Positions 1 to 64,000 of a DNA stretch of 64,000 nucleotides are shown piece by piece. Both the position numbers and the translations under genes were made by a program. The stretch comes from Candidatus Pelagisphaera phototrophica (GTDB lineage Bacteria; Verrucomicrobiota; Verrucomicrobiia; Opitutales; Opitutaceae): NCBI RefSeq assembly GCF_014529625.1, contig NZ_CP076039.1, positions 1,550,001 through 1,614,000 on the forward strand, written 5' to 3'. The notes under the pieces are model-generated. The model worked only from the letters and a program-made list of their open reading frames with translations. It was not told the DNA's origin and made no database searches. Position 1 is the stretch's first letter, and each line of letters starts with the position of its first letter.

Positions 1-239
1 GTTTCAACGTTGTAAGTCTTCTCTAGAAGAATTGAGTCCTCGTCGATCAGTTGTCCGTCAATCTTTACGAACCTTTGGCCAACCGGTTTAATGAATCCAA
101 CTTTTGAGTACTTTTGTTGAAGAGCGGCGAATAGTCCGAGGCAGGTGGTCGTCTTCCCGTCGTTCATTCTCGTGCCAGCCACGAAAATGCGATGCGTTGT
201 ATGGTTTTTAGGGCGCGTCTTTAGTTTGCGATCCTTCAT
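1..239 (-). CDS. BioD-like P-loop ATPase, N-terminal fragment (runs off left edge)
   Basis: The reverse strand is open from an ATG at 239 to the window edge (79 codons). It encodes a nucleotide-binding N-terminus with the P-loop AGTRMNDGKTT, followed by the strand GFIKPVGQRF. This is the layout of the dethiobiotin-synthetase-like (AAA_26) domain, which in many bacteria is the N-terminal part of a long phosphate acetyltransferase. Here it starts 14 bp after the stop of the short-form pta gene, so the two are almost certainly co-transcribed. I infer a stand-alone regulatory or partner domain of Pta. A cobyrinate synthase-type function cannot be excluded because the C-terminal part (including any DRTGG domain) lies outside the window. 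Confidence 0.75.
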   Translation of the reverse strand, partial: MKDRKLKTRPKNHTTHRIFVAGTRMNDGKTTTCLGLFAALQQKYSKVGFIKPVGQRFVKIDGQLIDEDSILLEKTYNVE

Positions 240-253
240 ATCTTGAAAAGCCG

Positions 254-1306
254 TCACAACGCGTCCGGGTTCTCGCCCATTCCGAAAAGGAGGCGATGGT
301 CAATGGCTTGGCATCCTGAGATTGCAGCTGCTCCGAGAATGTCATGAGCAGTAGCGCCGCGACTGATTTCGACAGCGGGCTTGTTGAGACCCATAATGAT
401 TTGGCCGTATTTGTTTGCTCCGGAAAGAAGGTGGATTAACTTTGTGGCGATATTCCCGCTATTTAAATCGGGAAAAATGAGGACGTTAGCATCTCCCGCT
501 ACCAAGCTGCCTTCCGTTTTTTTCAGTTGAGCAGTCGCTCGATCCAGGGCGGCATCGATTTGAAGATCTCCGTCAATGTCTGCCTCGAGGCCTATCTTTT
601 TAGCTTTTTCCCTCGCTAAGGCAGTAGCGGCCTGAACCTTGGCGACCGAGGGATGGCGAGGGTTTCCGTAGGTCGAAAAACTCAATAGCGCCACCTTGGG
701 GCGTTCGTTGGTTAGATGGTGGGCGAGAGATGCGGTCGTAATGACTATATCGGCAAGCTGTTCGGCATCAGGATCAGGGATCACTCCACAGTCGCTCATG
801 AAAAGCGCCCCGTGAATTCCGACTTCCTTTTCTTCCATGTCGATTACGAGCAGGGAAGATGCCGTTTTCACTCCCGTCTGGGTTCCGATTACTTGGAAGA
901 GCGCTCTAAGGGCGTTTGATGCTTTCGTTTTAGCTCCTGACACGAGCGCGTCGGCACGGTTACTCTTTAGCAATAGAGTTGCAAACACGCATGGCTCCAC
1001 GGATCTAGCCTCGATCTCCTCGTCGCTTAATCCAGCGAATCGAGGAATGGATCGGAGTAAGTCCCTCATCTGGCTGATGTCAGAGCTGCGTTCCGGTTCT
1101 ATTATTCGAATCCCTTTAGTATTAATATCGAGTTTGGCTGCCATTACTTTGATTGACGTTCTATCGCCAATCAAAATAGGGGCGCCCATCTTTCGAGTGA
1201 CGATTTGCCGGGCCGCTTGAAGGACTCGAGGGTCATTCCCGTCAGTGAATACAAATCGCTTGGGATGGGCTTGCAGCTTACCGATCAGTGTTTCGATCAA
1301 ATTCAT
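254..1306 (-). CDS. pta: phosphate acetyltransferase
   Basis: 350 residues, the usual size of the short (PTA_PTB-only) phosphotransacetylase. The N-terminus has the family motif FVFTDGNDPRVLQAA, the middle has SGAKTKASNALRALFQVIG, and the C-terminus has LIFPDLNSGNIATKLIHLL, all typical of this fold. It interconverts acetyl-CoA plus phosphate with acetyl phosphate plus CoA in the cytoplasm, the first step of the Pta-AckA acetate route. No acetate kinase gene is visible. The BioD-like ATPase gene begins 14 bp downstream, so the domains that are fused in long Pta proteins appear here as two consecutive genes. It is divergent from murJ across about 190 bp. Confidence 0.93.
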   Translation of the reverse strand: MNLIETLIGKLQAHPKRFVFTDGNDPRVLQAARQIVTRKMGAPILIGDRTSIKVMAAKLDINTKGIRIIEPERSSDISQMRDLLRSIPRFAGLSDEEIEARSVEPCVFATLLLKSNRADALVSGAKTKASNALRALFQVIGTQTGVKTASSLLVIDMEEKEVGIHGALFMSDCGVIPDPDAEQLADIVITTASLAHHLTNERPKVALLSFSTYGNPRHPSVAKVQAATALAREKAKKIGLEADIDGDLQIDAALDRATAQLKKTEGSLVAGDANVLIFPDLNSGNIATKLIHLLSGANKYGQIIMGLNKPAVEISRGATAHDILGAAAISGCQAIDHRLLFGMGENPDAL

Positions 1307-1499
1307 TGCTTAAAGTGTTTTGCTAGTTTGTCAGACGCTGAGGATTTTTGTTCGCTTAATTAGCAATTTGAGTGAAGTTGGATTTTAGGTAATAGATGAG
1401 ATTCGATAAGTAGGTTTGAGGCCGAGAGTGTCAATGTTCGTGATTCGATTCCGGACCAAATGTCTTGCTCGACCATAGTCTTTCTCTGTGATAAAGGAA

Positions 1500-3035
1500 A
1501 TGTCGAAAATGATATCTCGAATGGGCGTAGTCTCCGCGATGACCATGGTGTCGCGGGTGTTTGGCCTGTTTCGGGATATTTTTATCACGGCGGTATTCGG
1601 AGCGAGTCTCCTCAATTCCGCATTTACGGCAGCGTTCACACTGCCGAGTCTTTTCCGACGACTTCTAGGGGAGGGCGCTTTGACGGCAGCATTGATGCCA
1701 AATTTGTCGGAGGAAATGGAGGAGAACGGACGCGAAGCCGTTTTTCGACTCGTTAACAAAACCTTGTCGTGGCTACTTGTCATTTGCGTGCTTATTACGG
1801 GATTGGCCTATGGTGTATTGTTTTGGATTGAAGAGTCAGCGGTATTGGAAAATTGGATTATTGGGGCTGGTCTTGCGAAACTAGTGTTTCCCTATATTGT
1901 CCCAGTTTGTTTGGCTGCCGTGGTCGCTGCCGTACTAAACATGCTGGGGCGGTTTGCCATTCCCGCGATGACGGCAATTTGGTTGAATAGCTGTATGATG
2001 CTCTCGCTTGGAATTGGGACCTGGCTATGGGTGGAGAGTGAGGTACAGAAGATGAACTTCCTCTGTTTGGGCGTTCTTTTGGGAGGACTGCTTCAATTTA
2101 TGGTGCCCTCTCTGGCTCTTGTGAGGGAGGGCTGGAGGCCACGACTGGATTTCTCGGTTTCTCCTCGGTTGAGATCGGTGCTTTTCCTGACTCTTCCGGG
2201 GATTTACGGTACGGCATCACATCAGGTTAATGTGATGGTCTCCCGCTTTCTTGCTTTGGACTTCAATGAATCCGGGGCGACTCTCATATACCTTGCGAAT
2301 CGTCTGGTTGAGCTTCCTTTGGGTGTATTCACTATAGCAATATCTACCGTTATCTTTCCATCGATGGCTCAAGCGATCGCCAAAGGGAAAGGGGTTGAGT
2401 TTGGGGCAACCTATCGTAAAGGAGTATCGTTGTCTATGATGCTGGCGTTGCCAGCTGCGGTCGGGCTCTCAATGTTGGCTCCAGAGATTGTTACCGTTCT
2501 ATTCGAGCGAGGAGAATTCAGTGCGGAAAACTCGAGTTCGTTGTCATTTATCTTGATCATCTGTGCCATTGGCATGCCTTTCTACGCTTTTGTATCTATC
2601 GAGACTCGAGCTTTTTTTTCTAACAAGGATACGAAGACTCCAGTCGAGGGATCTACGCTGGCCTTGATAGTGAACATTATCCTGAGTATATCTCTGCTGA
2701 GGCTGCTCGGGCGGATAGAAGCATTAGTAATAGCGAGCAACACCGCTATAGTAGTCCAGGCGGCCTACATGCATCTTCGGTTGTGCCGATTAGACCTTTC
2801 GCTTCGATTGGCGGAAGTTATGCCGTCTATGTTGAAGTATTTAGTTGGCTGCATCGTTTTGGCAGTTGTGGTGGGCTCGTTAGAGCTAGTGCTTGACGAT
2901 GTACGACCATCTATTCGGTTGGCTGTATCGGTGCCCATTGGAGGCGCAGCATATTTTATAGCCTTGAGGATTTTAAAAGTAAGAGAGATCAACGCTGTTC
3001 TCTATTTGTTCGGAAGCAAGAATCGAAGCTATTGA
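1500..3035 (+). CDS. murJ: lipid II flippase MurJ (MviN family)
   Basis: About 511 residues, almost all hydrophobic, with the many (about 14) membrane helices of the MOP/MviN family. The N-terminus VSAMTMVSRVFGLFRD aligns with the conserved start of MurJ, and the motif LPLGVFTIAISTVIFPSMA in the middle is diagnostic. It moves lipid-linked peptidoglycan precursor across the inner membrane. Start choice: a GTG at 1488 is also open. The ATG at 1500 gives the family-typical N-terminus, and an ATG at 1509 has an AAGGA about 10 bases upstream, so the true start is uncertain by a few codons. The glcD-like gene follows after 9 bp on the same strand. Confidence 0.93.
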   Translation: MSKMISRMGVVSAMTMVSRVFGLFRDIFITAVFGASLLNSAFTAAFTLPSLFRRLLGEGALTAALMPNLSEEMEENGREAVFRLVNKTLSWLLVICVLITGLAYGVLFWIEESAVLENWIIGAGLAKLVFPYIVPVCLAAVVAAVLNMLGRFAIPAMTAIWLNSCMMLSLGIGTWLWVESEVQKMNFLCLGVLLGGLLQFMVPSLALVREGWRPRLDFSVSPRLRSVLFLTLPGIYGTASHQVNVMVSRFLALDFNESGATLIYLANRLVELPLGVFTIAISTVIFPSMAQAIAKGKGVEFGATYRKGVSLSMMLALPAAVGLSMLAPEIVTVLFERGEFSAENSSSLSFILIICAIGMPFYAFVSIETRAFFSNKDTKTPVEGSTLALIVNIILSISLLRLLGRIEALVIASNTAIVVQAAYMHLRLCRLDLSLRLAEVMPSMLKYLVGCIVLAVVVGSLELVLDDVRPSIRLAVSVPIGGAAYFIALRILKVREINAVLYLFGSKNRSY

Positions 3036-3044
3036 AAGGTTTAA

Positions 3045-4505
3045 ATGAAAAAGGGTAAATCAAATGCACGAGGGACAAGTCTGATTTTCAAACGACTGGG
3101 TCCTCGAAAAGTTTTTTTCAGTGGCGAACGGAAATTTATGGCATCATTCGATAGCAGCAAGCTGTCGTACGAATACGACGCCTTGATTCGCGCTCGGTCA
3201 GAGGACGACGTCCGCGAGACTCTGAAATTGGCCAATAAGTATAAGATTCCCGTAACACCGCGCGGAACGGGTACCTCGCTGACTGGTTCGGCGAGCCCAG
3301 TTAAGGGTGGTTGGGTTTTAGATGTAAGCCTTATGAAGCGGATCGCGATCAAGAAGGACAAAGCCATGGCGATTGTCCAGCCGGGGGCAGTGGTAAGTGA
3401 GATTCAGAAGGCATCAGAGAAGGAGGGGCTCTTCTATCCGCCAGATCCTTCTTCGCTTAAGTATTGCACGATTGGAGGCAATATCGCTTGCAATGCGGGT
3501 GGCATGAGGTGCGCGAAATATGGGGTTACGCGTGACTTTGTCTTGGCTTTGGAAGGCTTTATGCCCAACGGAGAGAAAGTGTCATGGGGAGGAGAATACA
3601 AAAAATTTGCTACCGGATACAATATACGGGATTTATGGATTGGGAGTGAAGGGACTTTAGGAGTGGTCACGAAAGCGGTCCTGCGCCTCGTCCCGAAACC
3701 GGATACTCGATGGACGAGCGTTGCTGCCTTTAATTCTGAAAAGAAGGCGCTGCAAGCTGTGCGGGCTCTGCTAGGAGAAGGACCGACCCCGTCGATACTT
3801 GAATACTTGGATGAAGATTCGATCTACTGCGCGGAAGAGATTGCAGGGGTTAGACTGTTCAAAAAGGTGGAGGGAAAGCCGCTTCTTTTGATTGAGTTCG
3901 ACGGCAGTGCGAGCGAGTTGAAAGAATCGAAACGTCGCCTAAAAGCTTGGGCCGAGCGTTGGGCGATCGCCTTCAAAGATTCTCGTTCGGAAAGCGAGGC
4001 GGAAAACCTTTGGGAAGTGCGAAGAAAGTGTAGCGGGGCCATGTTCGCTCTTGGGAATGCCAAGTTGAACGAGGACATCGTTGTTCCGCTTGAGAATCAA
4101 ATTCGATTCTCGGAATCGTTAAAGAGACTAAAAAGAAAATGGAATTTGCCAATGCCTACTTTTGGTCATGCCGCGGATGGAAACTTGCATGTGAATATTA
4201 TGTTTCATCGCGAAATCCGTGAAGAATGTGTTCGAGCAGAAGGGGCCGTGCAGGATCTGATGGAAACGGTTGTTTCATTGGGAGGAACCATTTCAGGGGA
4301 GCACGGGATTGGTTTAGCGAAGACCCCCTTTCTTAGAATAGCTCGGAATACCGCTGAAATTTCCGCCATGCAAGCTATCAAGAAGGCCTTGGATCCAAAT
4401 GGAATACTAAATCCGGGAAAGTTATTCGAGCCTTATCACGTTTGGAAGAAGACTCCTGTTACGATCCATTTGCCTTGGGACAAAAAGCCAATTTTGAAGC
4501 GGTAG
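3045..4505 (+). CDS. FAD-linked oxidase, GlcD / D-lactate dehydrogenase family
   Basis: 486 residues. The N-terminal half is a PCMH-type FAD-binding domain with TPRGTGTSLTG, YPPDPSSLKYCTIGGNIACN and the GSEGTLGVVT motif. The C-terminal half is the FAD-oxidase_C domain with FGHAADGNLHVNIM and GGTISGEHGIGLAK, ending in LDPNGILNPGK. This combination is that of glycolate oxidase subunit GlcD and related D-2-hydroxyacid dehydrogenases, which oxidise glycolate or D-lactate to the 2-oxoacid and pass electrons to the respiratory chain. GlcE and GlcF genes are not adjacent, so a stand-alone D-lactate or 2-hydroxyacid dehydrogenase is as likely as glycolate oxidase. An unusual 30-residue basic N-terminal extension precedes the domain. 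It lies 9 bp after murJ and converges on serC. Confidence 0.88.
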   Translation: MKKGKSNARGTSLIFKRLGPRKVFFSGERKFMASFDSSKLSYEYDALIRARSEDDVRETLKLANKYKIPVTPRGTGTSLTGSASPVKGGWVLDVSLMKRIAIKKDKAMAIVQPGAVVSEIQKASEKEGLFYPPDPSSLKYCTIGGNIACNAGGMRCAKYGVTRDFVLALEGFMPNGEKVSWGGEYKKFATGYNIRDLWIGSEGTLGVVTKAVLRLVPKPDTRWTSVAAFNSEKKALQAVRALLGEGPTPSILEYLDEDSIYCAEEIAGVRLFKKVEGKPLLLIEFDGSASELKESKRRLKAWAERWAIAFKDSRSESEAENLWEVRRKCSGAMFALGNAKLNEDIVVPLENQIRFSESLKRLKRKWNLPMPTFGHAADGNLHVNIMFHREIREECVRAEGAVQDLMETVVSLGGTISGEHGIGLAKTPFLRIARNTAEISAMQAIKKALDPNGILNPGKLFEPYHVWKKTPVTIHLPWDKKPILKR

Positions 4506-4519
4506 TCTGGAAGTGCAGT

Positions 4520-5671
4520 CTACGAGCCGTTTTTCGCCTCGTTGTGCGCCCAATCGAGCCAGGGGAGAAAGGCTTGGATATCGGATGTCTCGACAGTGGC
4601 ACCTCCCCAAATGCGGATGCCCAGAGGCGCGTCGCGATAGGAGCCAAAGTCAAAGCCGGCACCTTCTGCCTCTATCCGTGACACGAGTCCTTTTGCGTAG
4701 CTAGTTTGCTCTTCGTCCGAAAGAGCTTCATACCAAGGATCAGTGAATTTTAGGCATATGGATGTGCTGGACCGTTGCGAAGGGTCCGTAGCTAGGAAGT
4801 CGATCCAATCATTGGAAGCCACCCAGTTTTCGATCGCTTTTAGGTTCGCTTGGGATCGATCGATCAATGTAGGCAGGCCACCAATTTCTTCGGCCCAACG
4901 CAGTCCATCAAGCGCATCTTCTACACAGAGCATGGATACGGTGTTGATCGTTGCCCCCTCAAAAACCCCTTTGATCAACTTACCTCCTTTTGCGAGGCGA
5001 AAGATTTTAGGTAATGGCCAGGAGGGAGTGTAACTTTCTATTCTCTCGATCGCACGAGGGCTGAGGACGATCATTCCGTGGGCGGCTTCTCCTCCCATAA
5101 CCTTCTGCCATGACCAAGTCACAACGTCGAGCTTGTCCCAGGCAGGATCTACAGCGAAAACGGCGGACGTGGCATCACAAATTGTTAGACCTTTTCGGTC
5201 AGGGGAAATCCAGTCTCCATCGGGTACTTTGACTCCAGAAGTGGTTCCGTTCCACGTGAAGACGACGTCGTTCGAAAAGTCGACTTTCGTAAAGTCGGGC
5301 AACTTACCATAGTCGGCGGTCAATGTGTTCACATCTTCCAAATCAAGTTGTTTGATGACATCGGTTATCCAGGCTGCTCCAAACGATTCCCAAGCGAGCA
5401 TGTCAACCCCTCTTGCTCCGAGAAGCGACCAAAGAGCCATCTCAACCGCGCCCGTGTCGGACGCCGGCACGATTCCGCAAACATAGTCGTCTGGAATTTC
5501 GAGAATCGTTTTCGATCGATCAATCACTTCCTGGATTCTCGCCTTCGAGTCCTTTGCTCGGTGCGATCGCCCAACGAGAGCGTTTTCCAGGTTGGCTAGT
5601 GACCAGCCAGGTCTTTTCGAGCAGGGCCCAGAGGAGAAAAACGGGCGACTTGGTTTATGCGGTGGTTTCAT
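4520..5671 (-). CDS. serC: phosphoserine aminotransferase
   Basis: 383 residues, a class V PLP-dependent aminotransferase. The opening [20 protein letters not shown] and the segment [20 protein letters not shown] belong to the SerC subgroup known from alphaproteobacteria and archaea rather than the E. coli type. The Schiff-base lysine sits in [13 protein letters not shown], and [11 protein letters not shown] provides the cofactor-binding aspartate region. It converts 3-phosphohydroxypyruvate plus glutamate to phosphoserine in serine biosynthesis. No serA or serB lies in the window. It is convergent with the glcD-like gene (14 bp between stops) and follows surE on the same strand after 84 bp. 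Confidence 0.9.
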
Positions 5672-5755
5672 CGTTTTTCAAAAAATAAGTGTGCCGGTTA
5701 ATGGACTGGAACCTTGGTGTCAATAATCGAGAGTATAAAATATGTATCAGTTGCC

Positions 5756-6523
5756 TTAATACGTTGTATTGTCCAAGGAATTGAAGTTGATTACGGTATG
5801 GCTTATATCGCCGCCGTGTATGAGCTCTCTGTCAGAAGCTTCCTCTGAGTTCATCGTTTCCAGAGGGTGGTACTCGAATTGGAAGGAGTTTCCTTGCCGG
5901 TTGAATAATGACCGAGAAATGGTTCTCGCAGCCCGCGCCTTTACGATTCGGGCCTTTCCGATATTCCGGCAGGGAAAGTTGAAGCTGTGCACGATTCCAT
6001 AAGGGGCTGTAGGAGCCTTGATGGTATCCTTTACACGAGATACTAGAATCTCTGCTGCGGCGCGGACATGGTTTTCCATTTGTTTGGTCAGAGGATTTTC
6101 GTTTTCCCCAATTGCTTTGAATTGTTCTGGATCGAGATACATGGATGCCGCTATCGCGGGGAAGCGTTGCAGGGCCCCCTCTAGCGCCGCTCCAATTGTG
6201 CCCGATGACGCGATAAAGCTAAGGCCAGCATTGTGGCCAATGTTTATACCTGAGACGACTGCGTCTGGCGTGTCTATGCAAAGGTGCTCCAATGCAATAT
6301 TGACGCAGTCACTAGGAGTACCGGTTAATTTGTAGGCAAGACATGGAAATGAGGCCTCTTCTTCGAGCTGTACCGATCCGCGTCTGCTCATCGCTTTTCC
6401 GATCCAGCTCTGTTCTTTTGCGGGAGCGGCTACGACAAGGTCGTGATTTTCTGAGAACACCTCAGCTAGAATTCTAAGAAAGGGCGAGTCGATACCGTCG
6501 TCGTTCGAGAGAAGGATGTTCAT
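5756..6523 (-). CDS. surE: 5'/3'-nucleotidase SurE
   Basis: 255 residues, the normal SurE length. The N-terminal metal-binding motif MNILLSNDDGIDSPFL carries the paired aspartates. VVAAPAKEQSWIGKAMS, LTGTPSDCVNIAL and VVSGINIGHNAGLSFIASSGTIGAA complete the active-site signature. It dephosphorylates nucleoside monophosphates in the cytoplasm and is linked to stationary-phase survival in other bacteria. It is separated from the upstream pnp gene by an intrinsic terminator at 6547-6578, so it probably has its own promoter, possibly shared with serC downstream. Confidence 0.93.
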   Translation of the reverse strand: MNILLSNDDGIDSPFLRILAEVFSENHDLVVAAPAKEQSWIGKAMSRRGSVQLEEEASFPCLAYKLTGTPSDCVNIALEHLCIDTPDAVVSGINIGHNAGLSFIASSGTIGAALEGALQRFPAIAASMYLDPEQFKAIGENENPLTKQMENHVRAAAEILVSRVKDTIKAPTAPYGIVHSFNFPCRNIGKARIVKARAARTISRSLFNRQGNSFQFEYHPLETMNSEEASDRELIHGGDISHTVINFNSLDNTTY

Positions 6524-6546
6524 AGTTTCAGGTAATGAGGTGTTAC

Positions 6547-6578
6547 AAAAAAGGCCAGAGCATCATGCTCCGGCCTTT
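6547..6578 (-). terminator. intrinsic terminator after pnp
   Basis: On the reverse strand a GGCC-GAGC / GCTC-GGCC hairpin with a short ATGAT-type loop is followed directly by a run of six T. It lies 27 bp past the pnp stop codon and in front of surE. Confidence 0.85.
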
Positions 6579-6604
6579 AATTAGATTGAAAGCTTCAAGT
6601 AACC

Positions 6605-8812
6605 TTATTCAGCAGCATTTTCAGTTTCGACCTCTTTGCTTGAGTCCGATTCTTCTGGCTCCCCTTCGCTTTCGCTTGAAGCAGCTTTGCGGGCTTCGAG
6701 TTCCTCCAGGGCTGCTTTACGACTAAGGCGTACGCGGCCTTTCTCGTCGATGCCAATGCATTTGACCACCATTTCGTCGCCAGGCTTGCATACATCCTCG
6801 GTGCGCTTGACGCGGAAGTCAGCCAACTCGGAAATGTGTACCAGTCCTTCCTGACCGGGTAATACCTCTACAAAGCAGCCAAATTCCTTAACGGCTTTGA
6901 CTACACCGCGGTAGATCTTTCCCTCCTCGATTTCGCCGCAAACGAGATCGATTTCCTGGATAGCGCGATTCATTGCCTCTTCGCTAGTAGCGTAGATATT
7001 CACCTTGCCGCTGTTGTCGTCATCGATGTCCAGCTGTGCTCCGGTGATTTCAACGATACGGCGGATGTTCTTGCCGCCAGGGCCAATGAGAGCACCTATC
7101 TTTTCGGGGTTAATTTGAACCGTGGTAATCCGCGGAGCGTTTTCGCTGACGTTCTCACGTGGCTTGTCGATAGCTTCCGCCATGGAATCAAGAATAGCGA
7201 TGCGAGCATCTCTCGATTGGGCGACTGACTCACGCATGATGTCGAAAGGCAGACCGTTGATTTTGAGGTCCAGCTGGAATCCAGTGATTCCGTTGCGGGT
7301 ACCAGCGATTTTGAAGTCCATGTCGCCAAAGTGGTCCTCTTCACCTAGAATATCGGTGAGAAGTACGTGTTTAGCGATTTTTCCATCAGATCCGTTCTCG
7401 GTTACGAGCCCACAGGAAATCCCGGCAACGGGGTCTGAGATAGGTACTCCTGCATCCATGAGAGCCAAGCACCCTCCGCAGATGGAAGCCATCGACGTGG
7501 AGCCATTTGATGCCATAACCTCGGAAACGATTCGAATCGAGTAGGCGAAGTGATCTTCTGCAGGAACTACGGGAAGCAGAGAGCGTTCAGCCAGGGCGCC
7601 ATGCCCAATTTCGCGTCGACCCGTAAAACCAAAGCGACCTGCTTCTCCTACCGAAAAAGGAGGGAAGTTGTAGTGCAGCATGAATGACTTGGATTCTGGA
7701 CCTCCCGTTACCGCATCAAGCCTTTGCGCTTCGTTCGTTGGGCCAAGCGTCGCAAATACAAGCGCTTGCGTTTCTCCGCGGGAGAATAGGGCGGAACCAT
7801 GTACACGTGGGAGGAGGCCCACTTCACTATGCAAATCGCGGAGTTCTGTAGGACCGCGTCCGCCGGAGCGGACCTGAGATTCGAGAATCGGGGCCCGGTA
7901 GGCCGCTTCCTGCATTTCCTCCATTGCCATCGAAAGCTGAGCGGGATTGTAGCTTTCTTCACCCAGCTTTTCTTTGAGAGCACCGCCAGCCTTTTCTTTA
8001 AGTGCGTCCATTTTGGCGTTGCGTTCTTGCTTGTCACCAAGACGAGCTGCGGCGTTAACGTCTTCACCAATCAGGTTTTCAACGAATTCCCGTACTTCGG
8101 GATTCAGCACTACGAGTGGGAATTCCGACTTTTCTTTGCCTGCGATTGAAACCAGTTTGTCAATGCCAGCGATAATTGGCTGAATCGCTTCGTGAGCGTA
8201 CTCAAGAGCGGCGATAAAATCATCTTCCGGAAGTTGAGCAGCGCTCCCTTCGATCATCAGCATCTCGGTTTTAGTTCCGACATAGATAAGATCGAGTTCT
8301 GAAGCATATTGCTCTTCCAAAGTTGGATTTGTGACGAATTCGCCATCAATACGTCCAACACGCACAGCTCCGATAGGACCATTCCAAGGTATGTCTGAAA
8401 TGGCCAGAGCAGCCGATGCTCCGTTGAGCATAGAAATGTCAGGCTCGTTTGTCTTGTCCGTTGAGAGAAGGAAGCCAATGATTTGGACTTCATTCAAAAA
8501 GCCTTTTGGAAAAAGCGGACGGCAAGGGCGGTCGCAAAGGCGGGAAGTTAGAATTTCCTTTTCGGTAGGCCGGGCTTCACGCTTGAAATAACCACCGGGG
8601 ATGCGCCCCGCAGCTGCGTACTTTTCGCGGTAGTCGACAGTAAGAGGAAACCAGTCTTGGCCTTCCCGGACGGTGCTCGCCGCCGTGGCGGAAACGAATA
8701 CACAGGTTTCGCCAACGGTTACAGTTACGGATCCACTTGCCAGTTGCGCAAGGTCTCCAGTGGAGATGGTCATGTTTAGAGCATCTATCGTTACACTATG
8801 TTTTTGTATCAT
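6605..8812 (-). CDS. pnp: polyribonucleotide nucleotidyltransferase (PNPase)
   Basis: 735 residues with the complete PNPase layout. There are two RNase PH-type domains (the first with [20 protein letters not shown] and [17 protein letters not shown], the second with [15 protein letters not shown] and [16 protein letters not shown]). These are followed by a KH domain ([15 protein letters not shown]) and an S1 domain ([20 protein letters not shown]). The last 30 residues are an acidic, low-complexity Ser/Glu tail. It is a phosphorolytic 3'-5' exoribonuclease and a degradosome partner in other bacteria. It lies downstream of rpsO, the common bacterial order, with a 270-bp spacer that may hold the pnp leader; no secure hairpin was identified there. 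Confidence 0.96.
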
Positions 8813-9084
8813 TATATTTCTTACATCATCGCGATCGACGAAAACATGGCGTTTAAGAGAGATTTCCGGATGAGACCTGTAGCGATGTCATTCGGAAATG
8901 TCCCTGTTCGCCAAGTTTTCTATCGGAGGCAATTTTTGTTTTATCTTCTATTTTTGAAAAAGGGCCCGATCATCTAAATTTTATGGCTGAGGATGCAGGC
9001 CCGGATTCTGGGAATGTCGCGTTTCACCTGATTGGTTGGTGCGATCGGTTGGCAACTTAGCATAGCGACTCAAGGCCGCTTCGA

Positions 9085-9357
9085 CTATTTGCGTAGATTG
9101 AGGCGCTGCAGTAGCTCGTTGTACTTGCTAAGATCGTTCTTTCTCAAGTAGCTGAGCAATTTGCGGCGTCGGCTAGTCATGGCGAGCAGACCGCGGCGGG
9201 TGTGGAAATCTTTGCGATTGGCACGAAGATGTTCCGTCAAATGATTAATTCGGGCACTTAGAAGAGCGATTTGAACATCGCATGAGCCGGTGTCTGTATC
9301 GTGCGTCTTATAGTCGCCGATGATTTTAGTTTTATCGATTGCTTTGCTGTGTGGCAT
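9085..9357 (-). CDS. rpsO: 30S ribosomal protein S15
   Basis: 90 residues from the ATG at 9357 (family length 88-90). The core KTHDTDTGSCDVQIALLSAR, INHLTEHLRANRKDFHTRRG and SRRRKLLSYLR regions are the S15 signature. It binds 16S rRNA in the platform of the small subunit. An in-frame GTG at 9375 would add six residues with no family counterpart, so the ATG is preferred. The gene precedes pnp as in many bacteria. Confidence 0.96.
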   Translation of the reverse strand: MPHSKAIDKTKIIGDYKTHDTDTGSCDVQIALLSARINHLTEHLRANRKDFHTRRGLLAMTSRRRKLLSYLRKNDLSKYNELLQRLNLRK

Positions 9358-9514
9358 ATTAGTTTTTGAGATCACGGAAACGGAGATTGCCCGATAGGGA
9401 AATCGCTAGCCAAGCTCGTCGCTGGGCTAACCGCTACTACTCAGGAAGGTCCTGAATGTTCCGCGGAGAAGGGCGATTGCCTCGCCGTCCTCTAGCGTAA
9501 AAGGGTTCACAAGA

Positions 9515-9549
9515 ATCGATTTTTTGGGCAGCGCAATACAAAAATCGAT
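9515..9549. repeat. AT-rich inverted repeat between rpsO and a response-regulator gene
   Basis: Arms ATCGATTTTT(T)G and CAAAAATCGAT (11 matching bases) are separated by 12 bases. It lies in the 260-bp space between the rpsO start and the end of the response-regulator gene at 9620. It could be an operator, a weak terminator or chance. The rest of this spacer shows nothing else I recognise. Confidence 0.4.
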
Positions 9550-9619
9550 CTGAATGGCACAATCGACGAATGACTGTGGATTATCCTCGGTAGGATCCTG
9601 GGTGTTTGGTCAAAACCGT

Positions 9620-10279
9620 CTAGAAAGCCTTGTTTTGCAGACGTATGGCGAATTTCACCAGTTCGGATGGACTAGATAGCTGAAGCTTTGACTTGATGCG
9701 AGAGCGATGAGATTCGATCGTTTTGATGCTGATCTTCATTTGCTTAGCAATTTCTCGATTTTCCATCGATTGACTGATATGTTGAACGATTAGCAGTTCG
9801 CGGTCGGAAAGGCGTTCAAACCGGGATCGGCTTCTCTCAGCTTCATGTCCGCTCATCCGGTTCAGTATGAGGGCCCTCATTTTAGAGCTCAGATAGAGTC
9901 GACCCCTGGAAACATCATCAAGAGCCTGAATAAGCTCCTCTATGGGCGCAGTCTTCATCGAAAATCCTTGTGCGCCCGCGCGTAGGCATCGTTCCGCGAA
10001 TAAGGATTCATCGAGGGAGGTGACCACGAGTATTGAAGCGTGTGAGAACTTTCGTTTCAAATCCGTGAGGGATCTGATACCATTGGGCATAGCCGCGACG
10101 ATGTCTATAGCGATAACGTCAGGCGAAATGGACGAAGGCTCGACGTCATCTAATTTCGTAGCGAATCCCAGGAGATTAAACTGAGGGTATCGTTCTATTA
10201 GGGATTCCAGTCCTAGCCGACAAATCGGTTGCTCGTCGATGAAGAGGATTTTCTTTGGTGAGTTTGATTGTGGTTCCAC
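9620..10279 (-). CDS. NarL/FixJ-type response regulator (LuxR HTH), orphan
   Basis: 219 residues. Residues about 10-125 form a receiver domain with the acidic pair in ILFIDEQPICRLG, the probable phospho-acceptor Asp in VIAIDIVAAMPNG, the Ser/Thr position in VVTSLDES and the conserved Lys in GFSMKTAP. Residues about 150-215 form a LuxR-type helix-turn-helix (LSDRELLIVQHISQSMENRE, then KTIESHRSRIKSKL). It is a DNA-binding transcription regulator expected to be switched by a histidine kinase. None is encoded nearby, so its partner and targets are unknown. It is related to, but clearly diverged from, the regulator at 10544-11194. Confidence 0.88.
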   Translation of the reverse strand: MEPQSNSPKKILFIDEQPICRLGLESLIERYPQFNLLGFATKLDDVEPSSISPDVIAIDIVAAMPNGIRSLTDLKRKFSHASILVVTSLDESLFAERCLRAGAQGFSMKTAPIEELIQALDDVSRGRLYLSSKMRALILNRMSGHEAERSRSRFERLSDRELLIVQHISQSMENREIAKQMKISIKTIESHRSRIKSKLQLSSPSELVKFAIRLQNKAF

Positions 10280-10543
10280 GCTGCGTTTTGAGGGTTGCGT
10301 GGATCATAGTATTAAATGGGGGTCGCATCAATCGGGGCATAGCCGGTTTAGGGTAAGGGGTGAATCTGTCGACCGGGATATTTCTTCTCACAAGCCCCTT
10401 GAATAGAAGTGCTTAAGGTATGAGTAGTATCCTCTAAATCAACGAATGAGTAGATTGACGCCGCCGGTTAGAAGGCGACAACTTGCCTGTTATGCAGAAG
10501 AATCCAATAGCCATTTTCTAGACCGAAATCGGAACTAGCATAG

Positions 10544-11194
10544 CTACATGACCTGCTGGTCCACCCATTGAACAGAGAATTGGACAAGTTCGGTGGCATT
10601 TCGCAAACTCAGCTTTTCCTTAACGTGAGCACGATGTGATTCTATCGTTTTAACGCTCAAATGAAGGCTCTCTGCGACTTCCCGGCTGGAAAGACCTCGC
10701 CCAATCAGCTGGACCACTTCCAACTCCCTGTCGGTCAATCGATCGACGGGAGAAGTTGAAACGTTTCCGGGTCCATTAACGATTTGATGCAGAACTTGGT
10801 CGGCGACCGAAGGGCTCACATATATCTCCCCTTGGATGATTTTTCGAATCGCATCTATGACCTTGGAAGGAGACTCTTTCTTCATTACATAGGCCTTTGC
10901 ACCGGCTCTCAGGGCTCGCTGAGCGTAAATGGTTTCGTCATGCATGGAAAACACGAGGATGGGAATGTCGTCGTGAATGGCTTTAAGATTTTTTATAAGC
11001 TCAATACCGTTGGCACCCTTGAGCGAAATATCTACGATGATGGCGTCAGGATTGGCCTCTCCAACTCCCCTAATCGCGGCAGGTGAATCTTCAGCTTCAC
11101 CGCAAATTTCCATATCGGCCTCGCTGGCCACGATTTGGGACAAGCCTTGTCTTACTAGAGGATGGTCGTCGACGATGTAGATTCTAGTGGTCAT
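10544..11194 (-). CDS. NarL/FixJ-type response regulator (LuxR HTH), orphan
   Basis: 216 residues. The receiver domain has YIVDDHPLVRQGL (acidic pair), AIIVDISLKGANGIEL (phospho-acceptor Asp), VFSMHDE and AYVMKKESP (conserved Lys), so all switch residues are present. The C-terminal LuxR HTH has LTDRELEVVQLIGRGLSSRE and KTIESHRAHVKEKL. It is closer to the canonical NarL consensus than its neighbour at 9620. No histidine kinase is adjacent. A 264-bp spacer with no recognisable feature separates the two regulator genes. Confidence 0.9.
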   Translation of the reverse strand: MTTRIYIVDDHPLVRQGLSQIVASEADMEICGEAEDSPAAIRGVGEANPDAIIVDISLKGANGIELIKNLKAIHDDIPILVFSMHDETIYAQRALRAGAKAYVMKKESPSKVIDAIRKIIQGEIYVSPSVADQVLHQIVNGPGNVSTSPVDRLTDRELEVVQLIGRGLSSREVAESLHLSVKTIESHRAHVKEKLSLRNATELVQFSVQWVDQQVM

Positions 11195-11378
11195 TTTGCA
11201 GTTCTTTGTAATGGATTCTAGTAAAGTGACTAAGGCTGAGATTTACTTCAAGGCACAATGTTTTGAGGTATTTATTTTCGAAAGCGTTTTCCCTCGAATA
11301 ATATATTCGGATTCCGAAATACTTTCTTAAGCAGTGGTATGGATGTGGGACTCGGGTAATCGCTGCAATGTTTCCTAG

Positions 11379-12071
11379 TCAGATTTTGGCAAAAGCGGGC
11401 AATATGCCAATGAATCCCCCAAAAACGCCTCCCCATACGACCAGCCATCCTAGGTGTTCGCGAATTATCTTTTCTAAAATGGTTTTTACTTCCTGTGGTT
11501 TCAATTGATCGAGCTTCCCCCGGACGAGATTCTCAACTGTGGGACGAAAGGTCTCGAAATGCATATCGCTCTTGGTGAGATCGAGATCCTCGATAATCTG
11601 GACAAATCGGGCCGAAAACTCGACTTTGAATGGTTCTCTGAGCGGTTCGATAGCTTTAAGTCCGCCTACAAAGGCTAGCATGCTTCCGAATTTGGATTTT
11701 CCTATCACATCCAGAAAACCATCAAAAGCTCGGTCCATATCGACCACGGATTCGATTGTTTCAGAAGTGAACCCCTGATGAATTGCGGCATCGGCAAATT
11801 GCTTGAAGTTTTCCTCATTGAAAAAATTCTCCATTACCAGCGAATGTATGCTGCTTTTGAATTCTTGGAACCGAGCGACGATTACGCCAGAGCCGTAAAG
11901 CCCAGGCACCTTTTCGAAAAGCATATGAATCGCAAGCCAATTGGTGAGGGCGCCTGAAAGGGAAAACAGTCCCGCGCTGAGGACGAAGGGACGGAGGCTG
12001 CTTTCAGGCATTGCGTATCCAATAATACAGACAACGATTGCGACAGAATTAGTAGCTAGGCTTTTGTTCAT
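11379..12071 (-). CDS. DUF445-family membrane protein
   Basis: 230 residues. Two hydrophobic N-terminal helices (SVAIVVCIIGYAM; FVLSAGLFSLSGALTNWLAI) are followed by the family motif ALTNWLAIHMLFEKVPGLYGSGVI. A long soluble amphipathic region follows, with a C-terminal helix VVWGGVFGGFIGILPAF. This is the DUF445 (YheB/YjiN-like) arrangement. Proteins of this family are inner-membrane proteins without an established biochemical function. Nothing in the neighbourhood (regulators on one side, an esterase on the other) gives a role. Confidence 0.85.
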   Translation of the reverse strand: MNKSLATNSVAIVVCIIGYAMPESSLRPFVLSAGLFSLSGALTNWLAIHMLFEKVPGLYGSGVIVARFQEFKSSIHSLVMENFFNEENFKQFADAAIHQGFTSETIESVVDMDRAFDGFLDVIGKSKFGSMLAFVGGLKAIEPLREPFKVEFSARFVQIIEDLDLTKSDMHFETFRPTVENLVRGKLDQLKPQEVKTILEKIIREHLGWLVVWGGVFGGFIGILPAFAKI

Positions 12072-12130
12072 CGATTGATGGTAAGTAGAACGTTTTGGAG
12101 TTAGTGGTCGCGAAAGGAGTGAGATTAGCT

Positions 12131-12922
12131 TCAGACTGTTTTACGTTCGCCACTGTCAATGGGAAGCCATTCGATAACTCTCTTTATTTGTTCGTCCCAA
12201 TACTGCCATTCGTGACCACCGGGACTCTCCTCGTAGTGAAGGTCCAACCCTAATTCGTTTCCGTTCTTAAGAAAATGTTGATTGGATTGGTAGAGAAAGT
12301 CCTCCGTCCCGCAGCATTGGAAAAGGCGTAAAGGGAACTGTTTTTGCTGGTAGTAGCGTTTTGCTAAATAAAGCAGGTCATCTTCTGAGTTTACGATCTT
12401 CGAATTGTCTCCGAAAATAATGGGCCATTCGGGCAGAAGCGGGTCGGGGTCTTCAATCTGGGTTAGCGAAAGCGCTCCTGATAGACTTGCTGCGGCGGCG
12501 TATTGCTCGGGATGGGAGAGCGCCAGTTTGAAAGCGCCGTACCCACCCATGGAAAGCCCAGCGATGAATCGTTGGGATCGGTCTCGTGAAAGAGGAAAGA
12601 GGCGATTAGCTACCTCTGGGAGCTCTTGGGAAAAGAAATCAAAGTACCGGTAGCCATAACGCATATTCGTGTAAAAACTGCGTCCAGCGTCAGGCATGAC
12701 AACTGCAAGCCCTTTTTCATAAGCGTAACGTTCGACTGAGGAGTAGCGCGACCAGGCGGAATAGTTAGAGTGCAATCCGTGCAGTAAAAACAGTACCGGA
12801 TATTGCTCAGGCATCTCTCGAGGAGGTTCCTGGCCGGACTCATCACGCAAAGGAATGACTGCATTGAGCGATGCTCGCGTTCCGAGAATCTCTGAGTAGA
12901 AATCGCACTGAATGAATGCCAT
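12131..12922 (-). CDS. alpha/beta-hydrolase esterase (EstA / S-formylglutathione hydrolase-like)
   Basis: 263 residues, esterase-D family. VLFLLHGLHSNYSAWSRYS forms the oxyanion region. The nucleophile serine is in FIAGLSMGGYGAF (GLSMG), the acid is probably in CCGTEDFLY, and the catalytic histidine is in SPGGHEWQYWDEQI. There is no signal peptide, so it is cytoplasmic. Family members hydrolyse short acyl esters, including tributyrin and S-formylglutathione. No formaldehyde-detoxification gene is nearby, so I leave the substrate open. It lies 56 bp upstream of gcvP's stop, on the same strand after gcvP, and could be co-transcribed with it. Confidence 0.85.
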   Translation of the reverse strand: MAFIQCDFYSEILGTRASLNAVIPLRDESGQEPPREMPEQYPVLFLLHGLHSNYSAWSRYSSVERYAYEKGLAVVMPDAGRSFYTNMRYGYRYFDFFSQELPEVANRLFPLSRDRSQRFIAGLSMGGYGAFKLALSHPEQYAAAASLSGALSLTQIEDPDPLLPEWPIIFGDNSKIVNSEDDLLYLAKRYYQQKQFPLRLFQCCGTEDFLYQSNQHFLKNGNELGLDLHYEESPGGHEWQYWDEQIKRVIEWLPIDSGERKTV

Positions 12923-12978
12923 AGATATATTCTTATTGTGTCAGATAAAAAGGTCTTGAAAATTTGGATGTCAGTGAA

Positions 12979-15873
12979 TCAATCACTTTCGTATTCAAAC
13001 ATGGGCACACAAGAGCAGACTAGATTCCGATCGCCGTAGACGTTGTCGACTCGCCCAACCGTTGGCCAATATTTGCAGTTTCTAGTCCAAGTCGTAGGGA
13101 AAGCCGCCAATTCTCTGCCATAGGGTGAACTCCAGTTGTCGGATACAACTCGACTACTGGTGTGAGGCGCGTTTTTGAGAGGGTTATCGTCTTGTGGCCA
13201 ATCGCCGTTAGCAATTCGTTCCATCTCTGACTTGATAGATATGAGTGCGTCGCAAAGTCGATCGAGCTCATCTCTGCATTCGCTTTCGGTTGGCTCAATC
13301 ATCATGGTCCCCGGAACGGGCCAGGACATTGTCGGTGCGTGGAATCCGTAGTCCATCAGTCGTTTGGCGACATCCTCAACTTCGATTCCGGCAAGCCCCT
13401 TCCACTGTCTGAAGTCTATAATGAATTCATGGGCAACGAGGCCATTTTCGCTCCGGTAAACGATTGGAAAATGTGCCTCCAGTCGCTTAGCCATGTAGTT
13501 GGCATTTAAGATCGCAATCTTAGTGGCTTGGGTGAGTCCGCTGCTTCCCATCATCCGAATGTACGCCCAGGATATCGGTAATATGCCGGCGCTTCCATAG
13601 GGCGCTGCGGAAATCGCTCCGATGGGCTTTTCTCCTCCCACTTGCGAGTTGAGGCTGTGCCCAGGAAGAAATGGCTTGAGGTGCTCCGCTACTCCAATCG
13701 GTCCCACTCCAGGTCCTCCGCCTCCATGGGGAATGCAAAATGTCTTGTGCAGGTTTAGGTGGCAGACATCGGCTCCAATAAATCCCGGACTAGTGAGGCC
13801 GCATTGGGCGTTCATGTTCGCTCCGTCCATATAGACCTGTCCGCCATTGTTATGAATAATTTGGCAAATTTCCTGTATAGAGGATTCAAATACGCCATGG
13901 GTGGATGGGTAAGTGATCATCAATGCCGCCAAGTTTTCGCGGTGCAGTTCGGCCTTTTTCTCTAAATCCTCCACATTAATGTTGCCTAAGTCATCACAGC
14001 TAACCGGCACGACTTTCATGCCAGCCATGACAGCGCTCGCTGGATTGGTGCCGTGAGCTGAATTGGGGATTAAGCAAACATCTCGGTTGGTATGTCCCTG
14101 GCTTTGATGAAACTCTCTGATGACGAGCAGTCCTGCGTATTCACCTTGTGATCCCGCGTTGGGCTGAATGGAAACTGCGGCGAAATCTGTTATTCTAGCC
14201 AGCCAGGTTTCAAGCTGATTGATGAGCTCAATGTATCCAGTTGTCTGATGAGAGGGAGCGAATGGATGTACGTTGCTAAACTCGGGCCAAGTGACCGGTT
14301 GCATTTCGGCGGCAGCGTTTAGCTTCATCGTACATGAACCGAGCGGGATCATTGAAGTCGTCAAAGACAAGTCTTTGCTCTCGAGCCGTTTTAGGTACCG
14401 AAGAAGTTCCGTTTCCGTCTGGTACTTGTTGAACACTTCGTGCTCGAGGAAGGGGGAGGCACGTTCGAGCGAGGGTGTTATAGAATCTGTAAGGGAGGAA
14501 GCGGCGGTTTCGAAAATATCAACCGTAAGCGAGCGAACGGGATCGAAGGCTTTGAGAACCGATACTGCTTCGTCGACCGAGACCGTTTCGTCAAAGGAAA
14601 GACCAATGGTATCATTGCTGACTTTTCTTACATTAAACCCGCAATTCTCGATGGATTGCATAACATCGTCCGTTTTTGCTTGAGGGGATTGTATCGTGAT
14701 TGTGTCAAAACGTTCGCCATCTGCAATTAAGAATCCCCATTCTTTCAGTAGGTGAATGGATGTGAGCGTTATTTTGCGAATACGTTCGGCAATCGCCTTC
14801 AGTCCTGTGGGACCATGATAGATGCCGTATGCGGCTGCGATGTTCGCTAGAAGGACTTGAGCAGTGCAAATGTTGCTAGTCGCCTTGTCCCTGCGAATAT
14901 GTTGTTCTCGCGTTTGCAAGGCTAGCCGAAGGGCGGGGTTCCCGTTTGAGTCCTTGGATACGCCAATGATACGACCAGGAATTTTTCGTTTATGGGCTTC
15001 TTTGGTAGCAAAGAATGCCGCATGCGGCCCGCCAAAACCCATTGGTATTCCAAAACGTTGGGCAGACCCGACAGCAATGTCAGCCCCGAATTCTCCGGGA
15101 GGTTTTAGCAAGGTAAGCGAAAGAAGGTCGCAGCACGCAATAACTAGGGCTTTGTTCTTGCTGGCTCTCATGGCCAGCTTTGAAAAGTCCTCGGCAATTC
15201 CAAATGTATCTGGATACTGGATTATAATCGCGAATGCATCATTCAGTTCGATCTGACTGCTGAGGTCGACCACTTGGGTGGCAATGCCAAGTGGTTCAGC
15301 TCTCGTTTGCACGACCTCAATCGTTTGAGGATGGCATGAGGACGAAATGAGCACTGCCTTCTTTTTGGGTCGACCATTGAGCCCGTACGCCATCGTCATC
15401 GCTTCCGCTGCAGCAGTGCCTTCGTCCAAAAGGGAGGCATTGGCGATGTCCATTCCGGTAAGGTCTGAGACCATTGTCTGGAAATTCAAAAGCGCTTCCA
15501 TTCGGCCTTGGGAAATCTCGGCCTGGTAAGGAGTGTATTGTGTATACCAGCCTGGGTTTTCCAGGATGTTTCTTAGGATAGGAGGGGGTGTGATCGTATT
15601 AGAATATCCAAGACCAATGAGCGATTTGATGGAGGAGTTTTTGGAGGCGATCGTTCTGATTTCAGCGAGCATGTCATGCTCACCAGCTGGGCTGGGCAGG
15701 CCGTCGATTCCTGAGATCCGGATGTTTGAAGGAACCGTTTGATTGATAAGCGAATCGAGCGAATCGAACCCGAGCGTTTGGACCATTTTTAAAGCTTCGT
15801 TATCGGTGATCCCGATGTGGCGACGTAGGAAGGTATCCTTCTTTTCCAGCTCTTGACTGGATGGGTTGATCAT
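12979..15873 (-). CDS. gcvP: glycine dehydrogenase (decarboxylating), P-protein
   Basis: 964 residues from the ATG at 15873, close to the single-chain P-protein length. [12 protein letters not shown] is the conserved N-terminus. [17 protein letters not shown] and the PLP-lysine motif [18 protein letters not shown] are in the C-terminal half. The tail with [20 protein letters not shown] is diagnostic. It decarboxylates glycine and loads the aminomethyl group onto the lipoyl arm of GcvH. gcvT and gcvH are not adjacent, and no glycine-riboswitch-like sequence was recognisable upstream. The frame stays open to 16095, adding about 74 residues without family counterpart that overlap the divergent nth promoter region. 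An ATG at 15900 is an alternative start. Confidence 0.95.
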
Positions 15874-16142
15874 GGCGGAAGTCTTCTGCATCAGTGGCAT
15901 GTAGCGCAGAGTAGGACGGCGGAAAGGCAAATCAATATGAAATGTGGAATAGATATTTTCGGGGCGCTTTTGAATGGATGGAAATCCGTTCGCAGGGCTA
16001 GCGTTCGCGCTATGCCGCAGAGAATCTAGCCAAGAGGGTGACCAACAAGGTGTAGGGCAAGCGCTCGCCATTTCTGAGGGGAGACCAATCAACATCTAAA
16101 AAGCCGTTGCGTGATTCCTGTTTGTTGGCAGTAACGTCAGCT

Positions 16143-16793
16143 ATGCTGAAAAAAGAGAGAGCTGCTATTGTGGATAGGGAATTGGATCGGCTTTATCCGG
16201 ATCCGCCAATTCCTCTCGACCACAAGGATCCGTACACGTTGCTGGTAGCGGTACTGCTTTCTGCGCAGTGCACGGATCTTCGGGTAAATAAGACGACCCC
16301 AGCTCTATGGAAACTGGCAGACAATCCGGTGGATATGGCAAAGGTGGAGGCGGAAGCGATTCGGGAAATCATTAGACCTTGCGGATTGTCTCCCCGAAAG
16401 TCTCAGGCGATAAGGGATCTTTCTCAGATACTGGTCGATAAGTTCGATAGCGAAGTGCCGGCTTGTTTCGATGACTTGGAAGCACTACCCGGAGTCGGCC
16501 ATAAGACCGCCTCGGTCGTCATGTCCCAAGCATTTGGTCACCCGGCGTTTCCGGTGGATACGCATATCCATCGACTGGCCCAGCGTTGGGGGCTTACGAA
16601 GGGACGAAACGTTGATCAGACAGAAAGGGACTTAAAAGCCCTTTTCCCGATTGACCGTTGGAACGCGTTGCATTTGCAGATTATCTATTACGGACGGGAG
16701 CATTGTACTGCAAGAGGGTGCGACGGGAAGGTTTGCCCTTTGTGCAGGACCTTCTATCCCAACCGGAAAACGGCGGTCAAAACACGGAAATAA
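16143..16793 (+). CDS. nth: endonuclease III
   Basis: 216 residues from the ATG at 16143; a TTG at 16107 would add 12. AVLLSAQCTD is the family N-terminal motif. LPGVGHKTASVV is the helix-hairpin-helix with the catalytic lysine, and FPVDTHIHRLAQR carries the catalytic aspartate. It is a bifunctional glycosylase/AP lyase for oxidised pyrimidines. The C-terminal [4Fe-4S] loop is unusual: the four cysteines in HCTARGCDGKVCPLC are spaced x4-x4-x2, not the classical x6-x2-x5, so cluster ligation may differ. It is divergent from gcvP, with 269 bp between the chosen starts. Confidence 0.92.
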   Translation: MLKKERAAIVDRELDRLYPDPPIPLDHKDPYTLLVAVLLSAQCTDLRVNKTTPALWKLADNPVDMAKVEAEAIREIIRPCGLSPRKSQAIRDLSQILVDKFDSEVPACFDDLEALPGVGHKTASVVMSQAFGHPAFPVDTHIHRLAQRWGLTKGRNVDQTERDLKALFPIDRWNALHLQIIYYGREHCTARGCDGKVCPLCRTFYPNRKTAVKTRK

Positions 16794-16828
16794 AAAAGCT
16801 CCCCAACCGATGAAAGGTGGAGGAGCTT
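16792..16828 (-). terminator. intrinsic terminator after the pseudopilin gene
   Basis: On the reverse strand, arms AAGCTCC and GGAGCTT enclose about 19 bases and are followed by TTTTTA. It sits 23 bp past the pseudopilin stop and overlaps the end of nth, so it separates the two convergent genes. An alternative pairing CCCCAA/TTGGGG is possible on the same stretch. Confidence 0.65.
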
Positions 16829-16850
16829 GGGGGAAAGTATTTTTATGGAA

Positions 16851-17600
16851 TCATTCAGAGCTTGTCGGAAGTGTTGGATTCGTTGCGATAGATACCGTTC
16901 CAGGAGATTGAAGTCCAGGCACAGATACGAAGGCCTCGTTTAAATTGTTTGCAGTAGATCCAACACCATTTACGAGATTCCCATCTAGTGTTTCGTACCA
17001 TGAAACGTTACCACCTACGAAAGCAATATGGCCACCATCGATGCCATAAATATCGTTTGTTCCCCATAGAGGTGCTGAGCTATCTTCCATTCGGGAGAAG
17101 GCTAAAGGGGTGGTGGATGGGGAAGCTGTCGTAAGATTCAATGCATACTCGTAAGAGACAGTTTCCCCGGTCAAAGCTGTGTTAAGAGTAACAGACCCCA
17201 TGGCTCCAGTAAGTGCCGGAACAGGTCCATTCAACTGAACTGCTGCTCCATCACTGTCACTTACCCATGTATTTAATTCGTTCAGGCCCGCACCGGCTGC
17301 TAAAGTGGCAATAACGTCGTCAAGATCGCCTGAGCCGCCAGTTGTTAATACTCTTCCATTTGAGTCTACACTGCTGTTTTGGCTCACAAATCGCTCGCTG
17401 TTCTGGCTAGCGAACAAAAGAGAGGCGTTGATAATTTGTCGCAGATTGTTGAGGTCCTTGGTCTTCCTAGCTGTTTCACGCATTTGTGTAACCGTCGGGA
17501 CTAGAATTGCGGACAGAATCGCGATGATCGCAATTACGGTGAGAACCTCGATTAAGGTGAAACCTTCCGAGCGATTGAGCGTTGAGTTACGGTTCTTCAT
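16851..17600 (-). CDS. prepilin-type N-terminal cleavage/methylation protein (pseudopilin)
   Basis: 249 residues. A short basic leader is followed by the type III signal [20 protein letters not shown], where prepilin peptidase cuts after Gly and the Glu at +5 is present. The helix continues into [20 protein letters not shown]. The rest is a Ser/Thr/Gly-rich globular domain with [19 protein letters not shown] near the end, a motif common in verrucomicrobial and planctomycete pseudopilins. It is probably assembled into a type II secretion pseudopilus or related structure. The only other machinery gene seen is the GspE/PilB ATPase at 29217. Confidence 0.88.
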
Positions 17601-17871
17601 TTAGGAAATTTAGCTGAGCTTTGTTGGTTGATTCAATCTTGGAGCAACTACGGAACAATTACAAGGTCAGGCCGAACGGGCAATAGTTCAAGTAAGATTG
17701 AGTGAATTTACACCTTAACCGGATTGGTAGTAGGATTGGGTCGGATGTTTTTCTTAGGGGTCTCTAGTGGATTCCCTGATGTTGGCCGTAAAATGAGTGT
17801 GCCCAAAGCATTTCTCTCTATCGGTCAGAATTTCTTTGCAAGCGGGACTTGAACTACCAGATATAGGGCGG

Positions 17872-18741
17872 ATGAAAGTTTTTCTGGATGGAGCCTTTGT
17901 TGATAAAGACGACGCAAAAATATCGGTATTCGATCATGGCCTCCTTTATGGAGACGGCATTTTTGAAGGAATTCGCGTTTACCGGAAGTGCATTTACCGT
18001 CTAGACGAGCACCTTGAACGGCTTTGGTATTCCGCCAAAGACATTTTGCTGAACATCCCCATGGCTCCTGAGGCACTGTCGAAGGCGATTTGTGAGTCTT
18101 GCAAAATAAATGGTATCGAGGATGGCTACATCCGGTTGCTAGTGACTCGCGGAAAAGGGGATCTTGGGCTTTCGCCCGCTTCCTGCTCAAACGCGTCAGT
18201 CATCATCATTGCGGATACGATCCGGCTCTACCCTGAGGATCATTATAAAGTAGGGCTTTCAATCGTAACGGTGCCTACGCGTCGGTCGGGTCCAGCTGCC
18301 TTGAATCCTGCCATAAAATCACTTAACTATTTGAACAATATACTGGCGAAAATGGAAGCGGCCCAACACGGAGCGTTGGAGGCTATTATGTTGAACGACC
18401 AAGGTTACGTGGCCGAGTGTACGGGTGACAATGTTTTCATCATTCACAAAGGTACGCTCTATACGCCGGATGTATCGAACGGGGCATTGAGGGGAATTAC
18501 GCGGAGTGCCGTTATCGAACTGGCAGAAAAAGCGAACATTCCGGTCAAGGAATGCAACTTGACCCGCCATGAAATATGGAATGCGGACGAGTGCTTTTTG
18601 ACGGGTACCGCAGCGGAGCTAATCCCAGTAGTCAATTTGGATGGCCGCGTAATTGGGACAGGCAATCCGGGCCCAGTGACTCAAAGCTTGCATGCGGCGT
18701 TTCATGAGGAGGTTTCAACTCGGGGCACGATGCTCGAGTAA
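17872..18741 (+). CDS. ilvE: branched-chain amino acid aminotransferase (class IV)
   Basis: 289 residues from the ATG at 17872. The GTG at 17797 adds 25 residues that match nothing in the family. It is a class IV PLP aminotransferase: SVFDHGLLYGDGIFEGIRVY at the N-terminus, the cofactor lysine in NPAIKSLNYLNNILAKMEA, and ECTGDNVFIIHKG and ALRGITRSAVIELA further on. It transfers amino groups between branched-chain amino acids and 2-oxoglutarate. D-amino acid aminotransferase and aminodeoxychorismate lyase share the fold, but EGIRVY and the SLNYLNN motif favour IlvE. It is divergent from the pseudopilin across about 270 bp in which I see no other feature. Confidence 0.9.
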   Translation: MKVFLDGAFVDKDDAKISVFDHGLLYGDGIFEGIRVYRKCIYRLDEHLERLWYSAKDILLNIPMAPEALSKAICESCKINGIEDGYIRLLVTRGKGDLGLSPASCSNASVIIIADTIRLYPEDHYKVGLSIVTVPTRRSGPAALNPAIKSLNYLNNILAKMEAAQHGALEAIMLNDQGYVAECTGDNVFIIHKGTLYTPDVSNGALRGITRSAVIELAEKANIPVKECNLTRHEIWNADECFLTGTAAELIPVVNLDGRVIGTGNPGPVTQSLHAAFHEEVSTRGTMLE

Positions 18742-18812
18742 TTTGAAATGCTTCGGAGGGCGGGAAAAAATTGCCTTTTGGGGTAGGCGTAACTTTAACT
18801 CTTGAACATTAG

Positions 18813-18830
18813 CGTCAAAAAAGGATCAAA
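18813..18830 (+). promoter_or_regulatory. CtsR-box-like direct repeat upstream of mcsA
   Basis: Two direct heptads, CGTCAAA and GATCAAA, are separated by 4 bases, 160 bp in front of the mcsA start. The known CtsR operator of Firmicutes is two RGTCAAA heptads separated by 3 bases, so this is an imperfect match. No ctsR gene is in the operon. Possibly a degenerate heat-shock operator, possibly chance. Confidence 0.3.
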
Positions 18831-18989
18831 AGCTTGGGGCAGGGCAGCTCGAAATTGCCTTGTTTGGGGCTTTCTCGTTAACGAATTTTCATTCGATGTA
18901 ATTGTTGGCGCGTCTCGTGCGTTGGGATTTGTATCAACGTGGGCGTTTTATCGTTGGATTTTAAGGACAAACTAAGGTACCAATATTAT

Positions 18990-19508
18990 ATGGCCAAATC
19001 TTTGAAATGTGATCTTTGTGACAAGTCTGCAACGGTGCATCTGACGCAGATTCTCAATAACCAGATTCACAAGATAGATCTTTGCGAATCGTGTGCTGAA
19101 TCGAAGGGCATAACGGATCCAAACGGATACTCTCTGGCGGATCTCCTAGTCAAGCCAGGTGAGGAAAGCGAGAGCTTGTCGGAAGTGTTGGATTCGTTCG
19201 AAGAATGCCCGGAATGCGGATACACGCAGAAGGAGTTCAAGAAAACCGGCCGTTTGGGGTGCGAGCACTGCTACGAGACCTTTGGGCCTCTTCTTTCGTC
19301 CGCCCTAGCGGGGATGCACCGAGGGGACAAGCACAAGGGCAAGGTGCCTGGGCGTGCGGTCGAGCGTAAAAGCTTCGAAGACCGAGTTAGCACTTTAGAA
19401 AGTGATTTAGAAGAGGCGATTCAAAAGGAGCATTACGAGGAGGCGGCTCGATACAGGGATCAAATCCTTGAATTGAAAAAGGCCAAGAAAGCGGAGGAAA
19501 CCGCTTAG
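18990..19508 (+). CDS. mcsA: McsA, zinc-finger activator of protein-arginine kinase
   Basis: 172 residues from the ATG at 18990. Four CxxC pairs (LKCDLCDKS, LCESCAES, ECPECGYT, GCEHCYETF) form two zinc-binding units. A C-terminal UVR domain (residues about 130-165, DLEEAIQKEHYEEAARYRDQ) follows. This is the McsA layout; in Bacillus McsA binds and activates the kinase McsB. The stop is 5 bp before mcsB, and clpC follows 6 bp after that, so the three form one operon. The ctsR gene that heads the Firmicute operon is absent. Confidence 0.93.
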   Translation: MAKSLKCDLCDKSATVHLTQILNNQIHKIDLCESCAESKGITDPNGYSLADLLVKPGEESESLSEVLDSFEECPECGYTQKEFKKTGRLGCEHCYETFGPLLSSALAGMHRGDKHKGKVPGRAVERKSFEDRVSTLESDLEEAIQKEHYEEAARYRDQILELKKAKKAEETA

Positions 19509-19513
19509 GCACT

Positions 19514-20647
19514 ATGCTGATTGAAAGTATATTTGACGGTAAGTCAGAGATGACTGAAGGGAGCGCCAAGAAGTGCCCGGTCGTATTGATGACGCGTATT
19601 CGATTGGCCCGAAATTTGAGTGAAACTCCTTTTCCAAGTTGGGCCAAACTGCCTCAGCGAACCCAGGTACTTGAGACATGTTTACCCGCCGTGGCGTCGC
19701 TAAACCAAATGAAGCGCGGTATAACCGCAGAGGTTGAGGAACTTTCTGAACTAGAAAAACAGATTTTAGTTGAGCGGCATCTAATCAGTCGCGAGCTATC
19801 CGGAGCTCCAGAAAAAGCGGGGGTCGTCATTAGCAAAGACCAGTCGGTTTCCGTCATGATCAATGAGGAGGATCATCTTCGGATTCAGGTCATCAAATCG
19901 GGCTATCGTTTCAAACAAGCTTGGAACTCTGTAAATGTTGTGGATAGCACTCTCGAAGATGAGCTCGACTACGCGTTTTCGTCTCGCATCGGATTCCTGA
20001 CCGCCTGTCCGACTAATGTTGGCACTGGAATGCGTGCCTCAGCGATGATGCATTTGCCTGCGCTGGTGATTTCCAATCAAATGGAGAAAGTTGTTCGGGC
20101 CGTCAATCAGCTCGGAATTGCCGTACGCGGTCTTTTTGGCGAAGGGTCTGATGCGAGTGGCAGCATTTTCCAGATTTCTAACCAGACCACTTTGGGCGAG
20201 TCTGAAGAGGAAATCATCAAGCGCCTGTCAGCGGTTCTAAAGACGATCATTGATCAAGAAATGAATGCGAGGGAGAAAATCCTAGAAAAAGACCCCAACA
20301 AGCTTTTCGACAAGATTGGCCGTGCCTATGGAATTCTTCAGAACAGCCACCTGCTCAGCTCTAGTGAGTGCATGAACTTGGCTTCACTTGTCCGTTTCGG
20401 TGTCGATCTTGAAATGTTTTCTGAAGAAACAAGGAACACAGTCGACCGAATGTTTATCGAATGTCAACCAGGGCACATACAACACCTCGCGGGGAAATCC
20501 ATCGATACGAATGAACGCGACGCTTTCCGGTCTGAATATTTAAGAAAACAGTTTGAGAATGTCGAAAGACCGTTGTTTTCTATGGAAAAGGTTGAGAAGC
20601 GGGAAGACTCTACGGAGGCGGATTCAAGCAAAGGAGAAAAGGAATAG
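19514..20647 (+). CDS. mcsB: protein-arginine kinase McsB
   Basis: 377 residues, phosphagen-kinase fold. VVLMTRIRLARNLSETPFP opens the ATP:guanido phosphotransferase domain. The catalytic NEEDHLR motif, the active-site cysteine region LTACPTNVGTGMRAS and GEGSDASGSIFQISNQ are all present. Near the C-terminus ERDAFRSEYLR corresponds to the RDxxRA motif that in Bacillus McsB forms an allosteric phospho-arginine pocket; here the last Ala is Ser. It phosphorylates arginines of misfolded proteins, marking them for ClpCP. It is not a creatine or arginine kinase: the neighbours mcsA and clpC and the absence of the larger guanido-kinase N-domain settle this. Confidence 0.95.
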   Translation: MLIESIFDGKSEMTEGSAKKCPVVLMTRIRLARNLSETPFPSWAKLPQRTQVLETCLPAVASLNQMKRGITAEVEELSELEKQILVERHLISRELSGAPEKAGVVISKDQSVSVMINEEDHLRIQVIKSGYRFKQAWNSVNVVDSTLEDELDYAFSSRIGFLTACPTNVGTGMRASAMMHLPALVISNQMEKVVRAVNQLGIAVRGLFGEGSDASGSIFQISNQTTLGESEEEIIKRLSAVLKTIIDQEMNAREKILEKDPNKLFDKIGRAYGILQNSHLLSSSECMNLASLVRFGVDLEMFSEETRNTVDRMFIECQPGHIQHLAGKSIDTNERDAFRSEYLRKQFENVERPLFSMEKVEKREDSTEADSSKGEKE

Positions 20648-20653
20648 AATTTT

Positions 20654-23155
20654 ATGGAACCTATGAACAATTTCACCCCTCGCGCGCAGCAAGTACTCGC
20701 TCTTGCGAGGAAAGAGGCGGACCGATTCCATCACAATTACGTGGGAACCGAGCATATTCTTCTGGGCCTTATTAAGTTGGGCCAGGGGGTAGCGGTTAGT
20801 GTACTCCAGAAAATGGGCCTCGATCTGGAAACCGTTCGAAGTGCGGTAGAAAAGCAAGTGGGCTCAGGACCGGAGGGAAAAGCTTCCGGAAGCATTCCTT
20901 ATACGCCTCGAGTGAAGAAGGTGCTCGCACTGGCTGGAAAGGAAGCGAAGGCTCTTAATCACAGTTACGTAGGGACAGAGCATATTCTGTTGGGCCTTTT
21001 ACGTGAAGGGGAAGGGGTGGCAGCACGGGTTCTCAAATCGCTCGAAGTAGATATAGAACGTACGCGCAACGAAATTCTAAGAGAACTGGACCCTCAATTC
21101 TCAGGTGAAACGGAAGATGCGATTGCGGCTCCAAGAGGTCAATCTGGTGACGAAAAGAAGGATACCAAGACACCTGCATTAAAGGCCTTTGGCAGGGACT
21201 TAACGGAGCTTGCCAAAAATGGTGAATTGGATCCGGTGGTCGGTCGAAAGTCGGAAATCCGCCGTGTGATACAGATCTTGTGTCGTCGGACGAAGAACAA
21301 TCCTGTTCTTATCGGGGAAGCAGGAGTTGGCAAAACGGCTATCGCAGAAGGACTTGCCCAAGAAATCGCAAGTGGGGTCATCCCGGAAATACTCGTAGAC
21401 AAGCGTCTAATTACGCTTGATTTGGCTCTCATGGTCGCTGGTACAAAATACCGCGGACAATTCGAAGAGCGGATAAAAGCCGTGATGGACGAAATCAAAA
21501 GAGCGGGGAATATCATCATATTTATCGATGAACTCCATACGATCGTCGGTGCGGGTGCCGCTGAAGGTGCCATGGATGCGTCTAATATTTTCAAGCCTGC
21601 ACTTTCGCGAGGTGAACTTCAATGTATTGGGGCAACCACCCTAAACGAATACCGCAAGTACATCGAAAAAGACAGTGCTCTGGATCGACGTTTTCAAAGC
21701 GTACAAGTCGATGCGCCGAGTGTTGAAGACACCATACTGATTTTGAAAGGCATCCGCCATAAGTACGAGGAGCACCACAAAGCGATTTTTACAGATAAGT
21801 CGCTAGAGGCGGCCGCAAAGCTCTCCGAGCGTTACATCACCGCACGGTTCCTTCCGGACAAAGCGATTGATATTATGGATGAGGCGGGTTCGAAGGCCCG
21901 TATTGCTTCTTTGGCGAGACCTCCGGAAATTGAGTCGTTGACCACGACCATTGAAGAAGTCTGCGCAAAAAAGGAAGAAGCCATCAGCAAGCAGCATTTT
22001 GAGGAAGCTGCTAAGTTTCGTGACGAGGAGAAGCAGCTTAGAGCTAAGCAAGAAAGTGTCTTGGAAGACTGGAAGAAGAGTCGCGAAGAAAATCGAATCA
22101 CGGTGGACGAAGAAGACATGATGAAAGTCGTGGCTGACTGGACTGGAATTCCACTGAACCGCATGGAAAGGAAGGAGACAGAACGTCTGCTTCAATTGGC
22201 TACCGAACTTCAACAGACCGTTATTGGTCAAGATGAGGCGTGCTCAACGATTGCAAAAGCGCTTCGTCGGAGTCGGGCAGACTTGAAGGATCCGAATCGT
22301 CCAATAGGAGCGTTCATGTTCCTTGGACCGACCGGTGTGGGAAAAACGTTTCTTGCTCAAACGCTGGCTGAAAAGATGTTTGGCGATAGCAATTCGATTA
22401 TTCAGGTAGATATGTCTGAATACATGGAGAAGTTTTCCGTTTCGCGTATGATAGGTTCGCCTCCTGGATATGTCGGCCACGAAGAAGGGGGACAGCTTTC
22501 CGAGCAGGTTCGCCGCAAGCCTTACTCCGTTGTGCTTTTCGATGAAATTGAAAAGGCCCACCCAGATGTTGTCCAAATCATGCTTCAGATTTTCGAAGAG
22601 GGTCGTCTTACGGATAGCTTAGGTCGAGAAATCGACTTTCGTAACACCATAATAATCATGACGACCAACGTTGGAGCAGCCGCCATTCAGCGTCAGACCA
22701 AAATGGGCTTTGGAGCTGCCAAATCTCTGAGCAACGATTACGAGTCTATCAAGGAGAACGTTACCGAAGAGGCGAAGAAAACCTTCAAGCCTGAATTCCT
22801 AAACCGGATTAACGATCTCATCGTTTTCCATAGTTTGGAGCGGGAGCACCTTTTCAAAATCGTGGATCTGGAAATTGCGAAAGTGCAGTCTCGATTGATT
22901 GAAAAGAAGATCTCAATTGAACTGACGAAAGACGCGAAAGAACTCATTATCGATACGGGTTACGATGAGAAGTATGGCGCGAGACCCCTTCGTCGGGCGA
23001 TCGAGCAATTGCTTGAAGATCCATTAGCTGAAGCCTTGCTTGGCGGCGAAATCAATGAAGAGGATTGTGTGGCGATTGACCGCGATGGAGACAAACTCAC
23101 GTTCACAAGCATAGAGAAGGCAGAGGCGACCGCTTCCGAGTCTGAAACAAGTTGA
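20654..23155 (+). CDS. clpC: AAA+ unfoldase ClpC
   Basis: 833 residues. There are two Clp-N repeats (residues about 8-70 and 83-145), each with YVGTEHILLGL. The glutamates of these motifs (residues 33 and 109) correspond to the phospho-arginine-docking Glu32 and Glu106 known in B. subtilis ClpC. AAA-1 has Walker A GEAGVGKTA. The middle domain contains a UVR-type segment (KKEEAISKQHFEEAAKFRDE). AAA-2 has GPTGVGKT and VLFDEIEKAHPD. It unfolds substrates for ClpP in the cytoplasm. It is the last gene of the mcsA-mcsB-clpC operon and is followed by a strong terminator. Confidence 0.96.
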   Translation: MEPMNNFTPRAQQVLALARKEADRFHHNYVGTEHILLGLIKLGQGVAVSVLQKMGLDLETVRSAVEKQVGSGPEGKASGSIPYTPRVKKVLALAGKEAKALNHSYVGTEHILLGLLREGEGVAARVLKSLEVDIERTRNEILRELDPQFSGETEDAIAAPRGQSGDEKKDTKTPALKAFGRDLTELAKNGELDPVVGRKSEIRRVIQILCRRTKNNPVLIGEAGVGKTAIAEGLAQEIASGVIPEILVDKRLITLDLALMVAGTKYRGQFEERIKAVMDEIKRAGNIIIFIDELHTIVGAGAAEGAMDASNIFKPALSRGELQCIGATTLNEYRKYIEKDSALDRRFQSVQVDAPSVEDTILILKGIRHKYEEHHKAIFTDKSLEAAAKLSERYITARFLPDKAIDIMDEAGSKARIASLARPPEIESLTTTIEEVCAKKEEAISKQHFEEAAKFRDEEKQLRAKQESVLEDWKKSREENRITVDEEDMMKVVADWTGIPLNRMERKETERLLQLATELQQTVIGQDEACSTIAKALRRSRADLKDPNRPIGAFMFLGPTGVGKTFLAQTLAEKMFGDSNSIIQVDMSEYMEKFSVSRMIGSPPGYVGHEEGGQLSEQVRRKPYSVVLFDEIEKAHPDVVQIMLQIFEEGRLTDSLGREIDFRNTIIIMTTNVGAAAIQRQTKMGFGAAKSLSNDYESIKENVTEEAKKTFKPEFLNRINDLIVFHSLEREHLFKIVDLEIAKVQSRLIEKKISIELTKDAKELIIDTGYDEKYGARPLRRAIEQLLEDPLAEALLGGEINEEDCVAIDRDGDKLTFTSIEKAEATASESETS

Positions 23156-23213
23156 GGAACACGGACCGATCGCTTTTTTTGGGTCCTTTCTGAAGCAACA
23201 GATCTAATTTTAT

Positions 23214-23244
23214 CAGCCGCGGGTTTATGCTCGCGGCTTTTTTG
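23214..23244 (+). terminator. intrinsic terminator of the mcsAB-clpC operon
   Basis: Perfect 7-bp stem AGCCGCG / CGCGGCT with a 10-base loop, followed by six T, 60 bp past the clpC stop. Confidence 0.9.
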
Positions 23245-23333
23245 AATACGAAATTGCCTTATGAGCGTATAACCTTTTTGTCAGGCGCCTTGATCTGTTT
23301 GAATTAGCCAGACTGAATAAAGAGCGTAATTAG

Positions 23334-26300
23334 ATGAGAAGAAAGTTTCTAGCAATCTCGATTACCGCCACAATTTTGGTCCTAGCCTATTGGTCGTGGG
23401 TCTGGACTGAGGTCGAATTACCCGATCAAAGTAGAGAATTCGTTGAGTCTCATATTGAAGAGGGCGAAATCACAAAGCTGGACTCTATTGGCCATTCCAT
23501 AGTAAAGGATGCGAAGGAGTACAGCGGATTAATCGAAGAACAGTTTGTTCCGACAGGCCGCTTTGAAAACAGTCGGGTCATTGATAAACTAATTGAATCA
23601 ACAGGTTCGGAAAAGGAAAAAGTCACTGCCTATTTTCTAGTTGATAGTGGTGTAGATAGAAAACGTCTGGCGCTCGTTGAGCAAATTTATGAAAAAGAAC
23701 TCGGAGGCGAACTGTCGTTAGTTAACCAGTACGCTTCAGTCGGGGATGAAGTGATATTTGACGCGAACCCGCTATTTGTCGATAAAGTAGCTCTCGAAGA
23801 ATACTTAGAACTAGCGGATGGTTTTATATCGAGGAAATCAAGACTCTCGAGCTTTGTTCAGATAAAGCTTCTTAAGCCTAGTGTTTCAGGCTATCGCGAT
23901 CTGCTAAGTGGACTGCGCATGAAATTTCCGAATACAGTCGTTTCGCGGGACGATCTACATTTTGTTTCAGCGGAACCAGCGGAATATTTGTCCTCTCTCC
24001 AATGGCACCTTGATCAGATTGGAGCCCCAGATGCTTGGGAGTTTTCAACTGGTGAAGATGATGTCGTTGTCGCGGTTATTGACACGGGGTGTCTCACCTC
24101 ACACCCAGATTTGGTTGAAAATATTTTTATGAATACGGACGAGATTCCCAACAATGGAATCGATGATGACAGTAATGGGTTTATTGACGATGTGAGAGGT
24201 TGGGATTTTCTCGATGACGATGCGAATCCGAATGATGAGACCGGACATGGTACTCACATTTCGGGAATAGTGGGGGCAAGGGGAAATAACGGAATAGGGA
24301 CGACGGGTGTCGGTTGGAATATCAAGGTGCTACCTCTCAAGGTTGGGGATAATACTGGACTTTCAAGTTCCGCTATCGCGGAAGCGTTACGCTATGTTTC
24401 GAGTTTGAAACAGAAAGGAGTAAATGTAGTCGCTACTAACAATTCTTACGGGTCGAGCTCCCCGAATAATGTCGCGAGGGCTGCGATTCAAGTCCATGAG
24501 GACATCGGAATCGTTTTTGTCGCAGCAGCGGGAAACGCTAGCGAGGATATAGATGCGGCGAGTAGTTCCCAGTATCCAGCAGGATTTCCAGAGGCAAACA
24601 TTATTTCTGTAGCCAGTTCCACTCAAGGAGATGCCCTGTCTTTCGGTTCGAATTATGGTATTGAAAGTGTCGATATCGCCGCACCGGGTCAAGAAGTGTA
24701 TTCGACCTACCTTGACGACGATTATGAGTTTCTGACTGGAACCTCTATGGCGTCGCCGATTGTTGCGGGTGCAATAGCTTTGCTAGCGACATACGAACCT
24801 GGACTGTCGGCAAAGGAAATGCGTCAGCGAGTTTTTGATACTGCAAAGCCGCTAGAAAGCTTATCAGGAAAAATTTCGACTGGGGGACGACTCGATTTGC
24901 TTGCGATGCTAGAAATGGATTTAGCGGGACACACGCTCTCAGTCAAAGGCCATGAGCCACACTTGATCCTCCTACCTGATAGTGATTTCACGGTCGACTT
25001 TAAGTTAGAGGCATCAGGCGACGCGGATGTAGCGTTTGAGTATCTAGGGGCGGAAAGTGACGTCCGGATTCAAGAGATTTCCGATCGAATCTATTCGATT
25101 CAATTCAGCTCTCCGGGAGCATATCGTTTTAGATTCACTGCAGAGAAACTTGGGATAGTGAGAGAGCTTGAGAAGATAGTGGTTGTGGATCCAGGAGCGA
25201 TAGCTGATGTGACTACAGGTCTACTCCATTCGTGGAACTTTAGAGAGAATGGAACCTTGCTAGTGGATAGCGTTGGAAACGGTAATGCGGAGCTTGTAGG
25301 CGCCACCCGCGTGGATACGCCACTAGATCGTGGTGTAGACTTCGATGGTACCTCCAGTTTTGCCCGGTTTAACGCAAGTTTCTCGCCGATCGTCACACTG
25401 TCTGCGTTTGTGAAAGCGGATGACTTATTATCAAGTCCCCATCCGCGAATTATTAACATGCCGGACTACTACCTCTATTTTTCAACCAGAGGAATTTCGG
25501 ATGTGCCTGACGGTAATGCGAATACGTTGAAATTCTATTCGAATCGGACAGGAGACTTCGGAGTTTGGAATTCACCACCAGATACGGTTCTTGAAGGCGA
25601 GTGGATACACGTCCTAGCGAGTTACGATAGTAGAGAAACGGCGAATACACCGAAACTCTACATAAATGGAGTGGAGCAAAAGGTGCGGTTACAGAGGATT
25701 CCCGTTGGTGAGCAGACGATTGGAGGTGGTGAATCCTATCTCGGGGATCGTGCGGACGGAACTCGGGCCTGGGATGGCCAAATGGACGAGGTTCGAGTCT
25801 TTAATCGTCTAATAGATAAAGAGGAAGTCTCTTTGCTAGCTGCTCGATACGCGTCTGCAGTTTGGGATGCTTATTCGATATCGGAACTGCCTGATAGCGT
25901 TACGAGCGATTCAGTTTCCTTGGGCTTGAGGGATGCTTCTGGCAATGCGCCCAATGCCGATTTTCAATGGAGCCTCGTTGATGATTCTATCGGAGTGTCA
26001 TTGGGCGATGCGGATGGATCCTCTGTTGAAGTGCGGAATCCAGAAAATTTAAATATAAGCATTGTTTTAAAGGCTTCCAGCTCCTTCGGCGTTCGTTATT
26101 ATAGATACGATCTAGTAAGCGATCCTCCTAAAATTGAACCGGGGGTATATACGGGAACTACTTCTACAGGCGGAACCCTTTGGGTGGAGGTAGAGGAAGG
26201 GCGACGCATGGGAAATATCACTATATTTGATGAAGATGCCGAAGTCTTTAGAATTCGGGAGCCCATTTCAATTGATCCATTTGGCGATTTTGAGACAGAT

Positions 26301-27533
26301 CCTTTTCTTTCTTTTCGAATTACGGGTACGATTGATGGTGAGGTCGTTGGCCAGATCGAGGATTCGGACATTACTTTTTCAGGCCATAATATTAAACCGA
26401 ACAACTTGGTAACTGGTTTTGATGGCTTCTATTCTGGAGGTGCTATCGGTGATGGTGGACGATCTTTAGACCTCAAAGTTCTGCAAAACGGAGAAGCGTA
26501 TCTTTGGCAAACAGGCGCTCAATCCGAATTAACCCAAGGGGTTGTATCCAAAGATGGAACTTTTAGCCTTTTGGTTAACGACGGTGCAACAATCTTGGGA
26601 AGAATAGATTCAGGAAATGGGAGAGTTAGAGGTGAGGTCAGCGTTGGAGATGAAGCCCGTAGCATTTATCTACGAAAAAGTAGCCTTGATCCAGTAAACC
26701 GATACGTGAACCTCTCAACGAGAGGTTTTTCCAGCTCAGGGGAGAATGTATTAATTGGTGGATTTGTCCTTGCTGGAACTCAGCCAAGAACTGTGCTTAT
26801 TAGAGGCTTAGGGCCCGAATTAGAAAATAGAGGATTGGTAAACTTTCTTCAGAATCCGCGAATCAGGATTTTTAGTGGAAGTGAGGTAATCGCGGTTAAT
26901 GAGTTTTGGAGTAGCCAACCCAATTTGGAGGAGCTCATTGAGTTTTCGAGCCGAGTACAGGCTTCTCCGCTTCCTTCCGGGAGTATGGACGCGGCGATGC
27001 TTTTGGAATTAGATCCCGGGCTCTACACGGCTCTCCTCGATTCTAATGGAGGTGAAGGTGATGGACTTTTTGAGATTTTCGATGACCCAGGCGAATCAGA
27101 GCCCTCTCTGTTCAATGTATCCACGAGAGGTAAAGTAAAGGGACAAGAGAGTCCCTTGATTGCCGGTTTTGTGGTTTCAGGATTCGAGCCTAAACGAGTC
27201 CTGATCAGAGTGCTCGGACCAGCCTTGGGCGACCGTGGAATTTCTGAACCCCTGGCAGATCCTTGGCTTGAACTGTATTCCGAGTCGGTGCCAATTGCTG
27301 CCAATGATGACTGGAGTGAAGGATCTCGGCCGAGTTCGAATGGGAGTGCGGTAAGGGGACCCGCGAGGGGCTTAATGAGTGCCTTTGAATCCTCGGGCGC
27401 GACGCCTTTGAATTTCGGTTCGAAGGACTCCGCGATGCTGGTCTGGTTGGAACCGGGCCTGTATACGGCGATAGCGAGAGGATTCGAAGGAGATGAAGGA
27501 ATCGCGTTGATCGAAGTATTCGAACTCAGATAA
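23334..27533 (+). CDS. secreted subtilisin-like serine protease with LamG and C-terminal repeats
   Basis: 1399 residues. A short basic N-terminus and hydrophobic helix (LAISITATILVLAYWSWVW) serve as signal or anchor. About 200 residues of propeptide-like sequence follow. The S8 peptidase domain covers about 225-515, with Asp near 249 (VAVIDTGCLTSHPDL), His near 305 (GHGTHISGIVGARGNNG) and Ser near 471 (TGTSMASPIVAGA). A LamG/concanavalin-like domain spans about 627-840 (WNFRENGTLLVDSVGNG, then VFNRLIDKEE). The C-terminus has two copies (about 1125-1252 and 1260-1399) of a module beginning N-x-STRG and containing IAGFVVSG, VLIRxLGPxL, DSAMLxxLxPGLYTA and a final EVFE. The same module ends the CAP protein at 35395. 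It is probably an extracellular or surface protease. Confidence 0.9.
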   Translation: MRRKFLAISITATILVLAYWSWVWTEVELPDQSREFVESHIEEGEITKLDSIGHSIVKDAKEYSGLIEEQFVPTGRFENSRVIDKLIESTGSEKEKVTAYFLVDSGVDRKRLALVEQIYEKELGGELSLVNQYASVGDEVIFDANPLFVDKVALEEYLELADGFISRKSRLSSFVQIKLLKPSVSGYRDLLSGLRMKFPNTVVSRDDLHFVSAEPAEYLSSLQWHLDQIGAPDAWEFSTGEDDVVVAVIDTGCLTSHPDLVENIFMNTDEIPNNGIDDDSNGFIDDVRGWDFLDDDANPNDETGHGTHISGIVGARGNNGIGTTGVGWNIKVLPLKVGDNTGLSSSAIAEALRYVSSLKQKGVNVVATNNSYGSSSPNNVARAAIQVHEDIGIVFVAAAGNASEDIDAASSSQYPAGFPEANIISVASSTQGDALSFGSNYGIESVDIAAPGQEVYSTYLDDDYEFLTGTSMASPIVAGAIALLATYEPGLSAKEMRQRVFDTAKPLESLSGKISTGGRLDLLAMLEMDLAGHTLSVKGHEPHLILLPDSDFTVDFKLEASGDADVAFEYLGAESDVRIQEISDRIYSIQFSSPGAYRFRFTAEKLGIVRELEKIVVVDPGAIADVTTGLLHSWNFRENGTLLVDSVGNGNAELVGATRVDTPLDRGVDFDGTSSFARFNASFSPIVTLSAFVKADDLLSSPHPRIINMPDYYLYFSTRGISDVPDGNANTLKFYSNRTGDFGVWNSPPDTVLEGEWIHVLASYDSRETANTPKLYINGVEQKVRLQRIPVGEQTIGGGESYLGDRADGTRAWDGQMDEVRVFNRLIDKEEVSLLAARYASAVWDAYSISELPDSVTSDSVSLGLRDASGNAPNADFQWSLVDDSIGVSLGDADGSSVEVRNPENLNISIVLKASSSFGVRYYRYDLVSDPPKIEPGVYTGTTSTGGTLWVEVEEGRRMGNITIFDEDAEVFRIREPISIDPFGDFETDPFLSFRITGTIDGEVVGQIEDSDITFSGHNIKPNNLVTGFDGFYSGGAIGDGGRSLDLKVLQNGEAYLWQTGAQSELTQGVVSKDGTFSLLVNDGATILGRIDSGNGRVRGEVSVGDEARSIYLRKSSLDPVNRYVNLSTRGFSSSGENVLIGGFVLAGTQPRTVLIRGLGPELENRGLVNFLQNPRIRIFSGSEVIAVNEFWSSQPNLEELIEFSSRVQASPLPSGSMDAAMLLELDPGLYTALLDSNGGEGDGLFEIFDDPGESEPSLFNVSTRGKVKGQESPLIAGFVVSGFEPKRVLIRVLGPALGDRGISEPLADPWLELYSESVPIAANDDWSEGSRPSSNGSAVRGPARGLMSAFESSGATPLNFGSKDSAMLVWLEPGLYTAIARGFEGDEGIALIEVFELR

Positions 27534-27630
27534 TTTGGATTACACCGATAATCCGTGTAAGTCCAAGCGGATCACTTTAACCCTATGCAGGGGTTGCATT
27601 ATGTAGAAGGTGTCCTATTGGTTCTGCGGC

Positions 27631-28668
27631 ATGTTCGTCGACGAGACTAAAGTGAAGTTGCAAGCGGGAGATGGCGGCCGAGGCTGTGTAAGTTTTCGTC
27701 GTGAAAAGTATGAAGCTTTCGGAGGACCCAATGGGGGAGATGGCGGTAAAGGAGGGGACGTCATTCTGGAGGGTTCCAGCAACGAGAATAACCTCACCCG
27801 TTATCGTTTTCAGCCGCATTGGAACGGCGGTCGCGGCGAACATGGTCGGGGTTCAGATCAGAGCGGTGCCCAAGGAAAAAACTGTGTGCTGACGGTGCCA
27901 CCGGGAACGATAGTGGTGGATCTGGAAACGGGCCAAATTGTGGCCGAAATTCTCGAGCATGGCGAAACCAAGGTCCTGCTTGAGGGAGGCAACGGAGGTT
28001 GGGGAAACAAAAAATTCAAAAGCTCGGTGAATCGAGCCCCCAGAAGAGCTAATCCAGGCGAACCGGGCGGGTCGGGAGAGTTTAAGCTAATTCTTAAGAG
28101 TATCGCGGACATCGGCTTGGTGGGGTACCCGAATGCGGGTAAATCAACCTTGACGAGTCTGATAACGAATGCCCGTCCCAAGGTGGCGGCCTACCCGTTC
28201 ACGACCCTACACCCTCAAATTGGAGTTATCGAATACCCAGAACGTTACAAGACACTAGAGATAGCTGATATTCCTGGGCTGATCGACGGTGCGAGCGAAA
28301 ACCGAGGCTTAGGGCATCGATTTTTGAGGCACATCGAACGCTGTTTTTTACTTACCCTTATTATAGACATGTCGGGAATTGATGTTCGGGAGCCATGGGC
28401 TGACTATGACCAGCTTATACAAGAGTTGGGGGCTTATGATCCAGAGCTGCTAAAAAAGCCTAAGCTATTGGTAGCCAATAAGATGGATGAAGAATCGGCG
28501 GTAGAAAATCTTAAAATATTCGAGAAAACTCGCGACGTTGCCATCCAGCCAGTCTCATGTTTGACGGAGGAGGGATTAGCTGAACTAAAAGAACTTATAT
28601 GGGAAAAGGTAACTCAGGCTAAAGCTAAGGAAAAAGAAGCCGAGAGTTCAAAGAGCGGAAACCGCTAA
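27631..28668 (+). CDS. obgE: GTPase ObgE/CgtA
   Basis: 345 residues from the ATG at 27631. The first residues MFVDETKVKLQAGDGGRGC match the family start, so the GTG at 27610 is rejected. The glycine-rich Obg domain (GGPNGGDGGKGGDVILEG, GRGEHGRGSDQSGAQGKN) occupies residues 1-158. The G domain has G1 GYPNAGKST, the TTLHP G2 region, G3 DIPGLIDGA, and NKMD as G4. It is an essential ribosome-associated GTPase. In many bacteria obg follows rplU-rpmA; here it follows a protease gene, so that linkage is lost. Confidence 0.95.
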   Translation: MFVDETKVKLQAGDGGRGCVSFRREKYEAFGGPNGGDGGKGGDVILEGSSNENNLTRYRFQPHWNGGRGEHGRGSDQSGAQGKNCVLTVPPGTIVVDLETGQIVAEILEHGETKVLLEGGNGGWGNKKFKSSVNRAPRRANPGEPGGSGEFKLILKSIADIGLVGYPNAGKSTLTSLITNARPKVAAYPFTTLHPQIGVIEYPERYKTLEIADIPGLIDGASENRGLGHRFLRHIERCFLLTLIIDMSGIDVREPWADYDQLIQELGAYDPELLKKPKLLVANKMDEESAVENLKIFEKTRDVAIQPVSCLTEEGLAELKELIWEKVTQAKAKEKEAESSKSGNR

Positions 28669-28707
28669 CGACGACTCAACAGCAACTAAGCCTTAACCAA
28701 TCCCTCA

Positions 28708-29211
28708 ATGGCCAGTCTCAAGCCACTTATTGTGCGTGCCAATCGGCTCCTTGGAGCCAGTCTGGTGGAGAAAGGGCTTGTCTCGATTGATGACCTTGAC
28801 GAGGCCAACGATCGGCTTGCGGAGTTCGTTTCGTCTGACTCCAACTCTATGCAGGTCAGTCTGTTGTCTATTCTGGTATCTGAAAAGCAGTTGATCAGCG
28901 AGGATGACCTGCTCGAGTTGCTTGTCGAGGATCACGGGCTAGGCCTGGTAGATGTGAGAAATGTGGAGTATCCGGATTCTTTAAAGAAGAATCTCGACAC
29001 GAAAGTTTGCTGGGCGACATTGACCGTACCGTTTGATCATCTCGAAGATACCACCTATCTGGCGAGCGCTTACTATTTGAGTCCAGCAGTTCGTATCTAT
29101 TGGGAGGAAAAATTGGATGGGCACGTCGTCTGGTTTGCATCAACGGTGGAGTCATTGACGGACTTTCTGGAAAAACTTGAATCATCAGTGGTCGCAGCGG
29201 CTACGAATTGA
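28708..29211 (+). CDS. small GspE/PilB N-terminal-domain-like protein
   Basis: 167 residues, no signal peptide or membrane segment. The pattern [20 protein letters not shown], repeated in looser form as [20 protein letters not shown], is that of the T2SSE_N/MshEN modules that precede the ATPase in GspE and PilB. I do not see catalytic motifs, and the C-terminal half (residues about 90-160) is not recognised. Its TGA overlaps the alternative TTG start of the ATPase gene, and its last codons lie 5 bp from that gene's ATG. The two products are therefore likely made together and may interact. One reading is an N-terminal extension of the ATPase split into its own gene. Confidence 0.72.
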
Positions 29212-29216
29212 GAATC

Positions 29217-30932
29217 ATGGCACTGGGAAGACTTCAGGGAGCGATTGTCGATAATCTAGCGGAACGTTCGCATTTGAATACCGGGCAGCTGGAAGAGCTG
29301 AAGGGAACTGATTCGGATCTTAATGGTAGCGAATTTGATGAGTTGCTCCTCGGGGATTACCGTGTATCGCTGCATCAGCTAAACGTAGCCAAAGCCAAGG
29401 CCTATGGAGTCGCTCCGTTCAACGTTAAGGGGCTGGACGTCAACCGAGGGACCTGGGAAATTCTAGACCAGGAGTTTTGCAATGAGAACGGTGTAGTCCC
29501 TGTGAGTTGCGTGGGAAAATATATCGTTGTCGCTTTTTCGAATCCTTTTGAACTGACGATTTCGAGTAAGATCGCGAAGATTAGCGGAAAACAGGTGGTT
29601 ACGCTTCTGAGTCCTGAAAGGGATATTAAGGAAGTGCTCAATCAGGATGCCAATTCTGGGAAAGAGTCTCAGTTCGACGATGTCGTTGAAGCGGTTGGGA
29701 TTGAATTCGGCCCCGTGGAAGACCTCGATGATGACAGTCTTGATGACGAGGAGTCGGCTCCGATCATTCAGCTAGCCAATCGTATTGTCGAGGATGCTTA
29801 TGGACTAGGAGCGAGTGACATACACATTGAGCCCCAGGAAAAGGAGCTCGTCGTTCGCTATCGCATTGACGGTGTTTGTCAGGAGAAATTGAGGTTGCCC
29901 AGTAAGGTGGCTGGCTCACTGATTGCGCGTCTTAAGATAATGGCTAACTTGGACATTGCGGAGAGACGATTGCCCCAGGATGGCCGCATCATTTTTAAGC
30001 AGTTCAATCGAAAAAACATAGACATCGATTTACGTGTCGCCACGGCTCCCCTAAACCACGGTGAAGGGATCGTCATGCGTATTCTCGATAAGCAGAAATC
30101 GACAATGCCTCTGCCTGCGATCGGATTTGCGGAAGAGAATCTTCTCAAATACCGCGAGAGTATCAAGCAGCCCTACGGTATGATCCTCCATTGTGGTCCG
30201 ACCGGATCGGGTAAGTCGATGACACTATATTCAGCTCTAAATGAGATTAATAGCCCTCGTATTGTAATTAGAACCGCGGAAGACCCGATCGAGTATACAT
30301 TGAATGGGATCAATCAAATGCAGATGAATCGCCAGATCGGTCTGACATTTGCTAGCTCATTGCGGGCGTTCCTGCGTCAGGATCCAGATATCATCTTGGT
30401 TGGGGAAATTCGAGATACGGAAACCGCAAATATTGCGGTTGAAGCCGCTCTGACGGGTCACTTGCTTATCAGCACATTGCATACAAATGACGCGCCCAGT
30501 ACGATTGCGCGTTTAACGGACATGAACATTGAGCCCTTCATGATTTCTTCTTCACTCCTCTGTGTCTGTGCTCAACGATTGATGCGCCGCGTTTGCAAGA
30601 CCTGCCGGATTCAATATGAGCCAAAAGGGCGTGAGAAGGAGGTTCTAGAGACAGGTATTAATTGGAGTGGTACGATATTCAAGTACAACCCCAAAGGTTG
30701 TCCTCGGTGTAGCAATACGGGATTCAAAGGCAGAATCGGTATCCACGAGTTGATGGCTACAAATGACGAGCTGATCGAAGCGATCAACAAAGGGAAAGAG
30801 ACATCCGAAATTAAAAAAATCGCAATGCGTGGAGGAATGAAAACACTCCATCAGGATAGTTTACTTAAGGTCAAGGACGGTATAACAACCTTGCCAGAGG
30901 CGTTGGCGACGGTGCCGGTAGACATGACTTGA
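29217..30932 (+). CDS. type II secretion / type IV pilus assembly ATPase (GspE/PilB family)
   Basis: 571 residues from the ATG at 29217; an upstream TTG at 29208 would add three. There is an N-terminal MshEN-like region (residues about 5-140). The ATPase core has Walker [16 protein letters not shown] (about 326), the Asp box RTAEDPIEY, Walker [15 protein letters not shown] and the His box [16 protein letters not shown]. The zinc-binding tetracysteine unit is CKTC ... [12 protein letters not shown]. It powers pseudopilus or pilus assembly at the inner membrane. PilB and GspE cannot be separated from the sequence alone. No other secretion genes are adjacent; a pseudopilin gene lies 12 kb away. 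Confidence 0.92.
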
Positions 30933-31105
30933 TTTGCAGAATTACATGTAAATTGGGGTCAATGCTCTTTTGAGTTGGCTGCGGCTAGAAGCAAATTGGA
31001 AGAAATTCGGTATTTGTAGTTTGGGTTCACGTACTTAAAACTGATTTCCAGTTCAGGTGTCACTAGGAATACTGAAGGGACAGGCAATTTTCCGCGCCTT
31101 TTGTT

Positions 31106-31512
31106 TTAGTAACGAACGCCGAACGCATCGATGGCTCTGTAATCACTGTCAAACATTAGTTGGTAGCTGAGATTGTGTTTTGCGTCGGTGATATCGAGCG
31201 ATTCCGGTTTGTCAGGGCTGATAGCGATTATCTGATACCCGCTTTTTTTAGATCGTCTTCGATGGAGGCTAGTTCGGACAATTGTGTGTTACAATAGGGG
31301 CACCAACTTCCGCGGTAAAATATTACGACTGATGATCGACCAAGAAGGACATTCAACAAGCTTATGGGTTCACTTTGTTGGTTGGTGACATCTACTGAAG
31401 GTATCTTTGCGCCGATCAGAAGTGGTCTTACTCCTTCCGCCGTGTTTGCGTTAAGGAAATTCGTATTGGCAATGAACAGTGCGAGTATGGCAAGAACTTG
31501 AATGGGCTACAT
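31106..31512 (-). pseudogene. broken thioredoxin-fold (AhpC/TSA-type redoxin) gene
   Basis: Reading the reverse strand from an ATG at 31512, the second codon is TAG. The frame then continues as a signal-peptide-like IQVLAILALFIANTNFLNA, a conserved strand VVIFYRGSWCPYCNTQLSEL with the WCPYC redox motif, and then runs into a stop after KKAG. In the next frame the expected continuation YQIIAISPDKPESL appears and goes on to FDSDYRAIDAFGVRY before a stop. That is one missing base, a nonsense codon at the start, and loss of the usual C-terminal third. It was an exported redoxin of the peroxiredoxin-like family. It lies in the 650-bp space between the GspE gene and the polyamine operon; the remaining part of that space shows nothing I recognise. 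Confidence 0.8.
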
Positions 31513-31583
31513 GGAGTATAAAATCGAGAGGTTAATCTAGGCTCTGCCCGCTCTAACGAGCCAGGAATGGATTGAATGCTGCT

Positions 31584-32465
31584 TCATCGGTTTTTTAAGA
31601 TGAGGTCCATCATTTTGTAGACAAGTTTAGCCGTGATGAAATCTGAGGCATGCTGAGAAGGCAAAGGGGCAAGTTCGACGACATCGGCTCCGATTACCTT
31701 CCGTCCTTTCATTGCATTCTCCAATCCTTCGGTGGCCTGATACCAGTTAAGTCCTCCGGGTTCGGGTGTCCCGGTACAGGGAATAAGTGAGGGATCCAAA
31801 CCGTCCACATCGAATGTGATATACAGGTTCTTGGGGAAGCCCGTAGGGAGCAGTGTTTCTGGAAAACCACTTCTAGCGATCTCGTCTGCATCAAGATGGG
31901 GAATTCGGTTAGTCTCTCTGAATCTAGCTTCGCTGGCTGACAGAGATCGAATTCCAATTTGGAATATAGGGATATTGAGATCGTGAATGCGTCTCATAAT
32001 ACAAGCGTGACTGTATTTGTTCCCTTGGTACGAGTTGCGAAGGTCGGCATGGGCGTCAAACTGTACGACACCGAAATCAATGCCGCGGCTATTGATCTCG
32101 AGAATCGGCCCGAGAGTAGCTGCGTGCTCGCCACCTAAAAGGATTGGGATTTTGCCTTGACTCAAGGCAATTCCTATCGGCTCGCGAACACGTTCGAGAG
32201 TGGCTTCAGGATCCGTATCACAGTTGACGAATGGGGCGGTGTAGATTCCTGATGCCCCTGGAACCCCTCCGTCTAGGTAGGCTTCAAGTTGGATAGATGC
32301 GTGTAGGATCGCTGCGGGGCCGTAGGCGGTTCCGCCTCCATAGGAGGCACTCGTTTCCCAAGGTGCTGGAATAATGTGAAACGCAGCGATTTCGGGTGAG
32401 CTGGGAGGGATGTCGTCCGAGTGAAAAGCGGGAGGCTTGCTGAAGGGGGATGTTTCTGCGCTCAT
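31584..32465 (-). CDS. speB: agmatinase / arginase-family ureohydrolase
   Basis: 293 residues, ureohydrolase fold. The binuclear manganese ligands are visible in LLGGEHAATLG, VVQFDAHADLRNSY and YITFDVDGLDPSLIPCTGTP. The last motif and PEPGGLNW are typical of agmatinases. It releases urea from agmatine to give putrescine in the cytoplasm. It is the third gene of a tight operon (6 bp after the carboxyspermidine decarboxylase), so its putrescine product feeds the two enzymes encoded upstream. An arginine decarboxylase supplying agmatine is not in the window. Confidence 0.9.
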   Translation of the reverse strand: MSAETSPFSKPPAFHSDDIPPSSPEIAAFHIIPAPWETSASYGGGTAYGPAAILHASIQLEAYLDGGVPGASGIYTAPFVNCDTDPEATLERVREPIGIALSQGKIPILLGGEHAATLGPILEINSRGIDFGVVQFDAHADLRNSYQGNKYSHACIMRRIHDLNIPIFQIGIRSLSASEARFRETNRIPHLDADEIARSGFPETLLPTGFPKNLYITFDVDGLDPSLIPCTGTPEPGGLNWYQATEGLENAMKGRKVIGADVVELAPLPSQHASDFITAKLVYKMMDLILKNR

Positions 32466-32471
32466 TTGAAT

Positions 32472-33635
32472 CTACGATAGTCGGTTCTTGTAATCTTCGT
32501 ATCCGAATTCCCGAACAATATTGAGCTCGCCAATTCGAGGATCCCAGGTAGCAATGGAAGGGTGCTTGATGCCATTGAAGGTCGTTGTTTTCACCATTGT
32601 ATAGTGCGCCATATCGAGGAATTGAATCTGGTTGCCGGGTCGGAGCGGACGATCAAAAGAGTAGTCACCGAATACGTCTCCGGCGAGGCAGGAGAGTCCT
32701 CCCAATCTATAAGTGTGGGCTCTTTCGTTCGGTAGACTAGCCCCGAAAATCTCGGGACGGTAGGGCATCTCGAGGACGTCTGGCATGTGGCAGGTAGCCG
32801 AAATGTCTAAAGTTGCGATGTCTGGTTTGCCAGGAATGATGTCAAGGATCGTTGCCAGTAGGATGCCGGTGTTTAAGGCGATCGCCTCTCCGGGCTCTAG
32901 GTAAACTGTCAAATTCGGGTACCTGCCTTTAAATGACCTAAGTGTCTCAATCAGGAGATCCCGATCATAAAGCGGGCTCGTGATATGGTGCCCTCCTCCA
33001 AAATTAACCCACTTCATTCCAGGAAGCCATTGTGCGAATCGTGCCTCAAATGCCTCAAGCACTCTCGCGAATGTATCCGAATTTTGCTCGCAGAGAGCAT
33101 GGAAGTGTAGCCCTTCAACTCCGTCAAGACTACGATCCTGAAACGCTTCTACGGGTATCCCAAGTCGAGTTCCCTCGGCGCAAGGGTCGTAGAGTGGAAC
33201 TTCGACTTCAGAGTATCCAGGATTAACCCGTAGACCATATGAAATGCTACGATTTGTATTGAGAATTGCCGTTCGATGGCGCTCCAATTGTCGAAAGGAA
33301 TTGAAAGTAATATGGTGGGCGATTGGCAATGTTTCTGCCATGTCCCGATCGGAGAAAGCGGGAGCGTATACGTGAACCTCCTTACCGAAGAATTCTGATC
33401 CCAGTTGGGCTTCGTGAGGGCCACTGGCGCAAACACCGGCGAGGTAATTTGAAAGAAGAGGAAATACGCTATGCATAGCGAAGCCTTTAAGAGCGCAAAG
33501 AATCTTGCAGCCCGCGTCCTTCTGCACTGAGTCAAGGATACTTAGATTGCGCTCGAGTCGTTGCAGATCTACCACGAAGCAAGGCGAGGGAATTCCTGAC
33601 GGAAGACTGGGATCGTAGTGGACAATATGATCCAT
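32472..33635 (-). CDS. nspC: carboxy(nor)spermidine decarboxylase
   Basis: 387 residues, fold III PLP decarboxylase. SPCFVVDLQRLERNL leads to the PLP lysine in ILCALKGFAMHSVF. WVNFGGGHHIT and VYLEPGEAIALNTG are cofactor-binding segments. ISATCHMPDVLEMPYRPEI carries the C-terminal active-site cysteine region. It decarboxylates carboxyspermidine or carboxynorspermidine to spermidine or norspermidine. It starts 1 bp after the carboxyspermidine dehydrogenase gene. The neighbouring agmatinase makes spermidine, rather than norspermidine, the likelier product. Confidence 0.92.
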   Translation of the reverse strand: MDHIVHYDPSLPSGIPSPCFVVDLQRLERNLSILDSVQKDAGCKILCALKGFAMHSVFPLLSNYLAGVCASGPHEAQLGSEFFGKEVHVYAPAFSDRDMAETLPIAHHITFNSFRQLERHRTAILNTNRSISYGLRVNPGYSEVEVPLYDPCAEGTRLGIPVEAFQDRSLDGVEGLHFHALCEQNSDTFARVLEAFEARFAQWLPGMKWVNFGGGHHITSPLYDRDLLIETLRSFKGRYPNLTVYLEPGEAIALNTGILLATILDIIPGKPDIATLDISATCHMPDVLEMPYRPEIFGASLPNERAHTYRLGGLSCLAGDVFGDYSFDRPLRPGNQIQFLDMAHYTMVKTTTFNGIKHPSIATWDPRIGELNIVREFGYEDYKNRLS

Positions 33636-33636
33636 G

Positions 33637-34842
33637 TTAGTCTACAAGCATGGCGGGTTTCTCTGCGAGAAAGACTTCTTTCCAGGGGAGTCCATGCAAG
33701 TTCAATTGTTCCATGAAAGGGTCGGGATCGAATTGCTCGACATTGAAAACGCCTTCACCTCTCCATTTACCGGTTAGCAACATCATGGCCCCAATCATCG
33801 CCGGAACCCCAGTGGTATAGGACACTGCCTGCGACTTTACCTCTTCAAAGCATTGTTTGTGATCGCAAATATTGTAGATATAGTAGTATTTTTTCTCACC
33901 CTTTTTCAATCCATCAACAATACAACCGATACAGGTTCGGCCCTTCGTGGTTTCTCCTAGAGAGCCAGGGTCGGGCAAAACCGCTTTGAGGAACTGTAGA
34001 GGAATGATTTCTTGTCCTTGGTAAAGGATTGGGTCGATTCGTGTCATTCCAACATTCTCCAATACTCGCAGGTGGGTAAGGTATTTTTTTGAAAATGTCA
34101 TCCAAAACCGAATACGCTTAATTTCGGGAATATGCTTGGCCAGGGATTCCATTTCCTCATGGTACATCAAGTATATTTCCTTCGGGCCTATGCCTTCTGG
34201 GAAGTCAAACGAGCGATGTATCGAGAGAGGTTCCGTTTCTTTCCATTCTCCATGTTCGAAAAATCGGCCATTGGCTGTGACTTCTCGTATGTTGATCTCA
34301 GGGTTGAAGTTAGTTGCAAAATGCTTGCCGTGATCTCCAGCATTACAGTCGATGATGTCGAGCGTGTCGATCAGGTCAAAGTGATGCTTTTTGGCATGGG
34401 TTGTGAAGATGTTTGTCACTCCAGGGTCAAAACCGCATCCGAGCAGAGCCATAAGGCCGGCCGCTTTAAATTTTTCTTGGTAAGCCCATTGCCAGTGATA
34501 CTCGAATTTGGCCTCGTCTTTTGGCTCGTAGTTGGCCGTATCCATATAGTGGACGCTTGCTTCAAGACATGCATCCATAATTGTGAGGTCTTGATAGGGA
34601 AGGGCGACATTAATGACTAGGTTGGGCTTGAACTCCTTGAGTAGGGCCGCCGTTTCAGCGACGTTGTCAGCGTCAATTTGAGCTGTGGAAATGCTTCTAT
34701 CTAGCTCGCTGGCAATCGAATCGCATTTAGACAGTGTCCTGCTGGCGAGACATATCTCAGAAAAGACTTCCGGTAGCTTGCTGCATTTATGGGCCACGAC
34801 GCGACCGACACCTCCGGCCCCGATGATTACAACTTTGCTCAT
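33637..34842 (-). CDS. carboxy(nor)spermidine dehydrogenase (saccharopine dehydrogenase family)
   Basis: 401 residues. A Rossmann NAD(P)H-binding start, VVIIGAGGVGRVVAHKCSKL, is followed by the saccharopine-dehydrogenase-like segments NVALPYQDLTIMDACLEA, MDTANYEPKDEAKFEY and LLGCGFDPGVTNIF. It reductively condenses aspartate semialdehyde with putrescine (or diaminopropane) to the carboxylated polyamine that NspC then decarboxylates. It is the first gene of the operon, followed by nspC after 1 bp. True saccharopine or lysine metabolism is unlikely given these neighbours. Confidence 0.92.
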   Translation of the reverse strand: MSKVVIIGAGGVGRVVAHKCSKLPEVFSEICLASRTLSKCDSIASELDRSISTAQIDADNVAETAALLKEFKPNLVINVALPYQDLTIMDACLEASVHYMDTANYEPKDEAKFEYHWQWAYQEKFKAAGLMALLGCGFDPGVTNIFTTHAKKHHFDLIDTLDIIDCNAGDHGKHFATNFNPEINIREVTANGRFFEHGEWKETEPLSIHRSFDFPEGIGPKEIYLMYHEEMESLAKHIPEIKRIRFWMTFSKKYLTHLRVLENVGMTRIDPILYQGQEIIPLQFLKAVLPDPGSLGETTKGRTCIGCIVDGLKKGEKKYYYIYNICDHKQCFEEVKSQAVSYTTGVPAMIGAMMLLTGKWRGEGVFNVEQFDPDPFMEQLNLHGLPWKEVFLAEKPAMLVD

Positions 34843-35055
34843 AATGATCGTTTCATCTTTCAGAGTGGATCGAATTGCAATGGCAATTGCACAGATTTTC
34901 CAGCGAGCTTTGCCTTACTAGGAATTGGGTACTCCTTAGAGGCCGTATACTAAGGCCTTCCCGTTATGTGAGCTTTGTTCGTGGAGGAACGAGCTGCATT
35001 CTCTATTTAAATCGGTGGCCTAGATCTGGTAAGATGTAGGGAGAGGATTAAAACT

Positions 35056-35262
35056 ATGTATATTCCAGCGATACAGAACCTAGTCAATGCGACTCTCAAT
35101 CCGATCGGGAATATGAGTAATGACGCATCGAGTATTACTGCCCAGTCAACTGAGCCTACCGTGAGTGGGGGAGAAACGGCTTCGGATGATTCTGGCTTCG
35201 GTTCAAGCCGGGAGCCTAGATCTCAAGAGAACGTGGGATCCCATTTAAATCAGAAGGCCTAA
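35056..35262 (+). CDS. small hypothetical protein (68 residues)
   Basis: A possible small gene whose ATG is preceded by the purine-rich GGGAGAGGA at a 6-9 base spacing, a good ribosome-binding site. The product begins MYIPAIQNLVNATLNPIG and continues as a Ser/Thr/Glu/Gly-rich, probably disordered, tail without cysteines, membrane helices or a signal. I do not recognise it. It stands alone between the divergent polyamine operon and the convergent CAP gene. About 100 bp upstream, overlapping short palindromes (CCTTAG/CTAAGG and AGGCC/GGCCT, 34934-34958) could be regulatory. It could also be a chance frame. Confidence 0.4.
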   Translation: MYIPAIQNLVNATLNPIGNMSNDASSITAQSTEPTVSGGETASDDSGFGSSREPRSQENVGSHLNQKA

Positions 35263-35336
35263 GTTCGAACTCAACGAGCTCATCGATCGTTATCTTGGCG
35301 TACTGATTGCGTTTTGGGAAAGCAGTTGAACTAAGT

Positions 35337-35369
35337 AAAAGGCCTCGCTGCTCCAAGAGCAGCGAGGCC
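35337..35369 (-). terminator. intrinsic terminator of the CAP-domain gene
   Basis: Perfect 13-bp stem GGCCTCGCTGCTC / GAGCAGCGAGGCC with a 3-base loop. On the reverse strand it is followed by TTTTAC. It lies 26 bp past the stop of the gene at 35395; on the forward strand no T-run follows. Confidence 0.88.
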
Positions 35370-35394
35370 ATTGAGTATTGAATCCTCTCGGAGT

Positions 35395-38300
35395 CTAAAG
35401 ATCGGTGGGTACAAATACTTCTACCAAGGCGACGCCGCTTTCTCCGGCTCCCCCAGATAGAATCACACTATAGACCTTATTCGGCTCCAGGTCGACTACC
35501 ATGGCTGAGTTTAGACTTCCCGTCACGTATCCTTGCGAATTGACCGCAGCAGCCACGAGGAGGATTTCCGCCATGTTGTTTTCCTCATCTCCCCAGTCGT
35601 CGTTTTCGTGGAGGGCCTCGACATTCGGAAATGTCTCAAGAACCTGTATTTTGGGATTGGCAAGGGCGGTTGTTCCGGGAGGCAGCCCGATGCCTGGACC
35701 TTGGGCCCTAATCAAAACTTTTTGCGGCTTGTCCCCGATTACGGTGAATCCGGCGATCATGGCGGAGTCCTGATCAGATCCCACAAAACTTCTAGTAGCA
35801 ATATTGAAGAGGAAACCGTCTGAGTCTGGGTTAGTCTGGTAGGACTCATCGTATACTTCGACTGTTCCGATACCAGTCCCGTTATCAACCCCACTAACAA
35901 TTAGAGTATATACTCCTTCCGTAAGCGTTGCTCGCATCGCGGCATCCGATGAGTCTACCGGAAGTGATCGGTTTCTCAATAAGGTCATGGAATCGGAAAG
36001 CTCTGCCGACCCGCCCCATTTAGTGTTCGGATTCTGAGGGATATCTACTGAGATCGATGGAAAACCTTCTTGGGTGAAATCGGTTTTGAACAGTTCGATT
36101 CTTGGATTCTCTATCGCCCCTGTAAGAAGCGAGGAAAGTTCGGGTCCCTCGGAAACAATCAATACATCCAGCGGATCGCTCCCGATGACTGTGAATCCAG
36201 CGATCATTACATTGGCTCCCGTTAGGATTTCAGATCGAGTCGAAATATTCACTACCTGCGAATTTCCAGTAGATTCGACCGTTGTCTCACCATCGATTCG
36301 GATACGTAGCGTTCCCACGTCTGTGTTCCCTTGTGAGTCTTGGACCGCGTAGGTGAACGTGTCTTCTAGGGTCTCACCATCATTAAGGTTAGCGACATCG
36401 GGGTCATCAGGATCGGTCTGATAAGCGAAGCTTCCATCCTTTGCGATCACAAGGTAACCGTGGGCCTTTTTGATACGAGTCCCGACATTGTTGGCTTCGC
36501 CATCAATTTCTGTAACGGTGAGGGTTTCTCCATCCGGCTTGTTGTCATTTTCTGTAATAGATCCTTTGATGTATCCTTCTCCCTCATCGATGGCCCCCTC
36601 GTCGTTATTGATAGAAACTGATGCTCCGTTGATCGTGACCCGCAGAGTTCCGCTGTCGCTAAGGTTTTGGGAGTCGCTCACGCGATAGGTGACGGAGTCT
36701 TCGAGAGTTTCACCGTCAAGAAGGTCGGCGACTTCAGAATTCGTATTGTCGAGTTCATAGGTGTAATCTCCATTGCTTGAAATAGTTATGTGACCGTATG
36801 TAGTTGCGATACGATTACCCACATTCCCTTGAACTCCGTTTACTTGATTCACCGCGAGGGTCTCGCCCGTGGGTTTATCGTCGTTCGTAGTAACGGAGCC
36901 GCTTACCGAGGTAGAGCCTTCATGGATCGAATCGGTATCGTTGTTTGCAGTTACATTTTCTGCTCCGTTGATCGTGACCCGCAGAGTTCCGCTGTCGCTA
37001 AGGTTTTGGGAGTCGCTCACGCGATAGGTGACGGAGTCTTCGAGGGTTTCACCGTCAAGAAGGTCGGCGACTTCAGGATTCGTATTGTCGAGTTCATAGG
37101 TGTAATCTCCATTGCTTGAAATAGTTATGTGACCGTATGTAGTTGCGATACGATTACCCACATTCCCTTGAACTCCGTTTACTTGATTCACCGCGAGGGT
37201 CTCGCCCGTGGGTTTATCGTCGTTCGTAGTAACGGAGCCGCTTACCGAGGTAGAGCCTTCATGGATCGAATCGGTATCGTCGTTTGCGGTTACATTTTCT
37301 ACAGCGGATACCGAAAGGACGGCTCCCCATTCCATCTCGTAGAAATCGTGCAGCATCCCTTGAGCTTGCAAAGATACGTCGCCGACGGCGCTAGGTGTGA
37401 AATCAATGCTGGTAGATTCTGTGATTAGATCCGATGTCGTGATCGAATTCATACTCTGAACACCGGTTAGATTGATGTCGTCAACAAACCAGCCGACATT
37501 GGAATCTGATCCGGGAAATGCGAACCCGCCCAAGTGGTCGTATGCAAACTGAATGTGGATCGTGCGACTCTCGTATGCGGAAAGATCGATATTTTTTTCA
37601 GAAAACGAATTTTCGTCAGGTCCACCGTTCACTCCCTGTGGAGTGAGTCCGGGTTGGGAAAATTTATTTATCCAAGATACGCCATTATCCAGCGATATAT
37701 TAACCTTCGCGATTTGGGTGTCGGTAGCAGAGCGTACCATGCTTTGGAAAGAAAGATTACTGCTGTCGCCGATTAGATAGGCATAGGGAGAAGTTATAGT
37801 CTGATTGGTTCCGAGTTCTCCCGTTGAAAGATGGAAGGCCGAGCTACCCGTACTCGCGAAGCTCTCGTCAATAACGTTGTAGCCTCCAAAAACACTCACG
37901 ATCAAGTCGCCGATACCCGATTCAGCTCCCTCGATGAAGTCGCCGCTGGAGGTTGTGAAAGATCTAAAGCGGATGCCGGTGACATTGGTGTTACCAGGCA
38001 AGTCAGCGAAATCCGGAAGGGCGACACTGTATTCCGTCGCGGTGCCTACTTCAGGTGCGGCGGGGCCGGTGAGGGTAGTGATTGTGTTCTCTCCGCTCGT
38101 CGGCGCTTCAGGATCAAAGACTATTACGTTGTAGGTGTAGCTCGTTTCTGGAGCATTCTGAATCCCGTCTATTGTTACGGAGTAGGTGACGTCGCTGTCA
38201 GGCTTTGCGTGGGTATGCGAATTGTTGGCGTTGAGTCCATCGTATACCCAGACAAGTGTATTGCTTCCTAATCCAGGAGCATCATAGGGCTCAAGCACTG

Positions 38301-39249
38301 CCGCGATGGGAGAACCGTCGCGGGTCATGGAAATCGAAGCCGCTGAGAAGTTTGCTCCGTCTATCGCAAACGACCACCTTGGATGAACGATGTGGTAGGG
38401 AACGTACCCTTCTTGAGGAAATGCGACGTAGGGAAAATCAATATCGGGGAATGTCCCAAAGTTGTTGGGCGAAAATACATGGATTGCGTTAGCCCTCCGA
38501 ACGGTTGTTGAGTCTCCAGGTATGCCCGCTTGGGCTTCTGCAGGAATCTCACCTCCTGGAGCGTCCCCAGTTCCCATTTCAATCATGGGCGGGTACAATA
38601 GCCAGCGCCGATGGCCAACTGCGGTGTTTCCGGAGCCTTTGTCCTGCATGTAGCCGTCGACCGAGTCAGGTCCGTAGGAACCGATCGCCAGGTTGGAGTC
38701 AGCGGCTCCTTGGATGCCATCGGCCGAAAGATAGTTACCGAATCCGGCCAAATGGGGAAAGTGGCTGATGTTGTCATTTCCGCTCATGATCAAGGTGGTC
38801 ATCTGAGCCGCCTGGTTCAAATCGTCGACGAAGATGATGTCGGCGGGAATGCCTGCCATAGCTCGGTAGAAGTTGATTCGGAGCAGGACGGCTTCCTTGA
38901 AAAGATCGGAGGTGTCTCCGGCCAGAGGGGAAATTTCCTCGAATGTTCGGGTGCCTGTCCCGGGAAAGGGGGTAAAGCTTCCGGTCCAGTCAATCGTGGC
39001 GTAGTTGGATGCCCAGTAGATGGCGTTGAAAAAGGTACGTACCTCTTCGCGATTCGAGTTGTCGACGGTGAATACACCCAGGTTTAGAATATGGTCATCC
39101 TGGACGCTGACTTCAGAAGTTGATATTTCTTGGCGGGTTTGAATCGCTCGGTAGTCATCTGGGATTAGAACGGGCTGAGCGAGGGCACTGCCAAAGAGGC
39201 AGGTTAAGGCCAGCAACAGGAGGGGAGTACGCAGATGATTACGTTTCAT
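35395..39249 (-). CDS. large secreted CAP-domain protein with VCBS repeats and C-terminal STR modules
   Basis: 1284 residues. The Sec signal peptide is LLLLALTCLFGSALAQ. A CAP/SCP-like domain (about residues 110-240) contains LLRINFYRAMAGIP and AVGHRRWLLYP. A beta-rich region follows, and then three VCBS/cadherin-like repeats (about 650-985) of pattern GSVTTNDDKPTGETL ... GDYTYELDN ... LRVTING. The first two repeats are nearly identical even in DNA. The last 300 residues hold two modules (NISTRSEIL..., NIATRSFVG...) with MIAGFTVIG, VLIRAQGPG and a final VEVFV, the same type as in the subtilisin at 23334. It is presumably extracellular or attached to the surface; its activity is unknown. Confidence 0.88.
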   Translation of the reverse strand: MKRNHLRTPLLLLALTCLFGSALAQPVLIPDDYRAIQTRQEISTSEVSVQDDHILNLGVFTVDNSNREEVRTFFNAIYWASNYATIDWTGSFTPFPGTGTRTFEEISPLAGDTSDLFKEAVLLRINFYRAMAGIPADIIFVDDLNQAAQMTTLIMSGNDNISHFPHLAGFGNYLSADGIQGAADSNLAIGSYGPDSVDGYMQDKGSGNTAVGHRRWLLYPPMIEMGTGDAPGGEIPAEAQAGIPGDSTTVRRANAIHVFSPNNFGTFPDIDFPYVAFPQEGYVPYHIVHPRWSFAIDGANFSAASISMTRDGSPIAAVLEPYDAPGLGSNTLVWVYDGLNANNSHTHAKPDSDVTYSVTIDGIQNAPETSYTYNVIVFDPEAPTSGENTITTLTGPAAPEVGTATEYSVALPDFADLPGNTNVTGIRFRSFTTSSGDFIEGAESGIGDLIVSVFGGYNVIDESFASTGSSAFHLSTGELGTNQTITSPYAYLIGDSSNLSFQSMVRSATDTQIAKVNISLDNGVSWINKFSQPGLTPQGVNGGPDENSFSEKNIDLSAYESRTIHIQFAYDHLGGFAFPGSDSNVGWFVDDINLTGVQSMNSITTSDLITESTSIDFTPSAVGDVSLQAQGMLHDFYEMEWGAVLSVSAVENVTANDDTDSIHEGSTSVSGSVTTNDDKPTGETLAVNQVNGVQGNVGNRIATTYGHITISSNGDYTYELDNTNPEVADLLDGETLEDSVTYRVSDSQNLSDSGTLRVTINGAENVTANNDTDSIHEGSTSVSGSVTTNDDKPTGETLAVNQVNGVQGNVGNRIATTYGHITISSNGDYTYELDNTNSEVADLLDGETLEDSVTYRVSDSQNLSDSGTLRVTINGASVSINNDEGAIDEGEGYIKGSITENDNKPDGETLTVTEIDGEANNVGTRIKKAHGYLVIAKDGSFAYQTDPDDPDVANLNDGETLEDTFTYAVQDSQGNTDVGTLRIRIDGETTVESTGNSQVVNISTRSEILTGANVMIAGFTVIGSDPLDVLIVSEGPELSSLLTGAIENPRIELFKTDFTQEGFPSISVDIPQNPNTKWGGSAELSDSMTLLRNRSLPVDSSDAAMRATLTEGVYTLIVSGVDNGTGIGTVEVYDESYQTNPDSDGFLFNIATRSFVGSDQDSAMIAGFTVIGDKPQKVLIRAQGPGIGLPPGTTALANPKIQVLETFPNVEALHENDDWGDEENNMAEILLVAAAVNSQGYVTGSLNSAMVVDLEPNKVYSVILSGGAGESGVALVEVFVPTDL
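36623..37300. repeat. tandem 339-bp coding duplication inside the CAP gene
   Basis: Two adjacent units, 36623-36961 and 36962-37300, are each exactly 339 bp (113 codons, one VCBS repeat). They differ at only a handful of bases (for example GAGAGT/GAGGGT, CAGAATTC/CAGGATTC, TCGTTG/TCGTCG). The third, upstream-facing repeat of the protein is clearly diverged, so this is a recent in-frame duplication. Confidence 0.93.
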
Positions 39250-39458
39250 AGATTTAGTTAGCTGATGATTAATTGAAATCGATATCGACTCAGGGACTTT
39301 TATGATCGTAGCAATTCTTTCGAAAAATGCAGTTCGAAAACCGTGTTTAGTTACAATCGACGGTTTGATTTACGAATTAATGACTAAGTGCACTAAATCC
39401 GCCTATTTGGCCGTCTAATTGCTCTCTCGCCCAAAAAACGGGGCGTTTAGCGGGCTCC

Positions 39459-40910
39459 TCAGAGCCTAGCAGGGTTGAATGGCGAATCTGGCACCTTTCC
39501 TGATACATTAGCCCTCAGGTTCTTCCGTAAGTCGTAAATGATCCCTGCAAATTCTGGTTTGCTGGCCAAATTGTCGAATTCACCGGGGTCGTTGCTGTGA
39601 TCGTAAAGTTCGAATCCTTGCTCACCTTCGTTCCACTCGGTGTAGCGCCACCTGTCTGTGCGGATGCTAGCCCCCATAACCGGAATGCCATCGCCGGGAC
39701 GCAAAACCTGAGTGAACGCTGTCCCCTTCCACGACTTCGATGGGCGATCCAGTAGAGGAACGATACTTTTACCTTCTACAGTCTTAGGTGGGGTGAGGCC
39801 ACAGAGCGAGGCGACGGTCGGGTATAAATCCACGAACTCGACAATTTGCTGACTCGCCTGGCCATTGCCTTTGCGACCCGGAGCGAAGATCATCATCGGA
39901 GCGGAAGCGGACTCCTCAAAAAGGCAGCGTTTCTGCCAAACGCCCTGATGCTCACCGAGATGGTAGCCGTGATCGCTCCAAAAAACGATGATAGTATTAT
40001 CAAGGAGTTCAAGATCTTCGATTGCATCGAGCAGTCGCCCGACTTGCGCGTCCACAAAGCTCACATTGGCATAGTAAGCCTGCTTCGCTTTCAAAACCTC
40101 CTCAACCGGTAGGCCGTAATTCGGTACTGGATTGTTGTGTGCGAATGCGGACTTGGGGATGTCGTCCCGATCGTTTTCAGGGGCATACGGCATTTTGATT
40201 TCGTCCATGGGATATAGATCCCAATACTTTTTGGGTGCCACGTAGGGAGTGTGAGGACGGAAAAACCCGACTCCTAGGAAAAAGGGGCGATCCTTGTTTT
40301 CTCGAAGGAGCTCAATCGCCTCTGTGGCAATCATCCCGTCGGTCTGTTCTTCGTCCGTGCCATCCGCCGCTAGCCAGCTGAGTGCCCCACTGATGGGACG
40401 GTGGGGCTCAAGATTAATGATGAGGTGCTCTTCCTCCGTGTCGCGGCCTTTGGGATTGATCACCTGGTCCCAGGATTCAGGGTCGTCGAGCCCATTGGTT
40501 CCGATTTGAACGGGAACTCCGTAGTGATAGAGCTTTCCGACTCTCATCGATTTGTATCCATTATTACGAAATAATTGAGGGAGCGTGACTACATCCGGTA
40601 CCTCGTCGCGAAAATGTCTTCCTAAGTCGTAAACTTTTAGAGTGTCCGGCCTTAGGCCGGTTAAGAGTGACGCACGAGTGGGGTTACAAAGGGGTATTTG
40701 GCAGTAGGCATTGTCGAACCGAACACCCATATCTGAGAGTCTATCAAGGTTTGGGGTAATGGCGATCGGATCTCCGTAGCAAGCGATGGACTGCGTTAAA
40801 TCGTCGGACGCGATGAAGAGAACGTTGAGCGGCTTATCCGATTGTGCCAGTCCCCATGACGTAAGAGCGGCTAGGGACAAGAAGAGTAGAGAGCGTTTCG
40901 TTTGATTCAT
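39459..40910 (-). CDS. secreted sulfatase (iduronate-2-sulfatase-like)
   Basis: 483 residues with a signal peptide ([16 protein letters not shown]). The metal-binding start [13 protein letters not shown] is followed by the formylglycine signature [13 protein letters not shown], in which Cys is in the C-x-P-T-R context. [20 protein letters not shown] completes the S1 sulfatase core and is characteristic of the iduronate-sulfatase-like branch. It hydrolyses a sulfate ester in the periplasm or outside the cell. The formylglycine-generating enzyme or anSME is not in the window. It is divergent from the TctC-TctB gene, with 426 bp between. Confidence 0.92.
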
Positions 40911-41336
40911 AATACGTTTTTGAGATGCTGCGGCTCCAAGCTTGTTCTATTACGAATTGAGGTCAATCGCTGCTTTTTGAACGCTTGAAGGGGGCTTGGG
41001 CTGTGGAACGAGTGCGCAACGGATCATCTGAAACCTTTTTTATTCCCTTCGGTTAAATACCTCGAAGCTTGTCGCAGGCCCGAGGTGTCGGTGGCTTTGT
41101 AGCGGACTTCGGCAGCGGTTGATCTCCGAGCGCCCACAAAAATGAATCCACGAATGGGTGCTCGGAGATCGCCCGCTACCCTGAAATATCTCGGGGCTTG
41201 ACCCGGGGATGCTTTATTTGTTTGCGCGTGATGAATCGGTCCATTGGAATTTTGTATAGTGGATTCTTGACCGGCTTTGCGAAGATCGACTTTGACTAAT
41301 TGGTTACCCTCGCTCTTTTCCAGAGTTATTTCATTC
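40911..41336. other. 426-bp divergent intergenic region with a long hairpin
   Basis: The space between the sulfatase and TctC-TctB starts holds the promoters of both (not identified with confidence) and a long imperfect palindrome at 41099-41179, listed separately. The frame of the TctC gene is open upstream from a TTG at 41277. Nothing else was recognised. Confidence 0.6.
41099..41179. repeat. long palindromic (REP/MITE-like) hairpin
   Basis: The inner arms at 41121-41136 and 41155-41170 pair over 16 bases with one G-T, around an 18-base loop. The outer arms GTAGCGG (41099-41105) and CCGCTAC (41173-41179) pair perfectly. There is no T-run beside it, so it is not a simple terminator. It resembles an intergenic REP-type or MITE-like element; no transposase is nearby. 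Confidence 0.7.
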
Positions 41337-42656
41337 ATGGCTAAAATCACTACCCACATCGTTGTAGCTCTATTGATTGGTTTGTCGATTTTCAGTTATG
41401 CCAAAATGGGATCTCGGCACACTGAGAGTTATCCGAATCGTCCGATCCGAGTGATCGTTCCCTACAATCCGGGTGGTGGAACTGACACTTATGCACGGAT
41501 ATTGCAGAAAGCGATCAAGGACAATGACCTTATGCCTCAGCAATTAGTGATCGTGAATAAACCTGGAGGGGGTGCGACGATTGGCAGTACCTATGTTATC
41601 GATTCACGAAATGATGGATACACAATACTTTGTAATCACGAGGCATTGATGACATCCAAGGTTATCGGGCAGTCCCCCTACGGACCGGAGGCATTCGAGG
41701 CGGTTGCTGCTACCGGAGAATCAGGCTTAGCCGTTTTGGTATCGGAGAATTCGCCATTCAAGACAATGACGGAGTTTATGGAAGCTGCTAAGGCAAGGCC
41801 TGAGACATTGAAATTAGGAGTCAATTTGGGCACGCCAACCCATTTTTGTGGTATACAATTAGAGGAAACGCTTCCCGGAGCTCGTTTTCGCCTAGTTTCT
41901 ACGGGAGGCGGAGCCAATCGATTGGCCGCTCTCATGGGTGGGCATTTAGATGCGGCCCTCTTTTCGGTTGGTGAACTGATCCGGTTTAGGGAAAACGGAT
42001 TGCGCCCACTAGCCTATTTAGGAGAGGAGCGGGTCGAAAGTATTCCGGATATTCCTACCGCGAAAGAGGTAGGGTATCCAGTATTCAGCGGTAACCTACA
42101 ATACTGGTGGTTTCCCAAGGGAACAGATCCAGAAATAGTCAGCTACATGGCCGCTGTCCTCAATAGCGCGATGGAGACGGATTACGTGAAGAAGCGTTCT
42201 GCGGAATTGGAGATTTTGCCAAGAACGATAGTCGGAGTAGAGCTAGCGGAGCGAATTACCCAGAAAATGGGCCTATTCAGTCGCATGAAGGTGCCTAGTC
42301 GAGTCGAATTGCCTGATGTGACCTTTTGGTCAGTTGCTGCGGTGTTAGCGTTGGGACTAGTTGTATTGTCGAAAGCCATTTTCAATCCGAAAAAAACTGA
42401 TGGTGAAGCGAGTGAAAATAAACTTAGGTTTGATTTGGCTTTTGGTGTGATTGGACTGTGTGTTCTCTACGTTTTTTTTATGGGAATGGGATTAATCCCA
42501 TTCGTTTGGGCGACAATTTTGTTTATTCTAGTAAGCGGCTTGTATCTAACAAACTACGACAGGAAGAAAGTATGCTATGTCGTCGAGGTTGCTCTGGGCA
42601 TGTCCTTTGGACTCCACTTCATATTCACGCAGTTGTTTGCGATTCAATTGCCTTAG
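41337..42656 (+). CDS. tripartite tricarboxylate transporter: TctC-TctB fusion
   Basis: 439 residues from the ATG at 41337; a TTG at 41277 is also open. After a hydrophobic N-terminal segment (IVVALLIGLSIFSYA), residues about 35-320 are a Bug/TctC solute-binding domain: YPNRPIRVIVPYNPGGGTDT, VNKPGGGATIGS, VNLGTPTHF, LMGGHLDAAL. From about residue 330 there are about four membrane helices matching TctB (FWSVAAVLALGLVVLSKAIF, LAFGVIGLCVLYVFFMGMGL, PFVWATILFILVSGLYL, ALGMSFGLHFIFTQLFAI). The two subunits are normally separate genes. The TctA gene follows after 9 bp. It takes up a carboxylate driven by an ion gradient; the substrate is unknown. Confidence 0.88.
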   Translation: MAKITTHIVVALLIGLSIFSYAKMGSRHTESYPNRPIRVIVPYNPGGGTDTYARILQKAIKDNDLMPQQLVIVNKPGGGATIGSTYVIDSRNDGYTILCNHEALMTSKVIGQSPYGPEAFEAVAATGESGLAVLVSENSPFKTMTEFMEAAKARPETLKLGVNLGTPTHFCGIQLEETLPGARFRLVSTGGGANRLAALMGGHLDAALFSVGELIRFRENGLRPLAYLGEERVESIPDIPTAKEVGYPVFSGNLQYWWFPKGTDPEIVSYMAAVLNSAMETDYVKKRSAELEILPRTIVGVELAERITQKMGLFSRMKVPSRVELPDVTFWSVAAVLALGLVVLSKAIFNPKKTDGEASENKLRFDLAFGVIGLCVLYVFFMGMGLIPFVWATILFILVSGLYLTNYDRKKVCYVVEVALGMSFGLHFIFTQLFAIQLP

Positions 42657-42665
42657 TTACATTTA

Positions 42666-44153
42666 ATGGAAGCTATAAACACCGCATCCGTTTACATCTT
42701 TAGCCTGCAAGGACTATCCTTGGTCATTTTGGGTACGATTTTAGGAATTACGATGGGGGCGATTCCTGGATTGACGGGAGCGATGTTGATTGCCCTTACC
42801 TTGCCGCTCACGTTTAATATGGATCCAGTGAATGCATTCATCCTGCTAATCAGCATGTATGTGGGCGCTGTCAGTGGAGGATTGATTACGGCGACACTGT
42901 TGCGTATGCCCGGAACCCCTGCTTCTATCATGACGACTATGGACGGGTATCCGTTGGCCCGTGACGGCAAGCCTGGAAGGGCTTTGGGCTTGGGTATTAC
43001 TGCGTCTTTTGTCGGAGGGTGCATATCCTGGCTTTTTCTCATAATGCTCTCCGCTCCTATCGCTCGATACTCAACAAAACTGGGTCCTTTCGACTTTTTC
43101 TCCCTGGTTTTGCTAGCGCTAGTTTTGATCGCTTCCATCGGAGGTAAGTCGATGAGTCGTTCTTTCTTTTCAGCCTCGCTTGGCGTTTTAGCCGCTTTGC
43201 CGGGAATTGATAAGGCCACGGGAAACTTGAGGTTAACCTTTGGATTCGAGGAACTCAATGGGGGACTTAAGCTCCTTCCAGTCCTGATTGGGATGTTTGC
43301 TATCAGTCAGATTATTTCTGACATTAGTCGTATTGGCGATAAAATTACAATTATCCCAGTGAAACGTAGAAGTGACATGCTCTTTAAATGGGAGGATTGG
43401 AAGAAAAATGCGATCAACCTCGTTCGATCATCGGTTATCGGTACGGGGATTGGAATATTGCCAGGGATAGGGGCCAACATTGGCTCGGTCACCGCTTACA
43501 GTACCGCTCGTTCGTTGGCTACTCCGGAGGATAAGAAGAAATTCGGAAAGGGATCGGAAACAGGTATTGTTGCCGCTGAAGCTGCCAACAATGCAACCAT
43601 TGGCGGTTCGCTGATTCCACTGATTTCCCTCGGGATTCCCGGTAGTGTCATCGATGCTATTCTGCTGGGGGGATTACTCATTCACGGGTTGCAGCCGGGG
43701 CCACTTCTGTTTAAGCAAAATCCTGAGATGGTGTATACCATTATGGGATCCATGTTTGTCGCAAACGTGTTCATGTTTTTCTTCATGATTCTTTCGGTTC
43801 GTTACCTGGCCCGGCTGGCGTCTATTCCCAGAGGTCTTCTTATGCCAGTTATTCTGGTGTTTTGCATTGTTGGTTCCTTTGCACTTTCAACACGCATGTT
43901 CGATGTTTGGACGATGCTCTTTTTTGGATTACTGGGCTTTGCATTTGAACGGTTTAAGATTCCACTAGCTCCGTTTGTCATTGGGTTTATCCTGGCCCCC
44001 ATAGCAGAAGAAAACCTGCTCATGGGACTGATGGCGTCGAATGGGAGCTACCTACCAATTGTTCAACAGCCCGTTTCTTTGCTGTTTGTGATTGTATCAA
44101 TCGGTCTGCTTTCGATTCCGCTCTACAAAAGATTCAAATTGTTTAGGGGCTGA
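42666..44153 (+). CDS. tctA: tripartite tricarboxylate transporter large membrane subunit TctA
   Basis: 495 residues, about 12 membrane helices. The family signatures ITMGAIPGLTGAMLIALTLP and LLRMPGTPASIMTTMDGYPL are at the N-terminus. The mirrored ILPGIGANIGSVTAYSTA and AANNATIGGSLIPLISLGIP are in the second half, as in TctA/DUF112 proteins. It is the ion-coupled permease of the system. It is 9 bp downstream of the fused TctC-TctB gene and 25 bp upstream of a sulfatase gene, so all three are probably one transcript. Confidence 0.94.
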   Translation: MEAINTASVYIFSLQGLSLVILGTILGITMGAIPGLTGAMLIALTLPLTFNMDPVNAFILLISMYVGAVSGGLITATLLRMPGTPASIMTTMDGYPLARDGKPGRALGLGITASFVGGCISWLFLIMLSAPIARYSTKLGPFDFFSLVLLALVLIASIGGKSMSRSFFSASLGVLAALPGIDKATGNLRLTFGFEELNGGLKLLPVLIGMFAISQIISDISRIGDKITIIPVKRRSDMLFKWEDWKKNAINLVRSSVIGTGIGILPGIGANIGSVTAYSTARSLATPEDKKKFGKGSETGIVAAEAANNATIGGSLIPLISLGIPGSVIDAILLGGLLIHGLQPGPLLFKQNPEMVYTIMGSMFVANVFMFFFMILSVRYLARLASIPRGLLMPVILVFCIVGSFALSTRMFDVWTMLFFGLLGFAFERFKIPLAPFVIGFILAPIAEENLLMGLMASNGSYLPIVQQPVSLLFVIVSIGLLSIPLYKRFKLFRG

Positions 44154-44178
44154 GAAAGCGAATAATTGAAGCGTTACT

Positions 44179-45732
44179 ATGAACTTAATAACAAGATTTT
44201 TTTATCTCGGATGTCTGCTTGGTAATCTGACCATTGCGGCTGACAAGCCCAACATATTGTTTATCTACACGGATGACCAATCCACCCGGACGGTCAGTGC
44301 GTATGAGGATGCGTATTATTGGGTGGATACGCCGAATATCGATCGATTAGCGGAGGAGGGGATTCGCTTTACTCGAGCTAACATCGGTTCCTGGTGCATG
44401 GCCTCGCGAGCATCCATTCTCACCGGACTTCAGCAACATAAGGTGGAGTCCCTTAGAATGACCGGTCCGAATCCGATGAATGTTTACGATCCTGAAAAAT
44501 GCCAGTTTTGGACGGAGTCTCTTCGGAAACAAGGATACCATACCGCCCAAATTGGAAAATGGCATACAGGAGTGGATTCCGGATACGGACGTGATTGGGA
44601 TCACCAGATTGTCTGGAATCGACCCAAGTATCCGGAAAATTCTCCCAACTACTATTTTGATCAACTCATTGAGTTTGATGGAAAAGAAGCGGTATTGGTT
44701 AAGGAGTACACAACGGACAAATACACGGACTGGGCGGTTGAGTTCATCAAGGAAAGAGGTCCTCAGTCCGGGAAGCCCTGGTATTTATGGCTTTGCTATG
44801 GAGGGGTGCATGCTCCGTTCACTCCCGCAGACCGACACTTGGAAGCGTACGAGGATGTGACGACTCCAAAGATTCCTGATGTCTATCCCCCTAGACCAGA
44901 AAAACCGGAATACATGAACCAAATGGAGTTCTGGAAGCCGGGTCCTAATGGTGAGCCGGTAGAAAAGGGGCGAGAGGGTCCCGTTCCGGTTGGGATGCAG
45001 GACTTACCTGGCCGACCTTTGAAAGACTGGATTCGTCAGTATCAGCAAGGCGTACTCTCTATCGACGAGGGCGTCGGTCGACTGCTCGAGTCACTACAAG
45101 AAAGTGGCCAGGATGAAAATACCATTATCATCTTTACTTCGGACCAAGGATTCGCCTGGGGCCAGCATGGATCCAAATCGAAGGTTGCCCCGTATCGAGC
45201 CAATATCGCTGCACCTCTGATCTTTCGCTTACCGAAAGGGATCGCCTCGAAAAGCCGTAGCAAAGGTACTGTGGTGACCGAACCGGTTACCGCAGTGGAT
45301 ATACCCGTTACCTTGTTTTCAATCACCGGCCTTAGGTCGCCCTGGAAGATGCACGGCTATGACTTGTCACCTTTACTGAAAGATCCTGAAACCCCTTGGG
45401 GCAAACCATCAATGCTTGTCCACACAGCGAAGCAATACGGATCAGATACGAATACCATTCCTCCGAAAGGGGATCCTAAGCTGTACCACGGACCGGGTGT
45501 ACCTTGGTATGTTCTCTTGAGTCAAGGGAGGTATAAGTACATTCGAACTTTGATCGAAGGGGAAACCGAAGAGCTTTATGACGTTGTGAGCGATTCACAG
45601 GAAGTGATCAATCTAGCGGGAAATCCGGCATACTCTAAAGTACTGCGTCAGTACCGAAAATGGACGATCGATGAACTCAAGCGAACCGATGCTGGTTTCG
45701 TTAGCAAACTGCCATCAGTCGCGAATCATTGA
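44179..45732 (+). CDS. secreted sulfatase, C-x-A-S-R type
   Basis: 517 residues with a signal peptide (FFYLGCLLGNLTIAA). The N-terminal metal motif PNILFIYTDDQSTRTV is followed by SWCMASRASILTG, where the formylglycine cysteine lies in C-x-A-S-R instead of C-x-P-S/T-R. Bacterial maturases accept Ala at this place in some sulfatases. AQIGKWHTG, HAPFTP and IIIFTSDQGFAWGQHGSKSK are the remaining core motifs. It is probably periplasmic or secreted. It lies 25 bp after tctA, hinting that sulfate removal and carboxylate uptake are coordinated. Confidence 0.92.
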   Translation: MNLITRFFYLGCLLGNLTIAADKPNILFIYTDDQSTRTVSAYEDAYYWVDTPNIDRLAEEGIRFTRANIGSWCMASRASILTGLQQHKVESLRMTGPNPMNVYDPEKCQFWTESLRKQGYHTAQIGKWHTGVDSGYGRDWDHQIVWNRPKYPENSPNYYFDQLIEFDGKEAVLVKEYTTDKYTDWAVEFIKERGPQSGKPWYLWLCYGGVHAPFTPADRHLEAYEDVTTPKIPDVYPPRPEKPEYMNQMEFWKPGPNGEPVEKGREGPVPVGMQDLPGRPLKDWIRQYQQGVLSIDEGVGRLLESLQESGQDENTIIIFTSDQGFAWGQHGSKSKVAPYRANIAAPLIFRLPKGIASKSRSKGTVVTEPVTAVDIPVTLFSITGLRSPWKMHGYDLSPLLKDPETPWGKPSMLVHTAKQYGSDTNTIPPKGDPKLYHGPGVPWYVLLSQGRYKYIRTLIEGETEELYDVVSDSQEVINLAGNPAYSKVLRQYRKWTIDELKRTDAGFVSKLPSVANH

Positions 45733-45890
45733 ATACGAATTTAGGAAGAATAGGAATAGTTAACGGAATTCTCCATGGCGGGTTTCCTTCTGCAATTTGA
45801 GCTCGTCTATTGCATTGTTGGGAGAAGCTGTTCTAATGGTAGTTTGTTTTCTCTACGGTGAATCCCGGAGAATTTAACCCAAGTCATCTT

Positions 45891-46613
45891 ATGAAAATAC
45901 ACCTTTGTTCCAAACCCTCTTTTTTGTGCCTATCAATTCTGGTTTTGGCCGCTTGCAGCACATCTACAAAAACTGATGTAGTTGAATTATTCGATGGTCA
46001 AAGCCTGGACGGCTGGCAAAACTTTGGTGGGGGTAATTTTTATGTCGAGGATGGGGCTATCGTAGGCGAAGCCGCACCTGACTTACCTAATAGCTTTCTC
46101 GCCACTGAGGATATGTATGGCGATTTCGAACTGGAAGTGGAGTTCAAGATCGATCCGCTTCTGAACTCAGGGATACAGATTCGCAGTCACATATACGAAG
46201 AAGAGACCACAACGATTCGTTGGGGTGGCACCTTCCATGAGGATGGAACGAAGAACGTAAGAGAGAGAGTATGGGAAAAAGGTCGATTTTGGGGTTACCA
46301 AATTGAGATCGACCCCACGGAAAGAGGCTGGAGCGGCACTGTGTATGAGGAGGGGGCTCGCGGTTTTCTGCACACTCCAGGGCAAGACGAAGCGGCGAAG
46401 AAGGCCTTCAAACCAGGGGAGTGGAATCACTTTCGCATCATCGCTAATGGGGACCACTTCCAAACCTGGCTAAATGGCGTACCGGTAGCGCATATACATG
46501 ACGATGACCAAGCTTCTGGCTACATCGCCCTTCAACTCCATGGGATTGGGAAAAACAAAAAGAAGATCGGCCAAAAAGTCCGTTGGCGCAATATTCGGCT
46601 GCAGCATCTTTAA
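45891..46613 (+). CDS. DUF1080 lipoprotein (3-keto-disaccharide hydrolase family)
   Basis: 240 residues from the ATG at 45891. The signal peptide ends in the lipobox VLAACS, so it is a lipoprotein. The DUF1080 concanavalin-like fold shows VVELFDGQSLDGWQNFGGG, FELEVEFKIDPLLNSGIQIRS, GYQIEIDPTERGWSG and GYIALQLHGIG. Members of this family include enzymes acting on 3-keto-glycosides; the substrate here is unknown. Its TAA shares the A with the ATG of the next sulfatase (TAATG), so the two are translationally coupled. Confidence 0.9.
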   Translation: MKIHLCSKPSFLCLSILVLAACSTSTKTDVVELFDGQSLDGWQNFGGGNFYVEDGAIVGEAAPDLPNSFLATEDMYGDFELEVEFKIDPLLNSGIQIRSHIYEEETTTIRWGGTFHEDGTKNVRERVWEKGRFWGYQIEIDPTERGWSGTVYEEGARGFLHTPGQDEAAKKAFKPGEWNHFRIIANGDHFQTWLNGVPVAHIHDDDQASGYIALQLHGIGKNKKKIGQKVRWRNIRLQHL

Positions 46614-48058
46614 TGCTCGCAGGAAAAATATTTTGGATAGGGCTAGCGTCGCTTTTGTTCGCTAACCTCTCTGCCCAAAGCGAAAAGCCAAATATTCTGC
46701 TCATCGTTTCAGACGATCAGGGCTACAATGACCTAGGTCAGCTCAACAGTGAAATTATTACGCCCAATCTGGATCGTATTGCCAGAGAGGGGACTCGTTT
46801 GAGCAGTTTCTATGTTGCCTGGCCTGCTTGCACCCCATCTCGCGGGGCTTTTTTGACCGGACGCTACCCACAGCGGAACGGAATCTATGATATGATTCGG
46901 AATGAGGCACCGGATTATGGGCATAGATACGATGAAGACGAGTACGCAGTGACTTGGGAGCGAATTGGTGGAATGGATGTCAGGGAAATATTGATACCTC
47001 AAGTACTGAAACCTCAAGGATACGTTTCAGGTATATTTGGGAAATGGGATCTCGGTATCAGCAAACGCTTTCTGCCTTTGGCGAGAGGGTTTGACTCATT
47101 CTATGGACTTGTGAATACGGGGATCGACTACTATACGCACGAGCGATACGGGGTGCACAGCATGTTTCAAGACAATGAGAGGACCGAAGAAGATCGCGGG
47201 ACCTATGCGACCTATTTGTTCGAGCGTGAAGCACTGCGGTTCTTAGAAGAAAGAAAGGATAACGAACCTTTCTTCCTCTACCTCCCCTTTAACGCCCCAC
47301 ACAATTCATCCTCTCTCGATCCTAAAATCCGAGGAACGATTCAAGCGCCTGCCGAATTTAAAGAAATGTACCCACCTGTAGAGAATCTCTTCAAAGAAGG
47401 TACGAAGTACGGAGAGAAGGCGAAGGTGCCAACGTCAGAAGCGCGTCAGCGGGATTTCCGAGCTGCCGTTACCTGCATGGATGCATCCATAGGAAAACTG
47501 CTCGATTCCTTGGATCGAAAAGGTTTAACAGACAATACGATTGTCTTGTTTTTCTCTGACAATGGAGGGGGAGGCGGTTCGAGTAACTATCCTCTTAGAG
47601 GGGGCAAAGCTAGGACTTGGGAAGGCGGGATCAGAGTACTCGCTTTGGCCCGGTGGCCCAACGGCGGGATCCCTGCGGGTACTGTTAACGATGCATTTCT
47701 GACGAGTCTGGAGCTGTTTCCAAGTTTAGCGGCGGCAACCGGTTCGAAGCTCCCCGAAGACGTTAAGATTGACGGATACAATTGGTGGGCGACGTTGAAA
47801 GGCGAAACGGAAAGCCCGAGAAACGAAATGTTTTGGAAGCGGAAAGGGAGAAAGTCCGCTCGAATCGGAAACTGGAAATGGGTGGATATGGAAGAAGAAG
47901 GGGGAGGGCTCTTTGATTTGTCCGATGACCTCGGAGAGAGAGACGATCTCTCGTTGCAGCATCCTGAAGTCCTAAAGCGACTGAAGCAGAGATTCGGCGA
48001 ATGGTATCAGGAAACGATGTTCGATGCGGAGCCTAGAGGATCGTTCAAGGATTTCTAG
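46613..48058 (+). CDS. secreted sulfatase, C-T-P-S-R type
   Basis: 481 residues from the ATG at 46613, which overlaps the preceding stop by one base. An upstream in-frame start at 46583 would lie inside the DUF1080 gene. The signal peptide is IFWIGLASLLFANLSAQ. PNILLIVSDDQGYNDLG and WPACTPSRGAFLTGRYP (the formylglycine cysteine) are the catalytic signature. IFGKWDLG, APHNSSS and TIVLFFSDNGGGGGSSNYPL complete the S1 fold. The stop-start overlap with the DUF1080 lipoprotein suggests both act on the same glycan. It is convergent with the NIPSNAP gene (21 bp). Confidence 0.93.
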   Translation: MLAGKIFWIGLASLLFANLSAQSEKPNILLIVSDDQGYNDLGQLNSEIITPNLDRIAREGTRLSSFYVAWPACTPSRGAFLTGRYPQRNGIYDMIRNEAPDYGHRYDEDEYAVTWERIGGMDVREILIPQVLKPQGYVSGIFGKWDLGISKRFLPLARGFDSFYGLVNTGIDYYTHERYGVHSMFQDNERTEEDRGTYATYLFEREALRFLEERKDNEPFFLYLPFNAPHNSSSLDPKIRGTIQAPAEFKEMYPPVENLFKEGTKYGEKAKVPTSEARQRDFRAAVTCMDASIGKLLDSLDRKGLTDNTIVLFFSDNGGGGGSSNYPLRGGKARTWEGGIRVLALARWPNGGIPAGTVNDAFLTSLELFPSLAAATGSKLPEDVKIDGYNWWATLKGETESPRNEMFWKRKGRKSARIGNWKWVDMEEEGGGLFDLSDDLGERDDLSLQHPEVLKRLKQRFGEWYQETMFDAEPRGSFKDF

Positions 48059-48079
48059 TTCCAAGATTCGCTATATAAC

Positions 48080-48853
48080 TCAAATTTGGGAATAATTCGT
48101 AGGGACAAAAATATTGTCTGTTATCGCGGATACAGTTCCTGCATACCGCTTGTTGGCTCGAAGCTTTTGCCATGCGGGATCTGCACTAAACCGCTTCCAA
48201 TTGGCATCTCGTTCGGCCATATCCTTGAAACCGAGCATATAGATAAGATTTGGCATCAGTGGACCGGCAAGGGTCTTACCGAAAAAAACAGGGTGAAGTC
48301 CCACGTTTCGAAAGATTTCGATTTCGCCGCCTTCATTGAACATTTCCACTTTCAGATCGCTCTTCACTCGATTGTGGGCCTCGTAAACGCGAAACTCGAA
48401 AATGCGGCCTTTTTCTCCGGCGATAGCTGAAGGAACTTCGACCTGAGGCATGTGGGAAAATGCTCTCATCAGGGAGCTTTCCATCCGGTCATATAGCGGC
48501 GTTTCCATTTCCGTATTAGAAGCTTTTTTGTAGTCAGCCGTTTTAACCAATTTATCCCAAGTTGTCAGAAAGGATTCGATCGTTTTGTGGGGTACCAGCA
48601 TAAACACTTTGGTTCCACGCTCTCCGTGCTTAGGGCGGAAGACGCCGATCGGAGAGCAGCCTTTTGAATTCAACCCCGGAACGACGACATCCTTTAGGAA
48701 TGTCTCAAGAGCTCCGCGTCGGGCGTTGTTAAGTACCTCAAATGTTATCCACTCCAAGTAGTGGGCATCATCGGAGGGTTCATGGTGAGTTCCAAAAAGA
48801 GCGGCAGGGGTAGCGGCCGCAGCGGCGGCAGTGACGAAGGTTCTACGATTCAT
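48080..48853 (-). CDS. NIPSNAP-family protein with Tat-type leader
   Basis: 257 residues from the ATG at 48853; an upstream start at 48904 would add 17 without leader character. The N-terminus MNRRTFVTAAAAAATPAALF has a twin-arginine signal (RRTF). Two ferredoxin-like NIPSNAP domains follow, with YLEWITFEVLNNARRGALE and FRVYEAHNRVKSDLKVEMF. The function of bacterial exported NIPSNAP proteins is not established. It is in a cluster of sulfatases and DUF1080 proteins and is divergent from the DUF1080 gene at 49036. Confidence 0.85.
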   Translation of the reverse strand: MNRRTFVTAAAAAATPAALFGTHHEPSDDAHYLEWITFEVLNNARRGALETFLKDVVVPGLNSKGCSPIGVFRPKHGERGTKVFMLVPHKTIESFLTTWDKLVKTADYKKASNTEMETPLYDRMESSLMRAFSHMPQVEVPSAIAGEKGRIFEFRVYEAHNRVKSDLKVEMFNEGGEIEIFRNVGLHPVFFGKTLAGPLMPNLIYMLGFKDMAERDANWKRFSADPAWQKLRANKRYAGTVSAITDNIFVPTNYSQI

Positions 48854-49035
48854 ATTCTGATTCGAAACGATGGAGACAATGCTGTCAACTGATCGTGTCT
48901 TCAAAATACGACTTCAAAAAATTAATAGAGGGCATGAAATTTAGAACTTTCTAAAACTATACGGTCCTCTGAGATGCGTAGCGCCAGATTTTTGAAGTTG
49001 GCTTTTTTTGGGTGGGGTAGCATAGATAGCGGGAT

Positions 49036-49746
49036 ATGAAAAAAGTTACTATCCTGTTATCCTCTTTGTTTTTCATGGGCTCGCTTGCGTTTGCGGACCA
49101 TCACGGCAAGAAATGGGTGTCATTGTTTGATGGCAAATCCTTGCAAGGCTGGACTGCTAGCAAGGAAAACCCTGATTCCTTCTCTGTTAAAAACGGCACG
49201 CTGATTGTGGATGGCGGACGTTCGCACCTGTTCTATACAGGGGGTGTGAATGGCGGCACTTTTAAGAACTTCGAGTTGAAGGTAAAAGCTAAGACTATGA
49301 AGAACGCGAATGGAGGTGTCTATTTTCATACTGCTTATCAAGACGAGGGCTGGCCTTCGCAAGGCTTCGAGTGTCAGGTGAATACCAGTCAAAAGGATCC
49401 AAAAAAGACGGGCAGCCTTTACGCTGTGGCCAATGTGTACGTTCCTATGGAGCCAGAGGAACCATTTATCATTCGTGTAGACAAAGCGGGTGCTCAAGTA
49501 TATCGTGAGAAAGCACCTTCAACCGATGGCAAATGGTTCGATTACCATATCATTGTCAAAGGCGAGGATGTTACGATCAAAGTTGATGGCGAAACGATCG
49601 TCCAGTGGAAGCAGCCTCCAGGCTATGCGGGACCGAATCCGGGCATGTCGGGTCGCGTACTGGGTAGCGGCACCTTTGCCCTGCAGGCCCACGATCCTGA
49701 CAGTATTACCCATTACCAAGACATCCAAGTCAAGGTCTTGGACTGA
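49036..49746 (+). CDS. secreted DUF1080 protein (3-keto-disaccharide hydrolase family)
   Basis: 236 residues with a Sec signal (ILLSSLFFMGSLAFA). The single DUF1080 domain shows WVSLFDGKSLQGWTAS, FELKVKAKTMKNANGGVYFH, GFECQVNTSQKDPKKTGSLY and a closing HYQDIQVKVL. Unlike the homologue at 45891 it has no lipobox, so it is probably periplasmic or outer. It stands alone, followed by a terminator, in the sulfatase cluster. Confidence 0.9.
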   Translation: MKKVTILLSSLFFMGSLAFADHHGKKWVSLFDGKSLQGWTASKENPDSFSVKNGTLIVDGGRSHLFYTGGVNGGTFKNFELKVKAKTMKNANGGVYFHTAYQDEGWPSQGFECQVNTSQKDPKKTGSLYAVANVYVPMEPEEPFIIRVDKAGAQVYREKAPSTDGKWFDYHIIVKGEDVTIKVDGETIVQWKQPPGYAGPNPGMSGRVLGSGTFALQAHDPDSITHYQDIQVKVLD

Positions 49747-49768
49747 TCGTTATTCCAACCAATTTTCC

Positions 49769-49801
49769 AAAGCGGTACAGCCGAGTGTGTACCGCTTTTT
49801 T
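49769..49801 (+). terminator. intrinsic terminator after the DUF1080 gene
   Basis: Stem AAGCGGTACA / TGTACCGCTT with an 8-base loop and six T behind it, 23 bp past the stop at 49746. Confidence 0.9.
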
Positions 49802-50334
49802 GTGGTTAGTGATATCGCACCGTTTGGAATTTCAGCCTGTTCATGCAGCAGATCGATACTGTTGTGGATGGTTGGGGTTTCAGGCGAGAGGGTCGATAAA
49901 TAATTGATCAAAAATCGCCGCTGCAGTTGATAGGAGCGAACCGTAGGTCCAAAACTGCATAGGCTAATACCACATGCAAAATGGATTGATAAAATGGTGC
50001 AGGCTCTAGCGGGATTTCGCGATGTTGGGGCACCGCCTACGAAACCATTTTCGTAAGTGTTACGCCGCCTTGTGCTGCACAAACTACAGTCGGCACTTTT
50101 TGCATTTGTATCAATCATACTGAAGCACTGAGCTATCTAGTGGGATTTGGATTCAAAAAAAGCCCAATCCTCAGCGATAGATCCCTGATGCGGTTTCGAT
50201 TTGGGTAGTCTTCAACTAGAGGACTGGCGAACCCCTAAAATTTATAACCCAGTAGTGTTGATGCTCTCTCCTGATTGCGGGAACCATAGGTCGCCGGTGA
50301 TCTTTAGGCCTCAATTATACAAATGACCGAAGTG
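49802..50334. other. 533-bp gap with no recognised gene
   Basis: Between the terminator and the TPR gene no conserved protein or RNA is recognisable. A 122-codon reverse frame (50118-49750) is open but crosses the terminator and matches no family I know. It may be the decayed remains of a gene or chance. Confidence 0.5.
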
Positions 50335-51750
50335 CTACCTAAACTTATTGGTGTACATTGCTTGCATCTGGCTTATCGCCTTTTCCGAAACACGAGGGGA
50401 ATCGATCGCTCTCTGTAGATATCGAGAGGCTTTAGCCGGATCTCCCGCTAAAACATAAAAAATGGTAATTAACTCCAGAGACAAAGGGTTGCTGGGTTCT
50501 GCTTTAAGAGCCTTTTGCAGCTGTTCGAGGGCCTTTCGATTTTCACCCATTTTGAGGTAGATTCTGGCCAAGTAGTTGTAACCTACTGCGTTGTTTGGAA
50601 CCAAGCGAATGGTCGTCTCAAAGTAGGGAATCGCTTCGTTGAGGCGATTCTCATTGATTAGGGCCTCACCCTTGTAGTTACTGATCACATACGATTCGGG
50701 ACATTTAGCGATTGCCTGATCGATCAATTCAGAAGCTCTCGATTGATTTCCGGACTTAATTTCGACGGAAATTAATCCAGCCCAGCCTCTATCGAAAGTT
50801 GGGAGAGTTCTTATGCAGTTTTCGTAGGTTTTCCGAGCCTGATCTAGATCTCCTTGCTCTACGTAGAGTTCGGCTAGATGGTTGTAGGCATTATGATCGA
50901 GAGGGTCGAGGGCTGTGGCCTTATTCAGTAGTTGGATGGCTCTGATCGTATTCCCTGCTCGTCCGGCTTTCCCGCCGGCCATTGCAACTTCGAATGAGTC
51001 GTAGCATTCCGAGACAATATCGTCGACCCACGGATCGGGTGTTTCTATGTGGCTGCTCCAGGTGACGTCGTGGAGGAGGGCCCGGGCTTTTGACTTTTCA
51101 CCGAGCCTCTCGTAAATGTCGGCAAGAAGATCTCCGCCAACCCGGTTGTTTGAGCGCCTGGCGGATTCGAGGAGAGGTTTGGCCTGTGCCGCATCGTTCT
51201 TAGCTAGAGCGATGCGAGCTAGGCCGAATAGGGCGAATGGGTTAGTGGGCGTTTTGTCGTAAACCGATTGGAAAACGCGCTTCGCTTCGTCGTGTCGATT
51301 TAATTTTAAGAGGGTATCTCCGAGGTGGATATAGGAGGGAAGGTATTCAGGGTCGAGCTCGATGGTTTTTTCATAAAGTGCAATGGAATCGTTAAGTTGC
51401 CCGAAACTGGAAACAATCGTAGCCAGCCTGTAGGGCCAGAGAGGGTTTTTCTCATCGATCGCGATCAGGATTCGATAGCCTTGCCAGGCTCGATTTAAAT
51501 ATCCATTAGCGTGGTATAATGTGCTCAATAGGGCAAGGGAATCGACACGATTGGGGCCTTGGGTCGACCGCTTATTCAGGTCTGCTATACGATTACTGAG
51601 TTCTGGATGAAGGCCTTTGGAGCTGGGAGTGGGTAGCAGATGGGTTTCGATTACTGCTGCGAAATGTCTTTGGGTCTTCCAGTATAGATTTCCAATCAAC
51701 ACGCTTGCGAATATTGCAAATCCTATACCTGCCATCAGTGCTTTCTTCAT
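50335..51750 (-). CDS. tetratricopeptide-repeat protein, membrane-anchored
   Basis: 471 residues from the ATG at 51750. An N-terminal helix (ALMAGIGFAIFASVLIGNLYW) anchors it or serves as signal. About ten TPR units follow, for example IALYEKTIELDPEYLPSYIH, FALFGLARIALAKNDAAQAK, AYNHLAELYVEQGDLDQARK and GYNYLARIYLKMGENRKALE. It is a protein-interaction scaffold without catalytic motifs. Its ATG overlaps the TGA of the upstream FG-GAP gene (ATGA), so the two are translationally coupled and probably function together outside the cytoplasm. The frame upstream of the ATG (to 51819) lies inside that gene and is not preferred. Confidence 0.88.
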   Translation of the reverse strand: MKKALMAGIGFAIFASVLIGNLYWKTQRHFAAVIETHLLPTPSSKGLHPELSNRIADLNKRSTQGPNRVDSLALLSTLYHANGYLNRAWQGYRILIAIDEKNPLWPYRLATIVSSFGQLNDSIALYEKTIELDPEYLPSYIHLGDTLLKLNRHDEAKRVFQSVYDKTPTNPFALFGLARIALAKNDAAQAKPLLESARRSNNRVGGDLLADIYERLGEKSKARALLHDVTWSSHIETPDPWVDDIVSECYDSFEVAMAGGKAGRAGNTIRAIQLLNKATALDPLDHNAYNHLAELYVEQGDLDQARKTYENCIRTLPTFDRGWAGLISVEIKSGNQSRASELIDQAIAKCPESYVISNYKGEALINENRLNEAIPYFETTIRLVPNNAVGYNYLARIYLKMGENRKALEQLQKALKAEPSNPLSLELITIFYVLAGDPAKASRYLQRAIDSPRVSEKAISQMQAMYTNKFR

Positions 51751-53033
51751 TGATACTCCCTTTCCTTCCAGATAGCGAAGCGTCCAATCCGCTCGAATGG
51801 CGGAAAACTTGGGAAACAACCGGAGATGATTTCGCCCACCCCATCTCCATCGAAATCTGCAAAATCGATCGAAAGCAATTGGATCGGCTCGTATGCGAGG
51901 GTCACTTTTGTGAAGCTTTGAGCCCCATCGTTTCTAAATAGGACGAGTGAATCCGATTCAGGATTTTCCCAATCGTTAAAGGCACTGACGCTTAGGATGT
52001 CTGGATCGCCGTCTTGGTCGATGTCTCTCACTATCGGGCTATAGGCTCCGGCAAGATCTCCGATTCGCTTGTAGCTGAATTTGCCATTCCCTTCGTTCTC
52101 TAGCCATTGGATACCGTGCCAGGGTCTAGGTCCCGGTTTGAGGGTGGGACCAAAGCCATCGCCGTTGGCAAAAACCAGGTCCGGCCTACCATCTTGATTT
52201 AGATCTGCCGTGGTCATACCGCTTGAAGCGAAGTCATGATTGGTCGAGCCCCAAATTATTCTGTCTGTGAAATTGCCTTTGCCGTCATTTTCGAATAGAT
52301 GGATTTCCTCCCAGTGTTGGGAGAATTGGGCTGCGATATCCGGGTGACCGTCATTATTGAAATCGTTGACGCAAACATTGATCAATCCTGAAAGGTGAAG
52401 CAGCGACTGGCTTTCAAATTGCCACGACCCAATGTTTTTCATCCAGCGGACACCTCCTTGATCGTATCCAAATTGCCCTACTACGAGGTCGAGGTCTCCA
52501 TCGCCATCCATGTCGTGGGCTCGGGCGTCCGTCACGCGTTCGACGTCCTCCAAGAGGATCCTTTTAGTGAAGTTCTGATCGCCGTCATTTTCGAGAACGA
52601 TGAGGGCTCCTATCTTATTGTTGTTGGGGAACACAATATTCATGCAGGATACCAGTATATCGTAATCACCATCTTCATCTAAGTCGTAAACCTCCGCGTG
52701 GACTGGGGCCTGCATATCGGAGGCGAGAAGAATTTCGGTGAACTGTCCTTTTTCATTTTGTTGGAGCCAAATGACTTCGTTATATTTAGCCTCGCATCCG
52801 ATGGCATCCATGAGTCCATCTTGATTTAAGTCGAAAGCCCGAACATGGGCGATCCAGGGAACGTTGGTGGACTCGTTACCGATTTCGCTGCTGGAGTATC
52901 GATCGAGGTCAATCTCTGATTGATTGATCGGTGGAGCGGGCGTATCTAAGGAAGTAAGTTCAGGGGAGCAGCCTACTTGAAGCAGGAATAGCGTCGAGAA
53001 AACGAACATGAAGACGGGAAAGTGAGTTTCCAT
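51747..53033 (-). CDS. FG-GAP/VCBS beta-propeller lipoprotein
   Basis: 428 residues. The signal ends in the lipobox LLQVGCS. The body is a series of FG-GAP (integrin alpha-like) repeats with Ca-binding DxNxDGxxD loops: FDLNQDGLMDAIG, YDLDEDGDYDILV, HDMDGDGDLDLVV, NDFNNDGHPDIAA, ADLNQDGRPDLVF, RDIDQDGDPDILS, ADFDGDGVGEIIS. This makes a seven-bladed propeller, usually used for binding. It is coupled to the TPR gene by an ATGA overlap. A damaged copy of its middle part lies at 57439-57876 next to the second TonB receptor. Confidence 0.9.
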   Translation of the reverse strand: METHFPVFMFVFSTLFLLQVGCSPELTSLDTPAPPINQSEIDLDRYSSSEIGNESTNVPWIAHVRAFDLNQDGLMDAIGCEAKYNEVIWLQQNEKGQFTEILLASDMQAPVHAEVYDLDEDGDYDILVSCMNIVFPNNNKIGALIVLENDGDQNFTKRILLEDVERVTDARAHDMDGDGDLDLVVGQFGYDQGGVRWMKNIGSWQFESQSLLHLSGLINVCVNDFNNDGHPDIAAQFSQHWEEIHLFENDGKGNFTDRIIWGSTNHDFASSGMTTADLNQDGRPDLVFANGDGFGPTLKPGPRPWHGIQWLENEGNGKFSYKRIGDLAGAYSPIVRDIDQDGDPDILSVSAFNDWENPESDSLVLFRNDGAQSFTKVTLAYEPIQLLSIDFADFDGDGVGEIISGCFPSFPPFERIGRFAIWKEREYQ

Positions 53034-53182
53034 TTTCTGATTCTTTCTCGTCGCTACGAATAAACCTCCAACATTGAAAAAGGCATTTAGGAAAGCTCAA
53101 TCTCGATGTCGGTCAATCGCAAGAGCAATTCCGCCCATACGTTTGCATAAATGCTTTTCGTAAATGGTACAAAACCACCAAT

Positions 53183-53209
53183 AAAAAAGGCCCGGCGGTA
53201 AGCCGGGCC
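53183..53209 (-). terminator. intrinsic terminator of TonB receptor 1
   Basis: On the reverse strand the stem GGCCCGGC / GCCGGGCC with a 5-base loop is followed by six T, 31 bp past the receptor stop. Confidence 0.9.
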
Positions 53210-53239
53210 CTTGTCGGTAAAATGGTTTAGAACGTTCGC

Positions 53240-56200
53240 CTAGAAGCGGAACGTATTGGTCAACCAGATCTGCCTTGGAGGCGCGAAACGTGCCCGGGCA
53301 GGTGATCCGTCCTGCTGAAAGCGGAAGACGTCCACGTCGGTGTTGTCCCAGTTGTGGACATTCCGCATGTTGATCTGCATACGCCAATCCACGTTGTTCA
53401 TGATCTTGGCCCTGTAGCCGAAGGTCAGGTCGACAGCGAGATCTGTGTCGGTGAAGTATCCTTGGTCCACGAGTGGCTCGTAAATACGGAGATCGTCGTT
53501 GAAAGCCACAGGGTAACCGCCGTTAACCTCGTCCTGCCAGCGAGCGGCACCGCCAATTTGGAAACCCTTCAGTGGGCCTTCGCGGAAGGTGTAGTTGGTG
53601 ATCAAATTGAAGCGCCATTCGCGTTGCTCAGCGGTCGGCTGGCCTTCGAGTCCTTTGACATAGAAGTACTCGACCAAGCGTTCGTAAGTGGTGCTTTCAA
53701 AGGTCGCACCCTGAGGCGTTCCGGTTGGGTTGCCCCAATCCATGTAGCCAAACCGCTGCATATAGGGCAGAAGGAATGAGTCGACGAGGTTTTCCAATCG
53801 TGGTGCGATATTATCCATTATCACTTCCTGCCGGGCCGCGTTGAAGGCGATGCGCCAGCTTTTGGTAGGATTGAGTATGATCTCGGCCTCCATACCTTTA
53901 GAGGTGATGTCGGTTGTGTCGTTAATTGAGCCGGCCCACTGTATGTTGATATCGCCATCTGGAAGGAAGCGAGCGTTAAAGGAATCAATGAGCTCATCAT
54001 CAAAGACAAATTGCTCTAGGGGCTCCATCGCAAGACGGGTTTCTGCCAAGTATGGCCATTGAGCTGCGATAGCGTCGTCAAGGTTTGCGAACCCTTCCTC
54101 AGCGTCTTCTCCGGCAAAGTACAATCCTACCTCTTCATCGAATTCGAAAAATTCGTCGATGATACCCGGATCGACTTTACCGTCACCGGAGAACAGGAAC
54201 TCGCCGGTGTCGTTGTCATAGGAATCGTACCGACGGGAGTCGCGGTTGAGGCGTCCGTACCACTGGAAGATGCGCGTATAGTTGCGGTTCCAAATACCGG
54301 AAGTCGGAGCGGAAGCATTTTGGAGGGTGGCCTCGTAGAAGTTCACTCGAGCCACGAGTTTGTTATTCCACATGTAGGCACTCACGCCCCAGTCCATTGT
54401 GTCGCCGAACTGCGAAGGGATAGGGCGACGATATTGGTCGACCCGCTCGAGTGAGGGTACGAAGTTATCCGAACTATTATAGTGGAAGGTAATGTCGTTA
54501 ACCGCCTCTGGTAGCGGAATGATATCCTTTGGCCAGTACACCACGGCCCCGTAGCCGAAGATGTTCTTTTTGACTTCATTGAAGGTGCCATCCTCCAGTC
54601 GCCAGAGATCTGGAGACACGAAAGGAATTTCATCTAGGCTATTGGGATCGATGGGAGGTTCAGTGTTGAGGAAGTTTTCGACCTTGTCTTCGCGGTAGCC
54701 TAGGTTGAGGACCAGATGGTCGCTGAAAAACTTCGATTGGCTGTTCGCGGCAAGCGATTGGACCGTGGTTTGCTGGCGTCGAACGTTCTTACTCGGAGTG
54801 TTCAAGGGCGTCCATGTGTGCTGCGCCCAGTATTCGTTTCCTCGTGAACGGTCGGTGCCATCGGCCAATGCCTGGGCAGTTGCATCCTCTCCCAAGTTCC
54901 AAGCGATTTTATCGTAGGTCCGGCCCGTCGTGCTTCTCAAGTCGTAGTAGGCCGGCTCGATAATGAAATCCGATACACTGGTGTAGTCGGTCCACGCACC
55001 CAATTGTTGGGGCCCAATGTAAACCATATTGGGAGTGTTGCGGGCATTATTAAGTGCTTGACGAGCATTGGCGGGCCCTATGTGCAGTGCTGGCTCAGGA
55101 TCGCCGAAAGAACCACGGAACCAGTTGAGCATCATCTCGTGGTGGCGGTTTTCATCGCCCAGTACCGTGAATGTATGCGAACCGAGGATGTTCGCCAGCT
55201 TGTCGTTGTTCATGCTGTCGCGGAAATCGTACTTCGCGAATGCGGTAACACGCTTAGAGGTACGCTGGTCGTCATTGGTGCGCTGTCCTGACTTCGTCAT
55301 TATGACCGGGCGTCCAAAGTTTGGATTAGGCATGGCGTTGTAATTTCCCGATTCAACGTAGTTAATATCTTCCGGGAGTATGAGGGTCTCGTTGACATCG
55401 AAGGTGATGACCGAGTTGCCGCCGTTAAGGGCGGTGTAGCTGTCGCGATACAGGTCTTGGAAGTCGTACTCGATAGAGATACCGCCTTTGCCTTCCCAAA
55501 AAGTCTGCTCCAGAGCAAGGGAGTAGTTGAAGAAGTCGCGCGAGTAGTAGTCGTTATCCCATCCAAGATTGGCACGACTGAAGTCGAACGTGTCCAGATC
55601 GGTGAAGCCCTGATCGATCCAGCCGATACCCATGATTTCACCGAGATTGCCCGGGTATAGACCTTGTGGAGCACCGCCATTACGTCCTACATTATTTCTG
55701 TAGATTCCGCCTGACCAGTAGTTAGGAATTTCGACGTTGTTGGCCTGTGAACGTCTTTCCATAGCAATACCAGGAATTTGGTCCGTGTAAGAGAAAGCGG
55801 GCTGGCCAAGGCCATTGCTGCCATCCCATACGAAGCCGTAAGCACCACCACCCCAACGAATGTTACGGTAGGTGAGAGTTGGGTACTGAGCTCCTTCAGG
55901 TGCGTCATTCGGGCTGTCGCGAACGATGTAGCCTGCGTCCAAGAAAGCAGCTCTGTCATCGGCGGAATAGAAGCGGTTGTTGTTAAATTGACCTTGGGTA
56001 GGACCTTCGTGGTGCTGAGCGGAGATCGGGTAGTCGGGATTTCGGCGGTTCTTGACCATCAAGGTGGCGTTCATCCGAGCTGGGGCCCGGAGGAATGTAT
56101 CGAAGTTCACCTGAGGGAGAAGGACGTCGGGGGCGTTACCCAGTATTTCGCCTGTTTCCATGTGGCCGCGAAATACGGTATTCTCATTGCCAAAGGGACG

Positions 56201-56968
56201 GTAGGAGAACGCCGTGTAGATACGGTCGTCGTTCTTGTAAGTCGGGCGCTGGCGGTATTCCGTACGGTCCATGACACCTGCTACGTGGAGGGCTAGTTTG
56301 TCTTCCACAACGACGCGGTTGAGCTTGAATTCCCCACGGTAGGAGGGGTTGACACCGCCACTGCCTATGCGGAAGCGAAACTCGTTGGTGTTACGAAATC
56401 GAGCACGGGCCAAGTCGTTGTTAATAATTCCGGCAGGCGAAGCGAGTCCGAAGAGAAAGGAGTTCGCCCCGCGATTGATGTCGATGCGCTCCGTGTTATA
56501 CGTGTCGAATGGTATGTCCGTCACGAAGAAGTTCCGGGTCCGGTCCGGTGCGGTAAGACCGCGAACACGTGTGGCTCCGTCCGGGTCGCGACGAGCGCCG
56601 CCCACATTGGTTTCGCCGGTGCCGCCTTCGTCGGCTCCAGAAATGTTGCCGAGAATGCCGGCGACTTCGGAACTAGTGGTGTACATGAGAAGCTCTTCAA
56701 TACCCGTCGCTCCGAGGTCGTCCATGAACTCCTTGGTGACGACCTGAACGGCGGCTCCAGTATCCTTGAGGGATCCGCTGAGACGGCCGCCGGCCATGGT
56801 TTGAGAAGCATAGTAGCCCTCGTCTCCAGAGGCATCTACTGCAAAGGGAGAGAGCTCGAAGACTTCTTCTTCCTCGTCATTCTGTGACCACCCCGTAAAG
56901 GTGGAACAGAGAAAACCGCAGCCAATAAGGGCGGTTTTGGTTACTGTTTGATAATGTTTCATATTCAT
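53240..56968 (-). CDS. TonB-dependent outer-membrane receptor, copy 1
   Basis: 1242 residues, large for the family. The signal peptide is TALIGCGFLCSTFTGWSQ. The acidic mature start EEEEVFELSPFAVDASG is typical of verrucomicrobial receptors. The plug domain (about 45-200) has GSLKDTGAAVQVVTKEFMDD and IDINRGANSFLFGLASPAG. The rest is a beta-barrel ending in NTFRF with the C-terminal aromatic residue expected for BAM-assembled porins. It imports a ligand across the outer membrane using TonB energy; the ligand is unknown. No SusD is present. It is a near-duplicate of the gene at 57987: residues about 36-681 are identical, and about 25 substitutions are scattered over the C-terminal barrel. Confidence 0.93.
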   Translation of the reverse strand: MNMKHYQTVTKTALIGCGFLCSTFTGWSQNDEEEEVFELSPFAVDASGDEGYYASQTMAGGRLSGSLKDTGAAVQVVTKEFMDDLGATGIEELLMYTTSSEVAGILGNISGADEGGTGETNVGGARRDPDGATRVRGLTAPDRTRNFFVTDIPFDTYNTERIDINRGANSFLFGLASPAGIINNDLARARFRNTNEFRFRIGSGGVNPSYRGEFKLNRVVVEDKLALHVAGVMDRTEYRQRPTYKNDDRIYTAFSYRPFGNENTVFRGHMETGEILGNAPDVLLPQVNFDTFLRAPARMNATLMVKNRRNPDYPISAQHHEGPTQGQFNNNRFYSADDRAAFLDAGYIVRDSPNDAPEGAQYPTLTYRNIRWGGGAYGFVWDGSNGLGQPAFSYTDQIPGIAMERRSQANNVEIPNYWSGGIYRNNVGRNGGAPQGLYPGNLGEIMGIGWIDQGFTDLDTFDFSRANLGWDNDYYSRDFFNYSLALEQTFWEGKGGISIEYDFQDLYRDSYTALNGGNSVITFDVNETLILPEDINYVESGNYNAMPNPNFGRPVIMTKSGQRTNDDQRTSKRVTAFAKYDFRDSMNNDKLANILGSHTFTVLGDENRHHEMMLNWFRGSFGDPEPALHIGPANARQALNNARNTPNMVYIGPQQLGAWTDYTSVSDFIIEPAYYDLRSTTGRTYDKIAWNLGEDATAQALADGTDRSRGNEYWAQHTWTPLNTPSKNVRRQQTTVQSLAANSQSKFFSDHLVLNLGYREDKVENFLNTEPPIDPNSLDEIPFVSPDLWRLEDGTFNEVKKNIFGYGAVVYWPKDIIPLPEAVNDITFHYNSSDNFVPSLERVDQYRRPIPSQFGDTMDWGVSAYMWNNKLVARVNFYEATLQNASAPTSGIWNRNYTRIFQWYGRLNRDSRRYDSYDNDTGEFLFSGDGKVDPGIIDEFFEFDEEVGLYFAGEDAEEGFANLDDAIAAQWPYLAETRLAMEPLEQFVFDDELIDSFNARFLPDGDINIQWAGSINDTTDITSKGMEAEIILNPTKSWRIAFNAARQEVIMDNIAPRLENLVDSFLLPYMQRFGYMDWGNPTGTPQGATFESTTYERLVEYFYVKGLEGQPTAEQREWRFNLITNYTFREGPLKGFQIGGAARWQDEVNGGYPVAFNDDLRIYEPLVDQGYFTDTDLAVDLTFGYRAKIMNNVDWRMQINMRNVHNWDNTDVDVFRFQQDGSPARARFAPPRQIWLTNTFRF

Positions 56969-57179
56969 AGGTGATAAGCCGTTTAGCTGTCTGTGTGTAG
57001 TGCAGTCAGTAGATCACTTTCGCCGCCTCATCTCATATTAGTTTGAGAGAAATAGAACCTGTTGATGATTTTTTAGCGGGTGTTAGGGTGAGTTTTTGCC
57101 GCGAAAGCTACGACGGTTTCTTCGCCTGTCAACCGTTAGTTTTCTTATAATTTTTTTTTTAACAAATTTTTTGGAAAAT

Positions 57180-57434
57180 CAGTCTAAGATAGCGGGCAGA
57201 ATTCGGAAAACGATTTTGTAGAATGCGGGATGGATTTCCTGTTCGAGCCGGGTTTTGTTTTCGGCTCGAGGACCCCCTTTCGCAAGATCCAGAAATCGCG
57301 GTGTAAAACCTCTCCTACATTTTTGATTCTCCACTCTAGATTCAGTCAGGGAGCTGCCCGGCGTGCCGCTTAGGCGATCCAACAAACGCGATTCGCTGGG
57401 TCTTAACGGCGATGCGGAAGTTTCCGAAGCCACA
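57180..57434. repeat. upstream repeat of unit 1 (REP-like), in the 470-bp receptor 1 leader
   Basis: It matches 62019-62265 at roughly 80-85% by eye. Read on the reverse strand it contains ATGTAGGAGAGGTTTTACAC followed by CGCGATTTC, a GC-rich palindrome-like core similar to REP sequences. Between it and the receptor start (56969-57179) the DNA is AT-rich, with a run of ten T near 57151, and probably carries the promoter. Confidence 0.65.
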
Positions 57435-57438
57435 ATCG

Positions 57439-57876
57439 GAGTGAATCCGATTCAGGATTTCCCCAATCGTTAAAGGCGCTGGCGCTTAGGATGTCTGGAT
57501 CGCCGTCTTGGTTGATGTCCCTCACTACCGGGCTACAGGCTACGGCAAGTTCGCCGATTCGCTTGTAGCTGAATTTGCTATTCCCTTCGGCCTCTAGCCA
57601 TTGGATACCGTGCTAGGGTCTAGGTCCCGATTCGAGGGTGGGACCAAAACCATCGCCTTTGGCAAAAACCAGGTCCGGCCTACCATCTTGATTTAGATCT
57701 GCCGTGGTTATACCGCTTGAAGCGAAGTCATGATTGGTCGAGCCCCAAATTATTCTGTCTGTGAAATTGCCTTTGCCGTCATTTTCGAATGGATGGATCT
57801 CCTTCCAGTGTTGGGAGAATTGGGCTGAGATATCTGGGTGACCATCATCATTGAAATCGTTGACGCAAACATTGAT
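57439..57876 (-). pseudogene. fragment of the FG-GAP lipoprotein gene
   Basis: Colinear without indels with 51945-52382, i.e. residues about 217-362 of the intact protein. The reverse frame reads INVCVNDFNDDGHPDISAQF, ... ADLNQDGRPDLVFAKGDGFG ... GPRP and then hits TAG (57613-57615) where the intact gene has the Trp of PWHGIQ. The frame beyond the stop continues with recognisable sequence. There is no start or signal peptide: the 5' end is fused at 57875-57877 to the DNA lying after the receptor terminator. It is a by-product of the segmental duplication. Confidence 0.92.
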
Positions 57877-57929
57877 TCCACCCATACGTTTGCATAAATG
57901 CTTTTCGTAAATGGTACAAAACCACCAAT

Positions 57930-57956
57930 AAAAAAGGCCCGGCGGTAAGCCGGGCC
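57930..57956 (-). terminator. intrinsic terminator of TonB receptor 2
   Basis: Same GGCCCGGC / GCCGGGCC stem and T-run as at 53183-53209, carried along by the duplication and unchanged. Confidence 0.9.
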
Positions 57957-57986
57957 CTTGTCGGTAAAATGGTTTAGAACGTTCGC

Positions 57987-60900
57987 CTAGAAGCGGAATG
58001 TATTGGTCAACCAAATCTGCCTTGGAGGCGCGAAACGTGCCCGGGCAGGTGATCCGTCCTGCTGAAAGCGGAAGACGTCTACGTCGGTGTTGTCCCAGTT
58101 GTGGACATTCCGCAAGTTGATCTGCATACGCCAATCCACGTTGTTCATGATCTTGGCCCGGTAGCCGAAGGTCAGGTCGACAGCGAGATCTGTGTCGGTG
58201 TAGTATCCTTGGTCCACGAGTGGCTCGTAAATACGGAGATCATCGTTAAAAACCACAGGGTAACCGCCGTTGACCTCGTCCTGCCAGCGAGCGGCACCGC
58301 CAACTTGGAAACCCTTCAGTGGGCCTTCACGGAAGGTGTAGTTGGTGATCAAATTGAAGCGCCATTCGCGTTGCTCAGCGGTCGGCTGGCCTTCGAGTCC
58401 TTTGACATAAAAGTACTCGACCAAGCGTGCGTAAGTTTGGCTTTCAAATGTCGCGCCCTGAGGCGTTCCGGTTGGGTTGCCCCAATCCAAGTACCCAAAC
58501 CGCTGCATATAGGGCAGGAGAAAGGAGTCGACGAGGTTTTCCAATCGTGGTGCGATATTATCCATTATCACTTCCTGCCGGGCCGCGTTGAAGGCGATGC
58601 GCCAGCTTTTGGTAGGATTGAGTATGATCTCGGCCTCCATACCTTTAGAGGTGATGTCGGTTGTATCGTTAATTGAGCCGGCCCACTGTATGTTGATATC
58701 GCCATCTGGAAGGAAGCGAGCATTAAAGGAGTGAATGAGCTCATCATCAAAGACAAATTGCTCCAGAGGCTCCATTGCAGCTCGGGTTTCTGCCAAGTAC
58801 GGCCATTGAGCGGCGATAGCGTCGTCAAGGTTTGCGAACCCTTCCTCAGCGTCTTCTCCGGCAAAGTACAATCCTACCTCTTCATCGAATTCGAAAAATT
58901 CGTCGACGATACCCGGATCGACTTTACCGTCACCGGAGAACAGGAACTCGCCGGTGTCGTTGTCATAGGAATCGAACCGACGGGAGTCGCGGTTGAGGCG
59001 TCCGTACCACTGGAAGATACGTACATGGTTGCGGTTCCATATGCCGGAAGTCGGGGCGGTTGCATTCTCGAGGGTGGCCTCGTAGAAGTTCACTCGAGCC
59101 ACGAGTTTGTTGTTCCACATGTAGGCACTCACGCCCCAGTCCTTGGTGTCGCCGAACTGCGAAGGGATAGGGCGACGATATTGGTCTACGCGCTCGAGTG
59201 AGGGCACGAAGTTATCCGAACTATTGTAGTGGAAGGTAATGTCGTTAACCGCCTCTGGTAGCGGGATGATGTCCTTTGGCCAGTACACCACGGCCCCGTA
59301 GCCGAAGATGTTCTTTTTGACCTCATTGAAGGTGCCGTCCTCCAGTCGCCAGAGATCTGGAGACACGAAAGGAATTTCATCCAGACTATTGGGATCGATG
59401 GGAGGTTCAGTGTTGAGGAAGTTTTCGACCTTGTCTTCGCGGTAGCCTAGGTTGAGGACCAGATGGTCGCTGAAAAACTTCGATTGGGTGTTCGCGGCAA
59501 GCGATTGGACCGTGGTTTGCTGGCGTCGAACGTTCTTACTCGGAGTGTTCAATGGCGTCCATGTGTGCTGTGCCCAGTATTCGTCTCCTTGTGAACGGTC
59601 GATGTCGTCGGCCAACGCCTGTGGGGTTGCATCCTCTCCCAAGTTCCAAGCGATTTTATCGTACGTCCGCCCCGTCGTGCTTCTCAAGTCGTAGTAGGCC
59701 GGCTCGATAATGAAATCCGATACACTGGTGTAGTCGGTCCACGCACCCAATTGTTGGGGCCCAATGTAAACCATATTGGGAGTGTTGCGGGCATTATTAA
59801 GTGCTTGACGAGCATTGGCGGGCCCTATGTGCAGTGCTGGCTCAGGATCGCCGAAAGAACCACGGAACCAGTTGAGCATCATCTCGTGGTGGCGGTTTTC
59901 ATCGCCCAGTACCGTGAATGTATGCGAACCGAGGATGTTCGCCAGCTTGTCGTTGTTCATGCTGTCGCGGAAATCGTACTTCGCGAATGCGGTAACACGC
60001 TTAGAGGTACGCTGGTCGTCATTGGTGCGCTGTCCTGACTTCGTCATTATGACCGGGCGTCCAAAGTTTGGATTAGGCATGGCGTTGTAATTTCCCGATT
60101 CAACGTAGTTAATATCTTCCGGGAGTATGAGGGTCTCGTTGACATCGAAGGTGATGACCGAGTTGCCGCCGTTAAGGGCGGTGTAGCTGTCGCGATACAG
60201 GTCTTGGAAGTCGTACTCGATAGAGATACCGCCTTTGCCTTCCCAAAAAGTCTGCTCCAGAGCAAGGGAGTAGTTGAAGAAGTCGCGCGAGTAGTAGTCG
60301 TTATCCCATCCAAGATTGGCACGACTGAAGTCGAACGTGTCCAGATCGGTGAAGCCCTGATCGATCCAGCCGATACCCATGATTTCACCGAGATTGCCCG
60401 GGTATAGACCTTGTGGAGCACCGCCATTACGTCCTACATTATTTCTGTAGATTCCGCCTGACCAGTAGTTAGGAATTTCGACGTTGTTGGCCTGTGAACG
60501 TCTTTCCATAGCAATACCAGGAATTTGGTCCGTGTAAGAGAAAGCGGGCTGGCCAAGGCCATTGCTGCCATCCCATACGAAGCCGTAAGCACCACCACCC
60601 CAACGAATGTTACGGTAGGTGAGAGTTGGGTACTGAGCTCCTTCAGGTGCGTCATTCGGGCTGTCGCGAACGATGTAGCCTGCGTCCAAGAAAGCAGCTC
60701 TGTCATCGGCGGAATAGAAGCGGTTGTTGTTAAATTGACCTTGGGTAGGACCTTCGTGGTGCTGAGCGGAGATCGGGTAGTCGGGATTTCGGCGGTTCTT
60801 GACCATCAAGGTGGCGTTCATCCGAGCTGGGGCCCGGAGGAATGTATCGAAGTTCACCTGAGGGAGAAGGACGTCGGGGGCGTTACCCAGTATTTCGCCT

Positions 60901-61715
60901 GTTTCCATGTGGCCGCGAAATACGGTATTCTCATTGCCAAAGGGACGGTAGGAGAACGCCGTGTAGATACGGTCGTCGTTCTTGTAAGTCGGGCGCTGGC
61001 GGTATTCCGTACGGTCCATGACACCTGCTACGTGGAGGGCTAGTTTGTCTTCCACAACGACGCGGTTGAGCTTGAATTCCCCACGGTAGGAGGGGTTGAC
61101 ACCGCCACTGCCTATGCGGAAGCGAAACTCGTTGGTGTTACGAAATCGAGCACGGGCCAAGTCGTTGTTAATAATTCCGGCAGGCGAAGCGAGTCCGAAG
61201 AGAAAGGAGTTCGCCCCGCGATTGATGTCGATGCGCTCCGTGTTATACGTGTCGAATGGTATGTCCGTCACGAAGAAGTTCCGGGTCCGGTCCGGTGCGG
61301 TAAGACCGCGAACACGTGTGGCTCCGTCCGGGTCGCGACGAGCGCCGCCCACATTGGTTTCGCCGGTGCCGCCTTCGTCGGCTCCAGAAATGTTGCCGAG
61401 AATGCCGGCGACTTCGGAACTAGTGGTGTACATGAGAAGCTCTTCAATACCCGTCGCTCCGAGGTCGTCCATGAACTCCTTGGTGACGACCTGAACGGCG
61501 GCTCCAGTATCCTTGAGGGATCCGCTGAGACGGCCGCCGGCCATGGTTTGAGAAGCATAGTAGCCCTCGTCTCCAGAGGCATCTACTGCAAAGGGAGAGA
61601 GCTCGAAAACCTCTTCTTCATCGTCGTCCTGAGCCCAACCTGTAAAGGTGGAACAGAGAAAACCGCAGCCAATAAGGGCGGTTTTGGTTATTGTTTGATA
61701 ATGTTTCTTATTCAT
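57987..61715 (-). CDS. TonB-dependent outer-membrane receptor, copy 2
   Basis: 1242 residues, same length and architecture as the receptor at 53240: signal TALIGCGFLCSTFTGWAQ, mature start DDDEEEVFELSPFAVDASG, plug domain, and barrel ending NTFRF. Differences from copy 1 sit in the signal/early mature region and after residue about 681, for example PQALADDIDRSQGDEYW against AQALADGTDRSRGNEYW, and ATLENATAPTS against ATLQNASAPTS. They include charge and size changes likely to face loops, so the two receptors may prefer slightly different ligands. It has its own terminator and upstream region, so it can be regulated separately. Confidence 0.93.
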   Translation of the reverse strand: MNKKHYQTITKTALIGCGFLCSTFTGWAQDDDEEEVFELSPFAVDASGDEGYYASQTMAGGRLSGSLKDTGAAVQVVTKEFMDDLGATGIEELLMYTTSSEVAGILGNISGADEGGTGETNVGGARRDPDGATRVRGLTAPDRTRNFFVTDIPFDTYNTERIDINRGANSFLFGLASPAGIINNDLARARFRNTNEFRFRIGSGGVNPSYRGEFKLNRVVVEDKLALHVAGVMDRTEYRQRPTYKNDDRIYTAFSYRPFGNENTVFRGHMETGEILGNAPDVLLPQVNFDTFLRAPARMNATLMVKNRRNPDYPISAQHHEGPTQGQFNNNRFYSADDRAAFLDAGYIVRDSPNDAPEGAQYPTLTYRNIRWGGGAYGFVWDGSNGLGQPAFSYTDQIPGIAMERRSQANNVEIPNYWSGGIYRNNVGRNGGAPQGLYPGNLGEIMGIGWIDQGFTDLDTFDFSRANLGWDNDYYSRDFFNYSLALEQTFWEGKGGISIEYDFQDLYRDSYTALNGGNSVITFDVNETLILPEDINYVESGNYNAMPNPNFGRPVIMTKSGQRTNDDQRTSKRVTAFAKYDFRDSMNNDKLANILGSHTFTVLGDENRHHEMMLNWFRGSFGDPEPALHIGPANARQALNNARNTPNMVYIGPQQLGAWTDYTSVSDFIIEPAYYDLRSTTGRTYDKIAWNLGEDATPQALADDIDRSQGDEYWAQHTWTPLNTPSKNVRRQQTTVQSLAANTQSKFFSDHLVLNLGYREDKVENFLNTEPPIDPNSLDEIPFVSPDLWRLEDGTFNEVKKNIFGYGAVVYWPKDIIPLPEAVNDITFHYNSSDNFVPSLERVDQYRRPIPSQFGDTKDWGVSAYMWNNKLVARVNFYEATLENATAPTSGIWNRNHVRIFQWYGRLNRDSRRFDSYDNDTGEFLFSGDGKVDPGIVDEFFEFDEEVGLYFAGEDAEEGFANLDDAIAAQWPYLAETRAAMEPLEQFVFDDELIHSFNARFLPDGDINIQWAGSINDTTDITSKGMEAEIILNPTKSWRIAFNAARQEVIMDNIAPRLENLVDSFLLPYMQRFGYLDWGNPTGTPQGATFESQTYARLVEYFYVKGLEGQPTAEQREWRFNLITNYTFREGPLKGFQVGGAARWQDEVNGGYPVVFNDDLRIYEPLVDQGYYTDTDLAVDLTFGYRAKIMNNVDWRMQINLRNVHNWDNTDVDVFRFQQDGSPARARFAPPRQIWLTNTFRF

Positions 61716-61768
61716 AGGTGATCAACCGTTTTCTGTCTGTGTGTAGGGGCAGTCAACTGATCACGTTC

Positions 61769-61795
61769 GCCGTCTCATCTAATCTGTGAGACGGC
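61769..61795. promoter_or_regulatory. perfect 9-bp inverted repeat upstream of TonB receptor 2
   Basis: GCCGTCTCA / TGAGACGGC with a 9-base spacer, 53 bp upstream of the receptor 2 start. In unit 1 the corresponding place keeps only a degenerate CTCA...TGAG. It could be an operator or a leader hairpin. Confidence 0.5.
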
Positions 61796-62018
61796 AACTG
61801 TACGTAGTGATCAGCCAGTTGCGTTTAAAAGAGGTATAAGTAAAGGGAGGAGTAGTGAATTTGTGGGTCCTGGGTATCGTAGTTTGTGTGGAAACTAGCC
61901 GGAATTAACAGGGTTTAGCTGAAAAAATTGGGTACAAGGTATAAAAGTAGAGATGTTCAACTTTCTGTCAACTGTAAGATTCTCGATAATCTTTTCCCTG
62001 ACAAATCGTATGGAAATT

Positions 62019-62265
62019 CAGTCTAAAAAAGCGGACAGAATTCGGAAAACGAGTTTCCAGAATAGGGGTGAATTTCCTGTTCGAGCCGGTTCTTGTGGTC
62101 GGTACTGGGACCCCTTTCGCAAGATCAAGAAATCGCGGTTTAAAACCGCTCCTACATTTTTGATTCTCCACTCTAGATTCAGTGAGGGAGCTGCCCGGCG
62201 TGCCGCTTAAGCGGTTCAACAAACGCGGCTCGCCGGGCCATTGTGCCGCACCTGCGAAGCCGGAG
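62019..62265. repeat. upstream repeat of unit 2 (REP-like), in the 600-bp receptor 2 leader
   Basis: Counterpart of 57180-57434. The reverse strand contains ATGTAGGAGCGGTTTTAAAC and CGCGATTTCTTGATC, the palindrome CCGCTTAAGCGG, and a GC-rich flank. It lies between the receptor leader and the DUF1501 remnant. The stretch 61796-62018 shows no recognised feature. Confidence 0.65.
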
Positions 62266-62317
62266 GTTTTTAAGCCACGCTTGCCTAGAAAAAGCCGCCG
62301 ACTAATTGAAAAATGCT

Positions 62318-62905
62318 CTAGGTAATTATGTCATGTACGACGTTTCCGTGTACATCAGTGAGGCGGAAGTCGCGGCCTTCGTGGCGGAAAGTGAGCTTTT
62401 CGTGGTCCACACCGAGGAGGTGGAGGATGGTCGCGTGAAGGTCGTGCATGTGGACCTTGTTCTCGATCGCGTACTGTCCGAACTCGTCAGTCGCGCCATA
62501 GATGAGGCCGGGTTTTACGCCCCCTCCGGCCAGCCAAACCGTAAATCCAGTTGGATTGTGGTCACGGCCTGATCCATTTTTCTGGGCCTAGGGAGTCCGT
62601 CCGAACTCTCCGCCCCACCAGACGAGGGTGTCTTCTAGCAAGCCCCGTTGCTTCAGATCGGTGAGTAGACCGGCAATCGGCTTATCGATGGCTTGGGCGT
62701 GTTCCTTGTGCTCGGGCATGTTGTCCTTGTCCCAAGCGGGGTTGTTGGAGTTTTCACTGTAGTTCACTTGTGTGAATCGAACCCCGGCTTCTGCCATTCG
62801 CCGGGTGATGAGACATTGGCGTCCATAGTCGTCTGTAGTTGACTCTTCATTACCGTACAGCTCTTTAGTTGCCTCGCCAGAAGTAGGTACTGTTTGGACG
62901 GCGGT
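62318..62905 (-). pseudogene. C-terminal remnant of a DUF1501 protein with an in-frame TAG
   Basis: The reverse frame from about 62905 reads [20 protein letters not shown], then [20 protein letters not shown] and [20 protein letters not shown] stands where the family has Tyr. In the same frame it continues [40 protein letters not shown] and [15 protein letters not shown] to a final TAG at 62318. The N-terminal half, including signal and start, is missing; a stop precedes the homology. DUF1501 proteins are exported, sulfatase-related proteins usually paired with DUF1549/DUF1553 cytochromes, which are not seen here. Confidence 0.88.
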
Positions 62906-63060
62906 TGCGCGTTGCCCGATCTAAGTAAGGAGCGGGTGCTGTATGGCTAGGGAACAAGGTACTGTCTGCTTTGATTGCGGTTGCGTGTGCTGTAGCAATC
63001 TCAATTGCATTGGCTTCTGTATCCACAGAAACTTATGAAGCCTGATTTTTTGAAGCTTTC

Positions 63061-64000
63061 CTAAAAGAAAAACAGGACTGCGATGAGCAGGACGGACAAG
63101 CAGGCGGTTATTCCGATCGGGAATACTCCTTTTCGCACATTTTCTCGTAGGTCTTCGCGAAGCTTCTCGCGTTGGTCCATCGAGGTACCCGAAATCTCCC
63201 AAATGGGGGTTAGAATCAGCGTCAATAGATTTGCGGGTCCTTCCGTTGCGAAATGGCAAAGCTTTTTCGTAGCCCCTGCGATGAGGGTTTTATGGGCGAT
63301 CCTGTTGATGCCGTTTAGGCAAATATCACAGGTTGAGTAGAAGAACTGACCTCCTTTTCGGTAGAACCAGTCGGTATCCAAAACGATCGTCGGAGTGCGC
63401 TTCAACATCGGGAGGAAAAGGAAGAACACCAGAGCCGAGAACATCAGTAGCTGCATCTGGGTGACGAGGTGACTCGTCGTGTAGGCTTGGTAATCAACTG
63501 TGTAGGGAAGAATGTCATATAAGGCCTGTGGCCTTATTCCCAAGTAGATGCAGAGGAAGGAGAGTATCCCCATGGCCCAAAGCATAGTGCCGGGAGCTTC
63601 TTTGGGTCGGAGTCCGCGGTCTTGGTTGAAGAAGACGAAGTAGGGAAACTTGATGCCTGCGTGAAGGAAGACACCGGCTGATGCGAGTTCCAAGACGATC
63701 CAGGGCCACAGGAGATGTTCGTGTTCTGCAGCTGCGATGATGATTGTCTTGCTTGTGAATCCACTAGTCAGCGGGACGGCGGAAATGGCGAGGGCCCCGA
63801 TCGTGCCGAACAATAGAGTGAGCGGCATCGTTTTGTAGAGCCCACCCAATTCGGTACAGCGGCTTTTGCCAGTGCGGTAGAGCACCGCTCCCGCAGACAT
63901 CCAAAGCAGAGACTTGTATATGATGTGGCAAAACGCGTGAGCGGTGGCTCCGCTGATCGCCATGTCCGTTCCAATGCCTGCAGCGCAAACCATGAACCCA
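63061..64000 (-). CDS. MrpD/NuoM-like proton-translocating antiporter subunit, C-terminal part (runs off right edge)
   Basis: At least 312 residues. The reverse frame is still open at 64000 (GFMVCAAGIGTDMAISGATA), so the N-terminal part lies outside. GATAHAFCHIIYKSLLWMSAGAVLYRTG and PLTSGFTSKTIII are hallmark helices of the proton-antiporter family shared by MrpD and complex I subunits NuoM/NuoN. The C-terminal extension (residues about 200-310) with an amphipathic stretch and a final helix is more like Mrp-type cation/proton antiporter subunits. It is an inner-membrane protein. Sibling subunits, if any, are beyond the window. Confidence 0.82.
   Translation of the reverse strand, partial: GFMVCAAGIGTDMAISGATAHAFCHIIYKSLLWMSAGAVLYRTGKSRCTELGGLYKTMPLTLLFGTIGALAISAVPLTSGFTSKTIIIAAAEHEHLLWPWIVLELASAGVFLHAGIKFPYFVFFNQDRGLRPKEAPGTMLWAMGILSFLCIYLGIRPQALYDILPYTVDYQAYTTSHLVTQMQLLMFSALVFFLFLPMLKRTPTIVLDTDWFYRKGGQFFYSTCDICLNGINRIAHKTLIAGATKKLCHFATEGPANLLTLILTPIWEISGTSMDQREKLREDLRENVRKGVFPIGITACLSVLLIAVLFFF

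Follow-up and report, generated by a model that had tools for sequence, protein, structure and literature searches.

The window analyzed here is a stretch of 64,000 nucleotides from Candidatus Pelagisphaera phototrophica (contig NZ_CP076039.1, positions 1,550,001 to 1,614,000). Towards its end it carries two long open reading frames of the same strand, arranged head to tail:

53240..56968, minus strand: receptor copy A, TonB-dependent receptor-like protein of 1242 aa (ORF; Pfam Plug, E 4.4e-8)
57987..61715, minus strand: receptor copy B, TonB-dependent receptor-like protein of 1242 aa (ORF; Pfam Plug, E 4.3e-8)

Each gene is 3729 bases long and free of internal stops at these coordinates, and the two encoded proteins are 98% identical. 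Pfam places a Plug domain (PF07715) at residues 67-181 of both copies, with 34 and 34.1 bits against a cut-off of 23.9. No match to PF00593, the C-terminal TonB-dependent beta-barrel, was obtained for A or B at E 0.001, and neither is among the 14 matches to this family in the genome. That A and B form a barrel is suggested by their length and by general knowledge of the receptor family; a structure model with a mean pLDDT of 37.7 is too poor to decide on the barrel or to place the 22 replaced residues discussed below. NCBIfam and PDB sequence searches, one of them with copy B as the query, reveal a weak similarity to FhuA/FoxA-type receptors that is confined to the surroundings of the plug. 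The plug region thus resembles that of FhuA, FoxA and CntO, but the matches span ~140-240 residues near the plug and score 32-41 bits, far under the NCBIfam cut-offs of 686-904, and the A/B protein exceeds those models in length by ~480-520 residues. The neighborhood of the receptors includes three sulfatase genes together with genes for a 3-keto-disaccharide hydrolase and a NIPSNAP protein (39459-40910, 44179-45732 and 46583-49746), which hints at the use of sulfated glycans.

Origin of the pair by tandem duplication

The surroundings of the two receptor genes comprise the following features:

51747..53033, minus strand: intact FG-GAP gene, downstream of A (Pfam FG-GAP_3, E 7.9e-46; same order in G006, G008 and G001)
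57439..57876, minus strand: decayed FG-GAP fragment between the receptors (412/438 identical to 51945-52382)
57126..57438, minus strand: upstream spacer of copy A, of which 57126-57400 is 84% identical to 61965-62237
61965..62237, minus strand: counterpart in the spacer upstream of copy B (alignment to 57126-57400)
50335..51819, minus strand: TPR protein gene, third in the row receptor / FG-GAP / TPR

The comparison set contains one genome per species, and the nearest relative compared, G006 (92% protein identity), has a single receptor gene at the matching locus, followed by FG-GAP and TPR genes as in the window and preceded by an antiporter-type gene. The low end of the FG-GAP fragment (~57439) abuts the upstream spacer of A and constitutes the junction of a duplication; its high end is a 745-base deletion relative to copy A, after which the tail of copy B begins. 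This synteny and the junction show that the pair is the product of a tandem duplication of a segment reaching from within the FG-GAP gene to the receptor upstream spacer. The two receptor genes, which share one genome, are thus duplicates of each other, as the junction and the FG-GAP fragment attest. The TPR gene has no second copy within the window. The fragment differs from G006 at 37/438 positions and the intact copy at 18/438, a larger distance that is to be expected of the fragment because it is a dead copy.

The duplication most likely postdates the split from G006, to judge from the single copy in that genome, from the distances in the 3' part of the gene (A-B 0.049, vs 0.12-0.13 to G006) and from the informative sites there, 34 of which join A with B, 11 A with G006 and 8 B with G006 when G008 is taken as the fourth row. 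Support for A with B is concentrated in the first portion of this region (26 of the 34 sites lie before codon 940) and is thin beyond that codon. A tree built from the DNA of the 3' part by itself does not reject A+G006 (p-AU 0.381) and rejects B+G006 weakly (p-AU 0.0365). A mosaic structure of the 3' part was also sought; the two conflicting kinds of site are near balance (11 and 8) and are taken as mostly repeated change, a reading qualified by the thin support past codon 940 and by the AU values.

The element at 57240-57420, upstream of A, was examined as a possible dispersed repeat and dismissed: besides itself and 62078-62237, it yields 9 other matches of 24-44 bases, and a motif scan allowing 2 mismatches finds 3 places, two of which are again 57240-57420 and 62078-62237. 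There is hence no case for a repeat-driven mechanism starting from this element. Just upstream of receptor B, the minus strand holds the C-terminal remnant of a DUF1501 gene with an internal stop (62280-62919), and the stretch 61807-62482 aligns to the matching place in G006.

An identical block between diverged flanks

Base-by-base comparison divides the two genes into three portions:

54924..56860, minus strand: identical block, copy A (codons 37-681 and the first two bases of codon 682; 1937/1937 vs the copy B block)
59671..61607, minus strand: identical block, copy B (1937/1937 vs the copy A block)
53240..54923, minus strand: diverged 3' part, copy A (codons 682-1242; 77 sites differ from copy B)
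57987..59670, minus strand: diverged 3' part, copy B (77 differences from copy A in codons 682-1242)
56861..57036, minus strand: diverged leader and upstream stretch, copy A (codons 1-36 plus the 68 bases before the start codon)
61608..61783, minus strand: diverged leader and upstream stretch, copy B (codons 1-36 plus the 68 bases before the start codon)

The sequence-only reading had described the block as free of mismatches, silent sites included, and its flanks as diverged, and both descriptions are confirmed. The block corresponds to bases 109-2045 of the gene and cannot be extended by a single base on either side. The whole-gene alignment contains 88 differences in 3729 positions at a constant register of 4747 bases, distributed as 11 in codons 1-36 (11/108 bases), 0 in codons 37-681 and 77 in codons 682-1242 (77/1683 bases). 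Upstream of the start codons, a gapped alignment of 68 bases reveals 10 mismatches and 2 gap columns. When used as a query against the 4.09-Mb single-contig genome, the block was found at two places, 54924-56860 and 59671-61607.

Such a distribution departs widely from chance. The longest identical run between A and B is 1937 bases; when 88 mismatches were scattered uniformly over the gene 20000 times, the longest run reached 559. In a permutation test restricted to sites variable against one or two relatives, with all sites or third positions alone, 0/10000 permutations reached the observed run in each case. Synonymous change between the copies amounts to 0 in ~445 sites of the block and to ~51 in 367 sites of the 3' part, and the 95% upper bound on synonymous divergence in the block (0.0067) amounts to 4.8% of the 3' figure; if rates are even, the homogenization would date from within the last ~5% of the time since the duplication.

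The stretch that follows the stop codons behaves differently from the remaining flanks. Over 112 bases, A and B differ at 1 position, fewer than the 3' coding rate predicts (P ~0.03). This near-identity is read as constraint and not as a second conversion tract, because the same stretch is slow against G006 too (mismatches at 6 positions, plus 2 gap columns) and includes a terminator-like stem of 11 pairs with a T tail just downstream of copy B. Promoter and terminator scans returned counts near chance (4 against 4.1 and 6 against 5.4), and Rfam gave no match within 44000-64000.

Probable recent gene conversion and alternative explanations

Between A and B, then, there is a local excess of identity that includes silent sites and is bordered by diverged sequence on both sides. 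Neither chance nor constraint accounts for this identity. The evidence, above all the permutations (0/10000) and the complete lack of synonymous change in the block, strongly favors a recent gene conversion that took in the plug and some 500 residues after it, as had been proposed from the letters of the window alone. We regard a tandem duplication followed by one recent gene-conversion tract between the receptor copies as the best explanation of the locus, and one in which we place high confidence. The sequence of events is as follows. A segment from the interior of the FG-GAP gene to the receptor upstream spacer was duplicated in tandem in this lineage; one FG-GAP copy decayed, and both receptors stayed open and diverged to the ~14% seen at synonymous sites. 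In the recent past, one receptor copy would have served as the template when ~1.9 kb of the other was repaired or exchanged. This tract spans the plug and the half of the protein that comes after it; the event would have erased all differences within the tract and left the old divergence in the flanks outside it. The process is presumed to be RecA-dependent homologous recombination, with strand exchange by RecA, and the genome has both a RecA gene and a MutS gene; we infer strand exchange by RecA, a single event and its non-reciprocity from the pattern described.

Nothing in the repeat scans points to a programmed switch. A scan of 53000-62400 detected no tandem repeats, and a search for base runs in A, B and the regions upstream of them yielded a single homopolymer, T10 at 57151, which lies in the spacer of A and outside the block; within the block, the same search detected no extended mono- or dinucleotide runs.

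Other explanations merit consideration. If the copies truly differed in the block and assembly or polishing had copied one consensus onto the other, the identity would be an artefact. This seems improbable, given that the window sits in one 4.09-Mb contig and that each copy retains its own diverged flanks at a constant register of 4747 bases, with outer flanks that are syntenic with G006; furthermore, a collapse would be expected to drop a copy, and not to leave 77 differences beside 1937 identical bases. Slightly less probable still is a history in which the locus once had three copies, underwent unequal crossing-over and then lost a copy, which could generate a shared internal segment without classical conversion. 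Copy number does change in the genus, as tandem pairs of this receptor family in G007, G010 and G005 indicate, but diverged sequence on both sides of the block would call for several exchanges, and the alignments show a single FG-GAP fragment and a single junction.

A similarly small chance is given to the idea that conversion acts repeatedly and selectively on the plug half, which would remain matched to one TonB partner, and that the C-terminal half diverges towards a second substrate range; if true, the split between plug and C-terminal halves would represent a shared energized module and a variable module. The least credible alternative, to which we assign a negligible probability, is that strong constraint or a mutational cold spot holds the block identical. 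The plug region, which lies in the block, is indeed among the parts best conserved between species. Nonetheless, constraint and low mutability can be discarded because the block differs from G006 at 198/1935 sites and its dS to G006 (0.444) is above that of the 3' part (0.352 for A and 0.407 for B). With dS to G006 as the yardstick, the block evolves normally between species, in agreement with the preferred reading of a recent conversion.

Divergence of the 3' part

The 3' part looks like the unconverted portion of the gene, still showing the age of the duplication. A and B are separated there by 22 replacement codons and by 47 silent ones. Differences of the silent kind are unclustered (3180/10000 permutations as high), and the 3' part therefore fits one age. 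Replacement codons are spread nearly as by chance (671/10000), as opposed to the pooled differences, which are clustered (8/10000 permutations reach the observed variance/mean ratio); runs of derived states were matched by 194/10000 permutations. The pooled clustering may be due to variable loops or to additional exchanges of small size within the 3' part. Polarization against G006, which covers the 3' part and is silent on the donor of the block, assigns 31 derived changes to A and 43 to B, and 3/77 sites fit neither assignment.

It had also been suggested that variation of the C-terminal barrel could diversify the specificity for ligands or phages. The data do not sustain this suggestion. 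Taken as an average over the whole of codons 682-1242, dN/dS between A and B is 0.020/0.155, or ~0.13, much as between orthologues in the same region (~0.15 for A-G006 and ~0.12 for A-G008), and hence the elevated ratio that would mark a ligand-diversifying pair is not observed in the 3' half. In addition, 14/22 replacement codons fall at positions that are variable among four orthologues, vs 206/561 of all 3' codons.

The receptor family in related genomes

Homologues were searched for in 57 genomes, 10 of which belong to the same genus besides that of the window. A receptor match at E 0.001 was present in 41/57, mostly distant, and near relatives of A and B were identified in 9/10 of the genus genomes, with G002 and G003 contributing incomplete genes at contig ends. 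For G009, no match above 47% identity appears among the matches listed. In the genome of the window itself, the next best place for the receptor is 48% identical over 284 residues. Tandem pairs occur in G007 and G010 (L044 and L045), and a further pair in G005 consists of two incomplete genes.

In a quick protein tree of 17 rows, one branch (support 92) unites a single member of the G007 pair and a single member of the G010 pair with three fragments from G005 and one from G003, and the other (support 89) gathers the remaining G007 and G010 members, A, B, and the sequences from G006, G008, G001, G004 and G002; neither of these support values earns the program's star. The tree suggests an older pair, of which the line of the window probably lost one member and then duplicated the other anew. 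The pairs in G007, G010 and G005 lack a conversion tract: their longest identical runs are 22, 36 and 23 bases, respectively, and dS is ~1 or more in the block and the 3' part alike. They have therefore undergone no recent conversion, and there is no sign of a recurrent habit. In G002, G003 and G005, contigs end inside the receptor gene (L048, L049, L046 and L047), at ~codon 653 in the case of G002. Near-identical copies might have confused the assembly at these points, but chance may be responsible, as these genomes comprise 270-810 contigs each.

Relation to known cases of conversion

Gene conversion and short-term concerted evolution of bacterial outer-membrane protein paralogues were described by Santoyo and Romero (2005), as cited in PMC6053082. 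The cases mentioned there share with A and B the homogenization of outer-membrane paralogues within one genome, silent sites included; the present one, with one tract in one genome, comes from an Opitutales bacterium and concerns two TonB-dependent receptor-like genes. According to the account in PMC4552749, chimeras among the bab genes of Helicobacter pylori, which encode outer-membrane proteins, arise when part of one gene is converted within the genome, and these paralogues are likewise similar in some regions and different in others. There, on the other hand, conversion shifts phase-variable CT repeats of the 5' region, of which the scan of 53000-62400 found none at A and B, and the bab genes occupy separate loci, designated A and B in that system, whereas the receptors studied here are in tandem. 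A tandem duplicate pair with a converted stretch is also reported in PMC1762029 for PE_PGRS17/18 of tubercle bacilli, in which a linked set of differences has been moved by gene conversion; that pair belongs to an unrelated protein family, and the event was seen in many isolates, as opposed to one genome here. Topic searches, whose scope left out most subscription journals, returned no title or abstract mentioning gene conversion or TonB-dependent receptors.

The A/B pair is thus a clear but ordinary instance of a well-known recombination process, knowledge of which it leaves unchanged. Its value lies in offering, from an Opitutales bacterium, a clean and datable case of conversion in a tandem pair of outer-membrane receptor genes, and in illustrating that whole-gene identity is an unsafe basis for dating a receptor duplication.

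Elsewhere in the window, the open reading frame at 35395-39249 (minus strand) contains an in-frame tandem repeat of 339 bases in 2 copies that are 98.8% identical (36622-37300). This repeat doubles one Big_9/cadherin-like domain in a protein of 1284 residues whose start, judged by eye, is signal-like, and a third, diverged unit follows the pair.
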